Assembly: GCA_022829145.1 (NCBI GenBank) | Contig: CM040741.1 | Location: forward strand, 59,632,547 to 59,696,546 | Source: Albula goreensis | Lineage: Eukaryota; Chordata; Actinopteri; Albuliformes; Albulidae | DNA length: 64,000 bases | Direction: 5' to 3' | Shown: piece after piece, positions 1 to 64,000 of the stretch | How the letters are laid out: each line of letters opens with the position of its first letter | How positions within the stretch are numbered: the stretch's first letter is position 1 | The notes under the pieces: model-generated | Seen by the model: only the letters and a program-made list of their open reading frames with translations | The model's database searches: none | What the model was told of the DNA's origin: nothing | Program-made: the position numbers and the translations under genes

Positions 1-595
1 AATAAAGCCATAACCATTCACATCACAAACACCTGACTGCTGCCTCTTTCTGAGGCCAGACATCACATGTGAAATGCTACACTCTTCACTGAGTTGTACT
101 GCAGGGGACAGTAGAGTGCATTTTCAATTGAGATTTTACCCTTTCCATGGTGAAAATCAAAATGTGAATGGATCCCATTTGGTGAGAGATGAATTACATG
201 ATAGGGGAGGTCTTCTTATTCAGACTATGTGTGGAATTGCAGGTTCTCAAACTAATGCTTAAGTTCTAGTTAAGCAGTCCTTTAATACAGCTATCATTCT
301 GCAAGACGACTATTTGAGGAAAAATGCTTTGACATGTGGTACGCTTATTTAATATTAGAAATACTACAAAACAATACAATAAGAGTTCTTGGCCTTGTTT
401 TCATGTCAAACATTTTAACTGGCCGTGTTTGCTTACCAGTGAATGCAAAGGAATGTCATGTTAAGGGGAATGTTGTCACTGTGCACCCAATGCACTGTAC
501 ATTATGCAACGAGGAAACAAGTTTATGCATTATTCACAATGAAAATATTTATTGCGTAGATCACATGACTCGAGAGATGGTTCAATAAGACTTAC
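1..595. other. arhgef28: partial intron after coding exon 22
   Basis: I see no exon on either strand. The only structure is one copy of a diverged interspersed repeat at about 384-571, which ends some 25 bases from the exon 22 donor. Confidence 0.6.
384..571 (+). repeat. diverged interspersed repeat, copy 1
   Basis: This stretch shares a run of words in the same order with 1475-1660: ggccttgttt, gtgtttgct.accagtgaa, and gtagatcacatgactc. The copies differ at many positions and by small indels, so the duplication is old. I do not recognise the family and see no coding capacity. Confidence 0.6.
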
Positions 596-767
596 GGCAT
601 AGCAATCGTCATAAATGCTTGTGCCATTACACAATGAGTCCTGACCTTCATTGATGGAGGAGTCAGTGGAGGGGGAGGACTCCATCACCTGCAGCAGCTC
701 CTCTGACTGGCAGCGGTTCCTCCACACTGCAGCCTCACTCTCTCCCTCCAGGCCTTCACTCAGCCTC
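596..767 (-). CDS. arhgef28: arhgef28 coding exon 22, last in the window
   Basis: The exon is 172 bases with acceptor cgtctccag and donor gtaagt, phase 2 to phase 0. It encodes [20 protein letters not shown], then [20 protein letters not shown]. The [16 protein letters not shown] motif matches SDELLQSMGSSPSTES, which in the family lies just before the DH domain. The next exon, expected to begin near the DAQEFEAESWSL motif, is not in the window. Confidence 0.94.
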
Positions 768-3700
768 CTGGAGACGAGACAGGAAGGAATGCTCATATGA
801 GCGGTGCTCCATACACCACACAACAACTGCCTGTGCTTTATGATCCCCCCTACAGCGATCCAACTGTGTGCGTTAGTCTCACCGCTCAGACACAGCGGGT
901 ACGCTTTTGGAGAGGGGGTTGGGTAGATAAGCCTGGTCCCTCCTGTCCCGGGATGTCATGACAGGCAGAGAGGCAGATGTGGGGATGGGACAGGTTGTGG
1001 GACACTCCCTTATGGTCGTACCTGTAAAAGAAATAAGAAAGTCCCAACAAGCAGCAGAGCCAGCAATATTCCTGGATTCCAACCCCTTTGTGTCACTTCA
1101 GCTCAACACTGCCACCTGTATCTACATCTATGTCCAGAATTACAAATGTACATACAAAGAAGATTGTATGTACATGTGTAAGAAAAATGACTCTTCAGTT
1201 AGAGGTAGTAAGGATGAAGAAAATGTGTAAATGTTGTGAACAGCTTGTGAGTATCATTCAAAGTAAAGAATAGATTTTTATTCTGTATGTGGTAACCCTC
1301 AGATATGCTCAGGACACAATATCTAAAAAATGTGTCAAATAAGGTGACTCAGAGAAGGAATCAGCAATGAAATTATGCAAAAAGAACTGTCGCTTTTAAT
1401 GCCAAATCGCAGAAGCCTGGGCCAAATGCAAAAACTTCATCCATCATCACTGTTCTGTGCATTCCTTTACTGTAACAATTCTGGGCCTTGTTTGCCATCA
1501 CATACATGGGTAATGTTTGTGTTTGCTCACCAGTGAACCCAAGATAAGGTCATGCTATTGAAAATGTTGTCATTCATGTGTTGTACACTGTTCATGACCA
1601 GGAGACAAGTGCACACATTGTTCACAGTGACACTGTTAATCATGTAGATCACATGACTCAAAAATACTTCATCTCCCAGTGTCCCCTACATAGCCATGTC
1701 TCATTGTTCAGCCCCCGCGAGCCATGTTAAATATTAATGAGGCAGGAAATCTTTTAGTTTTGACTTACTCTGTGGGAGGGAGGCAGCTCTGTTCTTTGTC
1801 AACACTGCATACTTGTCCTGAAGCTTCTGTAAATAAAACAGAACAGTAAGAAATTTGTGAGGACTAGAAATACCATTTGCTTCACACGTGATTCGGTCAT
1901 TTTTATACATATTTTATTAAAGTCTTACTTTAAGACAGAGAGCAAGGCATCTGAAGATCTAAGTACTGAATTCTACAAGTCAAGAATTTTTCCCTCAAAC
2001 TGACATTATAACACAAATTACAGCACAGCTAGCTAGTTACAGTTAACTTAACAAAGTCTCAAAGTGCTGAAGGACTTCTGCTATGTTGCTATCTAGCTAT
2101 CTATTCTACTTATAATATGACAAGCCAGTTTGTTAGTGATTTGATAATATTAACCAGCTATAACCAGCAAGGCTTTTTAGCTAACTTGTTTTATAATTTG
2201 GAAGTATGTGGCATTTTCATATTCTGGATTGCATTTTTGACACAACATCCTCTAGAGGGATACTTTAACATGACAATGTAAGTGGAGCTACACTATAATG
2301 CTGTGAGCAATTTCAGCAAACCCAAAAACAATTAATAGCACGCTACCTTCATACATGGTGTGGCAGAGTCCCGGCAGCCCTTATGGACGTTTATGGTACA
2401 TTCTGGGGAGGAAGTGACATCAAACCACATGATATCTCTGCAAACAGTTAACAAAGCTAAATGAAATGCTTTTAGACCAAAGCACAAGTCCCTGTAAATA
2501 TATCTATGCTGAAAAAAGTAATATCCAGGATAAGTACCACTAGAAATAGTCTACTCTACAATTAGAACTACAAATACTATTATCAACATTAAAAACAGCC
2601 TCAATAATGATAACAGGAATAATAATAAGAAGAAGAGGAAGAAGAAGAACAACAACAAAATACACTTTCAGGAAATAAAATGAAGAAAAAATATGTATAT
2701 ATATATACACACACACACACACAGATAGATATATGGTTTGGAATCGAAGGGGCACAATCCACTTTTGTATATTCAGATCAATGTTCAAGCTTTCAATGCA
2801 CCACCGTTCTCCCCATACTCACGGGAGCAGTGCAGAAGGTCCTTGGCTGGTGCCGGCTTGTCACAGACCAGGCAGAGTGTTAGACCAGAGCTGGACCCAG
2901 CTGCAAACTGGTGTGTGTTATTCGCCTTCTCTTTCCCTTCTTTATCCTTCCCCTTACCCTTGGAAAACCAAACCAGACATGGGTGACTATACATGAGGAC
3001 ATCTGACTGCATAACGGCATCAGAACTGTTTGTCTGTTTCATCTGTTTAACTTTTTGTTAAAGTCCACCACAGGATCATTCGTGCTTTATGTCTGCTTAC
3101 CATTAACAGGCTCATAGGAGTTAATGATTGAAGGAGAATTTCTGCTTGCTAAGCTGTTATTGTATGTTTTTCTACCATGTAAACACAGTATGAAATCTAA
3201 AATGAATACTTTTTCATACAGGGTTGTTTTTCTAAACTCAGAATAATATCACAACATCTAGCCATATGACATGAAGAAACACAATCATTTGTATTAACTC
3301 ACAGAAAATGGTTCGAAACAGTGATGGTAGGGTGTGACATCAAGCTTTACCTTGTTCTTGTTGCGAGTGCTGGACATCCTGCTCTTCAGGAAGCTGAAGG
3401 TGCGGCTCACTTTGTACTTCTCTGACTCTGCCTTTGAGGGGATAATATACCTATCCCACTCTTCTTCTTCAATTCTGTTTAAAGATAAATGCAATTCTCA
3501 AACTCTGAGGCTCAGACCAGCCCTTGCATCTTTTTGTGCGTATTAAGATAACATCTATTTAAAATAATCAGTCTGCTTGCAACTGATTGTGTCTATGTTT
3601 GATTTTATTGTTAGTCTGTGTCCCGATGTCTCATTAAATCATTCATTTGAGAGCAAAAGGACATTTTTTAGTGATAGTGGCAATGTAATGTTCCACACTT

Positions 3701-6700
3701 GTTCATTCAGTGTTTAAGAAACACATTCTCCATTTGTCTGTCTACATCACCTCTGTCTAACACTAATACTACAGTCAGCATAGCCGTTGGTTAGTTCAGA
3801 CTGTTAGCTTTCCTGATTACTACAACCTTTGAATAGTGAAGATACACAATGTGACAGATAATACAAAACATGCAGCACAAAACAAAAACCTCAAAACAAA
3901 ACATAACATGCAACACAAAACAAAAACTCCCACTGAACTATAACAAACCATCCAGTCTTATCTCTTTCAGTCTTTAAGACAGACATTTTTTTTTCTTGCC
4001 CAAAAGGGATCAGACATCACATGTTCATCTAAGGGTGGTATAGCTGCTCTTTTGGTTATTAGCACTATGGTGCTGTGATGGTGGGATTTTAAGGGCTGTT
4101 ATGAGTAGTTGATAATTACTGATGCTGGCAATGGGATGTCTGTTACAGGGAGCTAGCACGGTTGCAGGGAATAAGTGAGGTTATGGGACAAGCTGGCAGG
4201 ATGCGTTATTGGTTAATATGTCATGCCAGGCTGGCCCTACACATGCTTGGCACGTGAGACAGGGGGCTTCCCACATACTCTTTGAGGAACTCGGAGAGGG
4301 TGAGGTGTTGGAGGGAGTCTGCCAATGCCACGCTGCCCTCGTCCTCAGCTGACTGTGCCCTTTTGCGGAAACTTATCTCCCTACAGGAAACAACACAGTT
4401 CTGGGCCAACATGCCAGTGCCGGGGAGGGAAGGGGGGAGCGAAGGGGGAGGCACACGTCTTTGCACGCCTTGACATCGGCTTCTGACGGCACCGCTAATG
4501 TTGCTCCAGCTTTGATGTTCATCTCGCACAAACGGCTGGTGTGTGAGCCAAGGCCGCCCTTTTTTTTGTGATTGGACTTGGCCGCCGTGAAAAACGGAAA
4601 TCTTACAAAGTGGCCGTTTCAGCGAACAGCTGGGGTAGACATGCAATATCTGTGCATAATTGGGACAGTCTGCATACTGAAATTTCCATTCCCAAGGAAA
4701 AAAGCTTGATTTTATCTGACTGTACCCATTGTTCCAAACTAAGATATATACAATGAAATTAAGAGACAGCAAAGCCAAAATAAGCCTAATCTTTTAAACT
4801 GAATTTAGATAAAAACTGAAAATGAATTAGATGTTGATGTGTTAGCCAATGCTCAACTAAAAATGACAGGATTTGTTCTTGGGACAGTGAAATGTATTTC
4901 CTGGGATGCTTTCGGTCCTCTCATAACATTAAAGCAACATTAGCTGGCTTCAAAATTATACCGATACAAGGACTTGCATAAAATGAATTTTAATGCAACA
5001 GTTGCAATTATGAGTAGTAGCAGTACAAATGATAAACTAATTAAATCCTCATATCAAGATATGAAATTTGACCTGAACTGTGAAAAACGTAAATCAGATG
5101 ACAATATAACAAAATAATGTTTCCTTTTTAACATAAATTATCTCATGAATATTATTAATGTATCTACAATTTGACTGGTCTGTCATGTAATCTATCTTGT
5201 GTCAATTAAACTGCTTAATTAAAATGTTGGAAACAGTGAATGTGTTACACTTCAAACCTGTTAGTGAGATGAACACTGACATGTTGATAACTTCAATTAA
5301 GAGTTAAACATGAAAATGTGTTTAAACCGTTAGTACATTTATGTTAACTGTTAACACTTTGTCAATAAACAAGCAATTACTTTAATATGCTACAAATAAT
5401 ATGACAATGGCTTAGATTTTTGTAGATTTTTGTCCTTAACTTTGACTACTTGTTTGACATGTGTTAGGTTTTTCTTTCACAAACAATTCACCAAGTTACT
5501 TTTGGCAAGATACCTTAAAAAAAGAAAAAAGCCAACCTGCAAATAAGTTTGTGAGCCAAGGTTAAGGACAAATGTTGACTGAATCCAGATCAGGACAATA
5601 GTTTTTACTTTTAACAATTAAGAATTATAATATAAATACAAATGTATATCATCTTTCTATGTACAATAACATATCTATTTAATAATATATAAAGTGTTAT
5701 TAAAGGCATAAGGAATTTTATATGATTGGCAGCTCATTGCAAAATGGCTGCAAAATGAGAGCTCTATGTCTGTAGGAAGCAATGCAGCTTAATATTCCCA
5801 CACCATTCTCGAGGAAGCTTTAATGATGCAGACTGATGTTACTCAGCAATCAAACATAGGGAGAGAGAAAAAAAAGAGCAGACTGCTTTTCCAAATGGCA
5901 CGGCTGGACAGGGGGCTACAGACAGGAAAGCAGGAGCTCTGTGGGGGCACAGGGGGCCCCATCAGAAGGCCAGTGTCTGTTTGCTGCTCTTATCACCAAA
6001 AAAGTACAATCCCTAATGTTTTTAAAGTATGAACACACTGAAGGCCAACCCACTCCCCCATGGGTGGTTGCCGTGTTGAAGTACTCAGAAATACCTCAAC
6101 AATGACCTCTTATACCTGGATACCTTTTTCTCTTGTATTTGCAGCACTGTACAAAGCTTCCTTCTAGTCCTCTTTATGTATATAGAAAATTCAAATCACT
6201 TCAATATATGTTTACTTCTTCAACATTATATTGCTTAACTTTTTTGGTTTCTAACAATTTAATTAAAAGCATGCCTGAAAGTCCAAAACACAGACATTGA
6301 GAATTTAGATGCAGTTACCTATAGCTCATCATACCATGAAAACACAGGTCAGTGTACTAGACATATACAGACATTTAGCAGAAATGATTCCCAGTGACTT
6401 GGAACAATAACAATAACCTTTGTGACATTCAAGAGCACTCAGTCATACAAAGTAGACCCAGATTTACAGCCATTACAAAACACACTGCAATACGTAAGTA
6501 CAGGCTAGAGCAAACATGAAGCACAATGTTTATGTAACACAGAAAGAGTACACTGTCACACAGCAAAACAGGCACATGGTCATCGATGTCTGTAAATACC
6601 TTTTCTCTGGTGGAGGTTCTGGCAAACTGAAAGCACGCTGCTCTGCAGAAAGTAAGACGGTAAATATAACATCACTACAAAAGCACATGGTTTTCATTTG

Positions 6701-9700
6701 CATAACCATAAAAGTATTTAAGACAAATTAAAATTCATTTGAAATGTATGTTTACTATATGTTTTCATGATTCTGCAAATGTTACTCTCACTATAAGTAA
6801 AACATACAACAGAATAGATGAACACATCACAAAATCAATAAACCGCAATAGCAATGCAAAGTGAAAATGAGGTCTGACACAGGAATCATGTCACTATAAC
6901 ATGGAAAAACAAGGCAAACAAAAATTCATTAACACTTGCAGAGCATCCCAGGGGTAGAGAAGCAATGAGAAAAGATGCTTGCAAAAGATCAAAAAAAGCC
7001 AGACATAAGAGGGAAAACAAACATGGGAACAATGACGTCTTTGGCTAACGAAAGCTGACCATGAGGACCACAAAAATGCCTTAAGGTACCAAAAGCAAGC
7101 CTGCTGCTTTTCACTGAAGGCCTTGCTTCTTTGTGCCAGCTACCACAGTTTGGCTTCTCAGAGAAATCTGTTAGCTGAGAATAGAATTATGGTTGTGCAT
7201 TTTGTAGTCTTCTGATACACATCAGCACAACATCTCAACGTTACCCCACCATTGCTTTTATGATGTCACCGCAGAATGTTATGATGTCACCACAAGACGA
7301 TAACAGAGCGAATAATGCCGCTGACTAGAGTCGCACCCAAAAGCAAAGCGAAGCAAGCCCGGTTGGTTACTGCAGTTGTTACCCCGCCCCCACATTGATG
7401 TGTAATCTAAGAGCTACATGCTGTTAATTGGGCGGCGTCAGCGCTGGGTTGAGCGAGGTGTACTTACTAACTGGATTGAGCAGAGACAGTGATTTAGACA
7501 GAGAGAGAGCCTGAAGGAGGGAGCGGCCACTGCTGCTGAACACGCCATCTACAGGGCAAGGACACAGTGCTCACTGCAGCCATCTGTCCCACAGTTCCAG
7601 AGAGCTAACAGCTAATAGGCCACTCTCACATCTCATATGCTAATGCCAAGACTGCGGTCATGACTGACATCCATATCACATTTAAAATGATATAATGAGG
7701 GTCACTGTTACAGACACAAACATACACACACTGCACACCAACGAACACACTGACACATATCTATATACACAGACACAAGTCCTGTACATACATGTGTCTC
7801 CCACATACATCATACAACTTGACACATTGGCACATACACACGATAACTGTGTCTCAAATTGCGTAATCTTAAAAAAACAGCACCAAATTGACAGTTACAA
7901 ATACAACAGTTTTCTTATAGCGCACATACTGATAATGCTTTTGCACCACCCATCAGTGATACATATGAACAATGTATATTAATTATTATGAAGAAAGACA
8001 AGCTATATTTTATGCAGTTATGATCAGACATTTCTGCAAAAGATGGACTGACTGCTCAATCATTTGAAGTAACAGATGCTTTGTGAAGGTGGTCAAAGTT
8101 CCTTTCAGCAGTGATGCTGGCTACACAAATGGTCTCTCATGCATTACACATAAAGAAATCATTGTGGAAAAAAGCAAGGCATTCATTCACCTTCTCTAGA
8201 ATGTTATATCTAATAGATATACAGCATGCTCTGAAGAGTTAGTCATCTTCTCATGCACACACTGCTTTTACACTAACAGCTTTAAGAAACGGAATTAAAT
8301 ACTTGAGAATGCATTTAATATTATTTCAGAAAGGAGAGAGCAAAAGAGAATTTCATGGTCAAATCCTTTTTCTTTTAGCACACAAATCTTAGCTCTTAGC
8401 CATGACATTGAGCATTTCTGACAGAGAAACAGACCGATTATGACATTGGAAACTGATGTAGGAAGCTTATCGAAATGCTTTTCAAATAATAATTTGTATC
8501 TCTGTCTTAATGGCTGAACTGTCATGAGATGGACACAGAGGTGAGTCTGGATCTCTCTGAGGGGAGGAGCACTTGAGACACACAGACCTTCGCTGAGGTC
8601 GGAGATGGCGGTGTCTCGGGTGAAGCGGGGCCGCACCAGGCTGATCTTGGGAGAGGAGTAGGAGTAGGAGCGCAGGCGAATCCCAGAGTCCCCAGAATCC
8701 TGAGGAGGTACCGTTTTTGAAGCCATGAGGACAAGGCCAAGAGTCGTACAGCACTGTTTTCTCCCACAGCAGAACAAAATTTTGATTTTGTCACTGTTGA
8801 CTGAATACACACGATAATCTGGAAAGTGTAAAGTCAAATTACTGTAAAGATGTGAGGAGAGCTAAATATGTGTGCGCTTTCACACACACATACACATGAA
8901 TACACACACACACACACACACAGGTAGGTACCATTGCAGGGGTGTGGCTGTAGGAGGCGGAGGAATGGGTGTGGCTGCAGCTGAGGTCAGGGGAGGTGTC
9001 AAAGGAGTCACGCTCATCTCCACTGCTGGCCTGCAGGGCGCTGCTCGACTGAGGGGAGGTGGAGGGCTGGGAGAAGGGTGATTTCTCCAATAATTCATCC
9101 TCCTCGCTGTCCACCTCCAGAGCCACCAGGCTGGGACTGTGGGAAGAACAAGCCGCCTCATACACAACTGCACAGTGATATTTTATAACGTCTCAATATC
9201 AATTTATAATTATTTATTTTAATACCATGTAATTAATCTAAAAAAGAATGTTTTGGAAATTCACTCAGAACTCTGTTTCTGGCATTTTTAGCATTGACGT
9301 ACAACCACTGGCTTAAATATTATTTTCGTGGATAGAATCAAACGGTATCATAAATTTCACAAGACTATAGCATTCTTTTCTGAGCTACTGATAAAATATC
9401 ATCTGATATTTTTCACATAGTCAGCTTCTGAAAGAGGAACGTAGAAATGTAAAAAAAAACAAGGTGTTGAGTTACTGGTACTGATTTACACTGACATAAG
9501 TTCATCTGTGTATTCTTTGATACATGACTACAGACACAGGCCGAACACATAACCACATCAAAAAAGCCATGTAATCTTGATAATAACCTTACTGGAAAAT
9601 TTCCAAAAATATAATTTGGGAAAAAAACAACAAATACAGTCTACAGAAGCCAAAACAAATCAGTAATAAGATGAGATTACAGCAAGAAAGGTCACAGTTT

Positions 9701-12700
9701 TCAAGTATGACTGGAGGAGTGAGAGAGGAAGAGATCAAGCATCCAGCCTCTGACCTCAGAGAACAGGTGTCTCGATGTGGGCTGGCCCTCCGGCTGGACG
9801 TGCTAGTCCGTGGGGTCCGGCCCATCCGTGCCAGCGCCAGGTCAGCGGGGGAGGGGGAGAGGGAGAGGGAAAGGGAGAGGGATGGGGGCGGTGAGTGGCA
9901 GGAGAGGGAGGGTGGTGTGAGGAGGGGGAGTGGGTGCAGGACGCTCCAGCTTCCTGGAAATGGGGCGCTGGCCTGGGGGGGCTCCCTGCGGCATCCCATC
10001 CCTCGCTGTCTGTCAGAGTGCTGTCCCCAGTCACCCCCGCAATGCTGTACTTTATATCCAGATCATTCACCTGCTCCAGGATGGAGGAGAGCAATTAGAG
10101 TCACAGTTCCAAAACTACTTCTTGGATCTCACATATAAGACAGGCTGGGCAGCACTGACTATTGCACCAGAGCTTCTGATTCAGCTTCACTCAGCTAATA
10201 TATGCTGATGAGTGGAAGCACTGGTGATGGAACCAAGACTCACGATCAGGACTGGATGATAAAGCAATATTATTGTTTAATTCATTTCATTTTGATCATA
10301 CAGTGATGACCTTTTCATATAGTGATATAGATTTTGATTTAAAAAATCAGGATAACAAAGAAAACTTGGGCCATCTTCTTTCCATTGCATTTGCAGATAC
10401 TGAGAAAGGTCCACATAATCATATACATTTAAACATTTCTAATGTATATCTACAGATATACATTTCTATAATGTGACCAGCCTCAGGCACTCAATGCGTC
10501 TGATGGCCAGTCTCTGCTACAGCATACACAAACTGATTTCTTTGGCATGGGCTGCCTGATTGACCCTAAGGGTCAGGGTAGATTTGATTGGCTGTGGCAG
10601 TTTACAACTCTTAATAACTGCCACTGACTGGAGTTAGAAAATGTCATCTACATAGAAGGTCTTATGGTACAGACAGTACAGATTACAGAAAGTAGATTGT
10701 GAGGCTAATTCATGGCTGATCAATGAAACCAAATGACCAAAATAAAGGTCCAGACACGATCAACATTTGTCCCCAGCTTTGACTTCCCTTTAAATAGAAG
10801 TTTGCATTCTATTTCCATCACAAACGCAGCCTGGAAAGTTCATCAAAATAACAATAACTGAATATCAGAATGTCTTTGTGTGGAAACTCCTTTGAAGGTC
10901 AAAAGTACAGACAAATGTTGATTCATACCATGCATCAGTGTTATGAGCCACAGATGACATCTAAGACCAGAGCTGTGAGTCTTTCAGATTTAAACTAAAA
11001 ACTAGGACTTAGGCTTTATTCACTCATACATTTCATCCAGAAACACTGTACTATTTTCGTGTATCAGCTGTCACCCACTTTTACATTACAGAAGTCGGTT
11101 TGCATATAAATATGCAGAGAAAAAGAGTAACACTGACAGACTTGTTTCGGTTGAAGGTTCCTACAGACGTTTTTATGTTCCACATGCTGAGTAAAGGCAT
11201 TTTTATATCAGGGATCTTGCCAGAAGTGCTTCAGGATTCAACCAGAGGCTGTGGCTTATTCCAGGAATGTTATATACAGGTTTCCTTCCACTAACTTTTG
11301 ACCTAGTCCCTTCAGACTGACCTTGTGGATAGTGCGGTATGGTATGATTGCATCCTTGAAGTCTGGCGCATTAGGCACTGGCAAATGATTTATATTTTCC
11401 ATAAATTTCAATGACGTTTTAAGGATTAATGTCAGATTTTCGAGGATCATTTTTACTACAGCAGTAGTCAAATTGCCGTGAAATTGGACAAGTTTGAAGA
11501 TTGTGGCCAGAAATACTTTATGTGATACATTACTTTCAAAACATGGACACACACTTGTGGATATCCTTGGAAGTGAAAACCAGGCACATATTACTTCTGC
11601 AAGCAAACTTATTCTGCAACCTTGGAAGCTCATCTCTATGTAAACAATATTAGCACAAAACTAACATTGCTCAACTAATCAGTAAATGCCATCAAGGTAG
11701 CGTGATGCCAAAGTGTGTCAATCTGCCACAACCTTTCAAGTGTGGAGTCCATATTTGACTGATTTCCATGGCTTTTCAATGACTTTCCAAACTGAAAACA
11801 TTTTTAGCAATATTTTCTGTGAAAACCTTAAAGGATTAAAGGGTTTCTGAAAGACAATAATTTCCCTCTGTTTTTCTTTCTATCCTCTCTCATATATCAG
11901 AATCACAGCACTTAAAACAACAGCAATCTTGTTTGTGAGCCAGTAAGTGTTTTATGCCCTCATTATCACACAGCTCTACAGGGGAGAGCTAGCAGGAGCA
12001 TGTTGCGAGCTCATGTCCCTACAAAATACATCAGGGGCGGAGTGAATCCCTCCCTACCTGATCCACCAGCATGCTGTTGGCGTAGACATGGTCTTTCCCA
12101 TTGATCATGGCGGAGAGCCTGGCTGCCGCTGAGAACGTGGACCGGCCTGGGTGTCTGCTCAGAGACGCAGACTGGCTTTTCTCTGAAATTAAAAAGGATA
12201 CAAGCAAAAACTTATACACACTTCACGGACATTTACAGTTTAACATTTATCTAGCTGTCTGTCTGTCCGTCCGTCTGTCTGTCCACCTATCTGTGTGATT
12301 TCATTTTTTATTTTAAGACAGTGGAAGGGTTAATGCATTATTATATCTACCTTGATTTTACTTTTCAATTTGAGAAAATGAATGTTTAAAACTGTATGGT
12401 ACTAGTGTTTAAAGAAAAAAAAATACTTTTGTGGGTTGCAGCTCTGAAATGTATCTATATTGTCAACATAATGAATTTATTACTTCAGTTGTTTCTTACA
12501 ATTCTACAACAGGCAGATACATCACAACCCTGGTTCAGTGAACAATGGTATATTTTATCAGTATTCACTTTACAAGCTACATATCATCCTGCCATTATAC
12601 CTATCATTAAAAATTAAAAGTAATAAGAAAAGTAATAACATTGCACAAACATTTAAACAACAGACAGTCTATAATGGTTTGATCATTGTTATTTCTCTGG

Positions 12701-14180
12701 GGAGGGACAGATTTTACTTGTAAATTGTCATAGAACAGCAGCCAATATTTACCTTTCCCAGGGATAACGTGCATTTATAAAGCTGAGGAAGAAACACAAT
12801 TAACCGGGATATCTAGGACCAGTTCTCATGCTACGGTTTTTGTTTGTTTTACAGGGACAAACAAGGGCTATCCAACTCCGAGCCAGACATTGTTTTTGAC
12901 AATGCTTTTGGTGTCTTTTATACTGCTTAAACTCCATGCACACTGACAAAGCTAGCAAATGATGCAAAACCTGCATGACAGCTTGATTATTACCATTAAC
13001 GGGATGTGTTTATTACTTTTTTTTAAAAATCTTTCTAAACATTCCAACATGAATTATCTGTTTGTTTAAAGACAATATACAGTATGCAGTTCTGCAATGT
13101 AAAATGAGTATACCAACTATTACAAATTGACATTTCACTATTTAAATGTAGCTGCATGTTGATTTTTGTCATGAAGCTATTAAAATCCTATTACTGTGCA
13201 CAGCTGTGAAAACATACTCTACCCATATAATACATTCATTATGAAAAGCGGGGCTTGACTGATCCTCTGAAGGAGAATACCATTTGAGCGCTCTGCTTGA
13301 TGTCTCATCTAACCTCACCCCATGTGACGAAAATGATAATCATATAAATCCAAGTGGAATTTCGTCTATACACACCCACGGCAGACCACACTCAGACAGT
13401 GAGATCACCAATGGGAAACCCCCCCACACACACATATCCACAAATTCTTCAGCCCTGAATGAGTCTCAGACCATGCCTGTACAAAGAGACCACATTGCTT
13501 ACACAAGTTCATGAACATGTGAGAGGACCAATAACACACGCAAAAAACATATTAATCAAAATAAATTGTGATAAGCTGATGTACAAGAAATCACTCTCTC
13601 TACAGATATAAATGGCAGAGATTTATGTGCTACCAATTCCAAGACATTATGACTGTGTAAATCAAAGTTAACGTTGAAGCAGATTCTTGGAAACTATAAA
13701 TCAACAACGCACTGAAACAGTCAAGAATGAGTGCATTCAGCTAAGTAAAGGTGTGAGGCACTCTTATCCACAAAGGTCAAAGTTCATTTAATAAAAGCAG
13801 TCTGGAGAGACATGACATCATGGCTCGAAGTGCCATTTCTCAGTACACAGCATTAATGATGAGGATACAAACAGTTCCTAGTATGAGGTACCAACACAAA
13901 AAGGCCATCGTAAAAGCTGTATTACACATGCTATTGACAACAAGCCTGTAGGACCTAAATGTTTTCTGCTAGTGGATGGTGAAGGTTTCCAGAGGATGAT
14001 ACAAAAAGCAGTGGCAAACTGTTTGGCACATAATTACAGTAGATCACAACTAATGTCTATGAGGTTATAAGGTTAATGGAACCTAGTCTATTGCTACCTT
14101 TCAAAGAAAGCATGCTCTTATGGCTTTTGAAATGATTCATGAAGCATATGTGATATGTCTCCCCTACAAGAAGTGTAGAT

Positions 14181-14237
<57 letters not shown>

Positions 14238-17200
14238 ATGACACTTCCCCAGACACACATAAAATCTAAATGTTTCAATAAGCTTAAGAGAGGTTGCTGA
14301 CATTCCTGCAAATTCCCTTGCTGGTGCCTGGAGAGGATAATGCCTTTGTATAAATAATACTTTATGATAATCACATATCTATTCTGTATAATTGTTATTT
14401 TGTTTGTATTATTATGTTGTATGAAATGGATAGTTATGTTTGAGGATGTTGATTGTACAGTCAAAAATTCCAGCCAGTCAAACTTTTCCAATAAAACTTG
14501 TAAAAAAACAGTAAATAAAAATCAGCAAGTGAAAAAACCACAAGATCATCCTTTTATGTTTCATATTTGAAATGATCTCATCTTCCATACCTGAGTCTAG
14601 GCCATCTGTCAACAGATACATTTCATGAAAGTGACATGCCCATGTTATATAATGAAGTCTGCATTGGACTTTACAGCACTTTTCATTTTTAGTATTTCTG
14701 ATACTTAATCATATGCTGTCCATGACAGGACACAGGTTCTTAGTCCATATCAGTTTGATTTATCACACCTGGAATTGTCTATACAAAGATTGGTTTTGCA
14801 ATCTGAGTTTCGGATGTTTCTGAAAGCTGAAAGCTGCAGTAGATTTCCCTCAGTGCCTGTATGTCACAGCCGTCCTCCATGGGAAGGAGCCCATCAGGCC
14901 TGCACTGAATGGGAACATGTACCAAAGTGATGCTGCTAAGCGGCACCCTGTGAATTTCACACTTTCTGCACTCCCTCCCTGGGGCTGTCGGAGCTTCCGG
15001 ATTGAATTAGGCGGAGGGGGGTCTCTATTCTAGGGGGGCATTAGCAGCACAGAATGCACAGATGAAATCGAGCCAAACCTATTTCACAGCACTCTGTCTG
15101 TTTCACTTTTCCCCCTTTGCTATCGCTGGGTGAGGGTGGCAACATACTGAGAGCATACTGGGGCCAGTCCACTGATGTCTGCCAGGGCTTACGGGAGAGG
15201 AGTATCTAAAAGCAATGCCAGATTAAAGTAAAAAGACAACAGCTGCTCGCCACATGTATGGAACAATATTTGGTTTTGTATTTCATTGCCAAGCCATAAG
15301 TGCCCTGAACTTGTAAAAGGATTCCTAAAAAAGGTGAACATGGACGAGCAGACCAGCAGCTTTTATCTGGAAGGTCTCTGTGCTAGCTTGGTTTCAATAC
15401 CATGCTTTAGAAAGTAAATAAATATCTTTCCTATGGAATTAAATCCACTTATCAGCAACAAAACAAGTTAGCAGTGGCTGCCCAGTAAATTGTTGGACTG
15501 CAAACACAATAAAATTAAGTCCTGAAGTTCCTGGAGGTTCAAAACATTGTCCATTTGTGTTTATGTGTGCAAATAAAAATGAATCACAGGGGTGCCAAGC
15601 ACAGTCTATTGAATTACTTCCTTACTTTTTTTCTTAAGGTTTTTCCTCTGAAAACTACAAGATTTTTCTGCAGTTATGGTGTTATGGGTTTCAAAATCAG
15701 CATAAAATAAAAGTAATTTACACAAAAACAGTGATGGATCTGCAAGACATGTAAAAAGATACAGACTGGATAATTTTCCTTAAATTGACTCATTCAAAAC
15801 CAGTGAATCTTGTTACACTTCATTTGCAAATCAGCATAGATGTCTAATGTGACAATCAATAATAAAAACCCAGGTGGTAAATGGACAGTTTTGAAACTTG
15901 TTAGGTAATGATTAAAACACCCAAAAGCATACTATGTGTATTACACTTACAGTATTATATTAAAATTAATCCATCCTGAGTTAAGTAATGCAGCACATGT
16001 GTTTATTCGTAAGACATAAAAGGAATGTCACTGCTCACAAAGATCAAAAAGCAGCCAAAAGAACTGCAGCTCTCTAATCACTAACTGAGAAAAGACAAGA
16101 TGCTGTCTGCAGTAATATGAGAACATGCAATACAAAGAAAATGCAAAAATAATAATGGCCATAATCAGACATGTGAACTGTAGTTTCTTCATAGGAAACC
16201 TCTCTCTGTCGTGTTCTGTACTTGAGACTCACCCACCCTGAGGGGACGATAAATCAGCTCTGATTGGCATCTGCATATTTTATACAGACTATCATTTTAC
16301 ATATATTGAAATGTAAATCTCGTCTTGAAAATTGCTTGATGAGAATATTTGTCTCCATGCAAAAGGATACATTCAACGTTTGATGAATTGTACGAGACAC
16401 ATCATGCTGTCCTGATAATATCACTTCGCATTTGAATAAACACAAGACTTTATTCATGACATGTTTCGTTTATACTCCGTCTGAAAGATTTCAGTCAGGG
16501 TAACGCACACCACCAGGGCTGGAGTAATCATGCCAAGAGGCCGTTTGGCCCCCTGAGTTGTTGTGCCCGTTTCGTGCCATCATCAAGCCACAAACAGCTG
16601 CACCAAACCGCTCAACTTTCCAGTGTTTTGAGAACCCTCGCAGAGTGCAATCTGTATTTAGAAACGGCCTCTTGGTGGAAACCAATCTACGGTCTCCAGC
16701 TCCACTCGTAAGCCAGTTTGACAAAGGGAGACAAAGGCCCCACTCACAGCCAGGGTCGTAGAACAAGGGCGTTTAAAATGAAACAAGCCCTCAAATCAGC
16801 TTAAAGCACCCAGCTCTGAGACGAGAGCCGCACTCAAAACTTGGCCCGCGCCAAGCTCCCACTGTTGTTCCTTACAAAAGCCTGGAAAAAAGGGGAAATT
16901 TGAACAGTTGCTTTTTTTCTGGGGCTGATTTCTCATTATGGGGGAAACCCTGAATGCTCGCAGAATATGGCCCCCCAAAAGACAAACCAGAGCGGAAATA
17001 TTGTTAAGTTGGGTGGCCACTTTGTACCAACTGTACTTTTGAGTTCAAGGAAATTCATCATTCAGTTTCCAGAAATGACCATGGTATGTAACAAAAGAGT
17101 AAGTACTTTATAGGAACTGGATGACGCAGGATGTTTTCTCCTAACGCTTTGGAGATTAGTTGTAATGACTCTGTCTTCTCTTTTTGCGTTGCCATGGTCT

Positions 17201-19948
17201 TAACTCTACAGATTGTAAGTGCAGCTTTCAAAGAAAGACAACAGCTGAGAGCTCGACAAACATTTTCCAGCAACAATAATAATGACTGCTCTTGCTCTAC
17301 TTACATAAGTCATTACATTTAGATTTTACAATGTCAACTAAACCTACTTAAATTTGAAATAATCCTTTCAGAAACTAAACAGAGTTGCAAAATCTTGTTT
17401 TTAATTATTTTGCTGGCTTTTACAAATAATCTTTACAAATACAGTAGTTTATTCCACTCCAAGTCAAAGGCAAATTTCCCAAAAGATTAAGTAGGTGTGA
17501 AATAAGTGTTGCAGAGAGGCATATTGTATTGTAATTTAATGCTACTCCACATCCAATTAATGGTTGCTCAGATTAATTGCGTGGCAGTGTTAGGTTTTTA
17601 GCTTTCTGACACACTGTGGGAGTCTCTATCTTCACTCTCTGACCTCAGACTGTCTTCTTAAATACCGCTCCTGTCAGGCTGATCTGTGTGTGTGTGGGCA
17701 GTCCAGCAGACTGCAGCAGGGTGAGGTGGCACATCTGTGACTGTTCATCTCTGTCAGTGCAGAGAGATCGTCAACTGAATGGAGCTTTTACTGTAGGTGT
17801 GCTGGCCACTTCACACAGACACGACACTCTTATGCGCAACCAGAGTGGCTGCTTGAAGATGTCTGGACAATGCCATGTGTTGGATTTAGCTCAATATCAG
17901 AATACTAAACAAACAACTACAAAAACCCTTCCAAATACAGATTAGTAAAATATTCAGTTGATATTCCTCTGGCTAGCTAAAAGAGAGCTCTGTTCTTAGA
18001 GCACATTTACAAGTGCTTACAGCTGTCTTTATTCACTGTGCTAATGAAATTCATTCTTTTGATGAGGCAACAAACATCACATCCATTTCACAATATTCAA
18101 GTTATTTGGGTAAGCAAAAAATTGTTTGACCAAAGCCACAAAGACTTATCATAGCCTTATAGTATATACAGTCCATATCTTTTATATTCTTAGCCCATTT
18201 ACTGTACAAAGAAATGAAAACAACAGAGAAGAAAACATTCACAAGAAACCAGAGAATGAGCTAACAAGACCCAGGTGTTAAATTCTGCTGATAAAACATC
18301 AGTAACTGCAATAGTGAACTTTAAAAAACATAATAATTCATATAACTAAGGTGGTGAAGCTGGGGTGTTGACTTGATCTTGATTGAATCTGGTAACCTTA
18401 GAGGATAAAATGAGCAGTCTGTAGGATATAGTTTATAAAACATTCCCCATCTGTCTATCATTTCTCTTCCTTGTCTATATATTTAGTCTTGTCTTCACTG
18501 TAATATATTTTCCAGATGGGATCACTATCACTTGTCTAGAATCATGCCAGATCGCATTTGAGTGCATACCAACAATAATTATTAATAATCACCAGGAACA
18601 AGGCTATCCCGTTTCCTTTACTGAAACTGTCATGAAATGAAGAACTTCTACAGTGAACATCACACAGAACAGAATTAAAGTTATCCCGGGTCATTTGGTC
18701 ACTGTTACCATCCACCCACAATAATATCCAGATCACTGGCGCTATGCCGGTGACACAAACATGGCCGTAACCTGATAATATTCACTTTCAGGAGAATACA
18801 CAAAAGCCTGAACTGGCTGAACCCCAGAAGTCAACAGCTCCATGATCCTTGAGAAATATGACATACGATGAAAAGTTCGAGACGTCCTGCCGTTTGTTTC
18901 TCTGGGGGTTCTGCCAACGATGAGAGTGCTCGATTTGCGTGGTGCAATTCTTAGGGACTTAACAATTCGTGAGTAGCCCCTAGTAAACACATCAGAGAAC
19001 ATTTTGTTTTTCTGCGGCTGAACAGAAACGGACTTGCTGTCAGCCATGAAAAAAACGCAGCCCTTAATGAGAAACATTTAGCAGGCATGAAACTCATCAG
19101 ATGTCCGGTAACGACTGCATTCACTTTAAAAAGGTCAATTACATCTTTAGTTTGTCACTTGTATCCTTCCACATTTGCATCTTAAACATGCAAGCAGAGA
19201 CAAAGCACTATATCTATGAGACAAAATTTCAGACACATCTATACAATATGGGACAATGCAAATCACAGCGGTGATATGTGAGGTAACTACAACAAAAGTA
19301 ACTACAAAGGTAGCATGGGGGGGTGTTACAGACAAAATATGGCCAGTTTGCAATTAAAACCACTGTGCAGTCTATTATTCACAACATTTTACTTATTACT
19401 ACTTGCTCTAGTAAGCAGTGTTCTTTCCTATTTAAATGTACATCAACTGAAAACTGTTTTGCAAACAAATCTGGCTCTAAATAAGTTTCCTTGCAGGGCA
19501 GCAAAGTACGCTAGTGCACTTCACAAGCCACAACTTCGGTTTAATTTCTCTTCAACTTTCATGCTAAAGAATACAGCTGTCATAACAGTTAAAAATCCCT
19601 CCCATGAAATAGTCTGTCTGAGCTTGCTCATTCCTTTCTTTACCTTGTTTTGACGTCCTCGGACGGATCCTCATTTTCGGGAATGAGGGCCAGGAATAAT
19701 TAAAGGGGGAATCCGAGTCGGAATCCATTTCTCTTCCCAGTGTGTTTCACACAAGCAGTTCAGCTGGTGAGGTGAAACCCAGCATGCTTTCAGAACAGAA
19801 CAACAGTTCTCCGGATGGTGTCCGATTCGGGGGTCCGATTCTAGATTATCCTTTCTGCAGCACTGGGTTCATGTTCCGGGACTGGCTGCACAGAGAGCTG
19901 TAACCCAGACATGAGAGGGGGTGGTGTGTGTGTGTGTGTTTGTGTGTA

Positions 19949-19991
<43 letters not shown>

Positions 19992-22900
19992 GGGGGGAAC
20001 GAAAGACACACCGAGAACAGGGCAGTCCGGCCAGACGACAGTCCTCAAATCCTCCCAGGAGACAAATAGGAGCCGATGCGAGACGAGGTGTCCAGAAGAA
20101 TTCAGAAGGTCAGCCAAGGCCGATGAATCATTAACTCACCTTTTCAATTTCCATGCAAATGTGAGCCGCGGGGGTTCAGCCGGGTTCGCAAGGTGGGGGG
20201 GTGAGGGTGAGAGGGGGTGGGGTGGCTTACAGGGGGCGCCACCCCTTTACGTCACGCAGAGAGTCTTAAGGAGCCGCCAGAAGTGGGACTTCTGCAGTGG
20301 CGAGGTCGACGTCTCCAGGCTAACAGCTGCGCCGCTGCATTGCATGGCTCCTCCGCCACGCTGGACGCAGTATGTGTTAGTGTTGTGACACAGCTCCTGT
20401 TGTCTTTGGCTTCTTTCCCACAGAGCTACAGCCGACTTTTTCCATGTGCAAACACCGACGGGAGAGACTCGGAGGCTGGAAGGAGAACGGAGATCCACAG
20501 GTTTCTTTCCATGGTCTTTCCCTCTTTAACCTCACGCTGCGTCACCACCAAACCTCCCCCCTTCCCCTCCACGCCCCCCGGCCCTCACCCCTCACCACTG
20601 GCAGCCGGCAGAGTTTGGCAGCTGAGGGGGCGAGATAACCCTCTCCACAAATGTCAAACCACGCATTGTCCGACCTCAGCGCTTGCTGAACCCACAGGCA
20701 GACTGCAGACGCGCAAAAGGCAGAGAGGAAAGAGGAGAGTGAAAAGGGGATTTGGAAACAGTCGTGGGTCTTTAGGAGGAGTGGGTGGAAAAGGGGGTGG
20801 GGGGGTGGGGGTGGGGAATCGTCCTCTGGAGTCAGTAGAGCCGAATATGTTTCTGACTGTTTCCATTGCTCCTAAGATTGGTCAGGCTGCATCGGGGAAG
20901 CTTGTAAGCATCCCCCCACACCCCCGATTTCAGCGGTGTTGGGGTCTGGCAGTTTTACAACCTCTGCTCTCAGCAACAACAGCCCCAGCGGCAGCTTTTT
21001 ACAACAAGTCCTCCATTCTTATACAGTCTCCCAGAACGACTCGCTACGCAATTAGCATTCAGCATGGCCTTGGCAACCCCTCCCCCCCGCGTCTTCTCGG
21101 GCTGCACAAAACTCCTTTCTTTGCGCGCCCCATACGTGCTTGCAGGAGAGCGAGCCCCGTGAAGAAAGAGGCTGCCTTTGCCGCCTGTTCACTAAACTCA
21201 CATTAAACTTCCCTCTCCCCCCCCCCACAGGCTACTGCAGCGCCATGTGCCTGTGGGGCCTCTGGGGTGCAGAGGGGGTGTGTGGATGGAGCTGCAGCAG
21301 CAGGTTGGAGCAGGGGGACAAGGGCGAGGGGAACACTGGAAATGAATGCGTGAGGAAGTGAGGGAAAAGATCAGAAATAACGAAAATGTGGCTCATCTTT
21401 TGTGAGTCTAAGACATTGAGCTTGTTTTCTGAGTTCACATCAAGTACTGCTGAAGCCCATGGTGGCTCCTGTTTTTCAGCTCAGGAGATGGGGTCAGTTC
21501 CCACCTCAGCTGTGTCCTGCTGACAAAGCAGATCTGTCTTCAACTGTAAAATGACTACAGATGTTCACTAATCTCACTAGTCATGCTTCGACTTTCTCTG
21601 TTGATTGATCATAATGCCCAATTTATAGGATCTTGCTCCATGAGGAACAACAAATCTGTGTACCAGTTGAAACCATAGTTACACCCGGACCTGACTGCAA
21701 GAATTTCAGCAGTATAAGTGATGAGGCACTTATCCGTAACATATCACCTAAAATTATGATCATAATGGCAATACATTTTGAAAATGTACCCTTCCAGTGT
21801 AATGAAACATAGTGCAGTCTGAGAAAATTTAAGAAATTCTTCTTAAGTGTAATCCAGCAGCAACATGCTAGATTCTCATAGTCATTTCCACATTCGTAGC
21901 ATAATATCAGTTCATGTAATGTATATGATCATGTATATGACATGTTTCCAATATTTCCATAAGTACTCCCCTTCACATCCTCGGTCCTATAGCAACTCTA
22001 AACAAAACTCTCACTGGTTCTACAATGGCTCTGTAGTTATGTACTTATAGTGAATAGCATTTACCTACTACTTGCAGTTACATAATGCAGTGCTTATATA
22101 ATCATTGAGTGTATTTAGAGTGGTCTTTCTTTGAATGCGCTTACTGTCCTCTTAGAGTAGATCTTGACAGAACTTAAAGTTTACATTTCCTTTTGTTGTA
22201 CTTTAAGAGCAGAAGCTGTACCCCTCAGCCCCATGAAAACACAAACAAGGAGGGACTATGTTCAGGGCCATATATTTCACACATGTCCAAACAAATGCAG
22301 AAGTCATTCCCAAAAGCCAGAGGGCAACGCTTCTCACCAAGGGTCAACCACAATGCAAATGAAAGAGTCTGCAGTCAAAGTCCTCTTCCAGGATGGAAAG
22401 CTAGGACTGCATCTTTGATCATGATTTTCTGTTTATAGAATCGTTGGTCATTATGAATTTGTAAAACCAGAACAGCTATAAGTCAAGACAAGATATAATA
22501 CCGCATGCATTGTACTGCTTGGAAAAGTAAACAAGTCTCTTCGCAAATGTTTGATCCATCCATTCTGTATTCTCATCTAAATCTTTAATCAGTGTCTTCA
22601 AGTCTATAGTGACCACAGATGTTCACTACTCATACAAAAAGAGCTCTGTAATTACTATTTCCAGGAATAAACCTCAAGTCTTTGTGTGACTGCTTTTCAA
22701 AACCTAAAATAGCACCACTCTCTTATACTTAATCCAATGATTCGCATACTGAATTTCACCCTGTCAGACGTGAACTCGTGAAGCCAACAGCAGAGAACTT
22801 CAGCAAATTTGGTATTCAATTGTACTGAAGCAATTCATTAAATACAATTCATGAGTTTAAAATCTATCATATGTAAAATTATGCAAGATAAAAAAATCTA

Positions 22901-25900
22901 TCCAAAGTTCAAATGGCATTATATCCACACCTTCCTGAAACTAAATGAATCCCTGCATCTATAATGATACAGAATGTCTTGGTCACCGAATACTCATAGT
23001 CACACAGTAAAATCGTTAATGTTATATCATGCTTGACAGATTTCTTTCGATAAAGTATAAACTTTATTTTCCAAAAAGTGATCCCTACTGAGTCACATAA
23101 ACTGTGTTACAGGTAAATGAACACAGAACATTTAGCTGTGTGCCCACTATGTTCCCAGGTTGTCAGGCAGAGGGAGTTTCCCCAGCTGGTGGAATGGAGG
23201 AGAGGGGATCACCAGAGAGGGATGTAGAATGTCTCACCAGCGGAGGAGCAGAGGAAGACTTCTCTCAGACACATGACACATTCAGCACCTGCCTCAGAGC
23301 CCAGCAGCCACACCACACCCTCCCTCCCTCCCTCCCTCCCTCCCGCCTGCCCGCCCACCCGTTTGCATCCGTGCAGCTCACACACCACTCTGCCATGCAA
23401 ACACTTTCCAGGAAGTGCTCCATCATTTGCGTTCATCCCATAATTATATGGAGCGTTGGGAACAAAATGTTATCTTATTTACTTTCAGATGCTCCTGCGT
23501 CTTTGAATTATGAACCTGTTAGGAACGCATTTGCACCACAGCAGCTCTGCAAAGGCAGGCTTGGTGTATTAAAATATAAACCATGTTAATAAAAGATGTT
23601 CTGTCTCAGGTATTGTAATTGCTTTCTCATCCTCATCCCTGCCAGGGAAGATTCTATTTTGTACAATGCTATGGTGAATCAGCCACATAAATACACATAA
23701 ATAGTAAATATCCTTGAAATTCATCTGTATGCTTACAAATCCAGTCAAGCAAGACTAAAGATATTAAGACCATTACTGAGAGGTAAGCACCTGCAAAGAA
23801 AAGCAAACAGTGTACCTAAAAGGCACATAATTCATTACAATCTCATCCACACAGGCAACGTTTACTTCTGTGCTGGCTGGCTCACTCAGATGACTTGAGT
23901 CTAAAGATGTTTTGTGAGCACCTAAATGTGTTGCTATTGGAAACCCAAACTGATGTGCTTATAAAACCAGTGAAAGGCATACTGGGTAACCTGGGAACAC
24001 TCAATGTGTCCCAGAGAAGCCATGCTGCACTGATGGCCAAACTCATGGCAATGTTGGCAGTGTTCATAGAAAGGCCTCTTCTATAAATCTTGTTTTTACA
24101 GTATAGTATGTGTCTCGTCACCTTCATAGGTTCCCAAAAGTACAGTTGGTACCTTGGACCACCATGCCACTTTCCAAACCATTACCACATGTCGCTCAAA
24201 GGGATTTGTGTCATCGACATAATGTGAAAACCGTTGCTCCAGGTTGTACTGCAGGAGTTTAGGTTGTGTAAAACATGCACAATGAAGGCTTAAGCACAAA
24301 ATATTCATCCAGTAGAGACATCTGTGTCTGTACTGTCTCAGGAAACTGTTACTTGCTGTTATTTGTGCTACAGTGACACTGAAAAAAGTATAATGGTAAG
24401 CAGCGGCCACATAAATTCCACAGCTAAAATAAAAAAGGAAAAATGTTGTTTACAGGGTAATTTAGCTGTGAGCTGGTTAGGAGTGATTACGCTACCGTAC
24501 ATCCCAGAGCTATAAACAATCACAGGCAACTGAGCTGCACACTCTTCTCCATGCTCCAACCGCTAAAGTCATTCATCCTCCATAGGTTAGAACCACTGTA
24601 TCTCGTTTCTATGTTTCCTCACGCGAATAGGACACAACACTTCATGACTCCCCAACCTCAGCAGATGGCCTCACTGTGAAGTTATTCTATAACCGGGAAA
24701 GCAGATTTAAAACCCCTGTACAGAAGTCCAAGTTATTCAGCTCCATTTCTTTTAGGTTTCTTCACTTTCAATTACTGTTCGAGTGAAAGCAGACGAGCAG
24801 TAAACTCCGCTCAGATGAATCCCTCCACACCCCCAGTTTCAGAACTGAGGTTTAAGCAGGGGGATCTGATTGAGGTCACGGGCATTAGATGAAGAAACAG
24901 AACTGGAAAAGAGGTTAGTTACAAGAATGTGTACAACAGGCCGGACTGAGTCCCAACCGCGCAGTGCTGAAATTGCAGCCACTATCTGCCAAATGCAAAA
25001 AAAGTCTCTAACCGAGCTGGCCGCCACAGCATTCCGTTTCGAGGAGAACGGGTCTCGCTAAACGTCTGTAAGTGAATAATTAACCAGTAAATGTTCCAAT
25101 TCATTCATTGTGATTTCCCCCTGAAATGGAATGACAAGCATGGAATCTGGTTACTGTATAGAAATATGAGCAAGAGTCCTCCAGGGTAATAAAGACGTGT
25201 AAAATTGCTAAGTAAATGCTACCTTGGAAACAACACCAGTGGGCCCCTGCGCAGGATTTGAATGGTCCCTAAGTGAAATCCATACAATGGACTCACTCCT
25301 AAACTATTTAACCACATGAACCTCAGATTTTACTGGGGAAAACAATCTGTAAACTCAGGTTTTGATGGAAAAGCTGAAGTGTATTTTTTAATACTGCAAA
25401 CACAGTACAATATTCATGGATCCTGTATTATAATCAATAATTTGCGACTGTCATTGCCAAAGAGCAGGCCTGTGGTTTGTGCTGTGTATATGCTAAAGAG
25501 AGAAACCACAGGCTGGAAAGTGTTCAAACACTGATGTATGTTAGGTGGCCATGAAATATAACACTCATGCAAATTTTTGTCCTGAGGTTCACCTGATTAA
25601 TGTGCATGCTTTCAGCATCCTTTCACTGCCTCCGGATTCATGCTCGGGACACAAGGATATTATATATCAACATAACATTTACACCTGTGCCATTTTCCAG
25701 GAGTGCTTCTTGACTGTATTTTCCCAAGACTTTGGTGGTTTTTCTGGTTATTCTCTTCCCAGACCTGAGCTGGGTTTTCAAGTCTCTTTGCTTACTGATC
25801 ATGTGAAGATTTCATTGTAAACCCTGCACTATAACAAATACATTTGCACTGATTGCTAGTGAGATGAATAGCTAATTCTAATCACTACAAAGGTCATTTT

Positions 25901-28900
25901 CAAACAAACTTAATGGAGTGTAAAGCCCACTGTGAGTGCTGCCAAATGTGTGAATTATCAGGTGATATCTGAAAGGAACGAATCTTCTAGGCCAGGAGTG
26001 TCTTTTCATTCAAATACTCCACCCCCTAGAAATCCACTGCTTACATCACTTCACCATGGAGACAGAATTTCATTTGCACACTGGAATACAGATGCTGTAT
26101 CTTTCAGATGATGGCCCCTTTTGTTTTCCCACGATATGTAATCTGAAGTCTGTCCAGCAGATTTGAGCAAGCTGTTACTGATCTAGGGACTTCCTTTGTC
26201 CTTGTTCAAGAAGAGTGGCCTATGGGTGGGATGCTGGGTAATCACTGAAAATGTATGTGATTATGTAAGCCATTTGAAGCTAGTGCATTACAGAGTCCAC
26301 AAGGCTGAAACTGCTACCATGAAGCGAGCCACAAACACAGATACTATAAAATGACTACAATGTGTGATGTACAACACAATGTTTTACAATGTATTCAAAC
26401 AATATGCCCCTGCCCACAAGCCTCTGTCTACTTTCTAAGTCAGTACAATAAACTTAGGCCTTTTTGCACAGTGTCCATATTTAATTTTACAAGGAGAATC
26501 GTAAAAAGTCAAGCTCTTCATTATAAGCTTGAAAAGAGTCTACATAAAAAACACAGCCAAACACAAGTGGTGCCCAGTCTTTTACAATTAGTCATATTGA
26601 ATAATTGCACCCTATGTGAGCTGTGTACAGACTCCAGCTAAAGGGAAGCTATGGTTTCTTAGTTTCCCTAAAATAGATGATTTTGAGTTAATGTATATGA
26701 TTTAACCTTTCAACTAACATAACTAGACTTTCTAGAAAATTTCTAATACATAAATATATGCAAAGCTGTTAAATAAACCTTAGACTGATTCAAGTTATTA
26801 GACTGTTCTTCAAGTTCTGATATGAAGAGGAGAGATGAAGGAGCAGGAAACCTGATGTTTAGATTTTGTCATTGGAGAGGCCATGGAGGGTGACTTCAGT
26901 CTGGTATTGATGAAACCACTCTTGAATCTGTTTAGGATTTCATTTGGGGCTGTTGTATTGGCATATCAGACCATGCTTAAGAAATAATGTTTGCACCATA
27001 TGGTGCACATGGTTTCCTACAATGGCTTTGTATTCCTTGGCCATAATTCTACCATGAAAAGGAATAATCAACCCCAATGACTCCCACAAAATGGCTTCCC
27101 AGACCATGATACATTTACCACTGTGATTAACAGTTGGACTATCCAATGTGAGTTGAAGACTTCCTTTAGCTTTCCCCAAAAAACAAGTCTGTACATATGC
27201 ACAAAAAGAGTAAAAGGCAACTCATCAGACATTATTCACTACAACCAGCTTCCTGAAGGCTGCCCTATCATTAAGATTCATTTTGTGAAGCTCACAACTC
27301 ACAAGTTTTTATTGACACTGGGTAACACAGATTGATTTTCTGTTGTCATTTTGAGGCCTTTGTTTCATGCTTTTTAGCAGCTATCCGGTTAAGTACCTGT
27401 CTATTCCGGAAAGACAGCTTTGACTCGTGACTGCTGGTCCCCTTCCCAGTTGAAGCTTGTTTTCTTTATGGCCATTATTTTGTCTACACAGACTAGTATG
27501 ATCATCTCTCATGATCATTACTCCAATTAAATTGCTATAACATACTGAAAATTTTCAACCACATGAAACATACCTGATGCGTTGGAAGAGGGTTCTTTCA
27601 TAATAAAAATCCTTCGTACTCACATATCACCTGGAAGACTCGTCTAATCATTTATTTTCTCATCCTCTCTGGCCTTTTCCATTCTTTGCACAGTTTTGTG
27701 CAAGTGACAGAAAAAAAAACTCCATCCACCTCAATAGATTATCAGTAAGCCTAGGCTTTTCTGCTGCAATGGTTTGTCAGAGTTAAAGTCTTAATCACAT
27801 AGTGTGCAAGGCTTATTAGCGTGATTTAATGTTGTGATGAAAATTGCTTTCATCGTCCTCTGTGAAATACGCTCCAAGAGTATACGACTTCCCAATGACA
27901 AAAACCACATAGCGTGGGAAACGCTTTACTTAACTCGTGTAATTACATACAGGGCTGACAGCATGCACTTTTACATGATGTATACCATCCCTTTAATCAC
28001 CGCACTGTGTAATAGCATGCACTCCTGCTCCGCTGTGCCGAAGTACAATATGATTAACCCATAATGGCTGAGCAATAGCCAGATCGCTGGGTATTGAGTG
28101 CTCCCTGAGTTGGGAATAAACCAACTGTATGAACTTTATAACCACTGAAAATATGAGAAACCACAAATAAACAAGTTCTATTTTTTGCTTTGAAGCAATT
28201 GAGGAGTTCCAAGGAATGGATGTAGCCCTCTTAAATCATTCATTTATGATTTTACATCTGCTGCTAAAAACAATTATTCAGAAAATGTAATACAAGAAGT
28301 TACATAGTAACAGAATGTGAGGTAATTCAAGACAGACCATACAATTCAAACGAAAAAATAGCTGTCAAACTACTGCATAAACACATGAAGATGAAAAGAA
28401 TATAACATCAACTATTCTGGCAGTAAGACGGTACATTCATGAAGGATTTTTATATGAATTTTGCATGTAAATGCCAAATCCTACTTTCCAGAGGAGCCTA
28501 TTACCAGCATAAGCCAGGCCATTGGCGTTGGAAATAAACTATATTTCTATCGCTACAGACCTAACCTGCACGGCATGTGGGATTGACTTCCCTTTGGTTA
28601 GGGATGCTGGTTGCCTGACTGTGATGCAGTGGTAATGTAATGTAAATGAGTAATGTAAATGCCTGAGATGTTTGTGAGCAGTGGGCCAGCATTGAGTACA
28701 GTGACCCTAAGCGGCCAGAGCCAAGCTGCAGGGTTACACACTGTGAAGGTTCCTCACAGCGGGGGACTTAATGGGGCACAGTAATGCAGACTGGTGCATT
28801 GATAAGTGAACTGACTTGGGGAAACATCGGTGAGGCACGCCTCAGGATCAAACGGCTCGCGATGACGGGCCTAACCAATTCTGCTGTTTCAACACTGCTC

Positions 28901-30898
28901 GTGCAAAGGCTGGTCACATTGTAGACTGGATGCTTTTCCCAATTGCGTAACACATTATGCAATCTCTGACCCCTGTGGCTAAGGCAAATTTGGCTTAAAT
29001 TTAAAATTGCTGTCTTATTATGTGGAGCAGTAAAAAACACAAATGGACCATGTGTTTGTGCGGGCAGAACCAGACTCATTATACAATACTGCATTGTCTT
29101 CATGCTCTTCAAATGACTCAAGACAACAGAGGCAGTGTCCCACATGGGATTTCAGTCCCAAGACCGCTAAATCTGTGCTTCTAAAACAATTGCTAAATAT
29201 AGATTTTGCTATCATTGGTCCACATAACAGCCACATCATTATGCATGGAGATCCTTGTGTGAGACAAGGAAATCAACGTGCACGATTAAGGCAAAGGCGG
29301 AAGTCAGCTTCTTGGTTAGATTGTTAACGTCTGACATTGCACAAAATGTATGAAAAAGAGAAGGAATGAGTGAGAGGAAGGAGGGAGTATAGGAAGGGCA
29401 GAGAGGAGAGGAGAATGCAGAAGAGAGGAGCCAGGCAGAAATCAAGGGATGAGGATGTCCTAAAATATTGCCATGGCAACTTTCCTGACAAGTTCCTCAC
29501 ATTCGTTCTCCTCTGTCATATATGACAGAGCTGATTTGCAAGCAATGACCCACAAGCCATAACCCCAAACCAAAGCTAATAACAGTAATTATCCTGCCAA
29601 CTCACCCTCTCTCTAGCAATACCTGTCTGACCAGCCAGGGAGCAGCATTACCTCAAAAACAAACCCAATGTCTGTCCTCAGCCCTTACGCCACGCATATT
29701 TTCAAACTAGTAAATACAGTAAAAAACTACTTCAATAACACTGAAACACAGTGAACCATATGACTGCTGACTTTACACTTAAATGCCCAAATGTTTTTTT
29801 TCCTCTTTTCAAAGACAATTAAATTCACCATTTGATATCTTGGTGTACAAACAAAGCATCTTCAGTCACTTTTCATATCTTTTGACCCAATACACCATAC
29901 AAAGAAAAATCAATTAGCAAGCAAGATTAAAATGAAAAACTTCAGCCTATTTGCCAGAATCATCAATGGAACACTCCTTTAAACATGTTACCATAGCTGG
30001 AAAAGCCTTTCAAAGAGCAGTTTAAGTAATAAAATGGAATTGACAGAAAACATGCCGGCATTACGAAGCAATTTATAAAGGCCAACATGGCGCCTCAGTG
30101 TCTGTTCAGAGACGTTCTGACTTGTCAGTGTGAGACAGGACTGGACACAGAGTTCCACCTACTGTTCAACAGCCAGAGGAGCAAGGTCTCTCAAACTGAG
30201 AACCCAAAACAACTGGGAAAATAGCAGCACTGGCCAGAATCCTCTAATCCTGTTACACAGTTTCAGTAAGAATAATTAAATATAGACTGTTTGCGTGTTG
30301 GACTTGCTTTATACTTTTCTAGTTCCTCATTATGCCTAATCTTATTTAAACCCTTGTTTGAGCCCCAGAGCATTTGTCTGACGGATCTGAATGCTATGGG
30401 TATCTGTCAGATACATCAAAAAGAAATTTGTCAATGAGTATATGATAAATTAAAAGAGGCCAACATACGGTGGTATACTTAGCTATCATGTCTCATGCCT
30501 CTTATCAAAATATCCTGAATCTCTCTCCTTAAAGTGTAGGCCATGCAGAAAGGCACAGCAGAGGGTCCAGCCTGCCCACAGCCATTTCCACACGAGCAGA
30601 TGAGAAACTGCAAATCTCAGATTGATCCTAATTGAATTACACACATGAGTAAGCCATTCGAAGTGCCACACAGATGAATGAGTGAGAAAATGTTTCACTA
30701 TCAGCCCTATTCTGCCGGTTAGGCCACTTGGAGGTAGCAGTGGGATGACAGATGGTAGTGGAAGCCAGCTGTGGACCACAATTACAATTCAACAGCATCA
30801 TCAATTCTTCCTCTCTGTTCTGTTGAGTATACCTTTCACAATACATTGTATTCACTGTAAAATACAATGTATTGTATAAAATATGTAAAATGGAAATG

Positions 30899-30930
<32 letters not shown>

Positions 30931-33900
30931 ATGTAGTAGTAGTAGCAGTAGTAGTAGTATTAGTTCTAGTTGTAGTAGTAGTATAGTACAGCTGTAGTAG
31001 TATTACAAACATTATTATAATTAATACTTTCTGATCATTATACATTTGCACTTAATTATTGTTGTAATTAATATACAGAGGTTAGTCACTTGTAATATAT
31101 AGGTGCCAGGTGCAGATGCTGAGGAGTAAAAGATATCACTGTGTTAGACGGTTACTACCCATTTTTCACTAGGCCCCCATTTTGCTGGCTACATCCGAGT
31201 TTTCTGAGTTACAAATGATTCAGAAAGAGCAATGGGTTTAAAATGTTTTCCTTATGATTACATTATGAACATCAGAGTCCACAGCGTTGCACAGAAAATA
31301 TGTGTCTATATCAAATAAAAATCTTACCAGAGTGAGACGGTGTAGCTTCTTCCTCTTCTTCATCCAGGGAAAGCACGAGCTGTTCTTCAAAAACCTGGGA
31401 CAGAGGGGCGTGGTCACATTTGACAGTACAGGACGTCACAGAGGGAGAAACCTAACTACAAAACATACAAATTCACACATGCACACAGACACACACACAC
31501 ATAAACAAACATCTACACAGACACACACGCACACACACACAAACACACACACACAAGCAGACACACACCAGCACATGCACACACACAAACACACACACAC
31601 ACACACACACTGAAAACCACATGTGCACGCACGCACGCACACACACACACACACACACACCCAAGACAGATGCACACAAACACACACGCACTCACCTAGA
31701 CAGACACACACAAACACACACACACAAAGTAATAGCACCTCTTACAGCAATAAATGAGAGTGGTGTGAAGTGAGGGTGTAGTAGTCCATTAGCAGAGCAC
31801 CTGCTTCTCAGAAAACCTTTTCCTGAGAACACATTGTTGCCCAGCTCAACAATCAACAGAGGCACCAGTTCATGGCATAAGTGCTGATGGCTAATGACTG
31901 CATCTATAAGCAATGTCAGTTCAAACACTATCTTTTCATTTAACAGAACTGGACCAAAACAAAGGTTACATTTCCTAACATGGATTCAGTTCTCACAATA
32001 GTGAACTGAAGGTAGAAACAGGAAAGTCAACCAGGTCTTTGCTAATTTCAAAGCAGTTGTAGTCATGAATTTATTCAAATCAAAATGCTGATGCCACTTA
32101 GTCATGAAAAGTGACAGTCAGGTGAGGTCCCAGCTTATACACAACAGCAGTACACTGACAGTGTGTCCATACCAGTGCTCTGCATGCTCACTAATTTCTG
32201 TTCTCTTCTCAATTGTATATAAAATATTATTTGATATATTTTCATTTATAGTAATCACTGAAATACATATTTTGATAATAAATAAAAGTATTAAAATGGT
32301 TTGTTGAAAGATGTTAATTTTTGCTCATTTTGAAATTGCCTTAGCTATCCTTCTTATATTATTTAACCTGTTCCGCTTCATATCTGGTCCCATTCAGGTT
32401 AGTTATGTGGAAGTACAATGTATTATAGAATTTAATAAGAATATGTTTAAAAGCTATATATTACAAATACCTTAATGGTTATTTGTATATTTGCTCATAT
32501 ATTGTGAGAGATTTCAAAATATGTTTTGGTATATTTCAATGTCTTTCATTACCCTCAGGAAATAGAGAGTAGAATGCTTCACTACACCATTTGGTGGGGG
32601 TATTAGTGTTCTGGCTTTGGTCTTTTTTCAGGATCAGTACCATTTCTGCTGAAACACCGGCAACATCCTCAGGTTCTTGGGTCAGAATTTGATTCCTCAA
32701 GTCAAGAGTCGGGCACTATTTAGCAGAACATAAACTCAACACCCAAAACCTCACCAGTGATTATCAGTGGCAACGTATTCCAGGAAGCATACTCAATCTG
32801 CTGAATCATCAATCATTTCAGTTTGTAAATAGCAGTTAGCTGGCTGGGCCAGGAAGCCCGAAGAGAGCAGACGTTTCACTACTCAAATGCCTGAGTGAAA
32901 TGAAAGTGAAATGTATTTTTTCAAAATTAGTTTTGTTATATATACAAGCACCATGGATTTGGAATAATGCCCACTGTTGTTGTAATCTTTCTGTAACACT
33001 AAGATAAGTCCAAAAATAAAATTCTGTTTTGACATTCTCTATAACAGGTGAAAGAAAATTTACTAGCACCAGACAAAAGCTAACTTGTTATATCTTTGCC
33101 CAAAGATGAATGGATTGTGAAAGATTAAGTGCTACAATTGCTGCAGCTGTGGCAATGAACTGGCTCTACAGCAGGTCACAGTTTTTTAACAAAGGTGGTC
33201 GTACTTACACTATCTACCAGCGCAGGATTCCCTCCACAGAGGTTTGGGAAAAAAATCTGCAAGGAGAGAGGAGTGAAAGTTCATGAGTACACATTGCAAA
33301 CCAATCACTGGCACATCACCTCATTCAGCAGGCTGGTCTGAAAGAGTTGCAATGCACGTTGTCTATGCTGGCAAAAGCTTACTACATGCAGTGTTACTCC
33401 ACTGCACTCCTTGGCAGGCTGCCGGCCCCTAGCCTTTGTGACCTCACAACAAGGGCCCCTCAGTGGTGGTATAAACCAGTCATCACCCCTAGAACAGCCA
33501 ATCACCTTCTGAATAGTCACCTCTTCCAACTGTGCTGGGTTCATCCAAACTGACATTCAAACTGAATTGTGCAGCTGAATCAACACTATTCTACAATTTG
33601 TCAAGTGGCTCATTAATGCAGTTATTTAGCTGTGATTTCGAAAATTGCTCAGTAGTTTACCCTGGCTGTACTTAAAATATTATGAATTGTGTTGTATAGC
33701 AAAAATTTCAGAGCAGACGTCCTGGTCTAGGAACATGTTAATAACTAATTCAGCTGTAATTCAGTTCAAATTAATGGCTTTCAGGACATGATACAAAAAT
33801 ACTAACCTCTTTTCCCTGGCAATATACAGAGAAAGCAGATTTAAATCAAGGATATAATTTTTCAATATCAAGGGTAATATTCCAATCCACAAACACTGTA

Positions 33901-36900
33901 TAACATGCTAAATGATACAAACACTGAGTCAAAGCAGACGCTCTTCAAAGCCTTTCCTGTCATGTGTATGATGTCCTCAGTAACAGTAACACAAGCCATT
34001 TACCCCTCGGTGTCCAAATTACAAAAAAATGGTGAGTTGAATTATTTTCTGCTAAGTGAGAACTCAGAAGACACAGAAGACATGGTATCGACTTACCGCA
34101 GCCCCCAACAACCCAGCTAATGGGGCCTGCAATCACGCCTCTGGTCACTATGGTTACCTGCCACAGGAACAGGGATCTGCGACAGAGGGAGGCGACTGCA
34201 TCTTTGTGTGGCGCTACCGCTGAGATACTGAGCTCTGGCCCACCCAGGAGAGAGGCTGAATGTGTTTTTTTTCCCCCCTCCTCCGCTTTGAGACGACAGG
34301 GAAAGGGCTACTGAGATTTCACAAAGGTCTGTTTGTGTGCTCCATATAATGTAATAAACAAATCAATTCAATGCCCAATCTGCCAGATTCCTTAGCTCAC
34401 ACAGAGGGGACGGGGTTTATGTGCCATGAGGGCCAATCACCACAGGCTGTATCGATAATGTACATACAGTCAGAGGTGGGGTTTAGGTGGGGGGTTCCTA
34501 CTTTCAGCGAGGAACGATTAGTGAATCAGACATCAAAATCAGACTACCATGACGTACAGGACAGCACAGCAGTGTCCTGGCCTCAATAACAATGGTTCAT
34601 TTTTACAGCAAAGACTGATTTTCTGCATAGGGGAAAAAGTCCTACTTTGCTTCATTGCAATTATATGCTGACAGTCACAATTACTTCTATTACAGTTATT
34701 ACAATCATATGATTTCAAATACCTCTTTATAAATAGCTCTTGCTCTTAAAGGTTCTGTGTAAAAGCTATCCATATGAACTTCTAGCAGCAATCACAAGGG
34801 CTGTGTGGTAAATTTAATAAACACAAGTACTTCAACTTAATCATGCTGACTGAAATGCCCATGGTCTTTTGATTCATTATGTTGTGATAATGTCATTCGA
34901 GAGGGACCTATGACAGGCAAAGTCAATTATGTTTTCATAAATGTTTTTGCTATGCTTATGGATGTGTCATAAAACTGGCCTCATGTAGTGCTTATGTAGA
35001 ACCCTTCATGAAAAATGTTTAAAAAGCTGTTTTGAATAGGAATGATAAAACTATGCTTTTAAAAGCATCTGTATAAACTCTCCTTCCAGGAAAATCAATG
35101 TAAACTAATATGAGAAATATGGGCACCATTACACATAAAAATTTGTATGTGAGCAGTATCCGTTTTGTAAATGAATTAAAGAGATATGTTTTAAAAGCAT
35201 CTGTGTAAACTCTCTTTCCTTGAAAATGCTGTCTAAACATAAGACAGAAATATGGGCACTTGCTATCTCCAATGCCAGAAACATACATAGCAGTAGAATG
35301 TAGTGGCCAGTATATTTTTTTTATCTTCGCTTTGTTAGGTGAAGTCACAAGGGCAGTTTTCCAGGTTCAGACACAGACAACACTTCAGCTCTACTGTTTA
35401 CCCAAGGAGGCATCCAGACAAATGAGGCAGGGTTTTTTTTCTGGAAAACAGCTAGCAAAACATTCCTGAGACACTGCGCATTGGGAGATTTTCTGCCAGC
35501 CAGAACCTCGGAGGCCCTGGCCAAGCCAAACAAGACGTGATTGTATTGTTTTATTGCAGCCCCCTTATATTTTTCATAATTTAATATTTGTGGAGGGCTT
35601 GAAAATTATGCCTAACTTTGCCAAAGGAATCTGAGAAAAATAGGGTCCTGCCACTCTCCTTGAATTCAGCTTGAACCCATTCAGACTATGTCACTCAAAT
35701 TCATAGCTCATGCTCAAACCCAAGAAACCTGATAAGCTGTAATTCGGCCATTAACATCAAGTGCATGGAGCAGAGAATGCATATATAGAGCCGATTAATA
35801 CCGTCCACAATGTCGGCTTAAGCTTTCAGCTCTTCCTATTGGCTTAAAATTTTCCTTGCCTTTGAAAAAATTGTGCCTTTCCATACAAACAACAGGAAGG
35901 ATTGACACAAACCATTGTCAGTCTAAAGAGGATCCTTTGGTAGCTCTTACACCGCGCTGCCCTAACAGACGATCATGGAAACAGGAAATGTGTCATGACT
36001 TTCAGACATGCCAAAACAGCAGTAAATATGTACGTGGTCTGTTTGTCCCTAAATCAAAGACAGAGAGCCTGTGATGTCCCACATAGATAGCGGTCGACCT
36101 TACAGCCTGTGTGAAAACAACAAACAGACCGTACGCTTCAGCGAGGACACGGTGAGCTCAGTGATTTCACTGTCAGGTGCTAAGGAAATGACTAATATAT
36201 TGTCATTCCCACAATGGGCAGCAGAGGGACAAACCAAAAGATCCCTTTCAGTTAACCTAAATTCCACATTGTTACAGAATGGATGTAATAACACTGAACA
36301 GCAATGGTGATGTCATATTTATGAAAATTCAACCAAGAGTTGACATGAAAAAACAAGTAAGAAAATATAGCAGATATACCAGACTCGTGTTTTTTTTACA
36401 AGTGTATGTGATGCAGGCTCAAACAATGTAAGCCTTGGCCAGTGTTTGTTTTCTTAACCTTGTAAAGCTGGGCCGATGTCAAGCTCTACACAGAGTTTCC
36501 ACAAGAGCAAGTTTTTCAGTCCATTTAAAATGATGAGAGACTCTGCTCTTATTGGTGCCATCTCTCCACATGCTTCAGGAGAGGTTTGTTCTCAGCCGCA
36601 CTGATTGTTTGATGGTTTTACAAACACATGGGCTGATTTGGAAGTTAAGGCTCCCATTGCTGGGCTGCAGATGAAAGGCCCAGTCCAGCCAAATGTAAGT
36701 CCTGATTGCTCTTGATGACATATGACATACAAAATACAACCAAATAGTTGAAGTATTTCACTTTCTCAGTAACCAAAACAAAGGAATGGCTACATCACAT
36801 CTGTAATATACTGTATGTAAAAACATACATACATGCTATGCATGAAACTTTTAGGAGAATGTCAGAAAATTAATGTTTATAGTCTATCAAAATTTGTCAC

Positions 36901-39900
36901 ATTCATTACATTTACCATTTCAATTATATATAGCTAAAAACATTAGGATGAGCCAAGCACTTTAGCTTTAGCCATGCATGCAAGCTCAATTGATAGGCCA
37001 GCAGCCATATGCATTTAAGAGAAGAATATATATGTCTGGTCTAGTTCTGAAGTCAAGGTTTATGTTTTCAGCAATGAACATGACAATCGCATATTCAGAA
37101 CTTGAAAAAACTGGGGAAAACACATATAAAAACCAACCTTTGTTTGTATCTCCTTCACTGTCTTCTCTTCCATACTGATTTTTCAGACTGTTTCCTTTAA
37201 GTGCTTTTATCTAGAAAAGACATTTAAAGAAAAATGCATTCATGAAATAGTTCATACTAAAATAAGACATGGTTTGAATCTGCAACAGACTATTGCTTGA
37301 GGAGTGAATTGTTTAAACTTAAGTTACATTTGAGTTTTTACACACTGATGAAGGCATTAAAGTCAACCTAATCCAGCACCACACTACATATTGAAATATG
37401 TATGTGATGCAACTTCTGTCAGAAAAAAAATGATCAATAATGATTATAGCCTAAAGTTTTGGAAGTGATAAATATTCTACATCAAAGCTATAGTATCTAT
37501 CTTGTGATAGCAGCTAAATATAAAATAATGTGATAGACCTTTAAAGTCCCAGCAGTATTTGTTTAACCAAATTTAGATTCTTTAAATTCAATTAGAAAAT
37601 GTAAGGACGTATATGCCATTACACATGTGTTTTTGTCACAATATGCAGCTTGCACATTGGCCATTTTCAAGCTGAAAACCCACACTAAATCCAATGCAAG
37701 TGGATATTTACAAAAAATAATTTATTAACAACAGCAAACAAAACTTACTGCAGTTCAATGTTTTGGACTTAGAAAGCTGCACAGTTTGTTTGTGTTATGT
37801 TGGACCCAATGCTCACCTCTCTCAGCAAGCCATCATTCCTTAAGTGTTTCCTTAAGAGCAGAATATTGGCCTCCTGGTTCTGGTCCGAGGTCCGCTGGAC
37901 TGTTAGCGTCAGGGTCTCTGTGTGGTGGCAGAACTGCAGCGAGCTGGAGCCTTCAGCCCAAACTTGGGACATCAAAGACTGGGTAGGGACTGAAGGATCA
38001 GAAGGGCTGTAAAATGAACCAGAGGAAAGCCATTTTGGGATTCTGTGGCCAGGATAATGACGATGTGTTGATATAAAATCAAACACAGAAAGGCCTTGAA
38101 ATATTTTTGAGATTACAAGAAATAAATTATTTACTGTGTGCAAAATATTGATTATACCCAAAAAATTGAGTACAAATATATGTAACAAAATAATATATCT
38201 ATATCAAAATATAAGTAATATTATGATCTTCAGTAAAAAAAAAAACATGAAAAATTTAAAAATGACTCCATTGCAAGGATTAAAAAACAAATATATAAGT
38301 ATGCCTCATATGATACAGTTAAAACTACATCTAAATGTGCCGCACAGGTTCAAACATACAACTGTGGCATGAAGTATCAGATTTACTTTCAATTTAATGA
38401 CACATCCAGCAGACAATTTAATTAGTTGTAACACTACAGCAGCATATGAAAAAAGCAATTATTTCCTTCAGATTATTATCAGTATCTCTATTTCTACTTC
38501 ATTAGTCCAGTGCAAGATAAACATCTCTTACACTACAGACGATTATCCAAAATGCTCTTATTTGTTGGATACGTTCACTGGTTTCTTTATTGCCTCATAA
38601 TTCAAATTAAAATGACTTCTTCCTCTTTGGAACAATAGAGCACTCTCTCTCTTTTTCAAAACATGAGCTTGGTGCGATCGTCATTTGCATGTTTCCTTTG
38701 AAAATATTGTGCGGTTGTGAGTATGTGACCTCTGTTCCTCCTCTCAGTTTCAAGAGCCATTGTGATATCTCCAGACAAGCCTAATGGCCACTTTCCAACC
38801 TTTCCCCTTTTTTAAAAAACATTGCAGTTTCTAATGAGTTGTTCAATTTACAGAATATATCATTGTACAAGTACGACAGTATTCTTGGTTCCTTGTGGTT
38901 CGAACAGCAAGCTTTGATTTTGCTTCCTCCGCGACCTTGGTCGTCATGGTTGCACTATGATGGCATACTGTTGCCTTGGAAGTCTCAAGTCCTTTTTTTT
39001 AAATCAGGTTTGCAATGGCCTGTCAAAACACATGCTGTGGCTCAACTGGATGAAAACAAATATATCTGATATCTCTGTGAACAGCTGCAAGGATCCAAAC
39101 CTTCTGGTTGTTTTTGCTTGGTTTCAGAGCAGTGGACAACAACACTGAATTATTCTGGCACTGTTTTCTTTCAAATGCTGAGCCCAAAGACTGTTGGAAT
39201 ACTCATTTTTATGAGTATCTACATGTACTTTTATAAGTATCAACAAAAAGTTAATCTGGTTGAAACTAACAATTCAGGAAATGACTTGAAATTCAGTCAA
39301 TTAGTTGAAAAATCCTGATAAATTATTGTAGGGATTTTTCAACTAATTGACTGCATTTCAAGTCATTTCCTGAATTGGTGGAACTGAAAATGCAGTAACT
39401 CCAACATTTATCAGCAGTTTCATTAGTGAGAAAATCCATACTTCCATATAATTATGAAGCAGGATTAAGGCTGGATATCCCTGCACTCTTTTTGAGAGCC
39501 GGACAGGCAGAAATTCAGGCATTAGGGCCTAATCAAAGCATTTTTAGTCACCTAATGCAGAAAAGATGCATGATTAGACCTTTATAAATGTGTTTGTAAA
39601 AGACAAGCATGACAAAAGAATAAACACTTGGAAAACACCCTAAATAGAACATTAAGTAGAGGTTTTTACAGTGTAAAGTGCATAATCAAGTAATTAGACT
39701 GACATGTTATACAGTCTGATGGAGGCTAGAATAAAAGAGTTCACTTGCCTCTCCATCTTAATTTCATGCTGAAGGAAGCAGTGGCTTCCCCTCTTGCTAT
39801 ATCTGAAGAGAGGTTCTGATATTTGAATTTCAAATTATTTTTAGACAAAAACCAGAGAAGGCATTTTGTCTCCAAGCAACATAGATACTAGCTTATTTCA

Positions 39901-42900
39901 CTTCAACTCAGCTTTAGGGTTCAACTAAGATTTAGGTCATTAAAACTAAAACTTTTTGTAAAATAATTGCAGCTGTGTTTTTATAATCAAACACCAAATT
40001 AAGGTTTTTTTTGGTAGAGTGTTACTTTAAAAATCACTGGTAAACAAAAAAGTTGTTGTGAATGAAAAGAGCTATGCCTCGGAGGTAGCACTTGGTTCAA
40101 CAGACCAATATTGATTTTTTACAAAACAATTTTGTCATGGATATGTATGCTGCCATGACTCACCCTCTCTTCCACAGAACTCGACTCAGTAATATATCTG
40201 TGAAATAGATTATTATTGAAAATCTATATGGTATGCATGCCCATTCATATTACTTTTCTTAGCTTTACAACGAAGCAGAGCATATTCAATCTTTCCTTAT
40301 CATGTTTTATTTCAAATGTAATTTAGTATGCGATTTACCAAACTAATTAGCTATGAAGGCCACCAACATTTTTTGAATATTGTGATATTTGAATATTGTA
40401 TATATGTGACAATATGTATGTGAAAACATCTACTACTTCAAGGGTTGGACTGCTCTATTCTACAAAGTAAACAGATGAATTGAGAAATGCACCACCAGAG
40501 GGAGCACTACATAATGTATATGAATGGGATTGTTTATGAGTACTTATTGAAAAGCAATGTATATATTTTAATGGCTTTTGGTTTGCAGGAATAGAAATGT
40601 CCCACCATATCAAATAAAAGTGTCAGTTTCAGTAACACATTGTGCTTATTTCTCTCTCTCAAACTCCCACACTAGAATAAGAAAAAAACTGTTTTTCGCA
40701 GCCGTTTCCCAGGGAACAGTAATGGAAATGTGAAAACATAAACGTTATTCTGATGAAATCCTGGTGTGTCTTGTTTGACCATGTGGAGACTGGTCATGAG
40801 AGAGGGTCTGTAAATACTGGAGTATCAGCGAGTGCTCCGTATTTATTCTGCTGCAGTAATGACTCACCCCGCTAGCAGGTCCAACAGGGCCTGCATGCCG
40901 GACTGTCTGGCCAGCTGCAGGGGCGTTTCCCCCTCCTCGTTGGGCAGGGCCACAGCCGCAGAGCCCTTGGGGTGAGACAGGAGGAGCTGAGAGAGGTGCG
41001 GCAGGCCCAAACGCACAGCCAGGTGGAGGAGGGTCTCTCTAGGTTGGGGCTCTGGGGGAGACAGAGAAGGGGAAAGAAATGATGGCATAGTCACACCATA
41101 GTAGTTTCATTTTAAGATAATATATAACTCTCTTGTATTCCTGTTAAATACTTGACAGGAATTTGAGATATAATATATATAGCATGGAGCAGATGCTTTA
41201 ATGCAGAACATTAAATTACTATTCTACATTACAAGATTAATATCATATGTGATGTGAAACAAAACATTGCAATGCTCAATTTTCACATCTTTACATCCAT
41301 GTAGCTGTATATGCAGAGCTGTGAATGTTGTCTCCAAAGAAAAAAAAGACATGGTTTTTCACAATTAAGTTATTCAAAATGCAAACGTAGATATGACTTC
41401 AATCCCAAAGCCCAGGAGAAGGGAGAAGGCATCTGGTGAACAGGCCTCGAGCCAGCATCAAACACAGACACAGGCCAGCACTCTCCATCCACCGCCCACA
41501 AATCACAGAGAGACGTCACGTGAACGGTGTCGTCTTCAGCCCTCGGCAGAAACAGAGCAGGGGAAACTAAAAGGTCATCCAGTCCTTCGGATTCGCGCTG
41601 ATTCTTTTTACATCTGAAAATAAGCATGAGTGAAAAGGTCGAGGGCCGCTTACACATCCCTCTTCAGAAAGCATCCGTCTGTTTGTGAGGGCACACACAA
41701 TGATCCCTGCTGCTCAAGATGCTGCTTAATTACACAGGGACACAAACAGATCAGCTCCACACATGAACAAGCCTGTGTGCATTCTTATAATTTCACTGCA
41801 TGACAGGGGGAGAGAGGATACCAATGAGAACAACATTTGTAAAAATGTGATGGGGTGACAGCCAGGGTGAAATCTTACTGTACCTCAATATGACACACAT
41901 GGCATTTTACAACGTCATAGCCAATAATACTTCCTTCTGTCTCATTGTGACATCATTTGTCACAGTTGAATAATGGCTCTTTTCTCAGTAAATCTCGTCA
42001 AGTAATCTGTTTGAATTACTGCAACTATTTTGGGATAACATTTTTGTGACTAATTTGTCCTTATAAAGCCTGAATTCTTGGTAGTTATTGCTCTAGTTCT
42101 CAGTATGGTGTCACTGACTGATGGGGGATATAGTAATCATACTGACTCAAATGCCTGGAATATATACTGCTGAAAATAACTGCAGAGCTGCCAATTCTGG
42201 TCACCAAACTAACACTGGGGAAGTAAACACTAATACTAACATTAAAAACAAGGTATGTGTGTCCTGCTCTGAACTCTGTAATCCAGAGTCCACTCTTCAT
42301 TCTTCATGGCTTTGTGAAAACTTAAATAATGAAGAATTCTTCTAAATAAAAATATTCTAGAATTTTACAGAATGTGCCACTAGGGGCAGAATCTTAGACA
42401 TTTCTTTGACTGAACATGGTATTCATGATTGAGTGGATCTTTTTTGTTCAAACTTCCCAAATATTAATGGATATAATGCCCCAACAACTTTTTATGTTTA
42501 TGGCATTATTTTATTAAATAAATATCGGTAACCTGAGTTTTCAGAATCTGTGGGCCTATTGCAAAGTAGTTCTCTCATTCAAAGTATCTGCAAATGGAGA
42601 AAATTCCTGACAATTTTTCTCAGATCAAAAACGACAAACAGGGCATCCTTCTGCTAATTCATACTGACTGAAAATTGTGCCAAGAATACGTAATCTCAGT
42701 GACTGGGACGATTTAAGCTGCATAGTTTACCCCAGACAATCTGTTACATAAGACGGTTTGGAGGAGTGTCAGTTATTGGTCACATTGACATTGGTACAGT
42801 GAGGCCAGGTTATGCTAATTCTTATTCATACTGCATGGCTCCCTGCTTTGGTTGCTCAAAGGAGGACAGTGGTGCCGAACACAGTAGGCTTTCTGTGCAG

Positions 42901-45900
42901 ACACAAGAGATGGAGATGACAGGCATTCACGTTGTCACAGCAGAGAGCAGCCTTGGTCACTCAGTGCAGTACTCTCCCCTCAGATGGGCTCCCTCTTCGT
43001 TGAGATGTTGAACCCCTTCAAACTCTTAAATACTACACCATGGAAGGTTACCAAAGGCCACCGCTGAGCGCTAATCGTAATCCCACATTTCATCTTGCGG
43101 CAAATATATGCCAGCAGTGAAGGTCTGAGCTGCCAGGACGGACACATCAGATATTCATATCATAAAGAGCTGTCTGAGAAAAGACTTCCTTCCATTTATG
43201 ACAAAATCAGGAATGAGAAGACAACAGTGGGACCTTAATCTTCCAGATACACTGTCTTAAAGGGTAAGCTCCTGCTAACGAAGCTTAGATTGATGACTCA
43301 CCCTGTGCTCAAAGTCAGCTCGACTGAAATGAACTCTTCTTCCAGTAATTTCTGGATTCTGTTTCTGTAACATAGTTTTTTCTTATTCTAATTAACCTTT
43401 TTATTTATATTTTTCATCCACTCCAATAGATAAGATTCTGTCCAAAACTATAAACTGGACTTTCTTTTTGGTGAGCTCCATTATTCTCAGTGATTCTGAT
43501 GATCACCAAGGCTTATTTTATTGCATCTATTCTGTAATCACAGTGACATCTTTCATTTTCAGAGCAAAAACAGCTAGCACTCAGCAGTTTGGACTGCACT
43601 TTGAGAGGCATTCTTTGTAACGGTTTCAAATGTGCAATGGACTTGCATTCATTTATATTTGATGTTTTGATAATAAACCCCTATCACCTTGTAAAAAGGC
43701 TGTATATCTACTGAGAAAATAGACTTGGTAAAAATCAATAATTTATTTTAAGACACACAAAAAGGCATAGACAGCTCACCTTCCCATTCCTTCCCCTGAG
43801 TGGAATGGCCACCTTTATAGGCAAAGCTGATCACTCAAGGTTTCAGTCAAACTATTGATTTACTTAACAGAAACCAATTTGCCAATTAACACATAATTAC
43901 CAATGTGCCGATGTTTGGGAAGGGCCGCTCCTTCACAGATCTCATCAGAACCCTCAACACATTTCAACTGAGAAAATATACATGATTGATAACATGACTT
44001 AAAACATTACATTCTATGAACATCAAAATGGGCTGGTTTCACTCTATTCAGCTACTAAGTAAAACTGTAGAATAATATTTATTATTAGGAATACATGAAT
44101 GATCTAATCTTGCCATGAAGGGAAAACAAAAGTTTGGAAAATATTTTAGTCAATAGGGTAATTCAAACGAGTGTACTAATTTGTGATATGGCCACTGCTG
44201 CTGGAACACCTTCATAACTGAGCATTGCACTGTGTGCTTACAAAGGTTATTGAAAAGTTATGAATACCCTCTCAACCAATCACAATCGAGTATGAAACCA
44301 AGCCGTGGTGTAACATATCATAATCCCGAGTCTCAGCATTGACTACAGAGTGTTCTACCAATGTTCCAACAGTAAAAAGGCTGAACTCATGACAGGGATA
44401 AACTGCAATGATCACAGTAAGCAAAGGTAAACTCATCAGGTCATGGAGATAACAGTAAAAGCTCAGTTTTGGGTCACTCATTACAGCTGAACCCCCAAGG
44501 TGCACTGTCCTTAACACTGAATAACAAATCTGAGTAAGTGCTGTGCTTTTTTAGTTTGGACACAATGTCTCTCTTTAATTTAAGGAACCAGCAAACTCAC
44601 AATGATACGTAAGAAAAACAAGAAAAGTAATACCACAATATTCAGTCCCTGTTCTATTTATGACAACAATGTTTTGAGTGAAACAAAAACCATTACTAGT
44701 CTCTAGAACCACAGATGTGACACTCTGATCTGAATTGAGAAGCTAGGTAGTTGCTAAACTAAAAACATCTTGCCAATTCATGGTTAATCTATCTTGAAGG
44801 CAAAAACAACAATATGATCAAATTTGTCATTTTTTCAAAAGACCTTAAAGAGCACAAAGAATAGTCGTATGATCCCTAAAATTTAATTTTCCAACATCTT
44901 TACAGCATTTAGGCTGACATCTTTAAAGAGACATTTGATTTGTCTTGCTAGAAAACAGGCCACTGTAATTGAATTAAAAGGTAAATGAGATTTGTTGTAT
45001 GGATTAAAAAGGCAAACACACACTCACTTATTCAGCCCGGTAAATACCCTTGGGATGCAGCACGCCAGTGGAGTCCTTTGGTAATCTTATCCTGCTCAGA
45101 CATAATCCTGCTCCACCTCTTTCCCCTCTCTTTCACAGTGTCTGGGCCTGTATGGCCATCAGCAAACATGAAGACAAAAACAAGAGGTACTTTTCTCTTT
45201 AAATGGAGGGCACTATCCAAAAAATCATAATCTCTCCTATGAAAAATATATATGGTATTAGCCAAGGGTTTTTACCTTGGTTGCGAAGATTAGGCACTTA
45301 GATGTGAACAGCGTGATTATTTTGATTGCAGAGAAAAACGTATGGGATCACAATTAACAAAGCCTGCAGCAAACCTCTGTTCTCCTGATCTTCTTTACAC
45401 TAATGGCTGTAATTGCCCCATCTTCAAGAACACATTTTCTTTGCTCTGTTGCGCCTTGAAAGCATGTCATCTGATGTTTTTATTTTATACCACAGTGCCC
45501 TTTTCATTTCTCCCTCCTCCAGGAAAATCTACTGTTTCCCTGTGCTCTGCACAGTGCGAACTTGGGGTGGCCTGTAGGATATATAGACACAAACTTCATA
45601 CTACAAATGTCATTTCATTTATTCAAGTTAATGAAACTCTCCAATATAGCCAGAGCTAAGAGAAATGACCATGTCTGGCCACTACACAGACATGAAATGA
45701 TTATGTTATGGCTTACAGTTCTGAAAACAAACATTATACTAAATACTAATATGTGAATGTATACAATCAGTATAGACTGACAATATAACTATCAAAATAC
45801 AAAATAACTTTATTTAGTTACTCTTGACATAAGTGTGAATTATCTAATGAAGGAGATCTTGTGAGGAACTTGTAATTGCCCCAAGGTATCTATGCTGTGC

Positions 45901-48900
45901 TTTGCTAATTGTAATCTATATGACATGGTCAAGGCAAAAATATTTATCGAATCTTTTAAAAGTGTAAATGTCAGAAGCAATCGCAGGAAGCTTAATATAA
46001 TCTGACACAGTTCCAAAACAGAGCAAAGGAAATTCAATATAAGCTAACCATTTCATTCCAGCTAGAACAATGTATACTCTAAAAAAATCTAAAATCTCAG
46101 TAACCATCTTTCATGTGCTATCCTTGCAGCACTGATTGCCAGTCAAAGAACAGGAACCTTGCTAAAACCTTCAAAAATACGTTCTAATTAAGCCTTGTCA
46201 TATTGGAAGCAATGTCTAAGCCGGGATGGATCATCGGGGCTAATCTCGATTTCTGTGACATGAAACAGCATGATGTACTGTAATTACATGGCCTGGAAGG
46301 ACTGGTAGTGTTCTATCGGTCCATGACCCAAATTTATCTTTCTTAATTCTGAGTGCTTAGGATACTCTATTAATTCTCTATGGTATGGCTTGGCTACGCA
46401 CTGACCCAATAACTTGCACTGAACATCAGCACATGCACTCAGCAAAGAAAGGGGTTCCATATTATCTGGAACATCTTTTCTTCATTTACTCTACAATTTT
46501 AGATAAAATAATTATATTTATTCATTATTAAGGGTAATTTTTCACCATGTAGGATGTTATGCTTAGCCCCACCCTTTTCAATGCTTTCAATATCTAGTCT
46601 TGATTCTGGACTTTTGATTGCCTCTAGGGTCAGATATTGGTGTATGTTAACATGAGGACTAGAGCTGTGCCAGTGAAAGTCAAGGAAGCCATTTTGAGGC
46701 TGAGAAACAAGAAAAACATTTAGAGACATAGGTAAAACCTTTGGCTTGCCAAAATCAACTGTTTGGAACATCATTAAGAGGAAAGAGAGAACTGGTGAGC
46801 TCAGGAATTGTAAAGGGCCTGGTAGTCCATGGAAGACTTCTATAGTTGATGACCAGAGAATTCTCAACGTTACTGTAACTGTTGATAGCAGAAGTATAAT
46901 GAATATTAAAATATACAGAAACATATTTGTTCAAGTCCAAGCAACTGCTTGCAAACTCACTGGACAGTGCTACATTCTACAATAAGACAATGATCCCAAA
47001 CATACTTCTAAAGCAACAAAGGAGTTTTTCAAAGCAAAACACTGGAAAATTCATGACCGACCAAGTCAGTTACCCAATCTGAATCTGGCAGAAAACGTGT
47101 CTCATATGCCAAAAAGAAAACTTAATCAGCTAGCCCGTGAAACAAGCAGGAATCAGACATAGCTGCGGTACAGGCCAAGCTGAGCATCACCAGAGAACAT
47201 ATTCAGCACCTAATGATGTCAATGGGTCACAGACTTCAAGAAGCCATTGCATACATGGTACATGCAAACATATCCAAACATTATGGAAGGAACTGTATAT
47301 CAAAGTCTGACAAAGATGTGGCATAAACTTTCACCATTCAGGGGTGAGTTGTCCAAGTTAGCTTAACGTATGTCAGACAACTTCATTTGGACTTGGTATC
47401 AAGATCCAACAAGCTCAAATCTTTTGGCTATCATGCTTCAAACGTGAGTCATCAAAATAGATAAGTCATCTTTGTCAACACGATGAGTGAACTGGTGCAT
47501 CCTTCTTGTCAGTTACATATCATATATCATCATAACTGATATAAATGATTAATTAGCTAGTTTTAGCAAGTTTTAACTAGTTTTTGCAAGCAAGCAGGTG
47601 TAGTCTTGGTTTAATTAGTTTACTGAGAAGTTTTATTTATAGCTTATAATGAAACCAACCTAAATCAAAATATTATTGTGAAGGCTTATATCAGGAAAGC
47701 TTTTCAAAATAACATTCTGTCATGCTCCAGCTTAAAAAAATGTCTGACATAAGCATGGTCACTACAATATTCAAATTAAGTATTGTATCTGATTATGATA
47801 TCAAATGAAAGTAAAAACAAAGTTTGGCTGAGTTTGACACCAGTTCTGAGAGACAAATGTTCATCTGACTCTTCTGTATGGCACTGATACAACATTAAAC
47901 ATTTGATTGCATATGCATTCAAAGCTCAGAGACAGAAAAAAATACCTTCTCCAGGTTGGTTTCCAAGGATGTTCCAAGCACCTGGATACCCTAAGTTGGC
48001 CATGGCCTTTGTGACATTTTCATCCATCTTCTTGAGGGTGTCTTTGCCCCCCAGTCTGACTTTACTGAAGATGGTCTCATTGCTGCTGGTGTTTGGGGAC
48101 TGAGAGTAGGAAACCAGCAGCTCAGCCAGCTCTTGAGCTTCATCAAGCACATATTCCATGGAGGCTTTGTCCAGGCAGGAGACGGGCTTTCCCTCAGTAT
48201 AGAGGTAAGCTGTGACAGAGACCACCTCCAAGAGGTTATGACCTGGAAATAACACAAACCACATTAGCATGCTATCACATGGCATCCTCCATATATATCT
48301 ACAGAATGGTTAGACACAAGTTATTGAAGTAAAAGGACACAAGTGTGCACGAGCACAGTTCCCCCACAGTATGTGAGAGAAGGCCTGAAAATATGTAAAA
48401 ATAAAAGTAAAACAGTGCTCAATTGTGACAGTCATCTTAGCATTTTAACATTTAATAGATAAGTGACATGATATGCCACTAATACAATTCTGCAGAGACT
48501 ACTGGAAACCACTGACAGAAATTAAATGAATCCTGCCCTATTGTATTTAGTGACTGAATATTTCATTAAAATAAAACACTGCTCATTGCACATTTTCACT
48601 ATGAACTGACAGGAACCAACAGCATAAGTGCTGGCTGTCTCGTGGTGCATTGGGAAATCAGGTTGAGTGTTCTTGCCAAATGCCAAAATGCAGGTGCTGT
48701 ATTAGTATACCTGTTACTGATTAAAAATTAAAGGCGAAAGCTGCATGCAGTTACATAATGGCTTAGGAGCTGGATCATGCTTCTGAGGAGGCAAGCTCCT
48801 TTGCATCTCATGTCTTCCCAGATTTGGGGGATTTTTCCCCAGCTCACGCACAGCAAGAGCAACATGTTTGTTCAAAGCCCTGTGCTTTCCTCTTTATTAT

Positions 48901-49757
48901 TGAAATTACCTCTCTGCCGAACAGTAATTCCATTTGCCAGAAGTATCTTTTCAAAGTATCCAATTAGCTGGCTGGGAGTTGTGTTACCCACAGCAACTCT
49001 ACACGCCTATGTACGCGTCTCAGAGTCTTTCTCCACTGCTCATATCAGATGGCAGGAGGAGACGCATGGAGACGATGGGGCCACACCTGTTAGATTCTGC
49101 ACTGAACCCTGAGGCCTTCCTCTGCAAGTCTGGACCTTTTTACTTCAGATCCAAGTTTAGGTTAGAGGGAGGCAGCCAGACTTCTGTTAATTGTGCCAAC
49201 CACAAAAGATGAACAGAGTACATTACATAGCAACAAAACTACATTTCACTGTCATTGGACAAATAAATGTACTATTCACTTGTTAAACAGAATGTTTAAA
49301 TATGTGAATTAGTTCAAATTCACTATTACTGACACAACATAAGTATAAAAATAACCCAAAAAGAGTGCCAGCATTAAACAATACATAATTAGTCTTTGGC
49401 TGAAAGAATCTTACATACCTAATGCATGATAAAAGTGAGCTACAATGCAGCACATGTTGAAAAAATAATGTAGCGAGAGCCGATGCTAAGGCCATGGCTT
49501 TTAGGCCTTGTGGAAAGGCAGGGCACAGGTAATGCTAAGGTGCATTTCTGGTTCCCAGAGTGGAGTGACAGTAATAACTTCTGTGCCGTGTGTTAGACTC
49601 ACCAGGGACTGTAAAGTGCAGGGTGCGCTCATCTTCACATCTCTGAGCTTCAGTGATGTGGTCCAGTGTGGACCCCTCCACTACCACATAGACTTCAGCC
49701 TCCTCTGGGAAGGGCTCAGGGGTCTGCAGTATGGCACAGGCTTTCAACTGCCCCTGG

Positions 49758-49820
<63 letters not shown>

Positions 49821-50607
49821 AGTGAGAAACAGAAAAGGGAGTGAGTGGGAGTGACAGTACATTCTGATTCGTTCATTTTACCAGCCATGCCCCTCACCCC
49901 TTATTTATACTGAGTGTGCTTATACTCAATACTTCCTGGTTACAGGTAAGGAGTGTCAAGGAGTAAACAGTAGACACATATACTGCTTACTTAAAAACAG
50001 ACAGCAAAATGGAGTCACTTAATTCACATAATCCAAAATCAAATGTAAAACATACATTTAGGATATAATTAATAACCACAAATTACAATGTGTCTGTGCT
50101 TATTTTCAGCTCTCATTACATGTTCAGCATATTTCAGTCAGTAGATTGTTGAAAATTATCTGTAGGCCTGTTTGCTTTTGTCATAATATTGTATACAGAC
50201 AGAGCCCAGGCCTCTGTCTGCAATGTCCAGTTATGGATGTATTTTTATTTGAAAAAGCACATAAAAATATTGAACACTGTTAATAAGAAATGTCAGGCAA
50301 TTGAGTTGTTTGACAACCTCAAACTTGCGTTGTAATATTTAGCATTCAAAATATCATTCAATTACCCTCGCTCTTCTGCACACTGCCAAAAGTCTTTGAT
50401 AAATTACCCTACTGTGACAGGCTCCTGCATTAGTCAAGAGCAGATAAAATGAATCCATCACAGGGTGTGTAAAGATGCAGGGTATTTATTCTTCTAAACA
50501 AAAACTAAATGTTGGCATTCAAATTGCTCTAAGCCAAGCCTATATGTTGTGTCCTTCTCACCTCATACACTTCCCTCTGACACACAAATATGCATGCACG
50601 CCCACAC

Positions 50608-50660
<53 letters not shown>

Positions 50661-53600
50661 TTTAGTAATGAACAGTTACAAAACAGTTACAGGAGATAAC
50701 AATTGCGCATTGTTATCTCCACACTCAGTCAATTCCTGCACAAAATAAACATTTCAAGCACAAAGGAGACTATATATTGGCTTTGATTGTAAAGCTTGTG
50801 GGGGTAGGTTCACGATAATTGAACTGTAATTGCATATTGCTTAAATTCCTGTGATTTAAAGATATTGCTAGGTCTTTCTCAATTCCACACACATTTTCCA
50901 GGGATCATTTGTTCATGCTTTACAATCACAAAGGAATCACAATCCAATTGTGTACCAATACCTCCAACAAAAGATGTCTTCATATTTTTTGGTCAATGTG
51001 TTTATTCAAGACACGGTACAATACAGTTTGTATGGGTACTGTTGAGCAGTACTAGAGAAAAAGTTCTTGTGATGGAGATACAGGTCTGTGTTATGGAAAA
51101 TCCCATAATCATGGTGACTTCAATTTCAAATTTAAAATAACTATGAAAATACTTTCAGGATATATTTTTGATTCTAAAGGCTTCAGCTTTTATATTTATT
51201 TCAATTTTCAAACTATGGACTGAATCCACATGTCTTATATGCATGACTTACAAATAATAATGCAACAGTTTATTTTTTATTCAAGTTCTGTTTGGTGACT
51301 TCGGACATTGCCAAACACCTGCATTTGCAGAGCAGAATGTGAAGAAAATATATTTTGCAGAAAATGTTACAGGGGTTGTGAGATCATGACAGTCCCAGAA
51401 AAGTTCAAAAACTCAAACCCATATAAGTAGACTGTTTTGCCAAATATGTTTCTTTTATATTGATCTAGTGAAGCATATACATCATTTTCCTGTTTTATTT
51501 GAGCTTCTGTAGCTTATCATCCATTATTTTTGGATGATAAGCTACATGATGAAAACACCCATTCCACTATCCACATCAGGCTATACTGACATAAGCTTTA
51601 ATTTATCAAGAAAATGTCTGAAATCCTACACGTACCAAGTGGCTTTGGATGCAATAAAAACAGCGCATCCCATTGTGGATCTCCAGTAATGACATGTTGA
51701 GCCAATAAGAACCTCTGGCAATCGGAACCAGAACTTTGAGGACTGTTAAGCTGTATGAATAATGAGACAATTCAAACGTGCTCTCTGATTTTCAAGAAAG
51801 ATCCTTTGAGGTATGTACTCAAATACTGACAATACCCCACTATAGTATACTGCAAATAAACTGTAAAAAATTACATTCAGTCTCCAATGAGCATACTAGT
51901 CTGGAGAGATATGATTTCAAAGATCCTTTGAGGTATGTATACTCAAATAAACTGACATTAGTCTCCAATGAGCATACTAGTCTGGAGTATGATTTCAAAG
52001 ATCCTTTGAGGTATGTACAAATAAACTGTAAACTGTAAAAAATTACATTCAGTCTCCAATGAGCATACTAGTCTGGAGAGATATGATTTCATATGCCTAT
52101 ATGGCATTAGTAAAGCATGGATACATGTTGCTAGATGATTCTTAAGTTTGTTTACATCTTAAAAATTGATGATGAAATTGCACAGTAATATATAGATATT
52201 AGTGTCACCACTTAGAAGATCTCAGTACTAAAGGGTTAACTAGTTACTGTGGCAACTAAAGTAGACCAGGAAAAGCTGTGGCTTGTGAAGAGAAACAGGG
52301 GCTCTGTTCTGTGAGGGTGCTAACATGTCTAATATCAGTCAGCATATCTTTCTGTTCCTTTTGGATGACCTTGTACTACTGGTTATTCTTGGCACGTTTC
52401 TCCATGCGGCTGCAGAGATAGAGATACGCTTGTAAAAACAGGCCTGCAACAGGCTGCATGTTTCAGACTTACACAGTCATATATAAAACAAACTACATAT
52501 AAGAGAAAACTCCCTGTGTGAAACAGACAGGAAGAAACCATAGGAGGAACCCGACTTCCTGAATGGGACTGCCTTACCAATGGTACAAATACTGTTGTAA
52601 AGTATAAGACACCTGGTTCAGAAATGCAGACAGTAAGTAGAAAATTAGTCATAACGGTCATCATAAAAATATTATAAGGAAAAGCAGCAGCAGTAGTTCC
52701 AGTGGTAGTAAAGGTAATGATAGTGGTAGTAGTGGTTTCAGCAGCAGCAATATGGGTTGAAGAGACAGCAGTTTTGGTGAAGAGGAAAGAAACACTAAAC
52801 TAAACTGTGGGCAAAATGTATCTGTGGGTAGAAACAAAAGACTCTTTTTGGTAATCCAAAACCCCAGAAGCGATGGAATGTCTTCTTTCCTGATATTATA
52901 CAAACAATCCATTGAAAAGATTTCCAAATATGTTAATTTCTATACTCTGCATAATGACAGAAACCTCAGCCACTGGAAAATGCATTCAAAATGCAGGACT
53001 GTGTCAATTAAGTATAACCAATGGAAAACTTATGAAGGACTGGAAAAACAGAAGATACCTATCATACTTCTTGATATAAAACCCACATCAGTATAATATT
53101 GAAAGCTTATCTATTGATGCCAGCAGCGATGAAATATTCTGAAAATTATTCACTGAATGAATGATTTTTTAACACAGAGGAAACAGATAATCACAGCAAT
53201 AAGAGAAACACATTCTGAAAAATGTGTTTTACTTGTATTCATGTGAGAACTGGATGATTATTTTCAGTCATTTGAACAACGTGCTTGAACATCCGGTGCT
53301 TCCAAACCCTTCAGAAACCCTGACAGGAAAATCCTCCTGAAAGACCTTTCATGTGGGATCAACACGTCGCTCTCCCATCTGCCTCTTGAGCTGTTTCTCA
53401 GGATTCTGAATGAACGTCTGTGATTCTCCCCCGTTTGAAGAGAGGCCCCAACAATGGGTGTTTAGTTTCTTCCCATAATTAGTCTGCAGAGGCTGCTAAA
53501 AACCAAGAAGGGCGGGCAGAAATTACAGCCGGAATTCAAGCCCAACATGAAAGAAAATCATTCGCACTGTCCAAAAGTGGCTGAGGCTGGTCAGAGAGAC

Positions 53601-56600
53601 ACATAATTGGCCTTGCATTATGTCACAGCCTCAGAGGGAAATACAGGGCTTGTGCTGTCATTATTGACGGCCTTGGTTTATTTTGGCAGCACCTCGGCCT
53701 GACCCTAACACAGCTAACAGAAAACTGGAGCAGTTTCAAGGATGGCAACAATACTCGAGTAAACAACAGAAATGGGTATCAACTGGTATCAACGGCTTAG
53801 CGCTGTGTTGACCACTATTTTCAGGATGACAGAGGAAAGCACTTGGGGCTCATCCATTAAATGGGAAACAGACTGATTCTTTTTAGTATTTCTTTGGCTC
53901 TGAAGATGGCCAAGGACATGATTTAAAAGTTGGCAAGGCGTGAATGCAGATGTGGAGAGTGGAAAGGGTACAAAAGACCTTAAGTCAAGCCGATCTCTGA
54001 TCTTCACCCTCAGATGTCCAGAACTTGTGGGATAGTGTCACACTGAATAATTTACTGAGCTTTGTGGTTACTGCAGTAACTATGGCCCATATTCAATCAG
54101 ACAGAAACTTCTAGCTCAGGCCATGGGTGCAGAGGGAGGAGCAGGGATGAAAAATTTGCTAAACTCCAACACTAACTATGGCAAATCTTCAGTCTAAAAA
54201 ACACAATATTCTCTGTCCTGATTTTTGAAATATATTAGATATAAAATGTAAAACAATGCCTTGACTTTTCTCCTTTACAGAAACATTATTTTCATTTGTT
54301 CACCACAGTTAAGTTAAAAAATAGGAAGCCTGCAAATTGCATGTACCAAAATGACATTCATGAACATGGCAAAACCATTGTCAAAACTGTGAATCTTTGA
54401 TTAATTGTTTCATATTGAAGTATTGAAACATTATTAAAACATGAGTTGTAGATCAGGTGTCATTATAGCCGACAGCTGGTTTTGTGGTTTATAATTTCCC
54501 TGTGTAGCAATAAAATGTGGCTCCATATGCAACTCTCAACAGGCAGTGAACCAACAATACACAGCCGACCCAAGACAAACATGACAGCAAAAAGACAGAT
54601 CCTGAAGTGACAACATTTTACATGCTTTTGCTGTTTACTTTAAGAATCTCTCAATTGGTTCAAAAAACAGAAACAAACATGCACGTTGGCACCCATTTTG
54701 ACACATACACTGTAGTAACAAAACAGGAGTGAGGCCCAGCCCCAGTTAAACAAGCCTGGTCTCTTTAAGAGCATATGCAATTCAATCAATCCGGAATGTT
54801 TTCTTTTTTAGGACACACACTATTCTGATTTTAGAACGAGAATAATATAGCAATGGACATGTTCAATTGTCTCCAATAAAATATAAAATACTCCAAGAGG
54901 GCAGAAGTACTGCACATGTGTTAGAGCAGGGTATGTCTCATGGGGGCAGCTACACACTGCAGCACACCCGTGTCATTTCCTGCATCGCAAAGGAGGTGGC
55001 ACTCTGGGAATTGGCCATCACACCGTTTCCTTGGTATGGAATTTTCTGTAATTAGCCAAAGGTGTGGCCTAGAGAATAATGGCCCTCTACAAGGCACTGA
55101 CATATACTGTACACAATTAAAGCAAAGCAGCCGCTCCAAATGCAAATTACAACCAAACAAATTATGAATGTGCAAACACACCAACAACAGCGCTGGCAAT
55201 TTCAGGCCACATACACATCAATTTGTTTACACAGTATCCTAGCAACTAACATGCTTGTACAGAGAAACTTTTTTTTTGCTATTAAACTTTTGCATAATGT
55301 CAGTGCATTACTTAGTCAGTCACAATTTCTGTTTACAGGTACAAAATGTTCCTTCGTGAAAAGAATTTTACAAACAGCAAGGGAACCTTTCAGATACTGT
55401 TAACAGTAAAGCCCATTGAAGATTCTGAACTGCACTTGCACCATATAATCTTCTTAAGAAATAAAAATAAGACTGCTAATAATTGCTCTTATTAAAATAA
55501 ATCATGAATTTTGTTGGCTCTGCTTTGATCAGAGATTGTTTAAAAATAGCCTGCCTTAAATTGAGTCTTTTTCTACATTCTAAAAAAATAGGTTTTGATT
55601 AATTGCTTAATTTTACACACAAACTTTCCTTCCTCTCTGACATTTGATATGGATATGACCTCCACATAGGTTTTGTTTCTCATTAAAAGATAACTGTAAA
55701 CTTATTTCCACAGGAAACACTGTCACCTGGGTAAACTTCCAGGGACTACAGCATTACCAAATGCTCACAGTTCATTTAGACTCCAACCACATTAGTACCA
55801 TTTTCTGATTACTACAATAACATGAAAATATGTAAAGATTCAGTAATACTGATTGATTTTTGTCCACCTGCAACCTTTAGAATGATAAATCTATGTTTAC
55901 AAAGGTCAAGTAGTTGGTTATTTGGTTATAAATACTTCATAAACAATCTTGGTACATGATATGAACAACTAACATGACAGTGACTATGGCCATTTACATC
56001 GAGGGTGTACAACAAGGCACTATCCATTTCAGGATTTTATTCCAACTTGACTCATTTAATCAGCCTGATCATTTATTTAACAATCAATAAAATTCATTTA
56101 TTGATTTTATTTGTAATAAAATCATGAGCTGAGCTGAAGCTGCAGATAGCTGATGTATTCTTTGTGAGAATGTTTTATATTTTTTAGGAGTGAACCAACA
56201 TCGTAGTGTACAGCTGTTTATAAAATTAGGCAAGAAGAATAGGTGGAAAGACCACGGTACACAGCTGCCCTCCAGACATGGAGGCATGCACCCCTGATTT
56301 GGATGATTTAGACACTGTTAAATCAAACCTTGCTTTTGCACAAGCACAACCAAAATGTGCTATGTCTTGGCCAGGCTTTGACTTTCTCAGTTCAGTAACA
56401 ATAAGGCCTGAGGCTTAAGTACCTCTGCATTCCTTTCATTTTATCTGCTAACTGGCATGCAGTCCGCAACCAGGTGATGACTTATGGCTGGCCAACAGTA
56501 GCACATTACCCAAACACTCCCAATGAACATTGCACTGACAAGCAGGGAGCTCTTGTGCTGGACAGATCAGGCTGTTCTCAGGGCAGTTCCTGAGCGGAAG

Positions 56601-57692
56601 CCAAACACATTCACCTCACGGACACATGTGGACAGTCCAGACATCACACGCACTCCAGAACCTGAACGCTGGCCAGAACGTTAGCCCCTCCACACAGGAT
56701 GCATGCCCTTTTATACAGCAAGCAACGACAATGCTCTGTGGATGCCTGCAAGAAATGCTATAGTGATGTCTGTGCTGTCCTCGCAATGAATTTTTGAAGC
56801 TGTGTAGAATCTAACTTTACATTATATTGTAAAGTTAACTTTGAAAAGAAAAACTTAAAAAAAAGAATTAACTTTGCATTATATGCATCATGTGTACTGT
56901 AGAAACAAAGTGATTCAAATGCAATGACATACCTAAAAATCAACATGCTGTTCTTATCTAAATGTCTAAAATAGTTTATGTGATTAATCTTGACATATAT
57001 TGCCATACATGCCTGAAACACAAACTCAGTTATCTCCAGAACTGGTTACAGAGTCAAAGAGGACTAGCTGCACAGCAAAGTCTTGACAGAAAATAATATG
57101 ATTCAATGAATCATTCCAAAAAGTTCAACCACAACAGCACAAGAGCAAGGCAAGGCATTGGTTGGGATTCAATAAACATTTCTCCTTACATTTGCTCAGG
57201 ATTGAGTGCAAGTGTTCATATTTACCTTCACTGACAGTTAAGCTATCATGAAAATTAACTCGCCAAAATATTCTTGCAGAGAGAAAGCATAACACTCTAA
57301 TTTAAACAAAAGTGACTGAAAAAAAGACTGAATCCCAGTAATTATTTATGTACTTGTTTAGATATAAAATTAGTCATGATGAGCTTTTTAGACTTGTCCT
57401 ATTATAATTGTGAAGACTGCTTTCAAGTTATAATGATGCTGGACCAGATTTTTGCACTTGAGTTTCTTTTGCACCTGAGTTGTTTTGCTTTGGGTTTCAG
57501 GGACCCTGGGAGACTAAGAAGAGGGGAACAGGGAGACTAAGCGTATGATCTCTGGAGAATAAGGACACAGAGCAGTGAGAGTCTGGCTTCACCTGTGACT
57601 CAGTGATGTTGCAGTCCCTTGAGTCACAGTTAAGGAGGGAGGGGGGCTTCAGTACTTACATACAGAGGAACTTCTCTTCTGGTTAGTTCCAT
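596..57692 (-). CDS. arhgef28: arhgef28 (RGNEF/p190RhoGEF), 5' half, 22 coding exons
   Basis: Rho guanine-nucleotide exchange factor that activates RhoA in the cytoplasm; the mammalian protein is also known to bind focal adhesion kinase and neurofilament-light mRNA. The spliced model starts [12 protein letters not shown], close to the human start as I recall it, and goes on with the ankyrin-like segment containing [14 protein letters not shown], the [10 protein letters not shown] motif, the [11 protein letters not shown] motif, [13 protein letters not shown] and a C1 zinc finger. About 920 residues are encoded here against roughly 1,700 in the human protein. The DH-PH catalytic module is missing because the gene runs off the low-coordinate edge. 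The paralogue AKAP13 shares this layout, but its ankyrin segment lacks the ALPNEEG form, so arhgef28 is preferred. All junction phases agree except inside the exon at 9755-10070. A second, internal start is likely (19644-19728). Confidence 0.94.
883..1021 (-). CDS. arhgef28: arhgef28 coding exon 21
   Basis: The exon is 139 bases with acceptor tcttttacag and donor gtgaga, phase 1 to phase 2. It encodes [20 protein letters not shown], then [16 protein letters not shown]. It parallels SLHPSSSVPVGLP and HPLSRSVPG in the family. The segment is proline/serine-rich, lies before the DH domain and is probably disordered. Confidence 0.9.
1022..1768. other. arhgef28: intron between exons 20 and 21
   Basis: No exon, RNA gene or regulatory motif is supported here apart from repeat copy 2. 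Confidence 0.6.
1475..1660 (+). repeat. diverged interspersed repeat, copy 2
   Basis: This is the counterpart of 384-571 in the same orientation, about 1.09 kb away, lying in the intron between exons 20 and 21. Shared words include ccttgttt, accagtgaa and gtagatcacatgactc. The sequence after it (catctcccagtgtcccctac) resembles the ends of short nonautonomous elements, but no terminal repeat could be confirmed. Confidence 0.55.
1769..1826 (-). CDS. arhgef28: arhgef28 coding exon 20
   Basis: The exon is 58 bases with acceptor atttacag and donor gtaagt, phase 0 to phase 1. It encodes [19 protein letters not shown], equivalent to the KFQEKYNKNKPQ stretch that follows the C1 domain in the family. 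It marks the end of the zinc finger module and the start of the serine-rich pre-DH region. Confidence 0.9.
1827..2346. other. arhgef28: intron between exons 19 and 20
   Basis: Plain AT-rich sequence; nothing further seen. Confidence 0.6.
2347..2402 (-). CDS. arhgef28: arhgef28 coding exon 19, second half of the C1 domain
   Basis: The exon is 56 bases with acceptor ctccccag and donor gtagcg, phase 1 to phase 0. It encodes [18 protein letters not shown], completing the zinc finger as C-X2-C-X4-H-X2-C-X6-C. The human equivalent is NCNANVHKGCKDAAPAC. All eight zinc ligands are therefore present across exons 18 and 19. Confidence 0.95.
2403..2822. other. arhgef28: intron between exons 18 and 19
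   Basis: It contains a GAA/GAAGAA-type low-complexity run near 2630-2650 and a short AT/AC microsatellite at about 2695-2724. Otherwise nothing is seen. Confidence 0.6.
2823..2958 (-). CDS. arhgef28: arhgef28 coding exon 18, first half of the C1 domain
   Basis: The exon is 136 bases with acceptor gttttccaag and donor gtgagt, phase 0 to phase 1. It encodes a basic lead ([14 protein letters not shown]), then [17 protein letters not shown] and [13 protein letters not shown]. The zinc ligands H, C, C and C of the C1 fold are present with spacing H-X12-C-X2-C-X11-C, continuing in the next exon. The finger is of the atypical kind not expected to bind diacylglycerol. Confidence 0.93.
2959..3350. 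other. arhgef28: intron between exons 17 and 18
   Basis: AT-rich intron sequence with no feature I can support. Confidence 0.6.
3351..3474 (-). CDS. arhgef28: arhgef28 coding exon 17
   Basis: The exon is 124 bases with acceptor ttaaacag and donor gtaaag, phase 2 to phase 0. It encodes [20 protein letters not shown], then [20 protein letters not shown]. This is the hallmark stretch just upstream of the C1 domain in the AKAP13/ARHGEF28 family and is nearly the same in human. Confidence 0.95.
3475..4278. other. arhgef28: intron between exons 16 and 17
   Basis: AT-rich. A repeated acaaaacaaaa low-complexity phrase lies at about 3870-3930. No exon was seen. Confidence 0.55.
4279..4380 (-). CDS. 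arhgef28: arhgef28 coding exon 16, probable cassette
   Basis: Acceptor gtttcctgtag and donor AAAGA|gtatgt enclose 102 bases, phase 2 to phase 2. The exon encodes [20 protein letters not shown], then [14 protein letters not shown]. Skipping it gives EKR-IEEEEW, which matches the human ENR-IQEEEW order I recall, so both forms are readable. The sequence looks strongly constrained (no low complexity, balanced codon use). I recall a similar HLTLSEFL phrase in this GEF family but cannot place it firmly. Confidence 0.78.
4381..6599. other. arhgef28: intron between exons 15 and 16
   Basis: The first 200 bases or so next to exon 16 (to about 4620) are GC- and CpG-richer than the rest, but I see no coding extension. 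The remainder to 6599 is strongly AT-rich with no exon-like segment. Confidence 0.55.
6600..6642 (-). CDS. arhgef28: arhgef28 coding exon 15
   Basis: This 43-base exon has acceptor ttctgcag and donor AAAAG|gtattt, phase 1 to phase 2. It encodes [13 protein letters not shown] plus split codons at each end and corresponds to QKAYSLSEPPREN in the human protein. The phase-2 end can join either exon 16 or exon 17. Confidence 0.85.
6643..7467. other. arhgef28: intron between exons 14 and 15
   Basis: No coding segment seen. The part at about 7240-7460, just outside exon 14, is richer in CpG and complex sequence and includes a short direct repeat of tgatgtcacc at 7261 and 7281. Confidence 0.5.
7468..7548 (-). 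CDS. arhgef28: arhgef28 coding exon 14, probable cassette
   Basis: Acceptor ccctgtag and strong donor gtaagt enclose 81 bases, phase 1 to phase 1. The exon encodes [20 protein letters not shown] and then SLLNPV, a serine/leucine-rich stretch. Skipping it leaves the frame intact. Joining exon 13 directly to exon 15 then gives [17 protein letters not shown], even closer to the human SEEQKAYSLSEPP. It is therefore probably alternatively spliced. Confidence 0.75.
7549..8587. other. arhgef28: intron between exons 13 and 14
   Basis: An imperfect ACACA-rich stretch lies at about 7710-7850. Otherwise plain intron. Confidence 0.55.
8588..8699 (-). CDS. arhgef28: arhgef28 coding exon 13
   Basis: The exon is 112 bases with acceptor cctcctcag and donor GAAG|gtctgt, phase 0 to phase 1. 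It encodes [20 protein letters not shown] followed by a basic stretch ending SDLSE. The [12 protein letters not shown] motif is nearly the same as the human RSYSCSSPKISL. It can join in frame either to exon 14 or directly to exon 15. Confidence 0.92.
8901..8923. repeat. (CA)n microsatellite beside the exon 12 donor
   Basis: About eleven CA units lie within ten bases of the donor of exon 12. On the minus strand they read as TG repeats downstream of gtacctacct. Confidence 0.9.
8932..9136 (-). CDS. arhgef28: arhgef28 coding exon 12
   Basis: The exon is 205 bases with acceptor cttcccacag and donor gtacct, phase 2 to phase 0. It encodes [18 protein letters not shown], then [14 protein letters not shown] and a serine/histidine-rich tail. 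It parallels SLDALDADSEGE and PSGDELDSFETN in human ARHGEF28. This is serine-rich linker, likely disordered. A (TG)n run starts about nine bases into the following intron. Confidence 0.88.
9137..9754. other. arhgef28: intron between exons 11 and 12
   Basis: AT-rich; nothing further seen. Confidence 0.55.
9755..10070 (-). CDS. arhgef28: arhgef28 coding exon 11, with an internal frame conflict
   Basis: Acceptor gagcag at the upper end starts [17 protein letters not shown] in phase 0, matching the human GDLDISYINIEGI segment. At the lower end the donor CTGAG|gtcaga fits exon 12 only if read one frame over ([11 protein letters not shown], then [15 protein letters not shown]). The 316 bases are one short of what both ends need. 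The conflict falls in or near a purine-rich low-complexity tract at about 9845-9897. I see no GT/AG pair that would make a small intron fitting both frames. The encoded product is serine- and proline-rich and probably disordered. Confidence 0.7.
9845..9897 (+). repeat. purine-rich (GGGAGA)-like low-complexity tract
   Basis: This is an imperfect GGGAGA/GGGGGA run within coding exon 11; on the minus strand it reads CTCCCT and codes proline/serine/leucine-rich sequence. The frame conflict of exon 11 lies in or close to this tract. Confidence 0.85.
10071..12057. other. arhgef28: intron between exons 10 and 11
   Basis: No exon is needed for phase. An open minus-strand frame of 125 codons lies at 11256-11633, listed separately. 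The rest is plain. Confidence 0.5.
11256..11633 (-). other. unassigned 125-codon open frame in an intron
   Basis: The frame starts [20 protein letters not shown] and includes [21 protein letters not shown] do not recognise it. It is long for AT-rich sequence but has no clear splice partners, and exons 10 and 11 join in phase without it. It may be chance or a decayed element. Confidence 0.2.
12058..12182 (-). CDS. arhgef28: arhgef28 coding exon 10
   Basis: The exon is 125 bases with acceptor aatttcag and donor gtaggg, phase 1 to phase 0. It encodes [16 protein letters not shown] and then [20 protein letters not shown], ending DQ, matching the GRLSDMLNGGDEVYANCMVIDQ segment I recall from human ARHGEF28. 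It is the joining point for both the long form (from exon 9) and the proposed short form (from 19644-19728), since both end in phase 1. Confidence 0.93.
12255..12284 (+). repeat. (GTCT/GTCC)n tetranucleotide repeat
   Basis: Seven to eight imperfect units of ctgtctgtccgtccgt type. Confidence 0.9.
14184..14234 (+). repeat. (CA)25 microsatellite
   Basis: An uninterrupted CA run of about 51 bases. The CVCVCV-rich open frames across it are products of the repeat. Confidence 0.97.
18742..19077 (-). other. unassigned 111-codon open frame near the internal start exon
   Basis: The frame runs on the minus strand just downstream of the proposed internal first exon. It includes a second methionine opening [15 protein letters not shown], and later [18 protein letters not shown]. 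CpG is more frequent here than in the flanks and codon use looks plausible for coding. I recognise no family. It could be another alternative first exon (an AAA|gtgaat site would leave phase 1), a decayed element or chance. Confidence 0.3.
19644..19728 (-). CDS. arhgef28: alternative first coding exon of arhgef28 (internal start)
   Basis: Inside the large intron, an ATG at 19728-19726 in good context (AGAGAAATGG) opens 28 codons starting [18 protein letters not shown]. It ends in phase 1 at donor CAAG|gtaaag. An in-frame TGA at 19749-19747 shows this is the first possible codon of the frame. Phase 1 is exactly what exon 10 (12058-12182) requires, so splicing gives ...RTSKQ-E-KSQSAS. The predicted isoform lacks the N-terminal and ankyrin-like regions and keeps the linker, C1 and catalytic parts. 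It sits at the edge of a CpG-rich block. I do not know whether this start has been described in any species. Confidence 0.75.
19729..21230 (-). promoter_or_regulatory. CpG-rich block, candidate internal promoter
   Basis: CpG dinucleotides are dense from about 19650 to 21200, in contrast to the AT-rich introns on both sides. The block lies immediately upstream, in the minus direction, of the internal start exon. It contains a CRE-like ttacgtca at 20247-20254, a perfect octamer atgcaaat at 20153-20160 and a (TG)n run at 19922-19990. I see no clear TATA box. Promoter activity is inferred from position and composition. Confidence 0.6.
19922..19990 (+). repeat. (TG)n microsatellite
   Basis: An interrupted TG run of about 69 bases inside the candidate internal promoter block. 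Confidence 0.95.
23318..23344 (+). repeat. (CCCT)n repeat
   Basis: About six units of ccct within a GC-rich block. Confidence 0.92.
26900..27450 (-). mobile_element. Tc1/mariner-like DNA transposon relic
   Basis: The minus strand reads [17 protein letters not shown], then [17 protein letters not shown] and [10 protein letters not shown]. These match the transposase phrase IMVWG...GLGPL...HGR...Y..IL..HV.P that lies between the catalytic aspartates of fish Tc1-like elements. Only this central part is readable. The GG of the usual VWGC/WGA core is altered, and no terminal inverted repeats could be paired. It is an old, inactive fragment. Confidence 0.75.
30899..30992 (+). repeat. (ATT)n followed by (TAG)n trinucleotide repeats
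   Basis: About ten ATT units run directly into an imperfect TAG/CAG run. Confidence 0.92.
31328..31394 (-). CDS. arhgef28: arhgef28 coding exon 9, acidic linker
   Basis: The exon is 67 bases with acceptor tgtcccag and donor gtaaga, phase 0 to phase 1. It encodes [19 protein letters not shown] and a short tail. The other two frames either stop or break the frame of exon 10. It is the last exon before the 19-kb intron. Long compound CA repeats begin about 90 bases upstream of its acceptor. Confidence 0.85.
31395..33208. other. arhgef28: intron between exons 8 and 9
   Basis: The part next to exon 9 is a long compound CA repeat. The remainder is plain AT-rich intron. Confidence 0.55.
31484..31730 (+). 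repeat. compound CA-rich repeat
   Basis: About 250 bases of interrupted CA/CACG repeats. Open frames of VCVCVC type over it are artefacts. Confidence 0.95.
33209..33256 (-). CDS. arhgef28: arhgef28 coding exon 8, 48-base exon
   Basis: Acceptor ctccttgcag and a strong donor gtaagt enclose a frame-preserving 48-base exon (phase 0 to 0) encoding [16 protein letters not shown]. Joined to the next exon, ALVDSVFEEQL lines up with the KSLVVQHNEHEDQ region of the human protein. The exon could be skipped without changing the frame. Confidence 0.65.
33257..36129. other. arhgef28: intron between exons 7 and 8
   Basis: It contains a diverged direct repeat pair at about 35041-35265. I see no further exon with matching phase. 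A weak exon-like stretch at about 34090-34190 was considered and dropped. Confidence 0.5.
35041..35265. repeat. diverged direct repeat pair, about 132-base period
   Basis: The phrase ttttaaaagcatctgt.taaactct recurs at 35057 and 35189, followed in both copies by a further shared gaaatatgggca. On the minus strand both copies read RVYTDAFK. Confidence 0.75.
36130..36179 (-). CDS. arhgef28: arhgef28 coding exon 7 (probable)
   Basis: The exon is 50 bases with acceptor tttccttag; it encodes [17 protein letters not shown] in phase 1 to phase 0. It resembles the human GAETEEEIKNSVSS stretch and supplies exactly the phase change needed between exons 6 and 8. The donor gtctgt is weak. A stronger site, gtaagg, lies 27 bases further on but leaves the wrong phase. 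Confidence 0.6.
36180..37137. other. arhgef28: intron between exons 6 and 7
   Basis: A complex, less AT-rich block lies at about 36440-36720. No exon was seen. Confidence 0.5.
37138..37210 (-). CDS. arhgef28: arhgef28 coding exon 6
   Basis: The exon is 73 bases with acceptor ttttctag and donor gttggt, phase 0 to phase 1, residues about 286-309. It begins [17 protein letters not shown], which parallels the VKAFEQEARPEE stretch of the human protein. The segment is charged and probably disordered. It is too short to stand alone; position, splice sites and phase support it. Confidence 0.75.
37211..37816. other. arhgef28: intron between exons 5 and 6
   Basis: AT-rich; nothing further seen. Confidence 0.55.
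37817..38006 (-). CDS. arhgef28: arhgef28 coding exon 5
   Basis: The exon is 190 bases with acceptor ttttacag and donor gtgagc, phase 2 to phase 0, residues about 222-285. It opens [11 protein letters not shown] and contains [18 protein letters not shown] and [10 protein letters not shown]. The pattern parallels the human SLHYIHSSETLTLTLNH segment as I recall it. It lies directly after the ankyrin-like exon. Confidence 0.9.
38007..40867. other. arhgef28: intron between exons 4 and 5
   Basis: It holds a near-perfect inverted repeat at 39271-39376. Otherwise AT-rich with no exon. Confidence 0.55.
39271..39376. repeat. near-perfect inverted repeat with 45-base arms
   Basis: The arm at 39271-39315 and its reverse complement at 39332-39376 differ at only one or two positions, with a 16-base loop between them. 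The core is aattcaggaaatgacttgaa. Transcribed in either direction it would form a long hairpin. Confidence 0.9.
40868..41051 (-). CDS. arhgef28: arhgef28 coding exon 4, ankyrin-like segment
   Basis: The exon is 184 bases with acceptor tcccccag and donor gtgagt, phase 1 to phase 2, residues about 161-221. It holds two ankyrin-like helices: [18 protein letters not shown] followed by [18 protein letters not shown]. The ALPNEEG form distinguishes ARHGEF28 from AKAP13, where I recall an IHNQEG-like sequence. The exon is GC-rich compared with its introns. Confidence 0.95.
41052..47945. other. arhgef28: intron between exons 3 and 4
   Basis: It contains a Tc1-like relic at about 46700-47290 and a GC-richer block at about 41380-41680. 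The 41.4-kb block has open frames on both strands but no exon with matching phase, and exons 3 and 4 join correctly without it. Confidence 0.5.
46700..47290 (+). mobile_element. Tc1-like DNA transposon relic, internally deleted
   Basis: The plus strand reads [18 protein letters not shown], then a GPG...VDD.RIL stretch, which is the second helix-turn-helix and linker of fish Tc1 transposases. About 150 bases later it reads [18 protein letters not shown], the stretch around the second catalytic aspartate, and then decayed sequence with the usual end phrases (aggccaagc, agcatcacc, atgggtca). The middle of the catalytic domain is absent, so this is a dead, deleted copy. Terminal inverted repeats were not identified. 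Confidence 0.85.
47946..48242 (-). CDS. arhgef28: arhgef28 coding exon 3
   Basis: The exon is 297 bases with acceptor atttccag and donor gtattt, phase 1 to phase 1. It encodes residues about 62-160, with motifs [33 protein letters not shown] and [12 protein letters not shown]. The last corresponds to the ELPLEWTVLG segment I recall in human ARHGEF28. This is the non-catalytic N-terminal region just before the ankyrin-like segment. Confidence 0.93.
48243..49602. other. arhgef28: intron between exons 2 and 3
   Basis: A complex block lies at about 48760-49150. No exon was seen. Confidence 0.5.
49603..49753 (-). CDS. arhgef28: arhgef28 coding exon 2
   Basis: The exon is 151 bases, entering in phase 0 and ending in phase 1 at donor gtgagt. 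It encodes residues about 12-61, opening [10 protein letters not shown] and including [14 protein letters not shown], the N-terminal family-specific region. The acceptor is unusual: a (TG)n run of about 27 units ends only a few bases before the ctccag. It joins exon 3 to give the VPGHN junction, as expected for the family. Confidence 0.9.
49760..49814 (+). repeat. (AC)27 microsatellite at the exon 2 acceptor
   Basis: An uninterrupted run that on the minus strand is (TG)n ending six bases before the exon 2 acceptor AG boundary. Confidence 0.97.
50601..50655 (+). repeat. (CA)n microsatellite
   Basis: About 26 CA units with one CG interruption near the start. Confidence 0.95.
51509..51545. repeat. 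perfect 15-base hairpin
   Basis: Arms gtagcttatcatcca and tggatgataagctac are exact reverse complements around a seven-base AT loop. Confidence 0.85.
51800..52091 (+). repeat. minisatellite, three units
   Basis: Units start with gatcctttgaggtatgta at 51800, 51922 and 52000. Each contains gtctccaatgagcatacta; units are 122, 78 and about 90 bases because of internal differences. Confidence 0.9.
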
Positions 57693-57703
57693 CTCCTCAG
57701 CAT
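57660..57703 (-). CDS. arhgef28: arhgef28 coding exon 1 (start codon)
   Basis: Acceptor ctgcag at 57704-57709 is followed by a 44-base exon and donor gtaagt. The exon opens with an ATG that meets a stop after six codons. The second ATG, at 57692-57690, reads [11 protein letters not shown] and leaves in phase 0. The match to the remembered start of ARHGEF28 (MELS...PLYG) decides the start. Because the exon has an acceptor, at least one untranslated exon must lie upstream. Confidence 0.9.
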
Positions 57704-60700
57704 CTGCAGAGACACAAGACAGAATCATGTTTGTTAGTCTTTAGTTTTATGATGTAGACAAAAACCACAACTAAAGGAATTATATGAGCGAAATAATCAA
57801 CAAACTATTACAAACAGACGGTTAGTTAGTGTACAGTACATGCTGGTTAGACATTCAATTCCATACTGAGGATTTACAGCAGTTATTTTCAGCAAGATGT
57901 GTGTACTGACCTCAATGCTGTCTTTCTGCTTGTGGAATCTGCAATGCCAGTCAAGAGGCCCTACTCACTGTGTCATTAACTATTTTACTTCTCAAAATCC
58001 CATGGCGGTCTGGGGTGGGGAAAGTGCTTTAATCACAGTTTGCCTCCTTTGGTGTAAATTGGCAGCAAATGTTCACACCACCCTGAAAATGTCTGCAGTT
58101 TTGCTTGGCCAGCAACTTTTTTAAGTGTTGAACAAAACCCTGCCCTGTAATTGGGAACAAATATCACAAAGCCTTTACGATGAGAGACAACTTAATCTTT
58201 TGATCCGCTGCACGTTGGGACAAAGCATCTTAATGAGACCATCTTTTCCTGAACATTTTCATGTGAAACATCAGTTTCAGTTTACAGCCCTACTCTCTGT
58301 ATCAATGGAAGACACAGGCAAACTGTACGAACAGCAAGGCTCAGCCTAACGTCATTTGCATGATGATAAGAACTGATCCACCAATGGCCTTTTTTCATGA
58401 ACTGGCAAACCTGATACTTCATGATTCATTTAAACTACAGTAACCACACCTAGCAGCTAAGGAGTTTTATGTCACAACAAAGAAAGCCAGTTGCACTGTC
58501 ATTTTATGCATGCACCTTGAGTAAAAATGGTATTAAATTAAACAAGAAAAAACAAAAATAATTCTGCGTTATTGCAGTAAACATAGGTGTGAAATATTGT
58601 TTGTCTATGTAACTCAAATGCTTTGGTCCGTTCTCATGTCCCTCTGTTTGCTTCTTATTCTCATTGACCTTCCAGAGAGACTTTGATCTCTTTCCACTTT
58701 TATGAACACTTAATTTGTTGTGAGCAGGATGCAATAAAAGCATTTAAAAGCATCAAGACAGTATTTTACAGCATACTGTACACAGAACAAGCTGATATGG
58801 AAAACACTCTCTTATCTAAATCTACATAGTCATAAAAGTCTGCTTTAGAAAAGCAAAGGGGGAAATGCCCAGTATATTCTTCAGGAATTTCAGTGGAATA
58901 TTCTATATCTCCTCAGTTTCTATATCAGCATCGATTTATACAGAGAATGATCTACATATTGCAAGATGTGTGTATTTGTGACCATCACAATGATTGCAAC
59001 ATTTAAGAATAACTTATTTTGTAGTTGTTACATAATTGTTTCAGTTGTTATTCTGAATAACTGAATTGTTTCAGTTATATATCCATATTGTCTGTTTGAT
59101 TTGAATTATGTCACTCATCTAGTTTCAAATGTGATACTAATAACTATTTTATCACAGTCACTTCTCAGTGTTATCGTCTCCACAGTGCACAGTGATAATT
59201 TCATTGTTCAGTGCACAACAAGTAAACACAATGTCACTGACTGACTGGCCAGAATGGGTCCTTCAAACAGTACAGACAAAAGATACGTATTTTTGCAGCA
59301 AGTCTTTCTATATTCACTACAATACTCAAACAATATAATAGTGCAATACATCTAAGAACTCAGTTCCTCATCAGAACTAACTGGAATGTTCAAGGATTAC
59401 TGAGACATATTACTGGGAATCAAATCCATTATCTTCTGTCCACAATCAGGTAGGAAGGACCAGCACACTGTGAATACATTCAGTACAATGCAGAAGCTCA
59501 CAGTCTAAACTTCTTTGTTTCGTGTGCCATGAGGAGAAAGCCGGATGCACAGAGGAAAACAAATTGTCTGCGTTTGTCTGTAAACACAAGCTCCGCCATC
59601 AGTAAGTGCAGCCTTCCTGTCCAACGCCACTCCACGCTGGCTTCCTGAGCAAACCCCAGGTCATGTCTTCACCACACACAGCCGGCATGGATACTCTAAG
59701 GAGGGGCCCAGTCTCTCTCCTGCATCCCAGATCCAGCTCAAGCTTTGTCTCACATTGGCCGCTGCCAGAACTGATAACGCAGGAGGAAATGTTCAGGACC
59801 TCGCTCTTATTACACATCAGTCAACACATGGATAGAGCAAGCAGGGAAAAAACACAAGCACCACAAAGTTGAATGATATCTTCTTAATCAGAGGGACTAC
59901 TAAACTTCCACTCTAATAATTCTCTCACAATGTGGGTCAATATGTCATGGTGAATGTAAGTCCAACACAGTCATATAAGGTGTCTCTTGAAAATAATATA
60001 TCTCATGCTTAAGTCAATATAAAAATGTAAACTTCTTCTGTTCATGGCATTATCAACTTGTTATGTTCATAAGAGATTGCCTGCATAGTATATACGTGTA
60101 GAAAAGACCAGGCTACATGATGCACAGTCGCAGATTTGACTGTTACCTTAATGGTAGCATTATATAAAGAAAAAAGGGAATCCTGATAGTATTTGAGATA
60201 AATCATCTGCAGGAACAAGCTTCAGGCGATGCTCAATCTACTGCTGAGCAAGCTGTTAACCTGTGCCCTAGTATACTGAGAGGGAACCTCTGTCATGCCT
60301 TAGAACAGGACACATAACATTCCACTCCCATTATTCACCACTAACATCTGTAGCCTTGTTAAGCAGGAAACTTAGTGATGTGATGCTTGGTGCAAAGGAC
60401 ATGCCATATAGTACATCCCAAGAATTCTGGATCTATCCCTGAAAAGGTCTACAGCCCTTCTGTCACATATACAAAATCTCTTTTTTGCCTGCAAGAAATC
60501 AAAGCTCCTAAAGACCAGCATGTGCACTGGTGTTGATGTTTCTCTTCCAATAAATATGATGTGTTCTCTCAGTTTGGCTGGATCAAATTTTTGGTCAGCA
60601 CCTCGTCTCCACAAACTGATCCTCAGAAATTTGTCTGCCCTGGCAGCTGTCTCACTTGTCAGGCTGTGTGCTTAACAAACTATTTTCTCCTCTTTATCAT

Positions 60701-63700
60701 AACACTGTCCAACTTGATGACCAGTGATGTTCTTTGCTACTTAACCAATGGTCAGTTACTGCCTCTAACTTGGAGGAATACAATTTTTAGCACCTACTCA
60801 AAATCAGAAATTATTCTGGTGTTCCTCTGTGAATAAATGCATATGCGTCCCAGAAACCTGTGGGCACCGATAAGCTTGCAGGGAGCCTGTAGTCAGACAT
60901 TGAAAATCTGGAGTTTTTTGACTACCCCAAATGTAGATCAACAAGGCATTATCTCTTAGTCTAAACAATTGAACTTTCATTTTACAGACAACTCTCATTC
61001 ACTTTGCTCACTAAGCTGCTTGAATTCAGACTTAGACTCTCATTGGTCAAATCGGTTGCAGACTGCCATAACAAGCAGGCTCCGAGTGTGCTTTCTGACA
61101 GTGTGGGTGTAACGTGTGGTCTGCCAGAAGGAAAACTTTTCAGCCCTTTGGTATTCATTGCAAAAATCAAGAGCGCACTGAGTCAACCGTCTGAGTAATG
61201 CTGAAAGTTTTCAGACGGACTCAACTGCGCAGAACAGCAGACACTCACATTACTCTGTGATATCCAGCAGGATGTGTCAGAATCTGGGTCTGACCCAGTT
61301 TGTGCTGAAGCCTCTGCTCTATGGGTCAGCAACCCAAAGTTCTACACATATTCACCATTTGCTTCACATCAGCTATATGCTGATTTTTTTCTGTCTTTAT
61401 CTAGTCAAGCCTACCGTGAACCATGCATGCTGGTATCATAGTCCAGAGAGTGCAGTCAGCACTGAGATGGTTTGTGTGACACTGTGTAGCTCAGTTCAGT
61501 CTACAGCTCATCATATCTGTCTTACTTTTCCTGACATACCCATGATCCATGTCCATTGTGCTGGCCTGTGTAAAACATTTTCACAATCCCATCTCTCATC
61601 CACCTCTCTTGCAATGAGTTCAAAGGTAGGCTGCCAACCAAGAGAGTGTTAATCAATAGTCAGTAATATTTCATTTGCTGTGAAGCTAGGCTTGCACAAA
61701 CTGAAATTCATGTCCTCAGTGCTGTGGCTGCTGCAATGCAAGTCAGACTGTGGCTCAGTACAAAGAAGCTCTGTGTATGTAGCAACAAAGGCAACATTTC
61801 ACTACGTAAATGGGACAATGGACATGACCAGTGCCCCATATTACCCCACTCCTCTCAGTCTGAAATGATTTTACAAAATAATCGCACACTTCAGTTCTTC
61901 AGAACTAAATGCTAGCTCTTATATGCAAGCTCATAAAGTGTTTTCAGTTTACTTCATGAAATTCAAAAAGAGTGTCTTGTAACAGTGAAATTATTTCAAA
62001 TGTATTAATTTGTATCTACAATCCAGGCTTCAGTACCAAATTATTTCCTTTAATGAAAATTGTATTTTAATAAATATTGGAATTTCCTGTGCATAGAGTT
62101 ATCTGAAGTATCTTTTAAGCATAGGCTAAAACAATTTATTTGTATTTCATTCTTAACAAGTTACCTAACATTTGAACTCAATCTGTGTTCTGCCACTCCT
62201 GCAATGAAGCATGCCGATATGCGAGGCCTCACCACAGTAGACTGTACTTTGTAAACCCTGACACAGGTCAAACGTAAAAGCCTGCATGTGGAAGCTTTTT
62301 GGTCTCTGCCCTGTGGTCTCTCGTAACACCGCCACAGGGAGCAGAGTTCATTTTCTTCAATAATAGCAGCTTGTTCCATTGCTTTACATTTTAATAAACT
62401 TTAAAGTACATTATACGTAATATAATGGCACTGTGTTTTGTGTTATTCATGCATGTAAGTGAATGCTTATGTCAGTAAACTCGGTGGTGCAACGGTGAGG
62501 AATAGCTAATCCAGATTAAAACCATGTCCTGACGTGCAATGTCAATGAATTGGCACAAAACCTAATTTAACATAATATTGTTATTATATATGTTGGCATT
62601 CTCCTGGTTCAAGAAAACCAGTAATGGTGAATTTGGGAATGTTTGTTGGCAAGGTTTCTTCGAGGCATGGTTGGTTTGTTCTGTATGCTCAAAGGCACAA
62701 TAGCCCATACAGACTCAAAAAGTCTTTTGAAGGCAGCTATGATAGATAGCACTGATTCAGCCGCATGGTTTGTGCAAAACTTTTTGCAGCGTTGTTATGT
62801 ATTTTATTCATTCATTTGTGTTTGCTATGAATGATTGGACCGCACTGAGTATGCAAACTGTGTTTGCGCAATCAATTAACACAAATAAATCAAATCCATT
62901 CGACTTACTAACAGCGATACAATAAAAATGCTGGTATGATGTAATACATTTGGGATACAGTGCGTTGTGAAGTTGTATAAATTATAATTCTGTCACTCTC
63001 ACATACACATGTAAAATCGAAAAGGTAAGAAATATTACTCCAAAACGGTAATCAAATGGTACCCAAAGCAGGTTCTTCGTTATATTTCGGTAAAAGGAAG
63101 GACGCTGCTGCCTTTTCTAAGTTTAAGTAAGGAGCTAGAAAAAGCAGCAGCGGATGTTTTACATTGCAGGTAAGGTTGTCCATAATAATAAAAAAATCCT
63201 TCTGACATGTACTTGCAGAATTAGTTTGCCACAAAAGAGCAATTATCGTTGTCGCTATTGATGAATCGACCTGTTTTAACGTACACACGATATGGCAAGC
63301 TGGCTCACACCATCCTTGCTCTTTTGATGATATTTCCAGAAAAGAAACAAGCCCAGTATCAGATTACAGTAATAACATCGGTTTACGTTGAAATTGCACG
63401 TTACCTCAATCCACGCATCGCAGAACTTGTCCAAGCTGACTCTGCAAATAAGCAGTCAGTATTCCCGCATCTTTGCAACTTTGGCAGTAGATGACATGTC
63501 CACGTTCAGGTAGAATAAAGCAAAAGGAAGAAAATAAATCTGCATTGGTTCTGTCAAAGTACATACCATTCAAACAATTCCATAAATTAATGCATTTCAC
63601 ATTAAGTTAGGTGACAGCCTGCAAAGTCAGAGTTAACCCATAGGTTTCGGGTTTCCAGAAGCGCCGGTATTTTAGGAGTGGCTGAGCACGGCGGCTTTCT

Positions 63701-64000
63701 CACTTCTTTTACTGAGGGAGAGGAGCCAGCCTCGCCTCCCCGGGATCCAGGCAGGTCACACGGAAAAACACACAATAACAGTGTCACGTGTTCAGAGACA
63801 CAACCTGGCTGAGGGTACAACGACAGGCTGTTTAACCCGTTGACTTCTACAGGTGCATTTTCCCAAAAACACTATTGTTAAAAAGTAAGCGAATCAAATA
63901 TACAGTTTAATTACTGGTTACTACGGAAATGAAATAGTAGTCATTCCTTAATGCCTTCAGCAGAACAGTAACGATCAGCGTTTTAGTACAAAATTCAGTT
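57704..64000. other. sequence upstream of coding exon 1
   Basis: Exon 1 has an acceptor, so an untranslated first exon and promoter should lie here or beyond. I could not define one. The most CpG-rich part is at about 63600-63790, where the minus strand could hold a promoter or leader exon. No other gene is supported on either strand. Confidence 0.45.
63640..63790 (-). promoter_or_regulatory. CpG-richer block, possible main promoter (weak)
   Basis: This short GC- and CpG-rich stretch (gcgccgg, gcacggcgg, ctccccggg) stands out from the AT-rich surroundings about 6 kb upstream of the start codon. There is no identified donor, TATA box or leader. The call rests on composition and position only. 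Confidence 0.25.

Follow-up and report, generated by a model that had tools for sequence, protein, structure and literature searches.

The DNA analysed here (the window) is a stretch of 64,000 nt from Albula goreensis (GCA_022829145.1, CM040741.1, positions 59,632,547-59,696,546), which carries arhgef28 on its minus strand. The gene was identified as arhgef28 because its DH-PH part is closer to the PH domain of Rho GEF 28 than to that of GEF 18 or AKAP13. Compared with solved PH domains, the PH domain, encoded just outside the window, scored 227 bits with GEF 28 (6bc0), 196 with GEF 18 (6bcb) and 153 with AKAP13 (6bca); 6bc0 was the best of the PH-only entries in a structure table without the GEF 28 DH domain, and AKAP13 and GEF 2 chains that are longer and include the DH domain scored above it over a longer match. 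By coordinates, the gene encodes an ankyrin-like N terminus followed by C1, DH and PH domains. Pfam searches with the predicted protein gave 122 bits for RhoGEF, 127 for PH_16, 21.3 for Ank (cut-off 21.1), 24.7 for Ank_2 (below the cut-off of 27.3) and 25.0 for C1_1, just below the cut-off of 26.5 and obtained with a query piece lacking some exon-junction residues. No Pfam match to IPT/TIG was found in the N terminus of the fish protein.

A collinear duplicate of arhgef28 is present on contig C4 of the same genome. Near-identical BTF3 exons are found in the window region and in the C4 region, and UTP15-like sequence also occurs in both. In the search made with the C4 piece it matches UTP15 (two Tako8 chains score slightly higher); the UTP15-like copy in the window region is diverged. 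We take btf3 and utp15 to be neighbours of human ARHGEF28 as well.

The draft gene model, in which several linker exons are missing and exon ends are approximate, served for determining phases, domain content and approximate length. On the minus strand, the long form has its first coding exon at 57660-57692; the ATG of this exon is common to the duplicate, unlike the ATG 36 bases upstream. It is followed in the model by long-form-only exons at 49603-49753, 47946-48242, 40868-41051 (ankyrin-like, as indicated also by the domain search) and 37817-38006, and by a constitutive exon at 31328-31394, the last of the N-terminal series. The next exon, 12058-12182, begins with a phase-1 acceptor. Three exons at 2347-3474 encode the cysteine-rich C1 domain together with the preceding stretch.

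A putative alternative first coding exon

A sequence-only reading of the window had proposed that the intron between 31328 and 12182 harbours a CpG-rich promoter of arhgef28 together with an alternative first coding exon. The intron measures 19.1 kb, and the candidate exon lies midway in it, as had been described. Base-by-base inspection of the minus strand located the ATG at 19728, in a good context (A at -3, G at +4), with an in-frame TGA ahead of it at 19749-19747. The coding part of the exon (19644-19728) consists of the ATG-initiated 28 codons plus one base, the G at 19644 that opens the 29th codon, and is followed directly by the donor GTAAAG. The phase is the one required by the next exon: the acceptor TTTTTAATTTCAG precedes 12182, and the joined frame is open through 12058. 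The constitutive exon 31328-31394 also ends in phase 1 (CACTCTG/GTAAG), so that the shared exon is in frame with either of the two. The stretch 19729-19950, which includes the in-frame TGA, is the probable 5' untranslated part of the exon; a separate noncoding 5' exon could also lie ahead of the 19728 exon. The donor is an ordinary one, with a log-odds score of 3.8 in the window copy and 3.2 in the C4 copy. The encoded peptide is acidic and serine-containing at its beginning, then aromatic, then basic.

Taken by itself, the single sequence is weak evidence that the exon exceeds chance expectation, because a second frame of the same kind sits in the same intron. A scan of the intron for frames that open with ATG, run for 20 codons or more and end in phase 1 at an equally good donor gave two on the gene strand, the 19728-19644 exon and a 66-codon frame at 23436-23238, and one on the opposite strand. 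The 23436-23238 frame appeared in none of the listed matches between the intron and the C4 duplicate.

Conservation of the exon in the duplicated gene

The same exon is present within the same intron of the C4 duplicate (G000:C4:10723122-10723205). The two copies share 23 of 28 residues (82%) and 67 of 84 bases, and have the same phase-1 donor. Residues 1-16 are identical, all five differences being at position 17 or later. The C4 copy differs in that it does not have the TGA 18 bases ahead of the ATG; there the upstream frame is open for 28 codons and contains no ATG. Reciprocal searches of the genome with the peptides reported only the two arhgef28 copies at E values up to 10, with no further counterpart.

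To place the similarity in context, an 84-base block was moved through the intron, and each of its 19,062 positions was compared with the intron of the duplicate. The median of the best ungapped identities was 39/84 and the 95th percentile 44/84. The exon (67/84) ranked second, after a noncoding element at 20167-20084 (69/84), and the following peak reached 54. The similarity runs from the ATG to the GTAA and drops away on either side.

The intron holds further collinear conserved noncoding blocks (25101-24746, 18873-18715 and 16788-16720), and the two copies agree as closely in the element 0.4 kb upstream as they do in the exon itself. Both observations would be compatible with the exon being a conserved enhancer or other noncoding element in which the open frame is incidental. 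The pattern of substitutions argues against this. The 17 substitutions in the exon are distributed 2/5/10 over the three codon positions, 11 being synonymous and 6 nonsynonymous, and there is no indel and no stop; dN between the window and C4 copies is 0.096 and dS 1.45, giving a dN/dS of about 0.07. When 17 changes were placed at random 20,000 times, as few residue changes were obtained in a share of 0.0001, and a stop was created in 0.52. The edges of the conserved segment coincide with the ATG and the donor. The equally similar upstream element behaves differently: its 13 changes are distributed 6/4/3 at best and stops occur in every frame. By codon pattern and boundaries conservation of a merely noncoding kind was rejected, and we regard this explanation as most improbable.

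The residue identity of the alternative exon between the copies (82%) equals that of the first DH exon (82%), the six N-terminal exons showing 47-68% and the next exon 57%. Other shared exons are more conserved (89% for the exon at 8699, 95% in the PH domain). In the exon-by-exon chain the alternative exon shows 71% over 24 residues, because the alignment used there covers the peptide from residue 8 onwards and continues into the intron; the value of 82% comes from separate alignments. Conservation of the reading frame, whose absence had been named beforehand as part of what would refute the proposal, was clearly found, in a comparison of two copies in one genome. Judged by this conservation the exon goes beyond chance, and we consider the C4 duplicate the decisive evidence for it.

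CpG-rich block and upstream elements

The dense CpG block that had been noted beside the exon was confirmed by counting CpGs in 500-base windows with a step of 50 across the 64 kb: the eight richest start at 19951-20301, with 28 CpG at best. The segment 20550-20001 has a G+C content of 57% and a CpG observed/expected ratio of 0.68. The block is not the richest part of the 124 kb surrounding the gene: a coding exon exceeds it, as do stretches near 85.5 and 91.3 kb. A CpG-rich block occupies the same place in the duplicate (positions 72301-73200 of the C4 region; 55 CpG, observed/expected 0.74) and includes the richest 500-base window within the 120 kb of C4 examined. We interpret the block at 19951-20850 (minus strand) as the probable core promoter of the predicted short transcript.

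Two conserved noncoding elements on the same strand accompany the block. The first, at 20084-20162, shows 84% identity over 79 ungapped bases and shares GAGTTAATGATTCATCGGCC and GGCTGACCTTC between the copies; the second, at 20959-21214, is 77% identical over 262 aligned columns and lies 1.2-1.5 kb upstream of the ATG. The motif GTTAATGATTCAT resembles what we take to be an HNF1 site. The CpG-rich block and the upstream noncoding elements are in the same order in both copies.

First exon or cassette exon

Since both flanking introns are in phase 1, an exon of suitable length could also be included in the long transcript as a cassette between 31328 and 12182. AG sites do occur above the ATG, the best scoring about 1 in the window copy, which is within the range of the gene's weak acceptor candidates (0.3-0.4 at 10070 and 8699); nine clear reference acceptors of the gene, chosen by hand, score 3.1 to 9.6. 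Twelve AG sites are found in the 250 bases above the ATG in the window copy. Of the five that are frame-compatible, four introduce a stop and the remaining one scores -11. In the C4 copy the only frame-compatible site among 11 likewise brings in a stop. Furthermore, the similarity between the copies begins at the ATG and includes no shared acceptor, and in both copies the CpG-rich block is directly upstream. Because no good acceptor above the ATG would fit the frame into the long transcript, a first coding exon is the most plausible reading. On the grounds of frame and acceptor scores we judge a cassette exon very unlikely, a use that breaks the frame being still conceivable.

A transcribed exon might also yield its main product from a later ATG, since in-frame ATGs occur at codon 19 of the exon and in the next exon. 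The good context of the first ATG and the retention of 23 of 28 residues, with 1-16 identical, speak against it, and we give this possibility very little weight.

Discussion

The frame conserved in the C4 duplicate and the CpG block in its place support the proposal that a CpG-rich promoter inside the intron serves an alternative first coding exon. Because a duplicate in the same genome keeps both the exon and the CpG-rich block, the second start exon is very probably real. With high confidence we propose that it serves arhgef28 as an alternative first coding exon, under protein-coding constraint and with an in-phase donor to the shared exon, which would be driven by its own promoter to yield an N-truncated RhoGEF.

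In the model suggested by the sequence, RNA polymerase II would initiate at about 19.8-20.9 kb, either within the CpG-rich block or just below it; translation would begin at 19728, and the exon would be spliced from 19644 to 12182, skipping 31328-31394. A 28-residue tail would then replace about 307 residues of the long form (by the draft model), a part that is ankyrin-like and, by orthology with the human protein, would include an IPT/TIG-like segment. Exon positions and Pfam matches agree with the earlier prediction that the short protein would lose the N-terminal, ankyrin-like region and keep C1 and DH-PH. The first 70 residues of the predicted short form gave no match in Pfam or PDB.

Published truncations suggest what such a loss might mean. 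According to PMC7460592, removal of the leucine-rich N terminus makes RGNEF more toxic to yeast (growth reduced by >90%, versus about 50% with the full-length protein), and the toxicity requires the GEF domain; these constructs are human truncations, distinct from the predicted fish short isoform. The N-terminal 242 residues are described in PMC11146434 as binding TDP-43 via the IPT/TIG domain. The short form would most likely be a GEF that is free of N-terminal restraint and cannot bind TDP-43-like partners, and its tail most likely a new docking or phosphorylation segment. If the exon is transcribed, arhgef28 would make two proteins, distinguished by the part that is reported to bind TDP-43 (PMC11146434) and to temper yeast toxicity (PMC7460592).

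If the short form is made, knock-outs, antibodies and morpholinos directed against N-terminal exons would miss it. The peptide, whose conservation between the duplicates matches that of the first DH exon, points to a specific candidate interaction. Were the exon to exist in human, the short form would be unaffected by truncating mutations in the N-terminal part, the ALS frameshift among them. A broader and distinctly more tentative idea is that a promoter-driven short ARHGEF28 predates the gene duplication and is perhaps vertebrate-wide, has a conserved docking peptide of its own in place of the TDP-43-binding, restraining N terminus, and escapes the ALS-linked exon 6 frameshift, carriers losing the long form only.

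The nearest parallel is AKAP13 (Lbc), which has short forms from internal starts (proto-Lbc/onco-Lbc). The analogy drawn earlier with this gene holds for the kind of arrangement: in both Lbc-family RhoGEF genes an internal start gives, or would give, an N-truncated protein keeping DH-PH. It does not extend to homology. No counterpart of the peptide was found in the genome, nor of the exon in the 50 kb upstream of the DH exon in one of the two akap13-like copies, a search that short diverged exons could escape; the top match there was on the opposite strand, and the top one on the gene's own strand is bounded by stops. A shared origin with the akap13 internal start was therefore rejected within that scope.

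Human ARHGEF28 (RGNEF, p190RhoGEF) is the orthologue, with ankyrin-like, C1, DH and PH parts. RefSeq probably holds a human isoform whose N terminus is shorter and which might use the same exon or another, and the exon may already be in public annotation. The literature searched, as far as its text was available, deals with full-length ARHGEF28 and with artificial or ALS-predicted truncations, and describes no natural, promoter-driven short form; the first 13 letters of the peptide occur in none of its papers, and in the accessible part of PMC7494975 ARHGEF28 appears only with events coded AT, which we read as alternative terminator. The short arhgef28 form may be a further case of promoter-driven, N-truncated RhoGEF isoforms.

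Gene identity

The first DH exon of the gene lies at G000:C1:59631076-59631333, and the DH and PH exons are located just left of the window. Among PH-only entries the top match of the PH part was the solved PH domain of Rho GEF 28 (227 bits, as compared with 196 bits for GEF 18 and 153 bits for AKAP13). Upstream of arhgef28 there are btf3 and a UTP15-like fragment. This fragment, outside the window at window coordinate ~70878-70726 (fetched region L014), is 43% identical to a copy on contig C4, which matches solved UTP15; the utp15 copy on C1, the contig of the window, may have decayed.

Other RhoGEF loci were seen in the same genome. RhoGEF-domain matches are densely clustered at G000:C25:7792715-7919621 and 9883746-9887313, suggestive of a RhoGEF gene that has expanded in tandem. 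Another DH exon (fetched region L036, G000:C24, around 25372549-25372797), which we take to be arhgef18-like, is situated within a long minisatellite-like repeat, with a stretch of N.

Structure of the proposed alternative exon

The sequence-only reading had placed, in a 19-kb intron of arhgef28, an exon opened by a minus-strand ATG (19728-19644), and these coordinates were correct. With A at -3 and G at +4, the ATG follows an in-frame TGA at 19749-19747 and opens a frame of 28 codons, after which the exon ends with G, followed by GTAAAG. The shared exon downstream starts at 12182, preceded by TTTTTAATTTCAG, and the last N-terminal exon of the long form (31394-31328) ends in the same phase as the alternative exon. 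When the intron was scanned for ATG frames that have 20 codons or more, a phase-1 end and an equally good donor, two were found on the gene strand (the alternative exon and 23436-23238) and one on the opposite strand. Because similar frames occur elsewhere in the intron and on both strands, frame and phase, taken alone, would not be strong evidence.

Conservation in a duplicate of arhgef28

With the 28 residues as query (E up to 10), two matches were obtained in the genome of 932 Mb, the alternative exon itself and G000:C4:10723122-10723205, the latter with 82% identity across all 28 residues. The reverse search from the C4 peptide returned the same two, and a degenerate PFNYSWP pattern occurred in the genome solely at the two arhgef28 exons (backwards-read control, 0 hits). 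The C4 region is a collinear duplicate of arhgef28, whose exons align in order from the MELTRR start through the C terminus and which is flanked by btf3 and UTP15-like sequence on the side matching C1. We take this copy to stem from the teleost whole-genome duplication, presumably some 300 million years ago. The exon copy occupies the corresponding intron, between the equivalents of exons 31394 and 12182. Conservation of the frame, suggested earlier as a check, was tested against this duplicate: exon, position and reading frame have all been kept.

The 84-base frames of C1 and C4 differ at 17 sites (2, 5 and 10 at codon positions 1, 2 and 3), with no indels and no stops. Identical residues number 23/28, including all of the first 16, and the Nei-Gojobori estimates are dN 0.096 and dS 1.45 (ratio 0.066). 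Random placement of 17 changes (20,000 trials) resulted in equally few residue changes in a fraction of 0.0001, and created a stop codon in 0.52. Similarity between the two exons starts at the ATG and ends at GTAA. An 84-base block was moved through every possible position of the intron (19,062 placements) and scored each time by its best match, without gaps, to the intron of C4; the median was 39 matches of 84 and the 95th percentile 44. Two peaks stood out, one at a noncoding element (20167-20084; 69) and the other at the alternative exon (67), and the next reached 54. The noncoding element, used as control, had 13 changes without codon rhythm and stops in each frame.

The 82% of the alternative-exon peptide was set against the identities of other exons in a chain of 42 C1/C4 matches, some of them noncoding. 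The first DH exon reaches the same value (82%); lower values were obtained for the shared exon that follows (57%) and for all six exons of the long form's N-terminal part (47 to 68%), and higher ones for some shared exons (89% at 8699, 95% in the PH). The chain's own row for the alternative exon (71% over 24 residues) missed the first residues, and its alignment enters the intron.

CpG-rich blocks and upstream elements

The exon does lie beside a CpG-rich block, as had been claimed: the CpG-richest 500-base stretches of the window start at 19951-20301. Over the wider 124 kb, CpG content was higher still in a coding exon at ~-11 kb and around 85.5 and 91.3 kb. On C4, of all 500-base windows in the 120 kb that were fetched, the one richest in CpG starts at 72401, immediately above the copy of the exon (73122). 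Three upstream elements between ~20.08 and 21.2 kb are conserved in C4 with their order kept: 21214-20959 (77%, E 1e-42), 20455-20393 (weak, E 0.7) and the noncoding 20162-20084 (84%, E 1e-17).

More conserved noncoding blocks, collinear with C4, are found in the intron at 25101-24746, 18873-18715 and 16788-16720; these are possible enhancers. A weaker CpG-rich block at ~62.8-64.0 kb (window 62801-64000) includes a conserved 44-base stretch (63793-63750), and its CpG observed/expected ratio, taken over consecutive windows of 400 bases, is 0.75, 0.79 and 0.93 at a G+C of only 0.34-0.45. The long form probably has its promoter here.

First exon or cassette

AG sites within 250 bases above the ATG of the alternative exon were counted in both copies: C1 has 12 and C4 has 11. 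The long transcript would be brought into the exon's frame by five of the C1 sites and by a single C4 site, and all of these except one bring in a stop. The sole stop-free site, in C1 and 2 bases before the ATG, scores -11; nine clear arhgef28 acceptors, chosen by us as reference, score 3.1 to 9.6. Other C1 sites above the ATG reach scores of ~1; since some acceptor candidates of arhgef28 are weaker still (0.3-0.4), such sites could be used by a 5' exon without coding sequence or for an inclusion that breaks the frame. Read most simply, 19728-19644 is a first coding exon. We regard the exon as real, and its proposed role as an alternative first coding exon behind a putative promoter of its own as well supported.

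The predicted short form

In domain content the prediction agrees with the N-truncated GEF envisaged earlier: the six N-terminal exons would be replaced, and the C1 domain, DH and PH kept. The part lost amounts to ~307 residues, with weak ankyrin matches, in a draft model that is without several linker exons and in which lengths are approximate. In yeast, RGNEF without its leucine-rich N terminus is reported to be more toxic than the full-length protein (growth reduced by over 90% as compared with about 50%), with toxicity depending on the GEF domain (PMC7460592). According to PMC11146434, residues 1-242 bind TDP-43 via an IPT/TIG domain. For the N terminus of the fish protein Pfam gave no IPT/TIG match, and the domain is assumed there from orthology. 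On these grounds the short form would be a less restrained GEF that lacks the TDP-43 contact. The 28-residue tail is made up of an acidic-serine stretch, PFNYSWPSF and a basic end; it matched no Pfam family and is likely a docking or phosphorylation segment.

Comparison with known systems

In the literature covered by the search, no natural short ARHGEF28 form was met; vertebrate gene annotation may already list one. An ALS-linked GEF appears to have a short form under constraint, which alleles of the N-terminal part would leave untouched. The parallel with AKAP13 drawn in the sequence-only reading did not extend to sequence homology: genome searches reported solely the two arhgef28 copies of the exon, and 50 kb of one of the two akap13 copies gave chance-like matches only. 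As an arrangement the parallel stood. AKAP13 has short forms, and the arhgef28 short form would work alike; the arrangement is ordinary in kind.
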